Of a stretch of 64,000 bases of DNA, positions 1-64,000 are shown one piece after another (the stretch's first letter is position 1; the number at the start of each line of letters is the position of its first letter). A model generated the notes under the pieces. The model worked only from the letters and a program-made list of their open reading frames with translations, had not been told where the DNA came from and ran no database searches. Source of the stretch: Anadara kagoshimensis (lineage: Eukaryota > Mollusca > Bivalvia > Arcoida > Arcidae); contig CM037867.1 of the NCBI GenBank assembly GCA_021292105.1, forward strand, positions 11,852,721-11,916,720, read 5' to 3'. Position numbers and translations under genes: made by a program.

Positions 1-1071
1 TATTCACCTTTTATGGAAAATTAAATACAGCCAGGTCAGAAATTGACCTTGAACTGACTTCAATGACCTGTCTTATTTAAAGTAAGTCTACTTTTTATAA
101 ACCAATTAAAATAAACGAATTAAATTTTAGACCAATTTCTATTTCTAGATCATAACTTATTGCTGCTCTTGACAGAATCCAAGACCTGACCTTTAACCAA
201 GGTTATATCTTAAAGGTCAAGACCAAGGTGTTGTTTTTGATGTTTTAAGATTTGTGATTACAATTATGGGGAAATAGAATCTTACGCCTGTAACAGTGTA
301 AGGCAGAGATATCTCAGTGGAGGATGAATTTTATTTTCCTGTTTTCCTGTCCAGAACAAGTTTTAGCAAGATATCTATGTCTTATACTGTTACTGGTGTA
401 AGATTCTTTTTTTTCACACATTTGCTGCATAAAATCGCAATTTTAAAACAAATATTTGTATGAAATTTTCAGTTTTCATGCCACCGTTTATGCCTTCTGA
501 AAATTATGTCATGGAATTTTGTTGAAGTTATTGTGTAAAATTTAGTGTCCATAAGTGTTCTTATCTCATCTGGAATGCCCTTAATTTTTCCATTGAATCA
601 AATTTAAAAGTCATGAGAAATCCAATTAATGTGTGAGGTTGTTTGTGTGATCTGTCTCAACTAGGGCAAGACTAACAAAATCTTACACTGGTACAGGGTA
701 AGACAGAGATATCTCAAAAGAGTATGAATATTTTCTTGTCTAGAACAAGCTTTAGCAATTCGTGTCACCATTTGTGTGTAGTGAAAATGACGTAATCTAT
801 TTTTGTTGACATTCTCATGTTAAATGATTATGACATCATCAATTAAGTGTGTGTAAGTGATTGTGACTGAGAAAATTGTTGGTTTGAGACAAGTGATTTC
901 ATCCCTAGGGTTAGACAGAAAAATCTCACGTGGGTAAAAAAAATGTGGGATTTCTATGTCTCATGTGTGAGAAAGGGGAATCTAGCACCGGTCAAATAAC
1001 TGGATTCCCTGGTTACTGGCATGAGAATTATATCTCTCTGACAATATCCTAGTTCTTATTGTTTTTTATAG
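1..1071. other. Intron upstream of the first visible exon
   Basis: No CUB coding sequence is visible here. The first half of the CUB domain ended by exon 1072-1249 must lie upstream of the window. The stretch contains a small inverted repeat (277-406) and a diverged second copy of its interior near 683-762. Confidence 0.6.
277..406. repeat. Small inverted repeat (MITE-like)
   Basis: Positions 277-302 and 381-406 are inverted copies agreeing at about 23 of 26 positions (starts GAATCTTAC, ends GTAAGATTC). The interior motif GCAGAGATATCTCA recurs at about 702-717 and more weakly near 913. It may be a decayed MITE; no clear target duplication was identified. Confidence 0.45.
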
Positions 1072-1249
1072 GTATACAATGGTATATTTGATGATTCTCC
1101 TTTGATAAAACGTCTATGTGGACAGTACACAGATACAATGCCAGAGGCTGTAGAAAGCAGTGGGAATACCATGAAAGTTATGTTCAGAACAGATGGCTCG
1201 AGGTCTGGCCGGGGTTTTAGAGCCAGTTACACTTCTCTGGAAAGTGCTA
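1072..1249 (+). CDS. CUB domain 1, second-half exon
   Basis: Acceptor TTTTATAG and donor GTAAGT. In phase 0 the exon reads VYNG, then [15 protein letters not shown] and GFRASYTS, which match the second half of a CUB: the C3-C4 cysteine loop, the F/D strand and the final aromatic strand. It ends phase 1 (A + CG, giving Thr before Cys-Gly-Gly of the next domain). The exon tail and donor are tandemly duplicated immediately downstream; reading past this donor meets TAA within 12 codons, so the first donor is the functional one. Confidence 0.85.
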
Positions 1250-4200
1250 GTAAGTTCTCTAGGAAGCAGTGGTAATGTCATGAAAGTTATGTTTAGATCA
1301 GATGGCTCGAGTTCTGGCTGGGGTTTTAGAGCCAATTACACTTCTCTGGAAAGTGCTAGTAAGTTCTCTAGAAAGCAGTGGTAATGTCATGAAAGTTATT
1401 TTTGGAACAGATGGCTCTAGACCTGGTCATGGTTTTAAAGCAAGTTACACTTCTCTGGAAAGTGCAAGTAAGTTCTCTATTTAAAAAATAAGATAAGTTG
1501 CATTGACTATCTGACAGATTACAGAGTTCGAAAAAGAATAGGCCACCTGTGGCAGCTACAGAGGATGCTTACAACTAGAAGTGAATGAAACAGACTGAGC
1601 AAGAAGATAAAATAAGTATTTTGTGTTTGTAGCCTGTGGTGGAATCCTCAAAAGTGAAAAGAACCCATCACCTGTGATCAGTTGTATACACCAACAATCT
1701 TTCAGAGACAATACTAGTTAATGAGGGTAGCACATGTTATTCACAATTTGCAATTGAAGTTATAGCACTATAAACGGCATTTCTAGACACATGAGACAGT
1801 TCTTTGGTTATGCATGTATTTACATTTTCGTCATCTTTTGAAAATCTTATTTTAGTTATTAATCCTGAAATAAATTTAAAACGCTCTAGTGTACAACATG
1901 TATTTCCAATCGGAACAGCCATTCTATGATGTCACACATATAGCCACAAGCAAGTAAATGCATTTTAGCAAATTGTAGGGTATTTGGCTCTCAAGAGACA
2001 GTTCTAGTTATGTTTGGTCTCAAACAGAGTTTGATATTATAAAACATCACAAATGTAAAAATAACACTTGTATTTTATGTTTGTAGCGTGTGGTGGAATC
2101 CTTACAAGTGATAACACATACAACAACATATATGGTAACATATCGTCACCTGGATACCCTGGTAACTATAGCAACAACCTTGACTGTGTCTGGATAATCA
2201 GAAACAATAACGAAACCAGTGCATCAATGGCTATCAAATTTTACCTGTTTAAGTTAGAATACCATGGCAGGTGCTACTTTGACTACTTAGAGATCAGAGA
2301 AGGTTTGTATCAAGTTTGTATTTTTGTACTGCGCCACATAAATCTTATTTTTATCTTCCATCTGTCCAAATAATTTTTGTTCGGAGTAAATCTATGAAGT
2401 GCTATTTCATGAAACTTGGCGTAAAGTATCAACATTGATTGATAGGAGATGCACATCCCATTGACCAAGGGTTGTTTTGCTAATTTTTCTGGGAGTTATG
2501 GCTTTTTGACATACAGTTCTGTTAAAATGATTAAATTTTCTAAAAAGCATGACTGATACTAAAATTTGATGTGATATTTGTTCTATAATCTTAAACTTAT
2601 AAGTTATTGATTTTATGAAACTTGCTCGAAAAATAGGTTATCCACATTAAGTTTTGAAAAAAATTTTAAAAATGATTTACAGTTACGGCAAGGCACAAGT
2701 AAGTGAACAATATCAATTGGATTTTCTATGGGAACAAAGCATAATTCACTGTCACAAATGCAGTGACTGATAGTAATGTAAAATGTCAAACCCTTATATC
2801 AAAAGAATTTTATCCTTCACATGATCAATACATTATTCCATAGAGGCCGCGGTGGCCTAATAAATAAGACGTCAGTCTTCCAATCCAGGGTCTCTCACCG
2901 CTGTGAGTTCCAGTCCCGCTCTGACCACATGTGGGAAAGTGAATTTTCCTTGTCATTGTCCTTTATTGGTTCACCTGGTATCAGTATAATGTGACTGGGG
3001 GAGTAGTACTCTTGTCTGCAGCATACTGACTCTGTGAGCTAGTCACCCTGAGTGTGCGCTAGTACAAGGCAGACCATACAGCACACTTGCACTTCACATG
3101 CATACACGAAATTGTTGATAGATTAATGCATAGAGATTAATAAAATAGTTGTTGTCACGAATAGCTGAAAAATTACTAATGCGATGTTGAGCAACAACAA
3201 CCAACCAACCAAGAAGTCATTCCATTAATTATGGTAATTATATCCTCGAAAATGATGAAAAAGTCCTGAAAAAATTATGAAATTTTAATTTAGGGTAAGC
3301 TTGATCTGCCATTCGCCAATTTAGCCAAGTGCTGATTTTTATAATATTTTGCATAAAAAAATAATGTTTGTCTAATATTTTATCCTCAAATGTTTATGTA
3401 TTTCATTATGCGATCACTGTCAAGTAGAGGTGTTATTACATATGGTCATTGCCATTATCGTCCAAGGATTTGCCAATGGCAATAGCATGGAAGAAAGCCT
3501 ACATCATGATATCGTAGAACCCTATTACTTACAAAAAATTCTTTGAAATCATTACATTACTTGTGTATTGATCTTGATTAAGCAGATTAAACCATGTGGT
3601 TTTGCCATGAATCTTTAATAACTTTGATAAAATTTGCAATTTTATATCTAATTATTCTTTTATTATGTTTGGCTTTATTGCAGTCCAGTGAAAACCCAGC
3701 CCATCTTTTTAGCATATTCATCCATAAATATTGTGATATTATCGGGATGATATCGTAAATTTTTGGCGATATCGGGATACCTTTTTTGTCCACAATAACA
3801 TCTCTACTGTCAAGTATGACAAAATAAAACAAGTGTTACAAAATGTTAATCCAGATCAATCTATACAGCTGTTTAGAATAAACTACATTTGAGACTTTTT
3901 AATCACTTTTAGTTTCTTTAACAGCATTTGTGCAGCCTTAAGTTTACCCTACAAAGACCCTAAAAACAAGTCTGACTCTAAAAACCCTTGAATTTGACCA
4001 GTTGGGTATGGACATGTAATTGGTTTATTGATAATTGCTTTTGCACCAATATTTTTTGTGCTAAAATTGCCCCTCTGATTAGGCCTTAAATCTGCAAACA
4101 AGACCCTGAAAAGTCCCCAAAAAGTCCTTAAATGTGGAGTCCAAATGTCCGTACGAACCCTGTTTAAGCTTTTCTGACACTTTGAAATTGATACATTTAT

Positions 4201-7200
4201 CATGTTTATATACATTGGCTCCTAAATTTTAGATTAGGCTAATTTTTTTAGCTTTAACTTTTTGAGAGCCAGAGCTAAACCTGTAATTGGTCTGGTTATG
4301 AACCCTTTGTTGATTTTGTTAGTAAATTATGCTACATGATTCCAAATTTGAAATACTATACAAGTTATTAAAAACAAGATATTTTTTTGCTGCAGGAGAT
4401 GAGAATGGTGTTTTAGTGAACCACTACTGTGGCAACTCACAACATTACCAGACCCAGTGTATACGCCTCACCACAACTGTGGATAAGATTTAAAACGGAT
4501 ATATCTATTGTTGATCGTGGATTCCTGTTATATTACTACTTCTCAGGTAAAGGTTACCATGGTTACGAATAAATTGTTGATGCATGGATACTGTAGAGTT
4601 ATGTGTAACATGACTATTTACCTTATGTAACTCTACAGTGTCCTAGGCTTGTAAAGACTAGAAATTCAGTGGCCATACTCAGAATGGCCATACTCAGAAT
4701 ATTGTTGATAAGTATGATTTTTTCTGTATCCAAAATGTCCTAGATATATATAAATTCCCATATTTCCAAGGTCCTTTTATTTTCAATTTTTATTTTACAA
4801 GTTAGGATGTAGCTAGCTAGACAGGGGGTGCTTATCCTTCAAAAACACCCAGACTCATTTTCCTGGTAGATGTTTACGTGCTAAACTACATTTGCAAGTT
4901 TTCAATGTTTTTACTTTGCTTTTTGGATTGCAATTTGTACATGGGCTCACTGGTATGTTTGTGTTGATTATAGACACAGAATAGCTATCATCAGTTGATA
5001 AGTTAAGTTGAGTAATGGTGTTTAACGTCTCGGTCAAGAATATTTCACTTATATCGAGACGTCGCCAGCTGTAGGTGAAGGTGCAGAAATTTTGCCTGTG
5101 CGTTGCGCTGATAGCATTATACAGCAGGGTTCTTTAGCGTGCCAAGCCCTCCGTGACACGGACCTTTTCTTTCCCCAGTCTGTTTTTTGTTATTTTAAGT
5201 TCCCATCCGAAAGAACCGTGACTTTCATTTCCTAATGCCAGTGCTTGGCGAAAGAACAGTCACTACCCACTTTCAAGTCTTGGGTCAGACCCGGCCAGGG
5301 ATCAAACCCACAACCTCCCACTTACGGAGCGAGCACTCTACCAATTGAGCTACGGCAGTGGTATCAGTTGATAGAGTTAGAATTATTACAGTATGAACTA
5401 TAGTCAAACCTGCCTTAAGGACCACCTTGTTTAAGAACCACCATCTTTTACAGGCCAGTAAAATATTGATTACTTCTTATTCATGTTTTTAACCTGTGTA
5501 TAAGGTCCACTTTTACTGGTTCCGTTGGGTGACCTTTATAGATAGGTTTGACTATTTGTGATTTGAACTATTTTAGATTGTGGAGGGATACTCACAGAGT
5601 CAGAAGGTGTTATAACTAGCCCTAATTACCCTGGATTTTATAACCATACTTATAATTGTGTCTGGAACATCAATGCTCCTGAAGGATACAGAATACGGGT
5701 AAGTACAGCGAGAGAGACCATTCTGATAGAGAGTGGTTTAAAAATTAGTAAGTTAACATTAGTTAACATTGCATCAGCAATTTTATGGGTAATAAATGGT
5801 TAGAGAGACCGTTGAAGTTCCAGGGGTTTGAAAATTCTTCAAGCCCTACGCCTGGGACTAGAAATTTGGCAAGCAGGCATTGGCAAAAGATATACTGAAA
5901 AGCCCATTGGGCTTAAATACTTAGAAGACCAATGAACTTTATTTCTTACTGTCTTGAAAAAATCTTGAAAAACCATCTGTAGTTACGTTGCCCTGTTGTT
6001 GTTTACATTCATTCTTGATCATTACAGCGCTTGTAAGAAATGTTAGTCATTAGGTAGGCAGTTTAAGCGTTCAGTTGATAAAGAAAAATCTAGATAGTTA
6101 TAGGGCTTGTAATCTTTTCAAATATTCAGTAATGTCCGATTATTTTGCTGTTTAATTTTAATTTCACATCTAACAAGCAGACTGCATCAGGCTCCAGTGG
6201 TGAGAAAAGAAAGTCACAAGACAATAAAGACACCAAATATGATAAGGACAAATGTGTCCGATTGTTTCAATAACCATGGATTGACAAATTGCAGGATAAT
6301 GCAAACATGTATTGTAATACTGATGAAAAATACCCTCTAACCGCCGATAGAAATGATGCATATTGATTTGTGTCTTTATTCTTGATTTTGCAGTTAACTC
6401 TGGACTTGATAAAAAAAAATTAGGGGCTTTGATTTTCTGTATCCAAAAGTCCTGGGCTTTAACTCATCTGAAAAATTTTCAACCCCTGCGTTCTGATAGA
6501 GAGTGTTTTAAAATTGGTTGGTCAAAAGTTAGTTAACATTGCATCAGCAATTTTCAGCTATTTGCTAGGAGAGCAAGTTTATTAATCTCTAAGGATTAAT
6601 TGAAAAACAAGAGGGTGTATGCATGAGATGTGCAAATGTGTGCTATAGTCCAGCTGTCTTGTTCTAGCTCACACTCCGAGCAAAATTAAGGTGCTAGCAC
6701 TAGTCTATATGTATAACTCGGCAACTGTTAAACAAAGATGGATTCAAAAACAGTTTTATTAGAATAGAATAATTTCTAAGCAACAAGTTGCAATTTGGTG
6801 GGAGTACAATCGTAAAAATCTTGTCACAGTGGCGGCACTGTCAATTTGACATGATAGAAGTGTGAATTTTTATGTAGATGCTTAAAGCGTATGTGAAGGG
6901 TAGCTCAAAGGTATGGTTGAGTTGTTCCAGTCCAAGCACTCACTGCTGGCAAATAAATGGGTACTGCCATAACTTTCGAAAGAATAACATCCTTTGTAGT
7001 CTCCATATCCTTGCCTTACTTAAGCTGTTATCAGTACCAGCCTGATGATCTTATAAGATTAGGATAGACACTGATCAGGACTACTGTCAGAGCAGGTCTG
7101 TTTGTGACAGTGGATTACACCTTTTTTCCATAGAAAATCAAATAAATCTAAATAAAAATGAATATTATACTTTTACCTGTGCTAGTCATAACGGAAAATC

Positions 7201-10200
7201 TGTATGCGTATCCGCGATTATCATAAGATATGTCTGTAGAAAGGAAAGTGTTGGCATATGAGGATTTTACATTGCTAAAATGACAATGTTTACACTGGAA
7301 GTGATGTCCTTGGTAATGTTTTACGTCATATGCACAACAGAGTTAGCCATTTGCCTGGTTTTTCAACATGTTAAATCCCCATTAAGCACCAACGTTTTGC
7401 TCTGTGCAGGAATATTCTAGGCTATTCGCAGATGCGCATGTAGATTTTCTGTTACAACTAGGTACAAGTAAGTGAATATTATCAATTCTTATTCAGAATT
7501 ATTTGGTTTTCTACAGAAATAATGTGTTATCACTGTTGCAAACAGACTGGCTTTTACAGTAGGCTTACAGTAGTGATCTTATAAGATTGAGATAGACTGA
7601 AATACTAATTTTTATTTTCATAGGTGGAATTTACAAACTTTTACAGTGGAAGATCATCCGAATTGCGGATACGATTTCGTCGACATTTGAATGGAGGATA
7701 TCCATCTTCACCCTCCATTGGTAAAAAATGTGTGGTCAACTTTACCGAGCCATTCTTATCGCAGAGTAATCAGCTGAGGGTTATATTAAATCTATTATAC
7801 TATCCATGAACAAGGCTTTAGGCTGATATACACATTTGAATCTGAAGGTATGTGATATTTCGTCAAGTTTGACCATAGCCGTTTGACTTTATATGAATAT
7901 TCAATTGGATATATACATTTTGTAATGAAGGGGCTATATAAAGTTGATTTAAATGGATAGATGATAGTATTACTGGGTACCAGGTGTGTATGGTTATGAA
8001 ACATTCTGTCTTGCCTAAATCACACAGTTTATTCACCCAATCTAATATTTGAATTAAGGTCAAAAGGTCAGGTCAAACCGATGCATTATACTTTGTCTTT
8101 TTTCTTTTGTTTAAAAGAACACTTGCTACTGTCAGGGGAATCACTGTGTTTTTGAGAAATTTTTGCAAAATTTTTGTTGAAAATTTAAAGATTAAAATTC
8201 ACTTACTATAAATGTATTTATTTTCAAGGTGTATTAATTTTCGCTTATTTTGCAGTTGTTTGTTTTGTGCGAAAATTAATAACGAGCGAAAATTATATTA
8301 TGGTTATTGTGTTATAGTGCAAATTTGAAAAACGTGAAAATTGAACTACACAGATATGTCAAAATTCATATACCTTGAAATAAATATGCACAAAATTTTA
8401 AGATAGGTAAAGTTAGCTACTAGTAAACTGGCTACTAGTAGCTGGCTACTTGTAGAAGAAAAGTTAGCTACTAGTAGCCAGTACTTGTGGAAGAAAAGTA
8501 GCTACTAGTAGCCAGTTACTTGTTAGAAAAGCGTTGATTACTTGAAAAAATATCAATATTTACTACACATAGCAACCTACTAACGAATTAAATTTTATGG
8601 ATCAAAACTTCCGCAAAACTACGAACAATTTCTTGTACCACGAATGTAGTCCCGATATTTTTTGAATGTAAATAACATTCCAGACGAGTAGCTGGGTATT
8701 TATATTAAGATATTCAAAATTCAAGCATATCAGACGAAGTATATTCAATTCTGCATCCATTGATACCAAATATTCTAACATTCAATCTTCAATATGCACA
8801 GATACGCTTCCACAAAGGAGGGGGGGGGGGGGGGAGTGTAAGGGTAGGTTCTAATGCAATTTACATGGTTTTTCACATTCAGGACGAGTAGCTGGGTATT
8901 TATTTTTAAGATATTCAAAATTCAAGCATAAATGACGAAGTATTATTCAATTCTGCATCCATTGATACCAAATATTCTAACATCAAGCTTCAATACGCAA
9001 GATACGCTTCCACAAACGGGAAGAGGGGATGCAAAAACGGGTAGGTTCAAGTGTAATTCCATGATTTTTCACATTCAGGACGAGTAGCTGGGTATTTATA
9101 TTAAGATATTCAAAATTCAAGCATATCATGATGAAGTATATTCAATTCTGCATCCATTGAACCAATATTCAAACATCAAGCTTCAATACGCTCAAATACG
9201 CTTCCACAAGGAGGGGGAGTGTACGGGTAGGTTCTAATGCAATTTACATGGTTTTTCAAATTCAGGACGAGTAGCTGGGTATTTTTTTAAGATATTCAAA
9301 ATTCAAGCATATCATGACGAAGTATATTCAATTCTGCATCCATTGATACTAAATTCTAACATTCAAGCTTCAATACGCCACAGATACGCTTCCACAAAGG
9401 AGGGGGGGGAGTTGTACGGGTAGGTTCTAATGCAATTTACATGGTTTTTCACATTTCAGGACGAGTAGCTGGGTATTTATTTTAGATATTCAAAATTCAA
9501 GCATATCATGACGAAGTATATTCAATTCTGCATCCATTGATACCAAATATTCTAACATTCAAGCTTCAATACGCACAGATACGCTTCCACAAACGGGAAG
9601 AGGGGATGCAAAAACGGTAGGTTCAAGTGTAATTTCCATGATTTTTCACATTCAGGACGAGTAGCTGGGTATTTATATTTAAGATATTCAAAATTCAAGC
9701 ATATCATGATGAAGTATATTCAATTCTGCATCCATTGATACCAAATATTCAAACATTCAAGCTTCAATACGCTCAAATACGCTTCCACAAAGGAGGGGGG
9801 GGGGGAAGTGTACGGGTAGGTTCTAATGCAATTTACATGGTTTTTCACATTCAGGACGAGTAGCTGGGTATTTATTTTTAAGATATTCAAAATTCAAGCA
9901 TATCATGACGAAGTATATTCAATTCTGCATCCATTGATACCAAATATTCTAACATTCAATCTTCAATACGCACAGATACGCTTCCACAAAGGAGGGGGGG
10001 GGAGTGTACGGGTAGGTTCTAATGCAATTTACATGGTTTTTCACATTCAGGACGAGTAGCTGGGTATTTATTTTAAGATATTCAAAATTCAAGCATATCA
10101 TGATGAAGTATATTCAATTCTGCATCCATTGATACCAAATATTCTAACATTCAAGCTTCAATACGCACAGATACGCTTCCACAAACGAGAAGAGGGGATG

Positions 10201-13200
10201 CAAAAACGGGTAGGTTCAAGTGTAATTTCCATGATTTTTCACATTCAGGACGAGTAGCTGGGTATTTATATTTAAGATATTCAAAATTCAAGCATATCAT
10301 GATGAAGTATATTCAATTCTGCATCCATTGATACCAAATATTCAAACATTCAAGCTTCAATACGCTCAAATACGCTTCCACAAAGGAGGGGGGGAGTGTA
10401 CGGGTAGGTTCTAATGCAATTTACATGGTTTTTCACATTCAGGACGAGTAGCTGGGTATTTATTTTTAAGATATTCAAAATTCAAGCATATCATGACGAA
10501 GTATATTCAATTCTGCATCCATTGATACTAAATATTTTAACATTCAAGCTTCAATACGCACAGATACGCTTCCACAAAGGAGGGGGGGGGGTGTACGGGT
10601 AGGTTCTAATGCAATTTACATGGTTTTTCACATTCAGGACGAGTAGCTGGGTATTTATTTTTAAGATATTCAAAATTCAAGCATATCATGACGAAGTATA
10701 TTCAATTCTGCATCCATTGATACCAAATATTCTAACATTCAAGCTTCAATACGCACAGATACGCTTCCACAAACGGGAAGAGGGGATGCAAAAACGGGTA
10801 GGTTCAAGTGTAATTTCCATGATTTTTCACATTCAGGACGAGTAGCTGGGTATTTATATTTAAGATATTCAAAATTCAAGCATATCATGATGAAGTATAT
10901 TCAATTCTGCATCCATTGATACCAAATATTCAAACATTCAAGCTTCAATACGCTCAAATACGCTTCCACAAAGGAGGGGGGGGGAGTGTACGGGTAGGTT
11001 CTAATGCAATTTACATGGTTTTTCACATTCAGGACGAGTAGCTGGGTATTTATTTTTAAGATATTCAAAATTCAAGCATATCATGACGAAGTATATTTAA
11101 TTCTGCATCCATTGATACCAAATATTCTAACATTCAAGCTTCAATACGCACAGATACGCTTCCACAAAGGAGGGAGGGGGAGTGTACGGGTAGGTTCTAA
11201 TGCAATTTACATGGTTTTTCACATTCAGGACGAGTAGCTGGGTATTTATTTTCAAGATATTCAAAATTCAAGCATATCATGACGAAGTATATTCAATTCT
11301 GCATCCATTGATACCAAATATTCTAACATTCAAGCTTCAATAGGCACAGATACGCTTCCACAAACGGGAAGAGGGGATGCAAAAACGGGTAGGTTCAAGT
11401 GTAATTTCCATGATTTTTCACATTCAGGACGAGTAGCTGGGTATTTATATTTAAGATATTCAAAATTCAAGCATATCATGATGAAGTATATTCAATTCTG
11501 CATCCATTGATACCAAATATTCAAACATTCAAGCTTCAATACGCTCAAATACGCTTCCACAAAGGAGGGGGGGAGTGTACGGGTAGGTTCTAATGCAATT
11601 TACATGGTTTTTCACATTCAGGACGAGTAGCTGGGTATTTTATTTTTAAGATATTCAAAATTCAAGCATATCATGATGAAGTATATTCAATTCTGCATCC
11701 ATTGATACCAAATATTCAAACATTCAAGCTTCAATACGCTCAAATACGCTTCCACAAAGGAGGGGGGAGTGTACGGGTAGGTTCTAATGCAATTTATATG
11801 GTTTTTCACATTCAGGACGAGTAGCTGGGTATTTATATTTAAGATATTCAAACTTCAAGCATATCATGATGAAGTATATTCAATTCTGCATCCATTGATA
11901 CCAAATATTCAAACATTAAAGCTTCAATACGCTCAAATACGCTTCCACAAAGGAGGTGGGAGTGTACGGGTAGGTTCTAAATACCCAGCTACTCGTCCTG
12001 AATGTAAAAAATAATAGAAATTGCATTAAAACCTACCCATACACTCTCCCCCCCTCCTTTGTAGAAGCGTATTTGAACGTATTGAGCTTGAATGTTTGCA
12101 TATTTGGTATCAATGGATGCAGAAATGAATATACTTCATCATGATATGCTTGAAGTTTGAATATCTTAAATATAAATACCCAGCTACTCGTCCTGAATGT
12201 GAAAAACCATGTAAATTGCATTAGAACCTACCCGTACACTCCCCCCCCTCCTTTGTGGAAGCGTATTTGAGCGTATTGAAGCTTGAATGTTTGAATGTTT
12301 TATCAATGGATGCTGAATTGAATATACTTCATCATGATATGCTTGAAGTTTGAATATCTTAAATAAATACCCAGCTACTCGTCCTGAATGTGAAAAACCA
12401 TATAAATTGCATTAGAACCTACCCGTACACCCCCCCTCCTTTGTGGAAGCGTATTTGAGCGTATTGAAGCTTGAATGTTTGAATATTTGGTATCAATGGA
12501 TGCAGAATTGAATATACTTCATCATGATATGCTTGAATTTTGAATATCTTAAATATAAATACCCAGCTACTCGTCCTGAATGTGAAAAATCATGGAAATT
12601 ACACTTGAACCTACCCGTTTTTGCATCCCCTCGTCCCGTTTGTGGAAGCGTATCTGTGCGTATTGAAGCTTGAATGTTTGATTATTTGGTATCAATGGAT
12701 GCAGAATTGAATATACTTCATTATGATATGCTTGAATTTTAATATCTTAAAAATAAATACCCAGCTACTCGTCCTGAATGTGAAAAACCATGTAAATTGC
12801 ATTAGAACCTACCCGTACACTCCCCCCCCCTCCTTTGTGGAAGCGTATTTGAGCGTATTGAAGCTTGAATGTTTGAATATTTGGTATCAATGGATGCAGA
12901 ATTGAATATACTTCATCATGATATGCTTGAATTTTGAATATCTTAAATATAAATACCCAGCTACTCGTCCTGAATGTGAAAAATCATGGAAATTACACTT
13001 GAACCTACCCGTTTTTGCATCCCCTCGTCCCGTTGTGGAAGCGTATCTGTGCGTATTGAAGCTTGAATGTTTGATTATTTGGTATCAATGGATGCAGAAT
13101 TGAATATACTTCATTATGATATGCTTGAATTTTAAATATCTTAAAATAAATACCCAGCTACTCGTCCTGAATGTGAAAAACCATGTAAATTGCATTAGAA

Positions 13201-15358
13201 CCTACCCGTACACTCCCCCCCCCCTCCTTTGTGGAAGCGTATTTGAGCGTATTGAAGCTTGAATGTTTGAATATATGGTATCAATGGATGCAGAATTGAA
13301 TATACTTCATCATGATATGCTTGAATTTTGAATATCTTAAATATAAATACCCAGCTACTCGTCCTGAATGTGAAAATCATGGAAATTACACTTGAACCTA
13401 CCCGTTTTGCATCCCCTCGTCCCGTTTGTGGAAGCGTATCAGTGCGTATTGAAGCTTGAATGTTTGATTATTTGGTATCAATGGATGCAGAATTGAATAT
13501 ACTTCATTATGATATGCTTGAATTTTAAATCTTAAAAATAAATACCCAGCTACTCGTCCTGAATGTGAAAAACCATGTAAATTGCATTAGAACCTACCCG
13601 TACACCCCCCCTCCTTTGTGGAAGCGTATTTGAGCGTATTGAAGCTTGAATGTTTGAATATTTGGTATCAATGGATGCAGAATTGAATATACTTCATCAT
13701 GATATGCTTGAATTTTGAATATCTTAAATATAAATACCCAGCTACTCGTCCTGAATGTGAAAAATCATGGAAATTACACTTGAACCTACCCGTTTTTGCA
13801 TCCCCTCGTCCCGTTTGTGGAAGCGTATCTGTGCGTATTGAAGCTTGAATGTTTGATTATTTGGTATCAATGGATGCAGAATTGAATATACTTCATTATG
13901 ATATGCTTGAATTTTAAATATCTTAAAAATAAATACCCAGCTACTCGTCCTGAATGTGAAAAACCATGTAAATTGCATTAGAACCTACCCGTACACTCCC
14001 CCCCCCCTTTGTGGAAGCGTATTTGAGCGTATTGAAGCTTGAATGTTTGAATATTTGGTATCAATGATGCAGAATTGAATATACTTCATTATGATATGCT
14101 TGAATTTTAAATATCTAAAAATAAATACCCAGCTACTCGTCCTGAATGTGAAAAACCATGTAATTGCATTAGAACCTACCCGTACACCCCCCCTCCTTTG
14201 TGGAAGCGTATTTGAGCGTATTGAAGCTTGAATGTTTGATTATTTGGTATCAATGGATGCAGAATTGAATATACTTCATTATGATATGCTTGAATTTTAA
14301 ATATCTTAAAAATAAATACCCAGCTACTCGTCCTGAATGTGAAAAACCATGTAAATTGCATTAGAACCTACCCGTACACCCCCCTCCTTTGTGGAAGCGT
14401 ATTTGAGCGTATTGAAGCTTGAATGTTTGAATTATTTGGTATCAATGGATGCAGAATTGAATATACTTCATTATGATATGCTTGAATTTTAAATATCTTA
14501 AAAATAAATACCCAGCTACTCGTCCTGAATGTGAAAACCATGTAAATTGCATTAGAACCTACCCTACACCCCCCCCCCTCCTTTGTGGAAGCGTATTTGA
14601 GCGTATTGAAGCTTGAATGTTTGAATATTTGGTATCAATGAATGCAGAATTGAATATACTTCATCATGATATGCTTGAATTTTGAATATCTTAAATATAA
14701 ATACCCAGCTACTCGTCCTGAATGTGAAAAATCATGGAAATTACACTTGAACCTACCCGTTTTTGCATCCCCTCGTCCCGTTTGTGGAAGCGTATCTGTG
14801 CGTATTGAAGCTTGAATGTTTGATTATTTGGTATCAATGGATGCAGAATTGAATATACTTCATATGATATGCTTGAATTTTAAATATCTTAAAAATAAAT
14901 ACCCAGCTACTCGTCCTGAATGTGAAAAACCATGTAAAATTGCATTAGAACCTACCCGTACACTCCCCCCCCCCTCCTTTGTGGAAGCGTATTTGAGCGT
15001 ATTGAAGCTTGAATGTTTGAATATTTTGGTATCAATGGATGCAGAATTGAATATACTTCATCATGATACGCTTGAATTTTGAATATCTTAAATATAAATA
15101 CCCAGCTACTCGTCCTGAATGTGAAAAATCATGGAAATTACACTTGAACCTACCCGTTTTTGCATCCCTCGTCCGTTTGTGGAAGCGTATCTGTGCGTAT
15201 TGAAGCTTGAATGTTTGATTATTTGGTATCAATGGATGCAGAATTGAATATACTTCATTATGATATGCTTGAATTTTAAATATCTTAAAAATAAATACCC
15301 AGCTACTCGTCCTGAATGTGAAAAACCATGTAAAATGCATTAGAACCTACCCGTACAC

Positions 15359-15400
<42 letters not shown>

Positions 15401-18400
15401 TCTTTTGTGGAAGCGTATTTGAGCGTATTGAAGCTTGAATGTTTGAATATTTGGTATCAATGGATGCAGAATTGAATATACTTCATCATGATATGCTTGA
15501 ATTTTGAATATCTTAAATATAAATACCCAGCTACTCGTCCTGAATGTGAAAAATCATGGAAATTACACTTGAACCTACCCGTTTTTTGCATCCCTCGTCC
15601 CGTTTGTGGAAGCGTATCTGTGCGTATTAAAGCTTGAATGTTTGATTATTTGTATCAATGGATGCAGAATTGAATATACTTCATTATGATATGCTTGAAT
15701 TTTAAATATCTTAAAAATAAATACCCAGCTACACGTCCTGAATGTGAAAAACCATGTAAATTGCATTAGAACCTACCCGTACACTCTCCCCCTCCTTTGT
15801 GGAAGCGTATTTGAGCGTATTGAAGCTTGAATGTTTGAATATTTGGTATCAATGGATGCAGATTGAATATACTTCATCATGATATGCTTGAATTTTGAAT
15901 ATCTTAAATATAATACCCAGCTACTCGTCCTGAATGTGAAAATCATGGAAATTACACTTGAACCTACCCGTTTTTGTATCCCCTCGTCCTGTTTGTGGAG
16001 CGTACTGTGCGTATTGAAGCTTGAATGTTTGATTATTTGGTATCAATGGATGCAGAATTGAATATACTTCATTATGATATGCTTGAATTTGAATATCTTA
16101 AATATAATACCCAGCTACTCGTCCTGAATGTGAAAAATCATGGAAATTACACTTGAACCTACCCGTTTTGCATCCCCTCGTCCCGTTTGTGGAAGCGTAT
16201 CTGTGCGTATTGAAGCTTGAATGTTTGATTATTTGGTATCAATGGATGCAGAATTGAATATACTTCATTATGATATGCTTGAATTTTAAATATCTTAAAA
16301 ATAATACCCAGCTACTCGTCCTGAATGTGAAAAACCATGTAAATTGCATTAGAACCTACCCGTACACTCCCCCCCTCCTTTGTGGAAGCGTATTGAGCGT
16401 ATTGAAGCTTGAATGTTTGAATATTTGGTATCAATGGATGCAGAATTGAATATACTTCATCATGATATGCTTGAATTTTGAATATCTTAAATATAAATAC
16501 CCAGCTACTCGTCCTGAATGTGAAAAATCATGGAAATTACACTTGACCTACCCGTTTTTGCATCCCCTCGTCCCGTTTTGTGGAAGCGTATCTGTGCGTA
16601 TTGAAGCTTGAATGTTTGATTATTTGGTATCAATGGATGCAGAATTGAATATACTTCATTATGATATGCTTGAATTTTAAATATCTTAAAAATAAATACC
16701 CAGCTACTCGTCCTGAATGTGAAAAACCATGTAAATTGCATTAGAAACCTACCCGTACACTCCCCCCCCTTCCTTTGTGGAAGCGTATTTGAGCGTATTG
16801 AAGCTTGAATGTTTGAATATTTGTATCAATGGTGCATGAAATGAATATACTTCATCATGATATGCTGAATTTTGAATATCTTAAATATAAATACCCAGCT
16901 ACTCGTCCTGAATGTGAAAATCATGGAAATTACACTTGAACCTACCCGTTTTTTGCATCCCCCTCGTCCCGTTTGTGGAAGCGTATCTGTATGTATTGAA
17001 GCTTGAATGTTTGATTATTTGGTATCAATGGATGCAGAATTGAATATACTTCATTATGATATGCTTGAATTTTAAATATCTTAAAAATAAATACCCAGCT
17101 ACTCGTCCTGAATGTGAAAAACCATGTAAATTGCATTAGAACCTACCCGTACACTCCCCCCCCCTCCTTTGTGGAAGCGTATTTGAGCGTATTGAAGCTT
17201 GAATGTTTGATATATGGTATCAATGGATGCAGAATTGATATACTTCATCATGATATGCTTGAATTTTGAATATCTTAAATATAAATACCCAGCTACTCGT
17301 CCTGAATGTGAAAATCATGGAAATTACACTTGAACCTACCCGTTTTTGCATCCCCTCGTCCCGTTTGTGGAAGCGTATCTGTGCGTATTGAAGCTTGAAT
17401 GTTTGATTATTTGGTATCAATGGATGCAGAATTGAATATACTTCATTATGATATGCTTGAATTTTAATATCTTAAAAATAATACCCAGCTACTCGTCCTG
17501 AATGTGAAAAAACCATGTAAATTGCATTAGAACCTACCCGTACACCCCCCCCCCTCTTTTGTGGAAGCGTATTTGAGCGTATTGAAGCTTGAATGTTTGA
17601 ATATTTGGTATCAATGGATGCAGAATTGAATATACTTCATCATGATATGCTTGAATTTTGAATATCTTAAATATGAATACCCAGCTACTCGTCCTGAATG
17701 TGAAAAATCATGGAAATTACACTTGAACCTACCCGTTTTTGCATCCCCTCGTCGTTTGTGGAAGCGTATCTGTGCGTATTGAAGCTTGAATGTTTGATTA
17801 TTTGGTATCAATGGATGCAGAATTGAATATACTTCATTATGATATGCTTGAATTTTAAATATCTTAAAAATAAATACCCAGCTACTCGTCCTGAATGTGA
17901 AAAACCATGTAAATTGCATTAGAACCTACCCGTACACTCCCCCCCCCCTCCTTTGTGGAAGCGTATTTGAGCGTATTGAAGCTTGAATGTTTGAATATTT
18001 GGTATCAATGAATGCAGAATTGAATATACTTTCATTATGATATGCTTGAATTTTAAATATCTTAAAATAAATACCCAGCTACTCGTCCTGAATGTGAAAA
18101 ACCATGTAAATTGCATTAGAACCTACCCGTACACCCCCCCCCCTCCTTTGTGGAAGCGTATTTGAGCGTATTGAAGCTTGAATGTTTGATTATTTGGTAT
18201 CAATGGATGCGAATTGAATATACTTCATTATGATATGCTTGAATTTTAAATATCTTAAAAATAAATACCCAGCTACTCGTCCTGAATGGAAAAACCATGT
18301 AAATTGCATTAGAACCTACCCGTACACCCCCCCCCCCTCCTTTGTGGAAGCGTATTTGAGCGTATTGAAGCTTGAATGTTTGAATATTTGGTATCATGGT

Positions 18401-21400
18401 GCAGAATTGAATATACTTCATCATGATATGCTTGAATTTTGAATATCTTAAATATAAATACCCAGCTACTCGTCCTGAATGTGAAAAATCATGGAAATTA
18501 CACTTGAACCTACCCGTTTTTGCATCCCCTCGTCCCGTTTGTGGAAGCGTATCTGTGCGTATTGAAGCTTGAATGTTTGATTATTTGGTATCAATGGATG
18601 CAGATTGAATATACTTCATTATGATATGCTTGAATTTTAAATATCTTAAAAATAAATACCCAGCTACTCGTCCTGAATGTGAAAAACCATGTAAATTGCA
18701 TTAGAACCTACCCGTACACCCCCCCCCCCTTTTGTGAAGCGTATTTGAGCGTATTGAAGCTTGAATGTTTGAATATTTGGTATCAATGGATGCAGAATTG
18801 AATATACTTCATCATGATATGCTTGAATTTTGAATATCTTAAATATGAATACCCAGCTACTCGTCCTGAATGTGAAAAATCATGGAAATTACACTTGAAC
18901 CTACCCGTTTTTTTGCATCCCCTCGTCCCGTTTGTGGAAGCGTATCTGTGCGTATTAAGCTTGAATGTTTGATTATTTGGTATCAATGGATGCAGAATTG
19001 AATATACTTCATTATGATATGCTTGAATTTTAAATATCTTAAAAATAAATACCCAGCTACCGTCCTGAATGTGAAAAAATGTAAATTGCATTAGAACCTA
19101 CCCGTACACTCTCCCCCTCCTTTGTGGAAGCGTATTTGAGCGTATTGAAGCTTGAATGTTTGAATATTTGGTATCAATGGATGCAGAATTGAATATACTT
19201 CATCATGATATGCTTGAATTTTGAATATCTTAAATATAAATACCCAGCTACTCGTCCTGAATGTGAAAAATCATGGAAATTACACTTGAACCTACCCGTT
19301 TTGTATCCCCTCGTCCTGTTTGTGGAAGCGTATCTGTGCGTATTGAAGCTTGAATGTTTGATTATTTGGTATCAATGGATGCAGAATTGAATATACTTCA
19401 TTATGATATGCTTGAATTTTGAATATCTTAAATATAAATACCCAGCTACTCGTCCTGAATGTGAAAAATCATGGAAATTACACTTGAACCTACCCGTTTT
19501 TGCATCCCCCGTCCCGTTTGTGGAAGCGTATCTGTGCGTATTGAAGCTTGAATGTTTGATTATTTGGTATCAATGGATGCAGAATTGAATATACTTCATT
19601 ATGATATGCTTGAATTTTAATATCTTAAAAATAAATACCCAGCTACTCGTCCTGAATGTGAAAAACCATGTAAATTGCATTAGAACCTACCCGTACACTC
19701 CCCCCCTCCTTTGTGGAAGCGTATTTGAGCGTATTGAAGCTTGAATGTTTGAATATTTGGTATCAATGGATGCAGAATTGAATATACTTCATCATGATAT
19801 GCTTGAATTTTGAATATCTTAAATATAAATACCCAGCTACTCGTCCTGAATGTGAAAAATCATGGAAATTACACTTGAACCTACCCGTTTTTGCATCCCC
19901 GTCCCGTTTGTGGAAGCGTATCTTGCGTATTGAAGCTTGAATGTTTGATTATTTGGTATCAATGGATGCAGAATTGAATATACTTCATTATGATATGCTT
20001 GAATTTTAAATATCTTAAAAATAAATACCCAGCTACTCGTCCTGAATGTGAAAAACCATGTAAATTGCATTAGAACCTACCCGTACACTCCCCCCCCCTT
20101 CCTTTGTGGAAGCGTATTTGAGCGTATTGAAGCTTGAATGTTTGAATATTTGGTATCAATGGATGCAGAATTGAATATACTTCATCATGATATGCTTGAA
20201 TTTTGAATATCTTAAATATAAATACCCAGCTACTCGTCCTGAATGTGAAAAATCATGGAAATTACTTGAACCTACCCGTTTTTGCATCCCCTCGTCCCGT
20301 TTGTGGAAGCGTATCTGTATGCGTTGAAGCTTGAATGTTTGATATTTGGTATCAATGGATGCAGAATTGAATATACTTCATTATGATATGCTTGAATTTT
20401 GAAATATCTTAAAAATAAATACCCAGCTACTCGTCCTGAATGTGAAAAACCATGTAAATTGCATTAGAACCTACCCGTACACTCCCCCCCCTCCTTTGTG
20501 GAAGCGTATTTGAGCGTATTGAAGCTTGAATGTTTGAATATATGGTATCAATGGATGCAGAATTGAATATACTTCATCATGATATGCTTGAATTTTGAAT
20601 ATCTTAAATATAAATACCCAGCTACTCGTCCTGAATGTGAAAAATCATGGAAATTACACTTGAACCTACCCGTTTTTTGCATCCCCTCGTCCCGTTTGTG
20701 GAAGCGTATCTGTGCGTATTGAAGCTTGAATGTTTGATTATTGGTATCAATGGATGCAGAATTGAATATACTTCATTATGATATGCTTGAATTTTGAAAT
20801 ATCTTAAAAATAAATACCCAGCTACTCGTCCTGAATGTGAAAAACCATGTAAATTGCATTAGAACCTACCCGTACACCCCCCCCCCCTCTTTGTGGAAGC
20901 GTATTTGAGCGTATTGAAGCTTGAATGTTTGAATATTTGGTATCAATGGATGCAGAATTGAATATACTTCATCATGATATGCTTGAATTTTGAATATCTT
21001 AAATATAAATACCCAGCTACTCGTCCTGAATGTGAAAAATCATGGAAATTACACTTGAACCTACCCGTTTTTGCATCCCTCGTCCCGTTTGTGGAAGCGT
21101 ATCTGTGCGTATTGAAGCTTGAATGTTTGATTATTTGGTATCAATGGATGCAGAATTGAATATACTTCATTATGATATGCTTGAATTTTAATATCTTAAA
21201 AATAAATACCCAGCTACTCGTCCTGAATGTGAAAAACCATGTAAATTGCATTAGAACCTACCCGTACACTCCCCCCCCCTCCTTTGTGGAAGCGTATTTG
21301 AGCGTATTGAAGCTTGAATGTTTGAATATTTGGTATCAATGATGCAGAATTGAATATACTTCATTTGATATGCTTGAATTTTAATATCTTAAAAATAAAT

Positions 21401-24400
21401 ACCCAGCTACTCGTCCTGAATGTGAAAAACCATGTAAATTGCATTAGAACCTACCCGTACACCCCCCCCCCTCCTTTGTGGAAGCGTATTTGAGCGTATT
21501 GAAGCTTGAATGTTTGATATTTGGTATCAATGGATGCAGAATTGAATATACTTCATTATGATATGCTTGAATTTTAATATCTTAAAAATAATACCCAGCT
21601 ACTCGTCCTGAATGTGAAAACCATGTAAATTGCATTAGAACCTACCCGTACACCCCCCCCCCTTTTGTGGAAGCGTATTTGAGCGTATTGAAGCTTGAAT
21701 GTTTGAATATTTGGTATCAATGGATGCAGAATTGAATATACTTCATCATGATATGCTTGAATTTTGAATATCTTAAATATAATACCCAGCTACTCGTCCT
21801 GAATGTGAAAAATCATGGAAATTACACTTGAACCTACCCGTTTTCATCCCCCGTCCCTTTGTGGAAGCGTATCTGAGCGTATTGAAGCTTGAATGTTTGA
21901 TTATTGGTATCAATGGATGCAGAATTGAATATACTTCATTATGATATGCTTGAATTTTAATATCTTAAAAATAAATACCCAGCTACTCGTCCTGAATGTG
22001 AAAAACCATGTAAATTGCATTAGAACCTACCCGTACACCCCCCCCCCCCTTTTGGAAGCGTATTTGAGCGTATTGAAGCTTGAATGTTTGAATATTTGGT
22101 ATCAATGGATGCAGAATTGAATATACTTCATCATGATATGCTTGAATTTTGAATATCTTAAATATAAATACCCAGCTACTCGTCCTGAATGTGAAAAATC
22201 ATGGAAATTACACTTGAACCTACCCGTTTTTTGCATCCCCTCGTCCCGTTTGTGGAAGCGTATCTGTGCGTATTGAAGCTTGAATGTTTGATTATTTGGT
22301 ATCAATGGATGCAGAATTGAATATACTTCATTATGATATGCTTGAATTTTAATATCTTAAAATAAATACCCAGCTACTCGTCCTGAATGTGAAAAACCAT
22401 GTAAATTGCATTAGAACCTACCCGTACACTCCCCCCCCCTCCTTTGTGGAAGCGTATTTGAGCGTATTGAAGCTTGAATGTTTGAATATTTGGTATCAAT
22501 GGATGCAGAATTGAATATACTTCATTATGATATGCTTGAATTTTAAAATCTTAAAAATAAATACCCAGCTACTCGTCCTGAATGTGAAAAACCATGTAAA
22601 TTGCATTAGAACCTACCCGTACACCCCCCCCCCCCCTCCTTTGTGGAAGCGTATTTGAGCGTATTGAAGCTTGAATGTTTGATTATTTGGTATCAATGGA
22701 TGCAGAATTGAATATACTTCATTATGATATGCTTGAATTTTAATATCTTAAAATAAATACCCAGCTACTCGTCCTGAATGTGAAAAACCATGTAAATTGC
22801 ATTAGAACCTACCCGTACATCCCCCCCCCCCTCCTTTGTGGAAGCGTATTTGAGCGTATTGAAGCTTGAATGTTTGAATATTTGGTATCAATGGATGCAG
22901 AATTGAATATACTTCATCATGATATGCTTGAATTTTGAATATCTTAAATATAAATACCAGCTACTACTCGTCCTGAATGTGAAAAATCATGGAAATTACA
23001 CTTGAACCTACCCGTTTTTGCATTCCCTCGTCCGTTTGTGGAAGCGTATCTGTGCGTATTGAAGCTTGAATGTTTGATTATTTGGTATCAATGGATGCAG
23101 AATTGAATATACTTCATTATGATATGCTTGAATTTTAAATATCTTAAAAATAAATACCCAGCTACTCGTCCTGAATGTGAAAAACCATGTAAATTGCATT
23201 AGAACCTACCCGTACACCCCCCCCCCCTCCTTTGTGGAAGCGTATTTGAGCGTATTGAAGCTTGAATGTTTGAATATTTGGTATCAATGATGCAGAATTG
23301 AATATACTTCATCATGATATGCTTGAATTTTGAATATCTTAAATATAAATACCCAGCTACTCGTCCTGAATGTGAAAAATCATGGAAATTACACTTGAAC
23401 CTACCCGTTTTTTGCATCCCCTCGTCCCGTTTGTGGAAGCGTATCTGTGCGTATTGAAGCTTGAATGTTTGATTATTTGGTATCAATGGATGCAGAATTG
23501 AATATACTTCATTATGATATGCTTGAATTTTAAATCTCTTAAAAATAAATACCCAGCTACTCGTCCTGAATGTGAAAAACCATGTAAATTGCATTAGAAC
23601 CTACCCGTACACTCCCCCCCCTTCCTTTGTGGAAGCGTATTTGAGCGTATTGAAGCTTGAATGTTTGAATATTTGGTATCAATGGATGCAGAATTGAATA
23701 TACTTCATCATGATATGCTTGAATTTTGAATATCTTAAATATAAATACCCAGCTACTCGTCCTGAATGTGAAAAATCATGGAAATTACACTTGAACCTAC
23801 CCGTTTTTGCATCCCCTCGTCCCGTTTGTGGAAGCGTATCTGTATGTATTGAAGCTTGAATGTTTGATTATTTGGTATCAATGGATGCAGAATTGAATAT
23901 ACTTCATTATGATATGCTTGAATTTTAAATATCTTAAAAATAAATACCCAGCTACTCGTCCTGAATGTGAAAAACCATGTAAATTGCATTAGAACCTACC
24001 CGTACACTCCCCCCCCCTCCTTTGTGGAAGCGTATTTGAGCGTATTGAAGCTTGAATGTTTGAATATATGGTATCAATGGATGCAGAATTGAATATACTT
24101 CATCATGATATGCTTGAATTTTGAATATCTTAAATATAAATACCCAGCTACTCGTCCTGAATGTGAAAATCATGGAAATTACACTTGAACCTACCCGTTT
24201 TTGCATCCCCTCGTCCCGTTTGTGGAAGCGTATCTGTGCGTATTGAAGCTTGAATGTTTGATTATTTGGTATCAATGGATGCAGAATTGAATATACTTCA
24301 TTATGATATGCTTGAATTTTAAATATCTTAAAATAAATACCCAGCTACTCGTCCTGAATGTGAAAAACCATGTAAATTGCATTAGAACCTACCCGTACAC

Positions 24401-27400
24401 CCCCCCCCCTCTTTGTGGAAGCGTATTTGAGCGTATTGAAGCTTGAATGTTTGAATATTTGGTATCAATGGATGCAGAATTGAATATACTTCATCATGAT
24501 ATGCTTGAATTTTGAATATCTTAATATGAATACCCAGCTACTCGTCCTGAATGTGAAAAATCATGGAAATTACACTTGAACCTACCCGTTTTTGCATCCC
24601 CTCGTCCCGTTTGTGGAAGCGTATCTGTGCGTATTGAAGCTTGAATGTTTGATTATTTGGTATCAATGGATGCAGAATTGAATATACTTCATTATGATAT
24701 GCTTGAATTTTAAATATCTTAAAAATAAATACCCAGCTACTCGTCCTGAATGTGAAAAACCATGTAAATTGCATTAGAACCTACCCGTACACTCCCCCCC
24801 CCCTCCTTTGTGGAAGCGTATTTGAGCGTATTGAAGCTTGAATGTTTGAATATTTGGTATCAATGAATGCAGAATTGAATATACTTCATTATGATATGCT
24901 TGAATTTTAAATATCTTAAAAATAAATACCCAGCTACTCGTCCTGAATGTGAAAAACCATGTAAATTGCATTAGAACCTACCCGTACACCCCCCCCCCCT
25001 CCTTTGTGGAAGCGTATTTAGCGTATTGAAGCTTGAATGTTTGATTATTTGGTATCAATGGATGCAGAATTGAATATACTTCATTATGATATGCTTGAAT
25101 TTTAAATATCTTAAAAATAAATACCCAGCTACTCGTCCTGAATGTGAAAAACCATGTAAATTGCATTAGAACCTACCCGTACACCCCCCCCCCCTCCTTT
25201 GTGGAAGCGTATTTGAGCGTATTGAAGCTTGAATGTTTGAATATTTGGTATCAATGGATGCAGAATTGAATATACTTCATCATGATATGCTTGAATTTTG
25301 AATATCTTAAATATAAATACCCAGCTACTCGTCCTGAATGTGAAAATCATGGAAATTACACTTGAACCTACCCGTTTTTGCATCCCCTCGTCCCGTTTGT
25401 GGAAGCGTATCTGTGCGTATTGAAGCTTGAATGTTTGATTACTTGGTATCAATGGATGCAGAATTGAATATACTTCATTATGATATGCTTGAATTTTAAA
25501 TATCTTAAAAATAAATACCCAGCTACTCGTCCTGAATGTGAAAAACCATGTAAATTGCATTAGAACCTACCCGTACACCCCCCCCCCCCTCTTTTGTGGA
25601 AGCGTATTTGAGCGTATTGAAGCTTGAATGTTTGAATATTTGGTATCAATGGATGCAGAATTGAATATACTTCATCATGATATGCTTGAATTTTGAATAT
25701 CTTAAATATGAATACCCAGCTACTCGTCCTGAATGTGAAAAATCATGGAAATTACACTTGAACCTACCCGTTTTTGCATCCCCTCGTCCCGTTTGTGGAA
25801 GCGTATCTGTGCGTATTGAAGCTTGAATGTTTGATTATTTGGTATCAATGGATGCAGAATTGAATATACTTCATTATGATATGCTTGAATTTTAAATATC
25901 TTAAAAATAAATACCCAGCTACTCGTCCTGAATGTGAAAAACCATGTAAATTGCATTAGAACCTACCCGTACACTCCCCCCCCCTCCTTTGTGGAAGCGT
26001 ATTTGAGCGTATTGAAGCTTGAATGTTTGAATATTTGGTATCAATGAATGCAGAATTGAATATACTTCATTATGATATGCTTGAATTTTAAATATCTTAA
26101 AATAAATACCCAGCTACTCGTCCTGAATGTGAAAAACCATGTAAATTGCATTAGAACCTACCCGTACACCCCCCCCCCCCTCCTTTGTGGAAGCGTATTT
26201 GAGCGTATTGAAGCTTGAATGTTTGATTATTTGGTATCAATGATGCAGAATTGAATATACTTCATTATGATATGCTTGAATTTTAAATATCTTAAAAATA
26301 AATACCCAGCTACTCGTCCTGAATGTGAAAAACCATGTAAATTGCATTAGAACCTACCCGTACACCCCCCCCCCCCCCTCCTTTGTGGAAGCGTATTTGA
26401 GCGTATTGAAGCTTGAATGTTTGAATATTTGGTATCAATGGATGCAGAATTGAATATACTTCATCATGATATGCTTGAATTTTGAATATCTTAAATATAA
26501 ATACCCAGCTACTCGTCCTGAATGTGAAAAATCATGGAAATTACACTTGAACCTACCCGTTTTTGCATTCCCTCGTCCCGTTTGTGGAAGCGTATCTGTG
26601 CGTATTGAAGCTTGAATGTTTGATTATTTGGTATCAATGGATGCAGAATTGAATATACTTCATTATGATATGCTTGAATTTTAAATATCTTAAAAATAAA
26701 TACCCAGCTACTCGTCCTGAATGTGAAAAACCATGTAAATTGCATTAGAACCTACCCGTACACTCCCCCCCCCCCTCCTTTGTGGAAGCGTATTTGAGCG
26801 TATTGAAGCTTGAATGTTTGAATATTTGGTATCAATGAATGCAGAATTGAATATACTTCATCATGATATGCTTGAATTTTGAATATCTTAAATATAAATA
26901 CCCAGCTACTCGTCCTGAATGTGAAAAATCATGGAAATTACACTTGAACCTACCCGTTTTTGCATCCCCTCGTCCCGTTTGTGGAAGCGTATCTGTGCGT
27001 ATTGAAGCTTGAATGTTTGATTATTTGGTATCAATGGATGCAGAATTGAATATACTTCATTATGATATGCTTGAATTTTAAATATCTTAAAATAAATACC
27101 CAGCTACTCGTCCTGAATGTGAAAAAACCATGTAAATTGCATTAGAACCTACCCGTACACTCCCCCCCCTCCTTTGTGGAAGCGTATTTGAGCGTATTGA
27201 AGCTTGAATGTTTGAATATTTGGTATCAATGGATGCAGAATTGAATATACTTCATCATGATACGCTTGAATTTTGAATATCTTAAATATAAATACCCAGC
27301 TACTCGTCCTGAATGTGAAAAATCATGGAAATTACACTTGAACCTACCCGTTTTTGCATCCCCTCGTCCCGTTTGTGGAAGCGTATCTGTGCGTATTGAA

Positions 27401-30400
27401 GCTTGAATGTTTGATTATTTGGTATCAATGGATGCAGAATTGAATATACTTCATTATGATATGCTTGAATTTTAAATATCTTAAAAATAAATACCCAGCT
27501 ACTCGTCCTGAATGTGAAAAACCTGTAAATTGCATTAGAACCTACCCGTACACTCCCCCCCCCGTCTTTTGTGGAAGCGTATTTGAGCGTATTGAAGCTT
27601 GAATGTTTGAATATTTGGTATCAATGGATGCAGAATTGAATATACTTCATCATGATATGCTTGAATTTTGAATATCTTAAATATAAATACCCAGCTACTC
27701 GTCCTGAATGTGAAAAATCATGGAAATTACACTTGAACCTACCCGTTTTTGCATCCCCTCGTCCCGTTTGTGGAAGCGTATCTGTGCGTATTAAAGCTTG
27801 AATGTTTGATTATTTGGTATCAATGGATGCAGAATTGAATATACTTCATTATGATATGCTTGAATTTTAAATATCTTAAAAATAAATACCCAGCTACTCG
27901 TCCTGAATGTGAAAAACCATGTAAATTGCATTAGAACCTACCCGTACACTCTCCCCCCTCCTTTGTGGAAGCGTATTTGAGCGTATTGAAGCTTGAATGT
28001 TTGAATATTTGGTATCAATGGATGCAGAATTGAATATACTTCATCATGATATGCTTGAATTTTGAATATCTTAAATATAAATACCCAGCTACTCGTCCTG
28101 AATGTGAAAAATCATGGAAATTACACTTGAACCTACCCGTTTTTGTATCCCCTCGTCCTGTTTGTGGTAGCGTATCTGTGCGTATTGAAGCTTGAATGTT
28201 TGATTATTTGGTATCAATGGATGCAGAATTGAATATACTTCATTATGATATGCTTGAATTTTAAATATCTTAAAAATAAATACCCAGCTACTCGTCCTGA
28301 ATGTGAAAAACCATGTAAATTGCATTAGAACCTACCCGTACACTCCCCCCCCCCTCCTTTGTGGAAGCGTATTTGAGCGTATTGAAGCTTGAATGTTTGA
28401 ATATTTGGTATCAATGGATGCAGAATTGAATATACTTTATCATGATATGCTTGAATTTTGAATATCTTAAATATAAATACCCAGCTACTCGTCCTGAATG
28501 TGAAAAATCATGGAAATTACACTTGAACCTACCCGTTTTTGCATCCCCTCGTCCCGTTTGTGGAAGCGTATCTGTGCGTATTGAAGCTTGAATGTTTGAT
28601 TATTTGGTATCAATGGATGCAGAATTGAATATACTTCATTATGATATGCTTGAATTTTAAATATCTTAAAAATAAATACCCAGCTACTCGTCCTGAATGT
28701 GAAAAACCATGTAAATTGCATTAGAACCTACCCGTACACTCCCCCCCCCCCCCTCCTTTGTGGAAGCGTATTTGAGCGTATTGAAGCTTGAATGTTTGAA
28801 TATTTGGTATCAATGGATGCAGAATTGAATATACTTCATCATGATATGCTTGAATTTTGAATATCTTAAATATAAATACCCAGCTACTCGTCCTGAATGT
28901 GAAAAATCATGGAAATTACACTTGAACCTACCCGTTTTTGCATCCCCTCGTCCCGTTTGTGGAAGCGTATCTGTGCGTATTGAAGCTTGAATGTTTGATT
29001 ATTTGGTATCAATGGATGCAGAATTGAATATACTTCATTATGATATGCTTGAATTTTAAATATCTTAAAAATAAATACCCAGCTACTCGTCCTGAATGTG
29101 AAAAACCATGTAAATTGCATTAGAACCTACCCGTACACTCCCCCCCCCCTTCCTTTGTGGAAGCGTATTTGAGCGTATTGAAGCTTGAATGTTTGAATAT
29201 TTGGTATCAATGGATGCAGAATTGAATATACTTCATCATGATATGCTTGAATTTTGAATATCTTAAATATAAATACCCAGCTACTCGTCCTGAATGTGAA
29301 AAATCATGGAAATTACACTTGAACCTACCTGTTTTTGCATCCCCTCGTCCCGTTTGTGGAAGCGTATCTGTGCGTATTGAAGCTTGAATGTTTGATTATT
29401 TGGTATCAATGGATGCAGAATTGAATATACTTCATTATGATATGCTTGAATTTTAAATATCTTAAAAATAAATACCCAGCTACTCGTCCTGAATGTGAAA
29501 ATCATGTAAATTGCATTAGAACCTACCCGTACACTCCCCCCCTCCTTTGTGGAAGCGTATTTGAGCGTATTGAAGCTTGAATGTTTGAATATTTGGTATC
29601 AATGGATGCAGAATTGAATATACTTCATCATGATATGCTTGAATTTTGAATATCTTAAATATAAATACCCAGCTACTCGTCCTGAATGTGAAAAATCATG
29701 GAAATTACATTTGAACCTACCCGTTTTTGCATCCCCTCGTCCCGTTTGTGGAAGCGTATCTGTGCGTATTGAAGCTTGAATGTTTGATTATTTGGTATCA
29801 ATGGATGCAGAATTGAATATACTTCATTATGATATGCTTGAATTTTAAATATCTTAAAAATAAATACCCAGCTACTCGTCCTGAATGTGAAAAACCATGT
29901 AAATTGAATTAGAACCTACCCGTACACTCCCCCCCCCTCCTTTGTGGAAGCGTATTTGAGCGTATTGAAGCTTGAATGTTTGAATATTTGGTATCAATGG
30001 ATGCAGAATTGAATATACTTCATCATGATATGCTTGAATTTTGAATATCTTAAATATAAATACCCAGCTACTCGTCCTGAATGTGAAAAATCATGGAAAT
30101 TACACTTGAACCTACCCGTTTTTGCATCCCCTCGTCCCGTTTGTGGAAGCGTATCTGTGCGTATTGAAGCTTGAATGTTTGATTATTTGGTATCAATGGA
30201 TGCAGAATTGAATATACTTCATTATGATATGCTTGAATTTTAAATATCTTAAAAATAAATACCCAGCTACTCGTCCTGAATGTGAAAAACCATGTAAATT
30301 GCATTAGAACCTACCCGTACACTCCCCCCCCCCCCTCCTTTGTGGAAGCGTATTTGAGTGTATTGAAGCTTGAATGTTTGAATATTTGGTATCAATGGAT

Positions 30401-33400
30401 GCAGAATTGAATATACTTCATCATGATATGCTTGAATTTTGAATATCTTAAATATAAATACCCAGCTACTCGTCCTGAATGTGAAAAATCATGGAAATTA
30501 CACTTGAACCTACCCGTTTTTGCATCCCCTCGTCCCGTTTGTGGAAGCGTATCTGTGCGTATTGAAGCTTGAATGTTTGATTATTTGGTATCAATGGATG
30601 CAGAATTGAATATACTTCATTATGATATGCTTGAATTTTAAATATCTTAAAAATAAATACCCAGCTACTCGTCCTGAATGTGAAAAACCATGTAAATTGC
30701 AATAGAACCTACCCGTACACTCCCCCCCTCCTTTGTGGAAGCGTATTTGAGCGTATTGAAGCTTGAATGTTTGAATATTTGGTATCAATGGATGCAGAAT
30801 TGAATATACTTCATCATGATATGCTTGAATTTTGAATATCTTAAATATAAATACCCAGCTACTCGTCCTGAATGTGAAAAATCATGGAAATTACACTTGA
30901 ACCTACCCGTTTTTGCATCCCCTCGTCCCGTTTGTGGAAGCGTATCTGTGCGTATTGAAGCTTGAATGTTTGATTATTTGGTATCAATGGATGCAGAATT
31001 GAATATACTTCATTATGATATGCTTGAATTTTAAATATCTTAAAAATAAATACCCAGCTACTCGTCCTGAATGTGAAAAACCATGTAAATTGCATTAGAA
31101 CCTACCCGTACACTCCCCCCCCCCCCCCCCTTCCTTTGTGGAAGCGTATTTGAGCGTATTGAAGCTTGAATGTTTGAATATTTGGTATCAATGGATGCAG
31201 AATTGAATATACTTCATCATGATATGCTTGAATTTTGAATATCTTAAATATAAATACCCAGCTACTCGTCCTGAATGTGAAAAATCATGGAAATTACACT
31301 TGAACCTACCCGTTTTTGCATCCCCTCGTCCCGTTTGTGGAAGCGTATCTGTGCGTATTGAAGCTTGAATGTTTGATTATTTGGTATCAATGGATGCAGA
31401 ATTGAATATACTTCATTATGATATGCTTGAATTTTAAATATCTTAAAAATAAATACCCAGCTACTCGTCCTGAATGTGAAAAACCATGTAAATTGCATTA
31501 GAACCTACCCGTACACTCCCCCCCCCCTCCTTTGTGGAAGCGTATTTGAGCGTATTGAAGCTTGAATGTTAGAATATTTGGTATCAATGGATGCAGAATT
31601 GAATATACTTCATCATGATATGCTTGAATTTTGAATATCTTAAATATAAATACCCAGCTACTCGTCTGGAATGTTATTTACATTCAAAAATATCGGGACT
31701 ACATTCGTGTACAAGAAATTGTTCGTAGTTTTGCGGAAGTTTTGATCCATAAAATCTAATTCGTTAGTAGGTAGTTATGCGTAGTAAATAGTTGATATTT
31801 TTTTCAAAATAATCAACTACTTTAAATTTTCTAACAAGTAACTGGCTACTAGTAGCTAATTTTTCTTCCACAAGTAACTGGCTACTAGTAGCTAACTTTT
31901 CTTCTACAAGTAGCCAGCTACTAGTAGCCAGTTACTAGTAGCTAACTTTACCTATCTAAAATTTTATGTGTTTACAGTTTTTGAGCATAAGTATAACTGA
32001 AAATTGCTATGGACATTCTCAATTACCATAAAATATTCCTGTAGAAATAAGGATGTTACTGCTACCTGAATTTTACATCTAGAAAATCGCTAAAGGTTTA
32101 CAGTCTAGAAGTAATAACTTTGTTGACGTTGTTATGTTGTTTTACTCCTTGCAGAGGATTAATTACAGATGGGCAAAGCTATTTTCTTTTACACAGCTTG
32201 GTAAATTTTTAACTGCCATGTAAATATTATGTTTATAGTAAATTTTAATTTTAAAAAGAATCCATTTGATTTAAAGTGTTTATCTATAAAAAATAATGGA
32301 GTGCCTTTTTCTAATTATTTAAGAAAAACTTCAACATGTTCAACTAATGCTGCATTTAACAGTAAAAACTCCATGAAAATAGACCAAGAAATAAATTTTC
32401 TGTTTTTTTTTTTTTTTTTAAATATGTGGTTTAATTTTATAAAAAAATAAAGAAGGATTTTACTAAGTGTCTGAATACTATTTGCACATCTCTGTATTTT
32501 AAAATTTTGGATTTATTATTTTATACAGGATGTGGCGGAATGTACCACAGTAATACTGGTCATATCTACAGTCCAAACTGGCCCAGAAGTTATCCTCACA
32601 ACGTACAGTGTATATGGGACATCAATGTACAAGTCGGTTACCATGTGACCTTGACTTTTAACCCTCCTTTTGACCTTGAAGCTCATGATACATGTGACTT
32701 TGATTATGTTGAGGTCAGTGGCTTTGTTACATTTTAAAAAAAAAATGCCTTCTGCCTTTTAAATTGGGAAAATTTGAAGTTCTGAAATACAGCAAACTGC
32801 AAAATGACATGCTTGCAATAGCTTAGAATCCTGGTTAAAAACTTTTATAAGATGTTATATTGTGACAATATCTAACATTTTGTGGTAAAGGACAACTAGA
32901 TAAAATTTGCTAGTATATCATTGTTGTTTTTAGAATTTTACTGGTCAAATTGGGAAATTCTAGTCACTTTTCCCAGAGTAAACTGCCTGTATTTGGTAGT
33001 AATTTTATGCAAACAAAATTACTGGAGGTACTACGGTAATATATATTCAATTTTAATATCTCTGCTCTAAATTGATGGTAAGTATTGGGACTTCCATTGT
33101 ATCCTACATTCAAATTTTAATTTCTACTAAAAATCCTTAAAACAACAAAAAAAATCTTTTTGAATATGTCTGAAATTTTTTTTTTCAAAACTTTTGCACA
33201 GAATTTAATTGGTTGGGATACAAAACAATATCCCACCAATGTTAAAAATAACTTTTAACAGTGGAATTTCCCAGTGGACTGAAACCACTACAAAAAATTC
33301 TATGAATTCTGTGTGTTGAATTTGTGTATTTTCAGAATCAACATGTATTTCATATAATTAGAAAACATCTGCAATTTCTTAGAACGTCATGTAAAATGAG

Positions 33401-36400
33401 ACGAGTGTGTTTTCTGCTTGACATATCACATATTATATTGCTTCAATTTTAGGTTAGCGATTCTCCATATGGAAATGAATCATTTGTACCCATTGGACGT
33501 TGGTGTAAAAATCTAACACCACCGAGGCTGAACTCATCAAGTACAAGAATGCTGGTGAAATTCAGGTCAGATGAACTCACTAATGGAAACGGATTTTCAG
33601 CCAATTGGAACACAGGTAATTGACTGTTGTAGATTAATAGAATCTATTATGAGTATCCATGTAGGATAGGGAAATCTCATCCTTGGTGCTGAATATTTCA
33701 GTCAGAGACGAGGCTTGCCGAGAATTTCAAATAGAAGTTACATCGACATCAATGCCATTATTGTAAATCTAACTTTGTTATTTAAAGTTTTACATAAACA
33801 AAATATGGCCATCGGACAGAATGTACCTGAATATGGTTTATACAGCATGTATAAACCAAAAAACAAAGTTATTTATTCTAATCTCTCAGAATAAACATTT
33901 GAAACGCAATGAAAATTTCTAAGTTTTGGAGACTCTGATGTCATTTTCCCACAAAAAAACATCATGTCCTCACACAATGGAGTCATTCAACTGTCCTTTG
34001 ATTGTTATGTCACTGAAAATCCACACTTGTAGATTTAGTATCATGTGATGATAGACAACAAAACCCTGTGATGAAAGACTGAAATATTCCACATGGCTTT
34101 CCTACACTGGATACTTCAATCTTTCACATTTAGAGATGGAAGAATTAATATTCTTGCACCCTAGGACTTGGTGTTCAAAAGGGTCCTTCAGAAGAAACCT
34201 TATAAACCGAGGTCCTGTGTCACTGCAGGCTTGGCATGATAATAAACCCTCCCTGCACATTGCCCTTAGCACACTGCAAAGGTCAAAATGTCTGTTGCTT
34301 CACTTTTAGCTGGTGATATCTGGATATAAGTGCAATACTCTTGACTGGGATGTAAAACCCCATTTAATCAATCAGTTGTTCAAAATTTGTATTTTGTGTT
34401 TTAGGCAATATTCTGAAATTTCTGTTCAACAGTTAATGCACACAATTTTTAATATCAACCAATAAACTGTAGCACTTAAATTCATAACTGTATATGAAAG
34501 ATTTTTAATTTTAGTAAAATTTTCAATATTCACTAACTATGTGGTTAGCTAACAGAGCTTTGAACAAATGGATATGGATAAAAAAAAATCCATAAATTGG
34601 GCAGTGAAAGATATCATCTTGCAACACCCTTTTTCCTGCAAAAGTTTATGAATGAAATCATAGAATAGAATTCTCAATGGATTAAAAACTGGTTCATGAC
34701 CTCAGGATTAGTGTTGATTAGGATAAAATGAGTCACTGCCTATATTGCCAGATAGGGAAATCTTTGCCTTTGTTTTTCTAAGATCTGAACTGAATATATG
34801 TACTCTGTCATTTAGCTATTCCAACGTGGTCAGGATGAATGGCCAATTGATGGATCGTCGGCCACGCCCACTATGTTCCAACAAAGGGTCAACATGCTTG
34901 AATTACACGAAAAAAGAATGAAAACGCGGCCAGAATTGTGTGGTTTAATTATGTCACTGACAATAGAATGTCATTAGTTGCCATGACGCTGCTTTCGTAC
35001 TGTGATGGCAGTCAGTGTCAGAACATTGTGGGCATGGCAGGCGATACGTTAATTGATTTATCTGAAGCCTGTTTCCTTGATAATTTTGTGTTTCACGCAT
35101 AGTTTACTCTTTGTTTCAGGTTGTGGAGCATTATATACTGATGATACCGGTGTGATTGTCTCCCCTGGACATCCTCAAATGTACACAGATAATCTGCTAT
35201 GTAACTACACCATAAGAGTAGACCCACAGAAGTTTATAGTCCTGGAATTCTCCAAAAATATCTTCCATATTGAAGGTAAGTACTGTAAATACCATTAGAG
35301 TAGACCCACAGAAGTTTATAGTCCTGGAATTCTCCAAAAATATCTTCCATATTGAAGGTAAGTACTGTAAATACCATTAGAGTAGACCCACAGAAGTTTA
35401 TAGTCCTGGAATTCTCCAAAAATATCTTCCATATTGAAGGTAAGTACTGTAAATACCATTAGAGTAGACCCACAGAAGTTTATAGTCCTGGAATTCTCCA
35501 AAAATATCTTCCATATTGAAGGTAAGTCTTGAGAGGAAAATGCTGTAAACAGTCTTTTTGATGATAAATGAAATATCTTTGTGAATATGATCTGTAAATT
35601 TGTCATGTGACAAGTCTGAATGTGCAATTTCCCAGTTCAGCATTATCAAAAACTGTAATTTAAGTTTGGTCATGTTTTCAAAATGTTTCATTCAAATTTC
35701 CACCGTCATATGGCACATTTATACAAATGACATCAGTGACGTAATGAGCTTGCAACCATTAACAACCATAGCTCAGTCATCTTTTCTATAGATCACATGA
35801 CCAATGTTGGTTATCATAAATAAACTGAAAATGATGATATTAAATGGATACCTAAAATTAAATTATTTTATTTATTTTAGGGTTCAAAAATGATTCTTAT
35901 CATATTGTATCTTTTGTAAATATAAAAAGCTATTAGTTGACATAAAATACAGGACCACAGTGGCTAAAAAGGTTAGGGCATCAGCTTTTAAATCAAAGAT
36001 GTTTCACCGCTATGGGTTCATCTCCAGTCAACCACAATTGAACAGAAAAATTCATTAATCCAATAGGAAATGGTTTGGTGCTGGAGAAAATAATGCAGTT
36101 ATTCAAAAGTTGTGAGCATTAATGTTAATTTTTAACTCTTACCACATTTGCTAAACCCAGTAACAAGTTGGGAAAGTTCAAAAGACATCATTACAAGTAT
36201 TTGTTTTGTTCAATATTTTAGGACCAGTTGGATCATGTCAGTTTGATTCCATATCAGCATGGGCTGGCAATGATACTCATGGCAGGTTCCTGGGAAGATT
36301 CTGTGGCAGGGTACCACCACAGGCAATAAGCTCACTTGGAACGATGTTTCTTCAATTCAAAACAGATGCGTCCCGCGTATATCGAGGATTCAGTGCAATG

Positions 36401-39400
36401 TACAGAGCCTCTGGTAAGTGATGATTAAATTTAATGTCAAATTACATGTGTAAAAATAAAATTGAATTCAGTAAAATTAGTAGAATGTTCATCCTATCAT
36501 AGATACAGGGTTTGTACAGGCCTAGAAAAGTTTTGGGGTTTGCCCTAAAAAGACCCTAAAAACAAGTCTGACCCTAAAACCCCCTTGAATTTATCCTGAA
36601 GACCCTAAAAAGTCCTTGAATTTGGCCATTTAGGTGTCTGTATTTGATATTAAGTGAATGCCAATAGACTAATATCTATGAATTAAATAATTAAGTTGAG
36701 TTGAAATGAGAAATTTTAAGGTACCTGGCCCTTCCGAAGCCTAACTTCAACCTCCACTTCAAGTGTCGTTACTATGGACATAAGTAATTGTTTTATTGAT
36801 TTAATTGCCTTTGCACCAATATTTCTGTCTTTGCTAAAATTGCGCCTCTGATTAGGCCTTAAATTTGCAAATAAGACCCTGAAAAGACCCTAAAAAGTCC
36901 TTAAATTTGGAGTCGAAATGTCTGTACGAACCCTGAGATAATATGTTTGTACATATTTTTAAAAATAGAAAATTTCTATATCCACAAGGTGACAATCTGC
37001 ATACTGGCAAGTTGAAAACATTGGATCATGTTCACATGAAATATGCTGTTTATTTTGTAATTTTCCATAAGTAACATCAGATAACATAATCTCACAGGTT
37101 GTGATTTTTCTAATCCTTTATTTCTTTATTTATTTTAAGGCAGATGTTATTACCACATATTTTTTATACCCATATAACCGTACGCATCAAACTTCATACA
37201 TCGATTGAATGGGACTAAATAGTCCAATTTAGAATTAAAAAAAAATTTTATTGATATTTTTTCCAAAAAGTTGCTGTCTAAATGATTGATGAACTGCAAA
37301 AAACGATCCGACCGTATGACGAAAACAAAATGACGGATCTAAAACCGTATTAACATTTTTTATCAAAATAATCTATTATTTGACCCAAATTTGACAAGTT
37401 ACTATTAAATATACTTTAATTATCACTAAATTGATGTATTTATAGCCAATCATAAAGTTAAAAAGCCCATAAATATGTATACTATAAAATAAGGGTATAA
37501 AAGATGCGTGGTAATAACACATTTGTTATTGAAACATACGGGGCAATAACCACTTCGCTATTTTAACCCTTATTTATAGTGTTATCATTTTATTTTTCAG
37601 AATGTGGTGGTAACTACACCGAGGCTTATGGTGTTATCAGAACTCCGACATACCCGACACAGTACCATCATAACGCTAACTGTACATGGCTAATTACAGT
37701 ACAGGAAGACAGAGTTATTGATCTTAAGTAAGTACAGTAAAATCTGTCCATAAAGGCCACCATCTGTTCAGTCAAATTTTGGCATTATAAAGGGGTTTGG
37801 CAATTAATTGAGGGAGGCTCATAAAGAAAAACATAAACAAAATGGATTTTGGGACTTCAAAAAAGTGTGGTGATAAGCGAGGTGGCAAAGTTATCGAGGG
37901 GCATTATAACGAGGTTTTACTGTATAGTCAAATCTGTCATGATGATAAAGGTCAGCTAATTGAAACTGTAAAACTGGCCTTTTTGGGTAGGAAACCCTTA
38001 ATTACAGGTCTAAACAACCTGAATAAAGAGCAATTGGGATAAAATGTTATTGGCTTTTAAAGGTGATGGTACTTATATAAAAGTGACTGGTTTGACTGAA
38101 ATTTTGAGGTAATGTAGTTTATTATCCCCCCTCCCCCAGACCATTGTGGTAGCTTAACTAGTAGAGTGCTTGCTCTGTATGTGGGAGGTTGTGGGTTCAA
38201 ACCATAGCCGGTTCTGACCAAGACTTGGAAGAAGTTCTGTTGCTAAGCACTCAGCATTTAAAAATGAAAGTCATAAGGTCTTTTGGAAGAGACCTTACAA
38301 ACCAATGCCCTGTGTTACAGCAAGCATGGTACATGAAAAACCCTGCCTGCCATTGCCCTGAGTGTACTCCTGCCACTTCACTCATAGCTTTTGTGCTCTT
38401 GATATAAGTGAAATATTCTGGACTTGAATGTAACACCCCCACCCGATCAATCAATTATCCTCCATCCCTCTAGATTTACTGGAATCATCTTGTTTATTCA
38501 TCTGGTTTTTTTTCCATCTGTAGACATTATTTTGCTCAGAAGTTTATTCAATTTTGCAAGATTCAGTTTTTCTGAAATTTGGTACAGATGTTACTTGTCA
38601 CAGTTGTGATAAGAAGCTGATACACACATTGTTTAAAACCACTGCGGTAGCTCCGTTGGTAGAGTGCTTGCTCCGTAAGTGGGAGGTCAAGGGTTTGAAC
38701 CCCGACTGTGTCTGACCCAAGACTTGAAAGTGGGTAGTGACTGTTCACCAAGCACTCGGCATTACGGACTGAAAGTCACGGTTCTTTTGGATTGGAACTT
38801 AAAATAAACAAGGTCCTGTGTCATGGCTTGGCATGAATTGAAATAAAAAATTGTTCATACAAAAATAAACAATTTTTTCTGTGCATATTACATATCTGTC
38901 ATATCAGTCAGGGTCCTGTAACTATAACCTCTCAAACTATTTTTGAGGAATGTATATATACTAGGAACCCCCATGTCTGTCAGTCCATCTGTCTGTGTAA
39001 AAGAGTGTCCTGACCATATTTCATAATTGCTTTGGACAACTGTCATAAAACTTCACATGAATAATTTCCATGGTCCAAAGCTGTGCCATGACCTTGAACT
39101 GAAGTCATATCGAAAGGTCAAGGTTGCAGGAAAACATTAAAGTGGGAGGGGGGATGGATTTGGCTTTTAAAAGACAGTTCTTGTTGAATTTAACAAAATT
39201 ACCAAAAGAAGAATGTGACATTGTTTTCTGTTCCCTAATGAAGTAAAAATACTATAAAACAGTAACAGGCCCAGTACCTTTTTTTGGCAGATTCCACATA
39301 AAGTGTTGAAAGTCCAATATCAACATTAAAAGGTTCAAGTGTGTTATCACATAGAAAAGGCAGTGTGATCCCAGTAAAAAATTGCAGGTCCATAGGAATT

Positions 39401-42400
39401 TTACAGTTTAAATATCAAGGATCCGAATGTAAAATCAATAGGTCCCGGACCTCAGGCCTGGAGGATTTTGAACCTCTGTACTGAAGTTAGTTGCTGTTAA
39501 CACTATCTTAAATGTTTACAGAACTAACTGAGTATGTTCTTATGAATTTTATCACCACCTGTATCCAGCTTTTTAGCTCAACTGGCTTTAGCCAGATGAG
39601 CTATTGGCATGATGCGGGCGTGTGTGCGTGCGTGCGTCCGTGCGTGCGTCCGTTAACAGCAAAAACTACCAGGCCTTTTGAAACCTAATTTGCTGTGCAA
39701 GGTCCTTGCTAGAGTCTGACTGAAGATTGTACAAATCATGGCGATTAGATATCCAAGATGGCTGCCGTTACTAAAAATAGAAAAAACCTAAAAAAATCTT
39801 CTTCTCCAGAACCAGTCATTGGAGGCAAAATCTGATTTGATATTTGGATTCTAGATGGTCTTAACCTCTAAGTTTGTACATTTCGTGGAATTCTGACAAA
39901 AAATAGTTTACGCGTTTTTGTGTTTTATTTTGCAAAAATCGTAAAATAGCTTTAAATTGTTTTAAATTGTTATAACTTGACTATTAGATCAGATAATGAC
40001 ATAGGGTTTTCAGTTTTGATATATTCTTGTAATTACCTTCAAAATGAGGTCAAGGTCAATTGTGAAGGTCATGACCTAATTTTTTGACTTTCTGATTTTA
40101 TTTGTTATCTCAAAAACTATAAACTTTTTGTATAGGCATTTATATTGAAATATTGTTGGTATTGATGCAACAGTCATTTTGATGTATAGATTAAGGTCAT
40201 GGGTTCAAAGGTCAAGGTCACATATGCGAAATAATACTGAAAAGGTTCATTAACTTGAAAACTATAAACTTTTTGTATAGGCATGTATGTTAGAATGTTG
40301 TAGGTATTAATACAACGATCATTTTGATGTATAGAAAAAGGTCATGGGTCCAAAGGTCAAGGTCACAGAAGCAAAACAAATCCGAAATGGTTCATTATCT
40401 CGAAAACTATTAACTTTTTGTATAGGCATGTATATTGGAATATTGTTGGTATTGATGCAACGGCCATTTTGATGTATAGATTAAGGTAATGGGTTCAAAG
40501 GTCAAGGTCACAGATGCGAAAGAATACTGAAAAGGTTCATTATCTTGAAAACTATAAACTTTTTGTATAGGCATGTATATTGGAATATTGTTAGTATTGA
40601 TGCAACAGTCATTTTGATGTATAGATTAAAGTCATGGGTTTAAAGGTCAAGGTCACAGATGCGGAAGAATACTGAAACGGTTCATTATCTTAAAAACTAT
40701 AAACTTTTTGTATAGGCATGTATATTGGAATATTGTTGGTATTGATGCAACAGTCATTTTGATGTATAGATTAAGGTCATTGGTTTAAAAGTCAAGGTCA
40801 CAGACACAAAATAATACTGAAATGGTTCATTATCTTGAAAACTATAAACTTTTTGTATAGGTTGGTTGGTTGGTTGAATGTTGCTTAACGTCGCATCAGC
40901 AGTTTTTCAGCTATTCGCGACGAGAACTATTTAATTAATCTATATGGATTAATATATAACAATTTTGTGTATGCATGTGAAGTGCGAGTGTGTTGTATGG
41001 TCTGCCTTGTACTAGCGCGCACTCAGGGCGACTTTACCGTGCTAGCTCACAGAGTCAGTACGCCGCAGACAAACGTACCACTCCCCCAGTCCATTATACT
41101 GATACCAGGTGAATCAGTAAAGGCCAACGGCAAGGAAAATTCACTTTCCCACATGTGGTCCGAGCGGGACTCGAACTCACAGCGGTGAGAGACCTTGGAT
41201 TTGAAGACTGACGTCTTATCCATTAGGCCACCGCGCCCTCATTTTTGTATAGGGATGTATACTAGAATGTTGTAGGAATTGATACAACAATCATTTTGGT
41301 GTATAGAAAAAGGTCATGGGTTTAAAGGTCAAGGTCACAGATGCGGAAGAATACTGAAACGGTTCATTATCTTAAAAACTATAAACTTTTTGTATAGGCA
41401 TGTATATTAGAATATTGTTGGTATTGATGCAACGGTCATTTTTGGTATTAATAGTTTTTTATTCTATCTTCCACATACATAATACAAATTTACAGAAAAA
41501 ATACATTTAAGCACACATCAGTCAAATTAACTATCTAACAAAGATTTAATAAGATTCCATTGCCTTCTTATATTATTTGCTTTTTTGAGGCTGAACATAA
41601 ATAAAGAAAATAATTCAATATCTCTGTACTGCTTTACTGACTTTAAGGCAGTTTTGTAGTTTGGTATGGTCTTTCTGAATCTACATATATATATGTAGTT
41701 TTTTATTATCAGGGAACAGAGGTTTATAATGTATTTTTGAGGGTGACTCATTACACCAAAAATAAAATATTCCATTCTTTTGTCTATATATATGCCACAT
41801 TTTTTACATAGATCCTCCAAAAGACCATACCAAACCGAGCGGGTAAAACTGCATTCATAAAATAAGTGTGACATGGTTTCTTTTGTTTCAAAACAGAAAG
41901 TGCATAACTGTGTATCAGACAACTTGCATTTAAAAAGTTTGTCATTTGTAAATATTATATTATGGTTTATCTTGAACTGCAAAGACTGTAATTTTGAGTC
42001 GCTAGTGATTTCGAAAGGTGATTTATATATTTGTTTCCAGACATTTTCATCAATTTGATTCTCGAGTTTCTTATTTAAAGTTTCCTGAGTTTTTATGGGT
42101 TTTTCTGTTACTGTTTTCAAAAATAAATTATAGCAAAATTTCGTAATTTTTTCGTGTGTTTTTAGATACTGTATATTATCATGCTTAACCTCTTTTTTAT
42201 GAAAGTTCTCTTTTAAAATATTTTTCCATGTTTTTGGTATCGCGTGTATTAAACTTATGTAATTAAAAGGATTAATTGCAGCGTTGTATTTTTGGTTACA
42301 GTCTCTGCAGCTCAAGATATCCCCATTTTCATCAATAATGTCATTGATGAAATAGATATCGTTTTTAGCCATTTTCTTAAAGAAAACCATTTCATTATCA

Positions 42401-45400
42401 ATTTTAATATATGGGTTGTACCAGAGAGTCTGAGAAAGAATGTCATTTGGGGATGCGGCTACGGGTTTATTCAATCTTGACCAATTAAGAAATACATCTT
42501 TCCAAAATGAGTTGAAGTGTTTTGAACATTTTTCAATACCTTCTTTCTGGAAAAAAAAAATTTTATCCCCTCCAAATTTTTCTAGCGAATCTAATAGTAG
42601 AATTTTCCATGCTGAATTATTATGAGGATCTATAATTTTTTTTACCCATGTCATCTTAAGCGCACTATAAAAAGACTCGATATGTGGAACACGAAGTCCC
42701 CCCTCTGCAAGATCATTGTACATAATTTTTCGTTTTATTTTTCAACTTTTCCATTCCAAATAAAATTAAAAATAGTAGCTTGTATATCGTCAATCATAAT
42801 TTTTGGAGGATCCGGAAGAGTCATAAACGTCTGTATTAGTATTGGTAGTGCTATTGTCTTCACAACTGTTACTTTTCCCATCAAAGACAAATTTCGATAA
42901 GACCAGTTGCTTAGAATATTTTTAAAGGATGATATTTTTTCAGTATAGTTTTCCATGTAAAATAATTTGGACTGTAAGTTGTATTTAATCCCCAAAAGTT
43001 TAAAAGTCCCGGTCATTTTGATGTATAGATTAAAGTCATGGGTTTAAAGTCAAGGTCACAGATGCAGAAGAATACTGAAACGGTTCATTATCTTGAAAAC
43101 TATAAACTTTTTGTATAGGCATGTATATTGGAATATTGTTGGTATTGATGCAACGGCCATTTTGATGTTTAGATTAAGGTCATTGGTTTAAAAGTCAAGG
43201 TCACAGACACAAAATAATACTGAAGCGGTTCATTATCTTGAAAACTATAAACATTTTGTATAGGGATGTATATAAGAATGTTGTAGGAATTGATACAACA
43301 ATCATTTTGGTGTATATAAAAAGGCCATGGGTCCAAAGGTCAAGGTCACAGAAGCAAAACAATACCGAAATGGTTCATTATCTCTAAAACTATAAACTTT
43401 TTGTATAGGCATGTATATTGGAATATTGTTGATATTGATGTAACGGTCATTTTGATGTATAGATTAAGGTCATGGGTTCAAAGGTCAAGGTCACTGACAC
43501 GAAATAATACTGAAAAGGTTTATTATCTTGAAAACTATAAACTTTTTGTATAGGCATGTATAGTGGAATATTGTTGGTATTGATGCAACAGTCATTTTGA
43601 TGTATAGATTAAAGTCATGGGTTTAAAGGTCAAGGTCACAGATGCGGAAGAATACTGAAACGGTTCATTATCTTAAAAACTATAAACTTTTTGTATAGGC
43701 ATGTATATTGGAATATTGTTGGTATTGATGCAACGGCCATTTTGATGTATAGATTAAAGTCATGGGTTTAAAGGTCAAGGTCACAGATGCGGAAGAATAC
43801 TGAAACGGTTCATTATCTTGAAAACTATAAACTTTTTGTATAGGCATGTATATTGGAATATTGTTAGTATTGATGCAACAGTCATTTTGATGTTTAGATT
43901 AAGGTCATTGGTTTAAAAGTCAAGGTCACAGACACAAAATAATACTGAAATGGTTCATTATCTTGAAAACTATAAACTTTTTGTATAGGCATGTATATTA
44001 GAATGTTGTAGGTATTAATACAACAATCATTTTGATGTATAGAAAAAGGTCATGGGTTCAAAGGTCAAGGTCACAGATGCAAAACAAAATCAAAAACATT
44101 AACACGAAAACTGTAATTTTTTTGTATAGGCATGTATATTAGAATATTGTTGGTATTGATGTAACTTTCATTGTGATATATAGATTAAGGTCAGGGGTTC
44201 AAAGGTCAAGGTCACAGATACGAAATAATACTGAAATGCTTAATTATCTTGAAAACTATTAACATTTTCTATAGGCATATATATTAGAATGTTGTAGATA
44301 TTAATTCAACTATTTTTTTTATGTATAAAAAAAGGTTAATGGTTCAAAGGTCAAGGTCCCGGATGCAGAAAATTGCTGAAATTGTTATATCTTCACTATT
44401 TGATCAGATAATGACAGGGGGTTTTCAGTTTTGAAATATTCTTGTAATTACCTTCAAAATGAGGTCAAGGTCAATTGTGAAGTTTATGACCTAATGTTTT
44501 ACCTTTCCTGAAAAAAAATGTTGACCCAATTTTTAGGCAGTGTACAAATAAGATGTTTGTTTCAATCAAATCATTGAAAATTTTTTCCTGAATTGGCCAA
44601 TTCTAACCCAATACAGCATGAAAAGTCCTTTAGTAACAGTAATCCAAAAGGTGTGTCTGGCATATCAGCCAAAATCCAAGATGGCTTCTGTTCCTATACA
44701 TAGCAATAACATGAAAAACCAATGCAGATTTGGTTTCCAACCACTTTGGTTCCAGTTGCAATTGTAAAAAGGAGGGGGAATGCCATTTCACAAGATTTGC
44801 ATGTTATTTATCAAAAATGTAAATAAGCTGCCAGTTGAGCATCACAGGCCCTATTGGGCCTCTTGTTTACCTTTGTTTTAATCAAATAACTGCTGTTCTT
44901 AAGTTTGACTTTTCTATGTTTTCTGGATTCTGAGTTTGAGATCTAAAAACTAATTATAATTAATTAATAATTGATTATGTGTTTTTGTCCTTTTTTAGAT
45001 TTACAGCTTTCAACTTAGAGCCGCATTCCACATGTGCTTATGACTATGTTGATGTTAGAGATGGTACAGATTTAAGCTCCCCTCTGATTGGTCGATATTG
45101 TGGCTTGGAAATGCCGGGCATAGTTCGTTCCACTGGCAATTCTATGCTGGTCAACTTTGTTTCTGATGTTTCGCTTGCTTTTGATGGATTCATTGCAACT
45201 TACATCACAACATTTGGTAAACAAATCTAGTACTATAATTATATGTAAATTTTAGTTTGTACATGTTAGAGCAAATTATAATTTGGATAAATTCACATGG
45301 CGCAGTAGCAGGGCTCAAAGTGAGTTTTTGATTCTAGAAACCAGCCTGGCTCCCTATCTAAAAATATTAGGAGTCAGTTGAAACTTTTAGATGCCAATTG

Positions 45401-48400
45401 AGACTTTTAGGTACCAGCAATAAAATTAAAATGATTTTATTCTAAAAATAATCTAACAACACAGTGTATGCTGTATAATTTCAAACATTTATTATCAATC
45501 AATCATCAGGCAATGGATATATCGCCTGCTTTTTGGGAGCATCACATGTACTTGCCTTGAAAAAAACTATATTTACACATTGACAGCTGCTTCCCAGCCA
45601 TGATTACTGTTTTATTCGGCACACTTTTGACGTTTTGTATACATGTACATGTATATACATACGAAAGATTTCTTCTATAAGTCATGAGGCTTACCAAGGA
45701 GTACTGGAAACACTTTGTCAATATGTAAAATATATGATAGAGAATTTTGAACCCCTGAAACAGCATTGGAGACTTATGAGTAAAATTTGGTTGCCATGAT
45801 GCCTAATTTAGTCGCAACTTTGAGCCCTGAGCAGCAAGGTGTGGCACATTACAGAACTCTTCCTGCAAATTGCCCTGAACCCACTGAAGAAGTTACTATT
45901 TCTGTCAATTCATCTACAGCTGGAGACATCTCAATATAAATGAATTACTTGCAACCAAAACTTCTGTAATGGTTTACAATAGCTAAAAAAACTTTTTAAA
46001 CCTTTATAGTCTGGATTCTCTTTGGTCATAATTAAGCCTAACATATGTTCATTTTGTGAATTGTAATTGAGAAATATGTCATGGGATTTAGATTGATATA
46101 AAATATTTGATGAAATAGTCTTTCAATTATTAATGGTTTTTTCCCCCCTGCCTTTCGAAGAAAGAGGGAGAATATTAAATTTGAGTTTCCATTTATCCAT
46201 CAGTCTAAAATGCTTGTCTGTGCTGATTCTCAAAAACTTTATGGCACTTTTTCATGAAACTTGGTGCAAAGAATCAACATTGATCGGAGATGTGCATATT
46301 ATTAACCCGAGTTGATTTGGAAGTTACTTGGGTATTGCCCTTTGAACATAAGTTCAAATCACAAAAAGAACATTTTGGTGGGGGATCCTTATTCACTGAA
46401 TTTGCTTGTATACTTTACAATAAGTTGTCAATCTTCCCTTACAGGACCTAGACAAGGTTGTGGAGGTGTCCTAAATGCTACATCTGGACGATTTTCCTCC
46501 ATAGACATAAATGGTGACGGACTCTACGAAAATAACTTGAACTGCAAATGGATCATATTTGTTGGTGATAACAAGCTTGTTAGGCTAACTATTGAAGATA
46601 TGGAGATAGAGGAGGCTGCTTGTAGATTTGACTATATTAAGGTAAAGGCCCTTACTTTGCTCACCTGGTACACCACTGTTGTGATTGTAGGAAAAGGGAA
46701 TCAACACCACTAAGGTACAAATTGTGGCAGTGTTATAACCAGTGATCTTTTGAGTACAGTTCCATGAGTTCTGTTGTCTAAATTTGCTGCTAGTTAAATT
46801 CTGAAATTCCTCAAAAACTAAGGTATACTTCCTATGCAAAGTATTTCCTTAGCTAAATTTGGTAAAATATATTTTGGTCCTATGGGAATGTTTTCAACAT
46901 AATTCCAAAAAAATTTTGGTTTAACAATTTTTGTTCAAGAACTGATAACAAATTGTATTTCAAAACGACTGTCTAGTGCTGTAAAATTAAAACTAAATTC
47001 AATTTTTGAAATGGCTCATGGTAATTAATGTTATGATTTTATTTTGAAAACATGTTTTGAAAATACAAATCCTGATAATGACATGAAATATTGAAATAAA
47101 TATATTTATATAATATATATGAATATAATCTTGACTACAGAATACAAGACCAATCAACCACCACTACATCCAAAGTACCGGTACTGTACAATCAATCAAC
47201 TGATTAATAATATAATCTTGACTACAGCATACAAAAACAATCAACCACCACTACATCCAAAGTACTGTACAATCAATCAACTGATTAATATAATCTTGAC
47301 TACAGAGTACAAGACCAATCAACCACCACTACATCCAAAGTACTGTACAATCAATCAACTGATTAATATAATCTTGACTACAGAGTACAAGACCAATCAA
47401 CCACCACTACATCCAAAGTACTGTACAATTAATCAACTTATTAATATAATCTTGACTAAGTACAAGACTTATCAAGCACCACTACATCCAACGTACTGTA
47501 CAATCAATCAACTGCCAAAAATAATGACAAAAAGACTTAGACCTTCCATTCCAAGATATTCTGTGAAAATTTCGCGTTGGGTGTAATTTTCACGTAACCA
47601 ATATAACTGGATGTATATACTGAATATGTGATATATTAACCTGTATAGTAGACATTTTCGCGTGGGTAAAATTTTTGCAGTAATTTCTTTAGCGCGAAAT
47701 AAGCGGAAATTGTATCCACTCGAAAATTTCCCCTTTACAGTAATTTTGAACCCCTGAAATATTTTTTAAATAATCAATGAATCAACCATTTAATCAATAT
47801 TTTTGTAATCAATCTATCTATGTGTTTGTATTTCAGGTCCATGATGGATTCAGTGAAGATGATCCTCTGTTGGGGAAATTTTGCGGAAATAATCCCCCAC
47901 CTGTCATTAGATCTTCATCAAATGTTTTGTTTGTTCAGTTTTACACAGATGGTTCTGTTGTTAGAGGGGGATTTAACGCATCATACACACAAGAAGATGG
48001 TAAGATATAGTGTTATGATACAGTGTTTTACAATGCAGTAGGTTCTGTCGTTAGGGCAGGATTTAACACATCATACACACAAGAAGATGGTAAGATATAG
48101 TGTTATGATACAGTGTTTTACAATGCAGTAGGTTCTGTCGTTAGGGAAGGATTTAACACATCATACATTCAGAAAGATGGAAGATATAGGACCAGTTTAT
48201 AAAACCAGTGGTGTCCCAGTAACCATGGGATCCAGCGACTGAAAGTATAAGAAACTCTTGGATGGAGTAGAATGCAAATTTTAATTAACTTCCAATTTTC
48301 TAAATTCATTCTATTGATTGGATGGAGCAATGTGAACGATGTCTGAGAACTTTACCACTTAGCCATGTACATATAAAACCTTCAGTCCAATCTGCCTTAA

Positions 48401-51400
48401 AGGCCACCTCTAGATAAGGGCCGCCTTCTCATAAAGGCCAGTATAATTGTATCCCAATTGTTCTTTACTCGTATTATTTGAACCTGTATATAAAGGTTAC
48501 CTGCCCATAAAGGCCACTTTTACTGGTTCCCTTGGGTGACCTTTATAGACAGGTTTCACTGTACTATAACATGCAAACACTAGAATTAAAGTGCCCCAAA
48601 ACAATGTTAACATGGTAAATTGGGAAATTTTCTTGTTTGTTTTAATTTTCATGTAAATTCATCAGAATAGCAATACAATCAAATTAAACTTATTTGAAAT
48701 TAAATTTATTATATATACTGGTATATCAAAATTAAATATTCAAATAAGTATATGTATATTTCAAAAACTGAAAAATAAGTTAAAATGTTTTCTAAAACAT
48801 AACTGAATTTATTATTTGTAAAACATGTTTCACATATTTTTAAGTTTTTGATGTATAAATTTACCTCACACAAAGGATAAACTTTATCGACATATATATA
48901 TATATATAAGTTTCTTGTTACATATATAATTCATCTTCATTTTCAATATGTTTCAACATATATTCACATCTCCTGAAATTAAAGTGACACAAAATTTCCT
49001 GGTTTACAATATGAGTTTTATTTTTCTTGTTTCATAGCTCATGTAGGTCCAGCTTAATTATTGTTCATTTTCAAACATTCCCTTTAGAAATGTATCTAAA
49101 TTGACCATATATTTTAATTTGTTAAATGTTTAGCCCTCTGTGGAGGTGGTTTCACAGCTACAGAAGATCCACAGACGATTACCTCCCCTGGATACCCCAA
49201 TTCTTTTGGACAAACCGTTCGTTGTCGTTGGACGATTGATGCTCCACAGTCAGATCAGACAGTAAGAGTAACAGTGGCCAATCTGAACTTAATCAGTAAC
49301 CCACAGTGTGAAGCAGAATATTTAGAATTTAGAGATTCTCCAATGGTAAGTAAATCATGTTATGTAGTGGTCTGGGTAGCGCAGTGGTAGAGCACTTGCC
49401 TATAGTGTGGGAGGTTTTGGGTTCGATACCCGGTCCAACTCTGCATTTTATCTCTTTCCTGTTACATTTGGGGGCTCAGCCAACCCTGGGAAGTGGCTGA
49501 CCAACAGGTTGGTTCCAGGGTGGAACCTGGTGGTTTCGATTCAAGGGATTTGAATCAAAAAAAAAAGGAAGGGAGGAATGTAGTGGTCTGGGTAGCTCAG
49601 TGTTAGAGCACTCGCCTATAGTGCGGGAGGTCCCGAGTTCGATCCCCTGTCCAACCCTGCATTTCCCTTTTCTGTTACAGTTTAAAAAATGGAGCCTGTA
49701 ATGGGCTGTTAAAAAAGTGTATTTCTTAATTTTAAGATAGCATTTTGAATTTTCAAATGAGTATTTCCAATATTCATGATATTCAAAATAGTATTTCATT
49801 ATTCTGTAATTTTGGAATACTTTTTGAATATTCTAAATACTAATTGAAAATTAGAAAGACAAATAAATATGAAAAATTACAAAATTACATTAGCCAATAA
49901 GCAGAGAACTTGTGAAATAATTATTGTGAATGCAATTGAGAAATATTATTTTAAAGTTTTGAAATAATTAATAATGAAATCGAAATAAAATTTCAAAAAT
50001 ATTAGATAACTGTTGCTAATATATAAAATACTATAATTTTAGAATTGCAAATAACAAATGTCACCTTACAGGCTCCAAACAAAAGACCTTTTCACATTCA
50101 TCAGTAGTTCCTAAAAAAGATTACTAAAAATTTGCTAAATCTAAGTTAAGGAATGATTGTGAAACTGGGGCCTAGTGGTTTAGCCAGTGGAGCAGAATAA
50201 ATCTGATAGCCACATGAGACTTAAACAAATTTTTAAACAATTCTTAACAAAACATTTAAGAGTTTCTTCAGTTGAGTTTAGTAATATTTTTTTACAACCC
50301 AGTCGAGATTTTCAATTATATGGAGGCAGTCAGATCTAAGATAGTGGAGAAAATTGGAGTTCCCAGAGAAGACAATTGAATTTCTGCAAGTGAACTGACA
50401 AACTTTCTCACACTAGGATCTGCCCTGTTTGGGATTAGAACCTAGGCAGTGGAAGGCATTAATTTAGACCACTCAACAACTGCGGTAGCTCAGTTGGTAG
50501 AGTGTTCGCTCCGTAAGTGGCAGGTCGTAGGTTCGATCCCCGGCCGGGTCTGACCCAAGACTTGAAAGTGGGTAGTGACTGTTCTTTCGCCAAGCACTCG
50601 GCATTACGAAATGAAAGTCATGGTTCTTTCGGATGGGAACTTAAAATAAACGAGGTCTCGTGTCACGGAGGGCTTGGCACGCTAAAGAACCCTGCTGTAT
50701 AATGCCATCAGCTCAGCGCACAGGCAAAATTTCTGCACTTTCGCCTATAGCTTGCGACGTCTCGATATGAGTGAAATATTCTGGACTGGGATGTTAAACA
50801 CCATTACTCACTCACTCACTCACTATGACACCCAATGGCTGTTCAAAATTGAATCGCTTTATGAGCTAATTGTTTTTATTTTCAGGGAGTACTAGGGAAA
50901 TCTGTACATTATTGTGGATCTAGGATACCTCAGCCGTTTGATTCTATAGGTCAGACAATTCAAATTAACTACGCAGTTACAGCTACTTCTGGAAGTCAAG
51001 GATTCTCATTGAAATATGAAATTGCAAGTAAGTTTATATAGTTTTAGCTCACCTGAGCTATTGCCATCTATCATTGCCTGTCATTCGTCATCCATTGTTT
51101 GTTAAAAAGAAATACCTTCGGGTGAGCATTAAGGCCCATTGACCTCTTATTTAATTAGAAGGAGAATTCAATTAGGTTCCACAATATCAGATCAAGAAGG
51201 TATTTAGCTATAAATTGTTCTGCTGTTTATATCATGTTTTCATTTATTTATTTATTTATTTATTTATTATTTTTTTAGATCATCTTTTATCTTATGTTAT
51301 ACTGTCGAAAATCATAACTAGCCCTTGTGTAAAAAGTGTATTTCATATTCATTTTAGATTTTAAAAACACATCTGTTATTTTCTATTTTTTTCAGATTGT

Positions 51401-54400
51401 AACAGAACCTATACAGATTGGTCAGGACAAATTTTCAGTCCAGGATGGCCGAGGAATTATCCCACAAATACTAACTGTGAAATTGCTATATCTGGACCAA
51501 CAGGAACTTATATCTCTCTCTACTTCAACACTTTCGCTATTGAGGGACATGAACAATGTCAGTATGACTACTTACAGGTAAGTCATAGCCACACTTGTCA
51601 AAGCCACGCCCATAATGTCACAGGTAAGTCATAGCCACACCTGTCAAAGCCACGCCCATAATGTCAAAGGTCTGTCATAGCCACACCTGTCAAAGCCATG
51701 CCCATAATGTCACAGGTAAGTCATAGCCACACCTGTCAAAGCCACACCCATAATGTCACAGGTCAGTCATAACCACACCTGTCAAAGCCACGCCCATAAT
51801 GTCAAAGGTCTGTCATAGCCACACCTGTCAAAGCCACGCCCATAATGTCACAGGTCAGTCATAGCCACACCTGTCAAAGCCACGCCCATAATGTCACAGG
51901 TCAGTCATAGCCACACCTGTCAAAGCCACACCCATATTGTCACAGGTCAGTCATAGCCACACCTGTCAAAGCCACGCCCATAATGTCACAGGTCAGTCAT
52001 AGCCACACCTGTCAAAGCCACGCCCATAATGTCACAGGTCCGTCATAGCCACACCTGTCAAAGCCACGCCCATAATGTCACAGGTCCGTCATAGCCACAC
52101 CTGTCAAAGCCACGCCCATAATGTCACAGGTCAGTCATAGCCACACCTGTCAAAGCCATGCCCATAATGTCACAGGTCAGTCATAGCCACACCTGTCAAA
52201 GCTATGCAAAAAATACAGGGTTGGTTGGACCTGGGATCAAACTCAGGATATCAAAAATACAGGGTTGGTTAGACCTGGGATCAAACCCAGGATATCAAAA
52301 ATACAGGCTTAGTTGGACCTGGGATCAAACTGAGGATATAAAAAATACAGTGTTAGTTAGACCTGGGATCAAACCCAGGATATCCTACACTATAGACCAG
52401 TACACTACCAAAAAAAACACAAACATACCAGTCCATCCATTGTTAACTGGCAAATTAAGTTACGTGAAATATCCCACCAAAGAAGGGAGTTCAGGTGCTC
52501 TGGAAGGGTACCCTCCTCCCACTGTCTAGCTATCCTCCCACTGTCTAGCTATCCTCCCACTGTCTAGCTATCCTCCCACTGCCTAGCTATCCAAGTGAGG
52601 CATCAAGCCTGCTACAACATTATACTATTAAGTTGTATATTAATTTATTTAAGAATTAACTTTGATATTTTTTTGGTTTATCATTTTTAACCCCAAAAAC
52701 CGGTGTGCAAACTTTTGTATAACCCCACTTTTTTTTGGTTTATCATTTTTAACCCCAAAAACCGGTGTGCAAACTGTATAACCCCGCAAAGCGCAAAGTT
52801 ATTTCTTATAATTTAATTAAAAAAACAATTTTAATAATTTTGCAATAATATTTATAATTTTAATGATAATTAAATTGATTTGAACAACACTTTTCATTCA
52901 AATTACCACCGTCATATGGTGCATCAATACAAATGACTAAGGCTGAAACGTTTACATGTGTACACGATACAGTTTCGATTTTGACCTGTAAACGTTTACA
53001 AAAATAGTAAACGGTTAAACGTAACCTTTGACCGCCATATTGGACTACATTAATGAAGTGTAATGTTCCGTTTTTATCTACTTTTCACAATAAAAATATC
53101 CTTTGTTGTTTAATCATTGAGTTGTCATATAACTGATTGAGTCTGGAAAATAGCTAAAGAAAAACGGAAGGTCTGAAATTGGGGAATATTTTAAAGTGAT
53201 TGATGGTGTGTCGGGAAAACAAAAGTTAAAATATTATGTCTGCTGTGTAAAATGGTACTCAGTTACATGGGTTGTAGCACAGGTGATGGCTAATGATCTT
53301 AAACATGGTTCTGTTGATACCAAATCAAATAATAAAGTGTTTAAATCCAGACAGTTATAAATGCCTATAAATCTCCGATAAATGGGTGAAATGTAGGCTA
53401 CATAGAAGTGTGCGCGACCTTTGACCCATACCTGATGGGGGAAGGTTTAAAAAATCGGCAACTATTCTTCAGCTAGTAATAAATTTGCCGATCAAATTAT
53501 TAATGTGACAAGTTTAAATTCCATCAATTAATTTATTTGATATGGATTAATGTTGGATTTTGAATATAAAACTGTTTTATTTGGAATCATTGATTAAACT
53601 GAAAAATAATTTGGAGTTTTAATTCATGTTACTTTGAGAAAACCCATCGGAAGTTGATTTGTCAGTAATTTAGTTACGCATGAGTTGCACAGGTAAACAA
53701 ATTGACTAACTGAAAGTCCATCGCTGTTGATTCTTATTCCAACCTTCATTCTTTGTGATTACCAATTTGATAATTTATGGCATTTAATCACAAAATAATA
53801 ATAATAATTGATTATAATACAGAGTAAAGGTCATCATGTTCATATTAACTACCTTTACTGTATCGTCGACCGTCCTAAAATCGAGAGCGTCCTAAGATTC
53901 GAGGTCATTTTTGTTTTCAGTTATTATACGCGAGTATCATCTCTGCAGTGACGATTTCATGCATTAAAGACAAAATTTAGGTATTTACTGTGAAACAGTT
54001 GTCTATTTTTCAGCTCTCAAATTCTTGTTGCGTTAGCAAATTTAGTTCGTTTTCTTTTAGAGTCTCGAATCACGGACAGTCGAGGATACCATGTTAAATA
54101 CCTGGCATTATGATTGTTTACATTTTTACATGCATTCTAGCATTCATCCGTGTAAACGGTTTCGTTTCGTTTACTGTCAATCGTGTACACGTTTACATAT
54201 TTTGTAAACGTTTCAGCCTTACAAATGACGTCATATAATTATGACGCATGATTAGCTCGTTACCATTAACAACCGCCGACGGCAACGACAACACATGTTC
54301 AATGATCAAACATGATGATGAACGGTACTGGAGTTTTACGTTGATCAGTCAGTGGACACGATTAGTTTTTGAACTGGAAAATACAGTTGTTGAAGTGGAA

Positions 54401-57400
54401 TTTGAAATGAATTCTGACGACAAAAAGGTACTGTTGTTCACAGAATATGGAGCAGAAAGTTGAGGACGGCACTGATGTGGATTGTTAACAATAAATTCTA
54501 CAGAGTAACTGGCAACGGCGGACATTGTATTTGCATCTTAGATCAAATTGATTGGTTAGATTTTGTTACAAAATAAAAAAAACGGTATGCTGAGCTATCA
54601 AAACAACAAAACAAACCGCAAAAATCACAACATGTAGAAAGCGCTACATTGTATACTTTTTTAACCAAACACAAATAAATAGTCCGTCATTTCGCTATTG
54701 ATCACGTGACCAACATTGGTTATCACAAATAAACCGAAAAAGGATGGTATTGAAAAGATACATGGAATTAAATTATTTTATAATCAACCTTTAATCTATA
54801 CAAATAAAAGCCATGAAATAAAAATAACTTTACACATAATGTACTGTAAACGTACAGTAGAACTTCGATAACTCGAAGTGCACGGGACTTCGATGATGAC
54901 TTCGAGCTATCGGGATGTTTGAGTTTTCGAAGTTGAAGGATGACGTCACAATGTAGACTTTCCTCTATTGGAGAAATGTTTGATGGCTATAATCTGCTTG
55001 CTGATACACCAGTGTAATATGTATTCATAAAATAATACTAGTAAATAAATTAAAATGAATATAGTATGTTTTTATAAAGGCTGATGGCAACGACAAACGC
55101 ATACATAAACACAAAATGTGTATTACCAACATATTATCACAATGCATTCAAAGAACTGAATCAGATAAACATATTCATGTACATTGTATATAATAATAAT
55201 AATAATAATAATGCATATGCAAAACAAGACACACGTTTTTTAGAAATAATAAAATTATTGTGCATACCACGTGTAAGTCGTTAAAATCCAGCTTGGATAA
55301 ATCATTTGTGGTTTGTCGCCAGCGGCACAAAACTCGACCACTACCTGACTACTAAGAGAGTACACAGTTACACTTCATCTCCCTTTACGGGACGGAATAC
55401 TAATACTTTAACTGATACCAATTAATACAGTAGCGGAACCTTACTACTTATCATTAATTGGATTATACACAAGTCTATAGCTAATAGCTGATTGATTCCT
55501 GTAATTTCACTGATTGTTCTATTAACCACTCATTGTTAAAATATTTCGAGTTTTAGAAGGTTGTTTGTAATACAATTTTTAAATTTTACACCTTAACATG
55601 ACTTCGAGTTATTGGGGGTATTCGAATTATAGGAGTTGGAGTTATCAAAGTTGTATTTATATAGTTTGTATAGAAATCCAGTCGGGACAAAATACTGACT
55701 TCGAGTTATCCATGGTATTTGAGATATCGAAGTTCTACTGTATTTATTTTTGCGGTGTACTAATTTTCGCTTATTTTGCAGTCGTTTGTTTTGCGCAAAA
55801 ATTAATACGAAGCGAAAATTATTTTTTTCTTATTGTGTAATAGTGCATGCCGGTATTTCAAAAACACAAAAATTTATCTGCGTGGATATGTCTAAATTTC
55901 CTATACCGAAAAAATAAATACAGTCCAACCTGCCATAAAGGCCACCTCTATATAAGGGTACTTGCTTATAAAGGCCAGTAAAATTGTATCCCAATTCTTC
56001 TTTGTTCATAGGATTTGAACCTGTATATAAAGGCCACCTGCCCATAAAGGTCACTTTTACTGGTTTTCTTGGGTGGCCTTTAGACAGGTTTGACTGTACA
56101 TGCAAAATTAAATTAGTTTACAGTAATATGACTCATGATTCCTTGACAAGTGACATCATATGATTGTTGTAGCGTATTATGAGGTCTAAATAGTGTATTT
56201 TGTAGTTTTGTAGCCATTTTGGCTGATCTATTAGAGCTGGGAAAACACTTTTTCCGAAAAAAAAAATTCTGTTTTCTTATATTATATAATTAACAGAATC
56301 TTACATTCGTGTTTATGTAATATTGAATTAATTCAACTTGTTTAATAAATACAATATTACATAATCATTTACGTATATTCTCTATGTTTATATTTTTATG
56401 CTACAGGTTAGGAATGGTTCCGGTTCGGATGCTCCAGTAATAGGGACATACTGTGATAGATATTACCAAATCCTATATTTGCTAAACTCCGTGTGGATGA
56501 AATTTATAACTGATCAGTCTATAACTCGACAGGGATTTGATATAACCTACACTGTTACAACACAAGGTATGGCAAATAATATTGGAAAAAAGGAAGGAAA
56601 AAAAACCAAAAAACATACAAGAAATGGACATTCAAACAAAGATTTTAAGAAACTCTCTCTCTCTAACAAATCAAACTCATGTCCAAATCACAACCCCAAA
56701 GCAAAGTCAAACCTTTGAAACTGGCAATTTGAGTTAAACATGTTAACTTCTACTAGGGAAGTGAGACTAGGTGCTCCAGAGGGCTAAGCACCTCCTGTTT
56801 TGCTAACTTTAACCTCCACATTGTACAATTTCAAGGTATGCGTACCTTTGTGCATTATGTTATGATTTGCAATTTGTTTAATGAGAAACCATGTTATATC
56901 ACATCACACAACAATTTGTCTTATGGCAGACATTTTTAATGGTAAAATTTGTTATCTGACAACAAATTTTGGTCTGGATAAAATAATCAAATACAATTGA
57001 AACCACACATGCATACTAGACTGTTATAGCATGTCCTATTGTTATCATGTATGCAGATAAAAAATAACACAAAAAGTCAAAAATTTCAATATATATTTTA
57101 CATCAGCTTAACATATTTTTCATCATATCACATTTTTTCTTAATAAAGTTTGACTTTGGCATAAAAAATGAAGAGTATATTTCTGGGATCTTTTCAGCTT
57201 GTCCCATACCTCCTCCTTGATCTCCAATATGGTTCTATATCTTTCATAGAATGAGTGTCACAAAAAAAGTTATATCATATTTTTTCTTTGTCGATTAAAT
57301 AAGTCTATCATTATTATAAGAAAATATAGTTTTGAATTAATTGAATTGATTTTGATAAAACTTCAGGTATTGGATGTGGAGGAAATATCACAGGAATAAA

Positions 57401-58260
57401 TGGGAGTCTAACAAGCCCTGGTTACCCTGGCAACTACACAGGAAGTCAGACTTGTAAATGGCTAGTTACAGTGCCAGCAAGACGTGTTGTCACGGCAACC
57501 TTTACAAACATGAATCTGATTGGTACAGAAAATTGTGATAGACATTATGTTCAAGTTTTTAATGGAGAGAATGAGAGTTCGCCACAGTTTGGACAGTATT
57601 GTGGTATAGTAAGTATATTCTGCAATATTTGTCAGTTTTAGGAGTGCTGTATAATATATATACCTATTAACTTTAATTTGCTGCCATGAAATGTTCCACT
57701 CTTTTTCTTTTCATGCCCATATTGGAATTTGCACTGACCACCTGAAAATTAAAATTGTTTGCCAGCTTGCCACTTGGTTTTGAAGCCCACTTTGAGGGTT
57801 GTTCAACAAATCCTAATTTCTTATTTATTAGGGCTATTTTGAGCAAGTGGTAGCTGATACAACATTTTACTCACCTATCTAACAGATTTCATTTCAATCA
57901 AGAAAATTGTGAGATGTCCATCAATGAAACAAGAAAAATATCCAAATACAAATTGGGACCACTGATTCTTAAATTATCGACTTTGAACAATCACTTATGG
58001 AAATTTTCACTATTGGACTTCAAATATATCAGAGCAATCTGGGACACAAAGACATGATACCTATCAACAATACTGTGGTTACGGCCATACATTTTTTAAG
58101 GATCCTGAACATTAAAATAATAATTTGATTAACAAGATTTTAATTTCCTTTGCAGGAAACACCAGCTCCATTAAGAGCAAGTGGAAATTCAATTCTAATC
58201 AAGTTTGTGTCAGATGGTGTTGGCAGTGCACCTGGATTTAGACTTGTTTTTACAAGTTAA
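1072..58260 (+). CDS. Cubilin-like multi-CUB gene, C-terminal part (19 exons)
   Basis: Joined exons: 1072-1249, 2087-2302, 4396-4546, 5577-5698, 7624-7847, 32529-32713, 33453-33615, 35120-35275, 36222-36413, 37601-37727, 44999-45216, 46445-46641, 47837-47999, 49134-49345, 50886-51027, 51396-51577, 56407-56566, 57367-57608, 58156-58260. About 3.3 kb of coding sequence gives nine complete CUB domains plus the second half of one more. Every domain starts at a phase-1 junction and all 18 junctions are phase-compatible, which strongly supports the model. No EGF, protease, lectin or membrane segment is seen among or after the CUBs. Long CUB-only tails are known from cubilin, an endocytic receptor subunit held at the membrane through partners; function here is inferred from architecture. 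The ORF is intact from 32529 to the stop, whereas exons 4396-4546 and 7624-7847 carry frame breaks. Other CUB-only proteins are possible. Confidence 0.88.
1151..1477 (+). repeat. 109-bp tandem triplication of exon tail and donor
   Basis: Three copies (starting at 1151, 1260 and 1369) cover the last ~100 bp of exon 1072-1249 together with its GTAAGT donor. The copies are about 90% alike and each still reads as CUB C-terminal sequence in its own frame. Since 109 is not a multiple of three, inclusion of a later copy would shift the frame and introduce a stop. Confidence 0.85.
1615..1660 (+). pseudogene. Orphan duplicate of a CUB exon start (decoy acceptor)
   Basis: A TTTGTAG acceptor followed by CCTGTGGTGGAATCCTCA closely resembles the start of the true exon at 2087, 454 bp downstream. 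Only about 25 coding bases are recognisable (ACGGIL-K-S). After that there is no CUB sequence and no donor before a stop. It looks like a partial duplication or the remnant of a lost exon. Confidence 0.55.
2087..2302 (+). CDS. CUB domain 2, first-half exon
   Basis: The acceptor is TTTGTAG and the donor GTTTGT. The peptide begins at the phase-1 codon then CGGIL, followed by [11 protein letters not shown], a C-x-W-x-I strand, and [11 protein letters not shown]. These are the classic first three quarters of a CUB: first disulfide pair, SPxYP turn, and the acidic Tyr/Asp loop that binds calcium in cbCUB domains. It ends phase 1, and the split Gly codon is completed by exon 4396. Confidence 0.9.
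2385..2515 (+). repeat. Dispersed repeat, short copy
   Basis: It contains the same ordered phrases (TTTCATGAAACTTGG, AACATTGAT, GGAGATG) as the longer copies at about 46140-46430 and 59885-60165. Their common start, CCTTTCGAAGAAAGAGGG, is missing here. No protein is evident; this is an unclassified interspersed repeat. Confidence 0.5.
2844..3213 (+). mobile_element. tRNA-derived SINE, family A
   Basis: It begins with a tRNA-like head (GCGGTGGCCTAATAAATAAG, then a GAGTTCCAGTCCCGC box-B region), has a ~250-bp body, and ends in a CAAC-rich tail (CAACAACAACCAACCAACC). A near-full copy lies inverted at 40862-41241 and an old partial copy at about 6513-6720. Confidence 0.75.
3214..3934. other. Intron, nothing recognised
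   Basis: AT-rich intronic DNA between the two halves of CUB domain 2. Short ORFs here lack any domain signature. No repeat shared with other parts of the window was noticed. Confidence 0.5.
3935..4162 (+). mobile_element. MITE copy with CCCTG end (5' part diverged)
   Basis: It shares the phrases AAGACCCTAAAAACAAGTCTG, TTAGGCCTTAAAT and GTACGAACCCTG, in the same order, with the complete element at 36506-36935. The left terminus is not recognisable. It lies within the intron before exon 4396. Confidence 0.6.
4396..4546 (+). CDS. CUB domain 2, second-half exon, frame-broken
   Basis: Acceptor TGCTGCAG and donor GTAAAG. The entering phase reads [14 protein letters not shown], correct for the CUB C3 region. 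The rest of the domain (LWIRFKTD, then [10 protein letters not shown]) is in the frame that matches the exit phase, one base away. The exon is 151 nt where 150 would keep frame. The break is near 4434-4442 (around GGCAACTCACAAC). Staying in the entry frame gives a stop about 16 codons later. It is either a real mutation or a consensus error. Confidence 0.75.
4547..4854. other. Intron, nothing recognised
   Basis: AT-rich intronic sequence with a short local duplication of CCATACTCAGAATGG (about 4672-4700). No gene or mobile element identified. Confidence 0.5.
4855..4985 (-). repeat. Dispersed repeat, family D
   Basis: Read on the minus strand it carries the CATGTxCxAATxxxAATCC ... GCAAAGTA order seen at 56660-56800 and 61600-61710, then the CACGT-containing segment. 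It is probably an old SINE fragment. Confidence 0.5.
5001..5362 (-). mobile_element. tRNA-derived SINE, family B (full, inverted)
   Basis: On the minus strand it starts with a tRNA-like head (CGTAGCTCAATTGGTAGAGT, then GGTTTGATCCCTGGCCGGGT). The conserved body follows (GACCCAAGACTTGAAAGTGG, GAACCGTGACTTTC) and a 3' end CGACGTCTCGATATAAGTG. It is flanked by an 11-bp direct repeat ATCAGTTGATA at 4990-5000 and 5363-5373, which is a good target-site duplication. Confidence 0.85.
5401..5554 (+). mobile_element. Short MITE, family 1
   Basis: The ends are inverted (TAGTCAAACCTG and AGGTTTGACTA) and the interior has AGGCCAGTAAAAT and CCACTTTTACTGGTTCC. These are shared with 48383-48561, 55921-56096 and, inverted, 37925-38098. 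It ends 22 bp before the first base of exon 5577, so it probably contributes part of the branch-point region. Confidence 0.75.
5577..5698 (+). CDS. CUB domain 3, first-half exon
   Basis: The acceptor is CTATTTTAG and the donor GTAAGT. The peptide is D-CGGIL-TES, then [12 protein letters not shown] and a CVWNI strand, ending phase 0 after R-I-R. It carries the first CUB disulfide pair and the SPxYP signature. It is shorter than its equivalents because the acidic loop lies in the next exon. Confidence 0.88.
5699..6512. other. Intron with a local ~65-bp duplication
   Basis: Positions 5720-5784 and 6491-6554 share TTCTGATAGAGAGTG and AGTTAACATTGCATCAGCAA. The second copy runs into the tail of an old family A SINE. 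No coding sequence was seen. Confidence 0.45.
6513..6720 (-). mobile_element. Old partial SINE, family A (inverted)
   Basis: TTGGTTGG, then TTGCATCAGCAATTTTCAGC, CTAAGGATTAATTG and GTGTATGCATG match the inverted tail and body of the SINE at 40862-41241. The tRNA-like head is missing or unrecognisable. Confidence 0.6.
6721..7623. other. Intron, shared segment with intron 2
   Basis: About 7462-7548 (ACAAGTAAGTGAATATTATC ... ATTTGGTTTTCTACAG) resembles 2694-2775 in the equivalent intron of CUB domain 2, consistent with domain-level duplication. The remainder shows nothing recognisable. Confidence 0.45.
7624..7847 (+). CDS. CUB domain 3, second-half exon, three frame breaks
   Basis: Acceptor TTTTCATAG and donor GTATGT. 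CUB sequence is recognisable in three frames in turn: VEFTNFY; then [11 protein letters not shown]; then [14 protein letters not shown] with QLRVIL; then [14 protein letters not shown]. This implies about three single-base indels (near 7648, 7697 and 7797). The net length is off by one. In-frame stops follow each break, so as written the exon cannot be translated through. The order and content are otherwise normal, so a recent lesion or consensus error is more likely than an old pseudogene. Confidence 0.72.
8120..8391 (+). repeat. Dispersed host repeat (occupied by the foldback element)
   Basis: ATTAATTTTCGCTTATTTTGC, TTGTTTTGTGCGAAAATTAA, then ATATGTC and AAATAAATATGCAC match in order with 55742-56130. 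It continues after the foldback element at 31967 with TGTGTTTACAG. Extent at the left is approximate. Confidence 0.65.
8392..8400 (+). repeat. Target-site duplication, left copy
   Basis: AAAATTTTA, identical in direct orientation to 31958-31966 at the other end of the foldback element. Confidence 0.75.
8401..8705 (+). repeat. Left terminal inverted repeat (non-satellite part)
   Basis: The first ~130 bp consist of three degenerate ~35-bp subrepeats containing the palindrome GCTACTAGTAGC. A ~150-bp single-copy stretch follows (CCTACTAACGAATTA, ACTTCCGCAAAACTACG, AATGTAGTCCCGATATT), leading directly into the first satellite unit (CCAGACGAGTAGCTGGG). It matches the right end inverted at roughly 95%. 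Confidence 0.85.
8690..11980 (+). repeat. Left satellite arm (about 17 monomers)
   Basis: Tandem ~197-bp monomers. Each contains GACGAGTAGCTGGGTATTTA, AAATTCAAGCATATCATGA, TTCTGCATCCATTGATACC and TACGCTTCCACAAA. Two types occur: A ends in a poly-G tract then AGTGTACGGGTAGG; B ends in GGGATGCAAAAACGGGTAGG. Several units in 8.7-9.7 kb are missing single bases. Confidence 0.92.
11975..11986. other. Inversion point of the foldback element
   Basis: The left arm stops at GGGTAGGTTCTAA (11968-11980). The next base begins ATACCCAGCTACTCG, the opposite strand of the same satellite. There is no intervening loop sequence. The two sides are at different points in the monomer, so this is not a simple perfect palindrome centre. 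Confidence 0.85.
11981..31660 (-). repeat. Right satellite arm (about 100 monomers)
   Basis: Same satellite in inverted orientation. Types A and B mostly alternate, making a ~395-bp dimer: successive B units near 28145, 28540, 28935, 29335, 29730, 30125, 30520, 30915 and 31320. Runs of three A units break the alternation near 14.0, 17.9, 21.3, 22.4, 24.8 and 26.0 kb. The outer 24-31.6 kb is very homogeneous; 12-24 kb has many single-base gaps. Open frames of 60-143 codons recur, but only because the unit repeats. Confidence 0.92.
15360..15399 (-). repeat. 40-nt poly-C tract (poly-G on the minus strand)
   Basis: An uninterrupted run of 40 C residues within an A-type monomer, followed by GTCTTTTGTGG. 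Other A monomers carry 6-18 C at the same place. The tract could form quadruplex or i-motif structure, and its length is likely to be unstable or poorly measured. Confidence 0.85.
31655..31957 (-). repeat. Right terminal inverted repeat (non-satellite part)
   Basis: Reverse complement of 8401-8705, including the GCTACTAGTAGC subrepeats and the terminal TTTACCTATCT. The satellite-to-terminus junction (CTCGTCTGGAATG) is the exact inverse of the left junction, so both ends share one boundary. Confidence 0.87.
31958..31966 (+). repeat. Target-site duplication, right copy
   Basis: AAAATTTTA, identical to 8392-8400. The following TGTGTTTACAG continues the host repeat, as shown by the related copy at about 56097-56130. 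Confidence 0.75.
31967..32528. other. Intron 3' end, nothing recognised beyond the host repeat
   Basis: AT-rich sequence with a poly-T run at about 32403-32419. It leads to the acceptor TTTATACAG of exon 32529. Confidence 0.5.
32529..32713 (+). CDS. CUB domain 4, first-half exon
   Basis: The peptide begins G-CGGMY, then [18 protein letters not shown], and [15 protein letters not shown]. It shows three of the four CUB cysteines and the acidic Asp-Tyr loop. It ends phase 0 at a GTCAGT donor. Val-Ser at the start of exon 33453 continues the strand. Confidence 0.9.
32714..33452. other. Intron, nothing recognised
   Basis: AT-rich intron between the two halves of CUB domain 4. No mobile element or coding signal noticed. 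Confidence 0.5.
33453..33615 (+). CDS. CUB domain 4, second-half exon
   Basis: Acceptor CAATTTTAG and donor GTAATT. Reads VSDSPYG, then RWCKN (the usual Cys-Gly is Cys-Lys), MLVKFRSDE and GFSANWNT. Phase 0 to phase 1, 163 nt, the same length as exon 47837-47999, which is the equivalent half of CUB 7. Confidence 0.9.
33616..34155. other. Intron, nothing recognised
   Basis: Ordinary AT-rich intron sequence without a recognisable repeat or gene. Confidence 0.45.
34160..34375 (+). mobile_element. Old SINE family B fragment
   Basis: GAGGTCCTGTGTCACTGCAGG, CTTGGCATGATAA, TAGCTGGTGATATC and ATATAAGTGCAATACTC match the 3' half of the family B SINEs at 50478 and 62190. The tRNA-like head is absent. 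Confidence 0.6.
34376..35119. other. Intron, nothing recognised
   Basis: AT-rich, no recognisable element. It leads to the acceptor TTTGTTTCAG. Confidence 0.45.
35120..35275 (+). CDS. CUB domain 5, first-half exon
   Basis: The peptide is [26 protein letters not shown] (Tyr replaces the common Trp), [12 protein letters not shown]. It ends phase 1 at GTAAGT. The 3' end is tandemly repeated; reading through the first donor gives a TAG after ten codons, so this donor must be used. Confidence 0.88.
35215..35526 (+). repeat. 82-bp tandem quadruplication of exon tail and donor
   Basis: Copies start at 35215, 35297, 35379 and 35461, almost identical. Each contains the last ~60 bp of exon 35120-35275 plus GTAAGT. 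Four potential donors therefore stand in line. The high identity implies recent duplication or ongoing homogenisation. Confidence 0.92.
35690..35880 (+). repeat. Dispersed repeat, short copy
   Basis: CCACCGTCATATGG, ATACAAATGAC, ACCATTAACAACC and GATCACATGACCAATGTTGG occur in the same order as in 52895-54790, where they are interrupted by a hAT-like element. This copy lacks much of the middle. Confidence 0.6.
35950..36090 (+). repeat. Possible old SINE head
   Basis: CACAGTGGCTAAAAAGG ... GTTTCACCGCTATGGGTTC is weakly similar to the tRNA-like head of family A. Fragmentary. Confidence 0.3.
36222..36413 (+). CDS. CUB domain 5, second-half exon
   Basis: Acceptor CAATATTTTAG and donor GTAAGT. 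Begins [11 protein letters not shown] (third cysteine and acidic loop), then [15 protein letters not shown] and GFSAMYRAS. 192 nt, phase 1 to phase 1. It joins exon 35120 through a split Gly codon. Confidence 0.9.
36506..36935. mobile_element. MITE with CAGGG...CCCTG ends
   Basis: Terminal inverted repeats CAGGGTTTGTAC and GTACGAACCCTG. The interior has repeated AAGACCCTAAAAA phrases and no ORF. AGATA directly flanks both ends, which is shorter than the 8 bp expected of a hAT element. A related diverged copy is at 3935-4162. Confidence 0.7.
36936..37600. other. Intron, nothing recognised
   Basis: AT-rich intron leading to the acceptor TATTTTTCAG. No repeat identified. Confidence 0.45.
37601..37727 (+). 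CDS. CUB domain 6, first-half exon
   Basis: The peptide is [26 protein letters not shown] and VIDL, ending phase 2 (AA, completed by A of exon 44999 to give Lys). The donor GTAAGTA is immediately followed by a MITE, so the insertion stopped one base short of altering the donor consensus. Confidence 0.88.
37735..37922. mobile_element. Short MITE, family 2, abutting a splice donor
   Basis: Ends CAGTAAAATCT and AGGTTTTACTG, flanked by TA on both sides (37733-37734, 37923-37924), which suggests a mariner-type origin. A partial relative is at about 59165-59280 (CAGTAAAACCTGG, TTTTGGGACTTCAAAA). Confidence 0.7.
37925..38098 (-). mobile_element. Short MITE, family 1 (inverted)
   Basis: Its reverse complement begins CAGTCAAACCAGTCACTTTTA and contains TTTATCCCAATTGCTCTTTA. 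This is the same family as 55921-56096, though more diverged. It lies directly against the family 2 MITE. Confidence 0.65.
38140..38450 (+). mobile_element. SINE family B, diverged
   Basis: Head GTGGTAGCTTAACTAGTAGAG with GTGGGTTCAAACC, then AAGACTTGGAAG, AGCACTCAGCATT and GATATAAGTGAAATATTC. Same order as the intact copies at 50478 and 62190. Confidence 0.65.
38638..38835 (+). mobile_element. SINE family B, 3'-truncated
   Basis: ACTGCGGTAGCTCCGTTGG head, GTTTGAACCCCGACTG, GACCCAAGACTTGAAAGTGG, then AGCACTCGGCATTACGG. It stops at about TGTGTCATGGCTTGGCATG. Confidence 0.75.
38836..39570. other. Intron, nothing recognised
   Basis: No gene seen. It contains phrases typical of degraded interspersed repeats (for example GAAAGGTCAAGGTTGCAGG near 39113) but no firm family. 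Confidence 0.4.
40862..41241 (-). mobile_element. tRNA-derived SINE, family A (full, inverted)
   Basis: On the minus strand it has a head GCGCGGTGGCCTAATGGATA with GAGTTCGAGTCCCGC, the family A body, and a tail ending in CCAACCAACCAACC. It is flanked by a 12-bp duplication TTTTTGTATAGG at 40850-40861 and 41242-41253, which is 145-bp-repeat sequence. Confidence 0.88.
41527..42723 (-). pseudogene. LINE ORF2 C-terminal part, zinc-binding RT-associated domain
   Basis: About 398 codons starting near [15 protein letters not shown]. The phrase GGL-R-P followed by [10 protein letters not shown] is the usual segment after the LINE reverse transcriptase thumb. Residues [19 protein letters not shown] form a C-x2-C-x7-H-x4-C cluster followed by R-S-VW, as in the zf-RVT family at the end of L1/Tx1-like ORF2 proteins. 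It stops at TAG near 41527. It is separated from its N-terminal neighbour by a one-base slip in an A run. Expression is not expected. Confidence 0.85.
42735..43009 (-). pseudogene. LINE ORF2 reverse transcriptase C-terminal piece
   Basis: Reads LGIKYN at the start, then [34 protein letters not shown] and IFNFIWNGK, the conserved end of LINE reverse transcriptases. The frame is lost just after WNGKVEK (near 42729) by one missing base; restoring frame would connect it to the 398-codon piece. The 5' side is truncated by the insertion boundary. Confidence 0.82.
44999..45216 (+). CDS. CUB domain 6, second-part exon
   Basis: Acceptor TTTTTTAG and donor GTAAAC. Phase 2 to phase 1, 218 nt. Reads [37 protein letters not shown] and GFIATYITT. 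The Asp residues in YDYVDV and in SD are at positions that bind calcium in cbCUB domains. It is separated from its first half by the 7.3-kb intron holding the 145-bp repeat. Confidence 0.92.
45309..45829. mobile_element. MITE with CAGGGCTCAAAGT ends
   Basis: The termini CAGGGCTCAAAGT and ACTTTGAGCCCTG are a perfect 13-bp inverted pair 521 bp apart. No ORF of note. CAGGG ends resemble hAT elements, but a clear 8-bp duplication was not found. Confidence 0.65.
45835..45955 (+). mobile_element. Old SINE family B 3' fragment
   Basis: GGTGTGGCACATTACAG, TTGCCCTGAACCCACTG, TACAGCTGGAGACATCTC and ATATAAATGAATTACTTG follow the order of the family B 3' half. Confidence 0.45.
46140..46430 (+). repeat. 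Dispersed repeat, long copy
   Basis: CCCCTGCCTTTCGAAGAAAG, TTGAGTTTCC, TTTCATGAAACTTGG, GGAGATGTGCA and GGTGGGGGATCCT. Colinear with 59885-60165. Ends just before exon 46445. Confidence 0.65.
46445..46641 (+). CDS. CUB domain 7, first-half exon
   Basis: Acceptor TTACAG and donor [40 protein letters not shown] and CRFDYIK. It has an unusual acidic insert (NGDG) in place of the SPxYP turn. Phase 1 to 0. Confidence 0.9.
46642..47118. other. Intron, nothing recognised
   Basis: AT-rich sequence without an identified element. Confidence 0.45.
47119..47515 (+). repeat. 78-bp minisatellite (five units)
   Basis: The unit phrase CCACTACATCCAAAGTAC recurs with ACATCC at 47165, 47253, 47331, 47409 and 47484. 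The first interval is longer (88) and the last shorter (75). Because 78 is a multiple of three, the array is open in one frame for 155 codons. That frame lacks splice signals and a domain, so it is not annotated as coding. Confidence 0.85.
47837..47999 (+). CDS. CUB domain 7, second-half exon
   Basis: Acceptor GTATTTCAG and donor [30 protein letters not shown] and GFNASYTQ. Phase 0 to 1. Its tail and donor are triplicated downstream. Reading through the first donor gives TAG three codons later. Confidence 0.92.
47951..48200 (+). repeat. 90-bp tandem triplication of exon tail and donor
   Basis: GGTTCTGT(T/C)GTTAG recurs at 47951, 48041 and 48131. The first two copies keep the GATGGTAAGATATAG donor region; the third has lost the GT (GATGGAAGATATAG). 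This is the third instance of this arrangement in the gene. Confidence 0.9.
48383..48561 (+). mobile_element. Short MITE, family 1
   Basis: CAGTCCAATCTGCC ... AGGTTTCACTG ends. The interior has AGGCCACCTCTAGATAAGGG, TTGTATCCCAATTGTTCTTT and CCACTTTTACTGGTTCC, nearly the same as 55921-56096. Confidence 0.8.
48562..49133. other. Intron with a segment repeated at 63.4 kb
   Basis: Positions 48762-48833 match 63442-63513 without gaps (AAATGTTTTCTAAAACATAA, TGTAAAACATGTTTCAC). An (AT)n run lies at 48893-48908. Otherwise AT-rich. Confidence 0.5.
49134..49345 (+). CDS. CUB domain 8, first-half exon
   Basis: [37 protein letters not shown] and [11 protein letters not shown]. Phase 1 to 0, donor GTAAGT. 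The usual Asp-Tyr before the strand is Glu-Tyr, so calcium binding may differ. Confidence 0.92.
49361..49684 (+). mobile_element. SINE family C, double tRNA-like head
   Basis: Two tRNA-like modules: GGTCTGGGTAGCGCAGTGG with GGTTCGATACCCGGTCC at 49367, and GGTCTGGGTAGCTCAGTG with GAGTTCGATCCCCTGTCC at 49588. They are joined by a body with an A-run (AAAAAAAAAAGG). It starts about 15 bp after the donor of exon 49134. It could be a dimeric SINE or one inserted beside another. Confidence 0.7.
49685..50316. other. Intron, nothing recognised
   Basis: Very AT-rich, no identified element. Confidence 0.45.
50317..50475 (+). repeat. Dispersed repeat, related to 59545-59690
   Basis: ATGGAGGCAGTCAG ... 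TGGAGAAAATTGGAG, then CTGACAAACTTTCTCACA and AGGATCTG. Shared order with 59545-59690, which reads GGAGGAAACTGGAG and CTGACAAACTTTCTCACAGT. Confidence 0.5.
50478..50825 (+). mobile_element. tRNA-derived SINE, family B (full)
   Basis: Head CTGCGGTAGCTCAGTTGGTA with GGTTCGATCCCCGGCCGGGT. Body GACCCAAGACTTGAAAGTGG and GGCACGCTAAAGAACCCTG. Tail GCGACGTCTCGATATGAGTG, ending ACCATTACTCACTCACTC. It has intact box A- and box B-like segments. This is the cleanest copy in the window. Confidence 0.88.
50886..51027 (+). CDS. CUB domain 8, second-half exon
   Basis: Acceptor TTTTCAG and donor [31 protein letters not shown] and GFSLKYEIA. Phase 0 to 1, 142 nt, the shortest internal second half. The SD motif is absent. 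Confidence 0.88.
51041..51150 (+). mobile_element. Miniature of the 39.6-kb element family
   Basis: TTTTAGCTCACCTGAGC start and GGTGAGCATTAAGGCCC with GACCTCTTATTT end, resembling both termini of 39571-44867. Inserted 13 bp after the donor of exon 50886. Confidence 0.55.
51243..51270 (+). repeat. TTTA microsatellite
   Basis: Seven units of (ATTT) in the short intron before exon 51396. Confidence 0.8.
51396..51577 (+). CDS. CUB domain 9, first-half exon
   Basis: [27 protein letters not shown] (no Trp), [11 protein letters not shown] and CQYDYLQ. Phase 1 to 0, donor GTAAGT. Two Gly after the first Cys are replaced by Asn-Arg. The last four exon bases plus donor are also the edge of the following minisatellite. 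Confidence 0.9.
51575..52203 (+). repeat. 46-bp minisatellite starting at a splice donor
   Basis: About 13.6 units of GTCATAGCCACACCTGTCAA then AGCCACGCCCATAATGTCAC and AG. The first unit begins at the exon-intron boundary (CAG|GTAAGT). Units end in CACAG followed by GTAAGT, GTCAGT, GTCTGT or GTCCGT. Copies at the exon side and in the fourth unit keep a full GTAAGT. Confidence 0.93.
52206..52400 (-). repeat. 44-bp tandem repeat derived from a tRNA-like SINE head
   Basis: Four units with ACAG at 52215, 52259, 52303 and 52347. On the minus strand each reads ...GGTTTGATCCCAGGTCTAAC. The last unit runs into CTGGTCTATAGTGTAGGA, the anticodon-arm side of SINE family C. So the T-arm part of one SINE copy was amplified. 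Confidence 0.75.
52398..52520 (+). repeat. Dispersed repeat, family D fragment
   Basis: ACATACCAGTCCATCC, GTGAAATATCCCACC, AGGGAGTTCAGGTGCTCTGG. Resembles the CAGGGAAGTGAGGCCGGGTG and CTCCAG end of family D at 61.6 kb. Confidence 0.4.
52510..52592 (+). repeat. 19-bp tandem repeat
   Basis: Four units of TATCCTCCCACTGTCTAGC; the last has GCCTAGC. Confidence 0.88.
52670..52790 (+). repeat. 62-bp tandem duplication
   Basis: TATCATTTTTAACCCC, AAAACCGGTGTGCAAAC and TATAACCCC occur twice, starting at 52679 and 52741. Confidence 0.85.
52895..54790 (+). repeat. Dispersed repeat, long copy, split by a hAT-like element
   Basis: Colinear with 35690-35880 at both ends (CACCGTCATATGG; then ACCATTAACAACC and GATCACGTGACCAACATTGG) but longer in the middle. 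A 71-codon ORF at 54248-54463 lies in this family and has no recognised domain. Confidence 0.55.
52938..54221. mobile_element. hAT-like non-autonomous element
   Basis: Inverted ends TAAGGCTGAAACGTTTAC and GTAAACGTTTCAGCCTTA with a perfect 8-bp direct duplication CAAATGAC (52930-52937, 54222-54229). The end sequence and 8-bp duplication fit the hAT superfamily. No transposase ORF is present in its 1,284 bp. GTTTAC motifs are repeated at both ends, possibly as transposase-binding sites. Confidence 0.82.
54855..55740. mobile_element. TA-flanked MITE, 886 bp
   Basis: Ends CAGTAGAACTTCGATA and TATCGAAGTTCTACTG are perfect 16-bp inverted repeats. TA flanks each end (54853-54854, 55741-55742). The subterminal ACTTCGAGTTAT motif recurs inverted. 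No transposase seen, and an (AAT)n run lies at 55190-55212. Target preference suggests a Tc1/mariner relative. Confidence 0.8.
55742..56130 (+). repeat. Dispersed host repeat (occupied by a MITE)
   Basis: ACTAATTTTCGCTTATTTTGC, TTGTTTTGCGC, GATATGTC and AAATAAATA, then, after the MITE, CATGCAAAATTAAATTAG and TTTACAG. Colinear with 8218-8400 plus 31967-31990. Confidence 0.65.
55921..56096 (+). mobile_element. Short MITE, family 1 (best copy)
   Basis: CAGTCCAACCTGCC ... GGTTTGACTG ends, TA on both sides (55919-55920, 56097-56098). Interior AAAGGCCACCTCTATATAAG and CACTTTTACTGGTTTTC. Confidence 0.85.
56131..56406. other. Intron 3' end, nothing recognised
   Basis: AT-rich, leading to the acceptor ATGCTACAG. 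Confidence 0.45.
56407..56566 (+). CDS. CUB domain 9, second-half exon
   Basis: Donor [20 protein letters not shown] (Cys-Asp instead of Cys-Gly), [10 protein letters not shown] and GFDITYTVT. Phase 0 to 1. It is separated from its first half by the repeat-rich intron 51578-56406. Confidence 0.9.
56660..56800 (+). repeat. Dispersed repeat, family D
   Basis: CATGTCCAAATCACAACCCC, AAAGCAAAGTCAAACC, then GGGAAGTGAGACTAGGTGC and TCCAGAGGGCTAAGC. Same arrangement as 61600-61710. Confidence 0.55.
56801..57366. other. Intron, nothing recognised
   Basis: AT-rich intron before exon 57367. Confidence 0.45.
57367..57608 (+). CDS. CUB domain 10, first-part exon
   Basis: Acceptor AACTTCAG, donor [56 protein letters not shown] and QYCGI. 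242 nt, phase 1 to 0. It extends past the fourth cysteine, so the split point differs from the other domains. Confidence 0.92.
57609..58155. other. Last intron, nothing recognised
   Basis: Ordinary intron sequence. A short phrase (ATATATCAGAGCAATCTGGG, then ACAAAGACATGATACCTATC) recurs in diverged form at 60506-60560. Confidence 0.45.
58156..58260 (+). CDS. CUB domain 10, terminal exon with stop
   Basis: Acceptor [29 protein letters not shown], then GFRLVFTS and TAA at 58258-58260. The protein ends at the last CUB strand with no membrane anchor or tail, as in cubilin. Confidence 0.92.
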   Translation, partial: ETPAPLRASGNSILIKFVSDGVGSAPGFRLVFTS

Positions 58261-58322
58261 AGTGATAATTATTTTTTTAAAAGAATCTATCAAATATATT
58301 TTCTATTTATATAAAAAAAATC
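58261..58322 (+). other. Start of the 3' untranslated region
   Basis: AT-rich sequence immediately after the stop codon. Transcript end unknown. Confidence 0.5.
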
Positions 58323-58575
58323 CCAAAATGATCCAGGCAATTTCAGCAAACAATGAAAAGGTTGACACTGTATGATAAAAAAGATCAAAATGGGACAATT
58401 TAGGCAACAATGGAAAAAATTGTCACTGTGAATGATGAACAAAATCAAAATGTGGCAATTTGGACAACATGGAAAAGATTGTCACTTTGAATGATGAACA
58501 CAATAAAAATGTGGCAATTTGGACAACAATGGAAAAGATTGTCACTGTGAATGATGAACAAGGTAAAAATTTGAA
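58323..58575 (+). repeat. ~60-bp tandem repeat in the 3' untranslated region
   Basis: About four units with (G)ACACT/GTCACT at 58363, 58422, 58481 and 58541, each with GGCAATTTGGACAACA and GAATGATGAACA. The third-to-fourth junction contains AATAAA (58502-58507), a possible polyadenylation signal made by a one-base change in the repeat. Confidence 0.8.
58502..58507 (+). promoter_or_regulatory. Candidate polyadenylation signal
   Basis: First AATAAA noticed after the stop codon, about 240 nt downstream. It lies in the tandem repeat; equivalent positions in the neighbouring units read AATCAA and GGTAAA. Confidence 0.4.
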
Positions 58576-58904
58576 AAATTTCGGACCTTGATCTTGAATC
58601 TAGCTTGATTGCTGTAACTGTGATATTAGTGGACAGTCTGTATAATGGTAGCAAAAATAATGCCGAGCTGTAATTTGATTTATGTGTGATGTGACTTTAA
58701 TCAAACATTCAATAATTTATATGTAAATCTTTAGATAAATTACATTGTTTGTTTTATAAGTTATAGTTTTGTTTTTAAATTGCTTCATTAGTTGTCTGTT
58801 TGGTGGTTTACTGTAATTTCTGCCATATTGATATTAAGGCACCTAGGAAACATGCATTGTATATTTCCCCTGTGTATAAAAACTACTCCATATTTCTAAA
58901 TACT

Positions 58905-59095
58905 AAGTTCGAGGTCGTGGGTTACAATTGGTTAGGAAATTTAAATAAACAAGATCCCAGCATGACACGAAAAAACACTGCTGCAAAATACCATGAACGC
59001 AACACACAGACAAAATTTCTACACCTTTGCCTATAGCTGGTGATGTCTCAATATAAGTGAAATATTCTTGATCCAGACATTAAACACCATGACTT
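58905..59095 (+). mobile_element. SINE family B, internally deleted
   Basis: GAGGTCGTGGGTTACAATTG box-B-like start, AATAAACAAGATCCC, GACAAAATTTCTACACC, GGTGATGTCTCAATATAAGT and ATTAAACACCATGACTTAAC. The middle is missing. Confidence 0.65.
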
Positions 59096-59164
59096 AACTC
59101 AACCTTACTCTTGTTATAAAAAGCCAAAATTCTTTGACTACATTTACTATTTGTTTTGAATACA

Positions 59165-59280
59165 GTAAAACCTGGTTTTCACTTTTAATACTTATGGTAT
59201 TATAAAGAAGTTTGACAATAAGTCGAGAAAGGTTTTTAGAGAAAAACAGAACTATGTTAATTTTGGGACTTCAAAATAGT
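59165..59280 (+). mobile_element. Partial MITE, family 2
   Basis: CAGTAAAACCTGG, TATTATAAAGAAGTTTG, AAACAGAACTATG and TTTTGGGACTTCAAAA match 37735-37922 in order; the right end is lost. Confidence 0.5.
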
Positions 59281-59544
59281 GTTTGCCAGAGTCAAGCAGC
59301 ATTATTAGTGTTTACTATATTATTTAGGCAGGTATTCTTATTTTTATTTAGAGGAACTATTTTTTCCTGAAAATTAGGAAATGAAGCATTTGCAGGTTAA
59401 AAAGCATTGGTGCAAACTGACCAATATATTAGATTTATTACATAAAAGTTTGGTAATAGGCATATAATAAAAATCTAAACCTTACAAATTTTTGATAGAG
59501 TGGAATTGGATAATGGATGCTTTCAGTTATAGTGTGGAAATCAG

Positions 59545-59690
59545 TTCATGGATGGTGGAGGAAACTGGAGTACCTATACAAAACAACAGACAGTCAGTAT
59601 TCTGACAAACTTTCTCACAGTAGGATGTGTCCTGAGTTGGATCAAGCTGTAACCTGCATAGATTTGAATCCCACCCTAGAAAGTTTGCTT
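59545..59690 (+). repeat. Dispersed repeat, related to 50317-50475
   Basis: TGGTGGAGGAAACTGGAG and CTGACAAACTTTCTCACAGT, AGGATG. Probably an old SINE. Confidence 0.5.
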
Positions 59691-59884
59691 ATCAAAAGAT
59701 GGTGCTTTTCTCCAAGTTCTAATATTTTCTCCACCTTCCAGAACTGACTGTCTTAACATAAGCTAAAGAATATTGGCACTGATGTAACACAGCTTCTTTT
59801 CATTCGAAAAAACAAATGACATTTAGTTTTAAATTTTGAAAATTCATTCTTAATTGAATATTTGTAAAACCTAGTTCTGGTCAT

Positions 59885-60165
59885 TATTATCCCTCGCCTT
59901 TCGAAGAAAGAGGGGGATATTAAATTCGAGTTTCCGTCCTTCCCTCTGTCCAAAATTTTTGTCTGCGCTAATTCTCGAAAACTATGCGGCACTATTTCAC
60001 GAAACTTTGTGCAAAGCTTTAGCATTGACAGGAGATAAGCAGATTGTTAACCTGAGTTGCTTTGCTCATTTCCCTAAGATTTATGGCCCTTTGAGCATTA
60101 ATGCAAAATTAAAAAAAGAACCTGCTGGTGGGGATCCTAATTAACGAAATTTGCTTGTTGATGCT
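59885..60165 (+). repeat. Dispersed repeat, long copy
   Basis: CCCTCGCCTTTCGAAGAAAG, TTCGAGTTTCCG, TTTCACGAAACTTTG, GGTGGGGATCC. Colinear with 46140-46430. Confidence 0.65.
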
Positions 60166-60224
60166 CATGTTCTGTGAATAATAAATACAGTGTCCATAAG
60201 CAGACCTCTAGAGATTGACGCCTT

Positions 60225-60450
60225 TATAGAACAGTGGTCCAAATCATGCGCTTACAGATCAGAGTGCTTCTCATGGCCTAGGTTTGAACCGCACTTGTGC
60301 AGATCCTAGTATCCTAACCTAACTTGTCAGTTCCAAAGTTTTTACTTTGCTTCTGGATTGTGATTCGGACATGTTAGGTTAGACACGTGAACGTCCACCA
60401 GGGAAGTTTTGCCGGGTGCTCTGGAAGGATAAGTACCTACTGTATAGCTA
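60225..60450 (+). repeat. Dispersed repeat, family D, with inverted middle
   Basis: It has a CCTAGGTTTGAACCGC box-B-like element and the GGGAAGTTTTGCCGGGTGCT end. The segment between (60324-60372) is in the opposite orientation to that in the copies at 56660 and 61600, and it is bounded by TAACCTAAC and GTTAGGTTA. Confidence 0.6.
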
Positions 60451-61360
60451 GCTACGTGTGTAATCAAAATTGTGTAAAAGGAACATGGAACTATGAGAGG
60501 TCAAATATATCCAGGGCAATCCTGGACACAGAGACATCAAACTTATCAACAATAATGTGATGACGGCCAAGTTATTAATTTCAGAGCTTTAGTGTGCATA
60601 AATAATGATTTCAATTACATTATTGGCATAAAATTTCATCAAAATTGATTCATTTTTGAAAATGTATATAGTTTAGCCAGATGTTGCCAAATTTGATGTG
60701 CTGTATGAATTTCTTCCTGTTTACAATTCAATGAAATATTGAAAACAAAGATCGGACAATCTTAAATCGATTGATTTAGGAAACGTGCCTCTGGATACGT
60801 TAGGTTTCAGTTAATTCAACCATCAAATCGATGGTAATGAAAATACTATAACTTATATATGTATATTTTATTGATTAGGGTGGAGATATTTTATGCACAG
60901 TAATAATTAAAGTCATGTTTTTATATCAAAACACAACAGATGTATGCATAAATTGATCAAACTCTCGAACATCACATAATTCTCTTGTTTTTAGTTGTGA
61001 TATTTGTAATAGTCATATAACGATGCTTATAGATAAACAATTTTAACCTGTCTGTTTGACCTTCCATTAGGATTATTCATATAAGAGGGTCTACCCAATA
61101 TATGGGTAGCGTTAGAATCCGTACTTCATATATAATATACACATTGCCCAGGTTTAGTGTTAAAATCATAAACGAAACATGCATGCGTGATCCATATTAC
61201 TGATCATAATGAATATTTAAATCAAAGGTCAAACAGACAGGTCAATGTTATTTACCTATACATGCACATTTCTTGTCTATCTAATGAATATAAAGATAAT
61301 AACAGATGTAAACATACTTGAACATGCACACAAATTATTGTCCATGTATGCTTCAAAAAG
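60451..61360. other. Intergenic, nothing recognised
   Basis: AT-rich. CTGTCTGTTTGACCTT near 61049 and its inverse AAGGTCAAACAGACAG near 61226 form an inverted pair ~180 bp apart, a possible small MITE. Confidence 0.4.
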
Positions 61361-61599
61361 TTTTAAATTTAACGACAGAAAGATACACATAAATCGATGC
61401 CAGTCTTGAAAAATATAACAGCAGAAATGAAATCTTTTTAACATATCAACATTCCAAAAACACTTTTCAATGCCTATGTATACCTAAAAAAACTTGAAAA
61501 AAATATGCGCAGAAATAAAAATCCTATAGCATGCGAAAAATCAACAGAGATCTATTCCCAAGACACTTATCAAAACTACAATTAAAAAACAAACATACT

Positions 61600-61710
61600 A
61601 ATCCATGTCCGAATCACAATCCAGAAGCAAAGTATAAAACTTTGGAACTGACAAGTCAGGTTATACACGTGAACTACAAACAGGGAAGTGAGGCCGGGTG
61701 CTCCAGAAAA
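61600..61710 (+). repeat. Dispersed repeat, family D
   Basis: CCATGTCCGAATCACAATCC, AGAAGCAAAGTATAAAAC, TTGGAACTGACAAGTC, ACACGTGAAC, GGGAAGTGAGGCCGGGTGCT. Embedded at the start of the degenerate satellite. Confidence 0.6.
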
Positions 61711-62189
61711 AGAAGTACACAAATCAACGTTCATCTATACAATAAAAATGAATGTTTTTATCATATCAACATTTCACAAACACAAATTAACGCTCATCTA
61801 CATAAAATGAATATTTTGTAACAGGCATACATATACTCCAACATCTTTTAAAAATATACCTTGCAGAAATGAATGTTCTATAACAGGCATACAATGCAAC
61901 ACCCATTTTTTAAAAACATAGCTTGCAGAAATGAATGTTTTATAACAGGCATACAATGCAACACCCATTTTTTAAAAACATAGCTTGCAGAAATGAATGT
62001 TTTATAACAGGCATACAATGCAACACCCATTTATACTCCGAAATCTTTTAAAAATATAACTTGCAGAAATGAATATTCTTTAACATACACACAAATTCAC
62101 TCCCATCTATACTCTAAAATCTTTAAAAAAAACCCATACAGGAATAAACACTTAACCAACAAATGAATCAAACCTACACTAATTTTTTA

Positions 62190-62528
62190 ACCACTGTGAT
62201 AGCTCAGTTGGTAGAGTGCTTATTCCGTAGGTTGGAGATCGTGGGTTCTTTCCCCGGCCGGGTGTGACCCAAGACTTGAAAGTGGGTCGTGACTGTTCTT
62301 TCGCCAAGCACTCGGTATTATGAAATATATGTCACGGTTTTTTCGGATGGGAACTTAGAATAAACGAGGTCCCGTGTCACGGTGGGCTTGGCACGCTAAA
62401 AACCCTGCTGTATAATGCCATCAGCGCAACGCACAGGCAAAATTTCCGCACCTTCGCCTACAGATGGCGACGTCTCGATATAAGTGAAATATTCTTGACT
62501 TTGACGTTAAACATCATTACGCAACTTG
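62190..62528 (+). mobile_element. tRNA-derived SINE, family B (full)
   Basis: Head CCACTGTGATAGCTCAGTTG, body and tail as at 50478, ending ACATCATTACGCAACTTG. Flanked by an 11-bp duplication CTAATTTTTTA (62179-62189, 62529-62539). The box-B region has TTCTTTCC, a mutated form. Confidence 0.85.
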
Positions 62529-63709
62529 CTAATTTTTTATATGAATACTCTCCAAATATACACTTATCAAAGTCTCTCTCTCTCTACTCCACAATACTTT
62601 TCATTAAAAATATAACAACAGACATTGAAATGAACATTCCTTAACCTACACTCAAATCCACGACTATCTGTACCGAAAAAAACTTTTAACAATATTTCAA
62701 CAGAAATGAATAGAAGCATACGCGAATCAAATCATTAAGAAGTTGAAAAATATAACGGCAGAAATGAATATCCTTCACTATACACACATCTATACTCCAA
62801 AAATTAAAAAATATATATATATATACATAACGATAAAACCTTGTCTACTCCAAACACTTTGGACATTTTTACACATACATCAACGCCGACCTAGAATCTA
62901 AATTTTTTAACAATATAACAACAGAAAAAAAAAACATACTTTATCCTACACCCAAAATCAACGGCCATCTATAAATATTTTTAAAATGTAACAACAGAAA
63001 TGGAATTGAACATTCCTTAATATACACACAAATCAACGCCCATCTGTTCCCAGATAGCATGTTTTAATAATGTAACAACAGAAATGGACATTCTTTAACA
63101 TGTACGTACACACGTTCACACAAATCAAGCCCATCTATACTTTAAAAATTATATACATATACTAGTCTATAAAACGTCAGAAATGAATATTTTTAACATA
63201 AACACATATCAACGCACACATATACTCCAAAATCAAATATATATATATATATATACAGCAGAAATTAATATTCTTCAACATACACACAAATCAAGGCACA
63301 TCTATACTCAGAAATATATACTGCAGAAGAAATAAAGATTCTTTAACATGCATACAAACCTTCATAAAAATATAACGGCAGAAATGTATATTGTTTAACA
63401 TACAAACCAACGCCCATCTTTACTCTCTATATATATTATATTAAAAACTTAAAAATAAGTAAAAATGTTTTCTAAAACATAACTGAATTTGTTATTTGTA
63501 AAACATGTTTCACCGTTGTGTACGGTTCTTCTTGTTACATATAAAATATAACAACGCCTGTCTGTACTCTAAAACCTATAAAAAATATAACTGCAGAAGA
63601 AATAAAGATTCTTTAACATACACACAAAGCAATGCCTGTATGTACTTTAAACCTTTACAAAAATATACCGACAGAAATTACAAACCAACGCCCATCTATA
63701 TTCCAAAAC

Positions 63710-63712
<3 letters not shown>

Positions 63713-63761
<49 letters not shown>
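63713..63761 (+). repeat. AT microsatellite
   Basis: About 24 uninterrupted TA units within the degenerate satellite. Confidence 0.92.
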
Positions 63762-63763
<2 letters not shown>

Positions 63764-64000
63764 CAGAAATAAACATTCTTTAACGTACACACAAATCAAC
63801 GCATGTCTTTACTCCAAAATCTGGACATTTTTAGCATACAGATAAATCAACGACGACCTATAATCCAAAATATATAACAATATAACAACATAACTGGGAA
63901 ACCATGCCTTAACCTACACTCAAAATCAAACTATCTATACTCCAAAATCTTGTAAAAATATAACAACGGAATGGAACTGAACATTCCTTAATCTACACAC

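What the first reader, a model, noticed from the sequence alone, without database searches (positions are those of the whole stretch)
8392..31966. A 23.6-kb foldback-type transposable element made almost entirely of satellite, with intact ends and 9-bp target duplication
Seen: ~300-bp terminal inverted repeats, perfect AAAATTTTA at both flanks, inverted arms of a ~197-bp tandem repeat, no coding capacity. Known: foldback elements have inverted repeats built of tandem subrepeats, and Drosophila FB makes 9-bp duplications. At 23.6 kb with some 117 monomers this is very large for the class. It may be a route by which satellite arrays are moved as transposons, or by which transposons seed satellites. 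The duplication is AT-rich and nearly palindromic, so on its own it is weaker than it looks.
Basis: partly seen in the sequence, partly recalled or inferred. Interest (0 to 1): 0.85.

Follow-up and report, generated by a model that had tools for sequence, protein, structure and literature searches.

The report
Satellite-armed foldback transposon in an intron
A 23.6-kb stretch of repeated DNA in an animal gene is a mobile element: one member of a large family whose two mirror-image arms are built of satellite repeats that travel with it and then grow where it lands.

Summary
Window 8401-31957 has 93%-identical terminal inverted repeats, 17 and 101 satellite monomers in opposite orientation, and AAAATTTTA on both sides. 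That duplication alone was ambiguous: its 8-bp core is a palindrome beside indel-rich sequence. The host genome settles it. The end sequence occurs at 618 places (up to 2 mismatches), and 34 of 45 independent paired copies (92 bp to 28.9 kb) have exact 8-10-bp duplications (26 of 9 bp); mismatched partners match in 0 of 1,980. It is a non-autonomous foldback family. Duplication length suggests Mutator-type mobilisation, but no transposase-bearing copy was found. Of the first 100 monomers listed, 91 lie in clusters next to an end. A 13.3-kb copy elsewhere has nearly the same two ends (1/295 and 0/299 substitutions) and the same arm-specific monomer types, so differentiated satellite arms moved with the element. 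But monomers cluster by copy and arm, so arrays then expand and homogenise in place. The window copy is not the longest: end pairs 24.3 and 28.9 kb apart have exact duplications (interior of the second not read). Closest precedent: Tetris of Drosophila virilis.

The parts
8392..8400 (+). left target-site duplication AAAATTTTA
   Evidence: a family feature in 34 of 45 paired copies
8401..8682 (+). left terminal inverted repeat: begins AGATAGGTAAAG, then ~36-bp subrepeats each with the 12-bp palindrome GCTACTAGTAGC (8431, 8467, 8501), then a ~150-bp unique part
8675..11977 (+). left satellite arm, 17 monomers of ~196-199 bp, three-monomer higher-order repeat (B'-A'-B)
11972..11984 (.). central junction where orientation flips (GGTTC-TAA-ATACCC, 3-bp microhomology)
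   Evidence: other copies have other junctions
11978..31674 (-). right satellite arm, 101 monomers, mainly two-monomer higher-order repeat (A-B, 395 bp)
31669..31957 (-). right terminal inverted repeat, palindromes at 31845, 31881, 31917
31958..31966 (+). right target-site duplication AAAATTTTA
7624..7806 (+). host-gene exon on the left side, recognised by eye as the C-terminal half of a CUB domain; it reads in two alternating frames, and Pfam finds nothing in the ORF
32435..32734 (+). ORF holding the next host-gene exon on the right side (N-terminal half of a CUB domain, Pfam E 6.1e-19), so the element lies in an intron

Best explanation
The stretch is one insertion of a non-autonomous foldback DNA transposon family. 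Shown: many dispersed copies, common ends, 8-10-bp target duplications (mode 9), and, in the satellite-bearing copies read, inverted arms made of a ~197-bp satellite. Shown: two copies at different sites share ends and differentiated arms, so satellite-bearing arms are part of what moves. Shown: within a copy each arm tends to form its own homogeneous array with its own higher-order repeat. Inferred: a Mutator-type transposase supplied in trans cuts and pastes the element by its AGATAGGTAAAG ends. Inferred: after landing, each arm expands, contracts and homogenises by unequal exchange or conversion between its own monomers, and the centre is repeatedly reworked by joins between inverted monomers. 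The window copy landed in an intron of a many-CUB-domain gene; its right arm now has 101 monomers.
For: End pattern at 305+313 places with up to 2 mismatches, reversed-pattern control 0. 45 independent scorable pairs: 34 exact duplications (26 of 9 bp, 7 of 10, 1 of 8); left flanks against other copies' right flanks give 0 of 1,980. Sister copy L021+L090 on contig C7: left ends differ by 1/295 (10 gap columns), right ends by 0/299 (2 gap columns), crosswise by 8 each; no flank homology; different duplication TGTCTTCTT. Its A-type monomers match the window's arm for arm at a diagnostic site (one of several linked columns): + arm G in 5/5 (window) and 10/10 (C7); - arm A in 42/42 (one further gap) and 17/17. 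636 monomers from 23 copies: nearest neighbour in the same copy 0.73 against 0.08 shuffled, same copy and arm 0.68; one + arm has 47 monomers 0.3% apart, one - arm has 42 monomers 1.2% apart but 6.2% from its partner arm. 91 of the first 100 exact monomers lie in clusters within 600 bp of an exact end. CUB exons lie on both sides on the same strand.
Against: Of 45 pairs, 6 have no duplication (L028, L033, L036, L024/L104, L113, L116/L117) and 5 are imperfect. No transposase was found with these ends: in 30 MULE loci (1.5 kb each side) the only match was a loose one in L052 pointing away, and of 76 MULE places the only one near the end positions compared (4.6 kb) lies outside that element. No empty site was shown. 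The left-end type shared by window and C7 copy also occurs in other copies, and both A-monomer types occur in other copies too; the sister claim rests on the right end and the arm-for-arm pairing, and conversion between copies could imitate part of it. Window and C7 copies have different central junctions. The size of the element when it moved is not known.
Confidence: 0.87

Rival explanations
1. Elements of near-present size (10-30 kb) transpose whole, and the arrays are mobile cargo; growth in place is minor.
For: Exact duplications flank end pairs 12.7, 13.3, 14.0, 16.8, 23.6, 24.3 and 28.9 kb apart (interiors of the 12.7-, 16.8- and 28.9-kb pairs not read). Sister copies share differentiated arms.
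Against: Arrays differ in length and higher-order pattern even between the two closest copies (17+101 against 23+42 monomers; trimer against dimer in the + arm). Monomers cluster by copy and arm. Duplications say nothing about size at insertion.
Confidence: 0.08
2. A pre-existing stand-alone satellite array was captured or inverted by an unrelated event, and the ends are incidental.
For: 7 of the 22 sampled monomer clusters have no exact end within 600 bp.
Against: Those 7 hold 9 of 100 sampled monomers, at most 2 each; the same end-to-satellite boundary recurs across copies.
Confidence: 0.02
3. Assembly artefact (palindromic read or collapsed array) makes an apparent single element.
For: Indel-rich stretches at the left end and mid-array, a 40-C run, N runs in arrays of some other copies.
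Against: The adjoining flanks are not inverted copies of each other; the arms differ in length and higher-order pattern; the junction is not a mirror point; CUB exons continue on both sides; short copies, two of the 92-bp ones included, show the same ends with duplications.
Confidence: 0.03

Closest known systems
Tetris, Drosophila virilis (PMC4079207; outline, sections 10, 11, 12, 14 and part 1 of 16 read)
   Same: Non-autonomous foldback; outer TIR domain plus ~220-bp tandem repeats inside the inverted repeats; 8-10-bp duplications; no transposase found; repeats make satellite-like arrays (up to 66 copies), and long arrays between two outer domains were seen by fiber-FISH; unequal exchange proposed. 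Repeats of two of its three complete copies group together in the tree.
   Different: Only three structurally complete Tetris copies, TIRs up to 1,735 bp, amplification in beta-heterochromatin, and the authors suggest larger arrays may have disrupted transposition. Here end pairs with exact duplications lie up to 28.9 kb apart, one copy sits in an intron, and arm-specific types are shared between insertions. [quoted passage not shown] here monomers cluster by copy and arm.
Tm1, root-knot nematodes (PMC3169594; abstract and passages read)
   Same: Composite TIRs with varying numbers of tandem units, 8-10-bp duplications in 45 of 53 elements (most commonly 9), MITE-like members, TIR pairs on average 93% identical.
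   Different: Units are ~14 bp, the elements described in the passages are about 1.1 and 2.6 kb, and one class encodes a Phantom/Mutator-like transposase.
Galileo, Drosophila mojavensis (PMC3573991; passages read)
   Same: Foldback-like TIRs with ~210-bp internal tandem repeats whose number differs between the two TIRs of one copy.
   Different: P superfamily with 7-bp duplications, up to three repeats per TIR, TIRs up to ~1.26 kb.
Helentron-borne satellites of the Pacific oyster (PMC7492417, PMC8268682; passages read)
   Same: Satellite-like repeats dispersed as part of a mobile element, with further change of array length in place.
   Different: Rolling-circle elements with a central array (longest 29.3 monomers in one survey), not inverted arms.

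Membership tests
Foldback-type elements (structural class) | long terminal inverted repeats containing tandem subrepeats of variable number | tested here: met
Foldback-type elements (structural class) | dispersed copies with target-site duplications | tested here: met
   618 end places; 34 of 45 scorable independent pairs exact, cross-control 0 of 1,980
Mutator superfamily (MULE) | target-site duplication of about 8-11 bp, mostly 9 (range recalled) | tested here: met
   26 of 34 exact duplications are 9 bp, 7 are 10, 1 is 8; not exclusive to Mutator
Mutator superfamily (MULE) | MULE transposase encoded by a copy with the same ends | tested here: inconclusive
   76 PF10551 matches; none of 30 fetched loci carries the end convincingly; about two thirds of the 618 end places were never listed
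P superfamily / Galileo | 7-bp (Galileo) or 8-bp (P, recalled) duplications | tested here: not met
   33 of 34 exact duplications are 9-10 bp; P-type transposase not searched
Helitron/Helentron | insertion without target-site duplication | tested here: not met
   duplications at 34 of 45 pairs
Tetris | sequence homology to Tetris TIR-FD / TIR-220 | not tested
   no Tetris sequence was at hand; only architecture compared

The most novel reading that the evidence does not exclude
Multi-kilobase satellite arrays are mobile cargo: the whole foldback, with arms that already have their own monomer types and higher-order repeats, is excised and reinserted at 10-kb scale, so a transposon both founds and disperses a satellite family in euchromatin.
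Probability: 0.25. Interest if true: 0.8.

Novelty: new variant of a known kind. Interest (0 to 1): 0.62.

Why it matters
How satellite arrays reach new chromosomal sites is an old question. Here most sampled satellite monomers lie beside transposon ends, many copies have target duplications that mark one insertion event, and two sister insertions give a before-and-after view of array turnover. With hundreds of sites from 92 bp to nearly 29 kb in one assembly, array growth rate, arm independence and the size limit of transposition become measurable. It also qualifies the suggestion made for Tetris that large arrays disrupt the element: here long copies keep both ends and their duplication.

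Tried and rejected
TIR-derived monomer: the best 20-mer shared by TIR and monomer is 16/20, reached by 23 of 200 dinucleotide shuffles, so no evidence that the satellite arose from the TIR as proposed for Tetris.

Empty site: the joined flanks of the 194-bp copy L031 gave no contiguous match among the 40 scored of 60 candidates. Instead about 35 places match one flank, mostly with the other flank some 190 bp further on: that copy rides in another repeat, which inflates the 618 ends. L031=L035=L043, L033=L034 and L036=L037 (same flanks) were therefore counted once each; L040 (N at its left flank) was not scored.

Second element family with the same 16-bp tip but another next base: 17 places, control 3. 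MULE linkage: see Membership tests; the 165 end positions compared were typed and leave out some partners of listed pairs. Viral-contig scans with the end and the monomer: 0 matches each. A CENP-B-box look in the A monomer (motif recalled, by eye) failed on spacing. Runs of up to 14 similar monomers between copies were not taken as shared order, because a dimer array matches any dimer array. A regex typing at one diagnostic site failed and was replaced by alignment columns. An earlier tally counted L011/L012 as exact; it is off by one base and is now imperfect, and mis-set the window's right flank; one search is the corrected count.
Full report
WHAT IS THERE. The window is animal DNA (CUB-domain exons, a LINE-like ORF; species not identified). 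The element runs from 8401 to 31957 (23,557 bp), with AAAATTTTA at 8392-8400 and 31958-31966. Both ends begin AGATAGGTAAAGTTAG, followed by ~36-bp subrepeats carrying the palindrome GCTACTAGTAGC three times per end, a ~150-bp unique part, and then satellite. The ends are 93% identical over 369 aligned columns; over the TIR they differ by 8 substitutions in 288 and 24 gap columns. About 97% of the element is satellite: 17 monomers in + and 101 in - orientation.

THE ARMS DIFFER. Monomers fall into A and B types. The right arm is mainly an A-B dimer (mean 4.8 substitutions at offset 2, 15.5 at offset 1); the left arm is a trimer (3.3 at offset 3, 12.5 at offset 1). Four left-arm B monomers have 0 substitutions to right-arm B monomers (poly-G tract left out); A types differ between arms. 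Of 26 rare variants, 8 occur in both arms; 3 of the 8 link monomers at the same end (one at the outer ends, which also occurs in one mid-array monomer, and two at the inner ends), the other 5 are scattered. This is modest support for an older symmetrical foldback from which the arms grew apart. The centre is a join with 3 bp of microhomology, not a mirror point. By eye, 14 copies with readable centres show 13 different joins, only L011 and L015 sharing one.

THE TARGET DUPLICATION. The 8-bp core of AAAATTTTA is a palindrome, and the left end lies in an indel-rich stretch (the first five left monomers lack 3-9 bases each against their type consensus; the neighbouring exon reads in two alternating frames). 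From the window alone an inverted reading was close to as good. The host genome (G000, 1.115 Gb) resolves it. The 25-base end occurs at 305+313 places with up to 2 mismatches, control 0. I scored 45 independent pairs, the window included. Exact abutting duplications: 34 (26 of 9 bp, 7 of 10, 1 of 8). Imperfect: 5 (L009/L010, L011/L012, L015, L081/L082, L102/L103). None: 6 (L028, L033, L036, L024/L104, L113, L116/L117). One further pair (L040) could not be scored. Matching each left flank to the other copies' right flanks gave 0 exact matches of 1,980. Of the 34, only the window's contains a palindromic 8-mer (all). The pairs are those visible in the first 100 places of one list, the 40 best TIR matches and two prefix lists, so they are not a random sample. 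Sizes run from 92 bp to 28.9 kb; pairs 24.3 and 28.9 kb apart exceed the window's. Of the 24.3-kb copy about 15.7 kb was read, all satellite beyond the end; of the 28.9-, 16.8- and 12.7-kb pairs only the ends were read.

SATELLITE AND TRANSPOSON. The monomer core occurs at 3,345 places with up to 2 mismatches, control 0. Of the first 100 exact places (contigs C1-C2), 91 lie in 15 of 22 clusters within 600 bp of an exact end; the 7 other clusters hold 1-2 monomers each. Large end-free arrays could still be missing from the sample or the assembly.

DO ARRAYS MOVE OR GROW IN PLACE? Both. The 13.3-kb copy on C7 (L021+L090, duplication TGTCTTCTT) is the closest relative found of the window copy: ends differ by 1/295 (left, 10 gap columns) and 0/299 (right, 2 gap columns) against 8 crosswise, with no flank homology. 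A-type monomers carry G at a diagnostic site in 5/5 (window) and 10/10 (C7) of + arms, and A in 42/42 and 17/17 of - arms (one window monomer has a gap there). The site is one of several linked columns. Both A types also occur in other copies, and the left-end type too, so it is the same pairing of ends and arms, not the types as such, that marks the two as sisters. On this reading an element with already differentiated arms was copied to two sites. Since then the window - arm has taken its own near-fixed variant, its + arm has become a trimer array, and array lengths have diverged (17+101 against 23+42). Across 636 monomers from 23 copies (27 of the 40 loci L009-L048 then held, plus the window; L020, L026, L034 and L040 held monomers but were left out) the nearest neighbour is in the same copy 73% of the time against 8% when shuffled; ties were averaged, and adjacent monomers are not independent. 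The L022 + arm has 47 monomers 0.3% apart; the L023 - arm has 42 monomers 1.2% apart yet 6.2% from its own + arm, as far as from other copies (6.0%). Not all copies show this: in C6, C17b + and L015, distances within an arm are about as large as between copies.

WHAT MOVES IT. Duplications of 8-10 bp with mode 9 fit the Mutator superfamily, as argued for Tetris and Tm1 (PMC4079207 sections read; PMC3169594 passages read). No transposase-bearing copy was found. 76 MULE-domain places exist; in 30 fetched loci the only match to the end is a loose one in L052 (up to 3 mismatches in 16, pointing away), and a tighter test finds none. The only MULE place within 5 kb of the 165 end positions compared lies outside an ordinary satellite-bearing copy. 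About two thirds of the end places were never listed, so an autonomous copy may exist.

PLACE IN THE GENOME. CUB half-domains lie on the + strand on both sides of the element: for example 2065-2370, 5567-5800, 32435-32734, 35053-35295. The element is thus inside an intron of a many-CUB gene (cubilin-like, by recall). This also argues that both ends belong to one locus.

COMPARISON. The architecture is that of Tetris, on a larger scale and with insertions that share differentiated arms. In the nine literature searches run I saw, in the listings and the parts read, no report of duplication-flanked foldback copies above 10 kb with satellite arms; most subscription papers are not held. FB of Drosophila and FARE of Arabidopsis I know only by recall and by mention in passages.

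Noticed in passing
window 2065-57638: The window appears to be one many-CUB-domain (cubilin-like) gene on the + strand: nine ORFs with a CUB match in Pfam and several more CUB-like stretches by eye.
   Followed up: partly
window 7624-7806: The CUB C-half exon left of the element reads in two alternating frames; either raw-read indels or gene decay. It resembles the indel-rich stretch at 8.4-9.5 kb.
   Followed up: partly
window 40105-44381: A LINE-like ORF (zf-RVT, 41527-42741, - strand) lies between two arrays of what looks like the same 145-bp tandem repeat (40105-40861 and 43012-44381).
   Followed up: no
window 15360-15399: A run of 40 C inside the right arm; the poly-C/G tract of B monomers varies in length throughout the arms.
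   Followed up: no
window 49586-49657: A tRNA-like match (Rfam RF00005, 32 bits against a cut-off of 29), perhaps a SINE.
   Followed up: no
L031, L035, L043 and about 35 places in G000: A 194-bp copy of this transposon seems to have been carried along inside another amplified repeat; the three copies read have the same flanks and the same 9-bp duplication.
   Followed up: partly
L022+L091 (C17:23170844 onward): A + arm of at least 78 monomers (0.3% apart among the first 47) with no centre or far end within about 15.7 kb; possibly one of the youngest expansions.
   Followed up: partly
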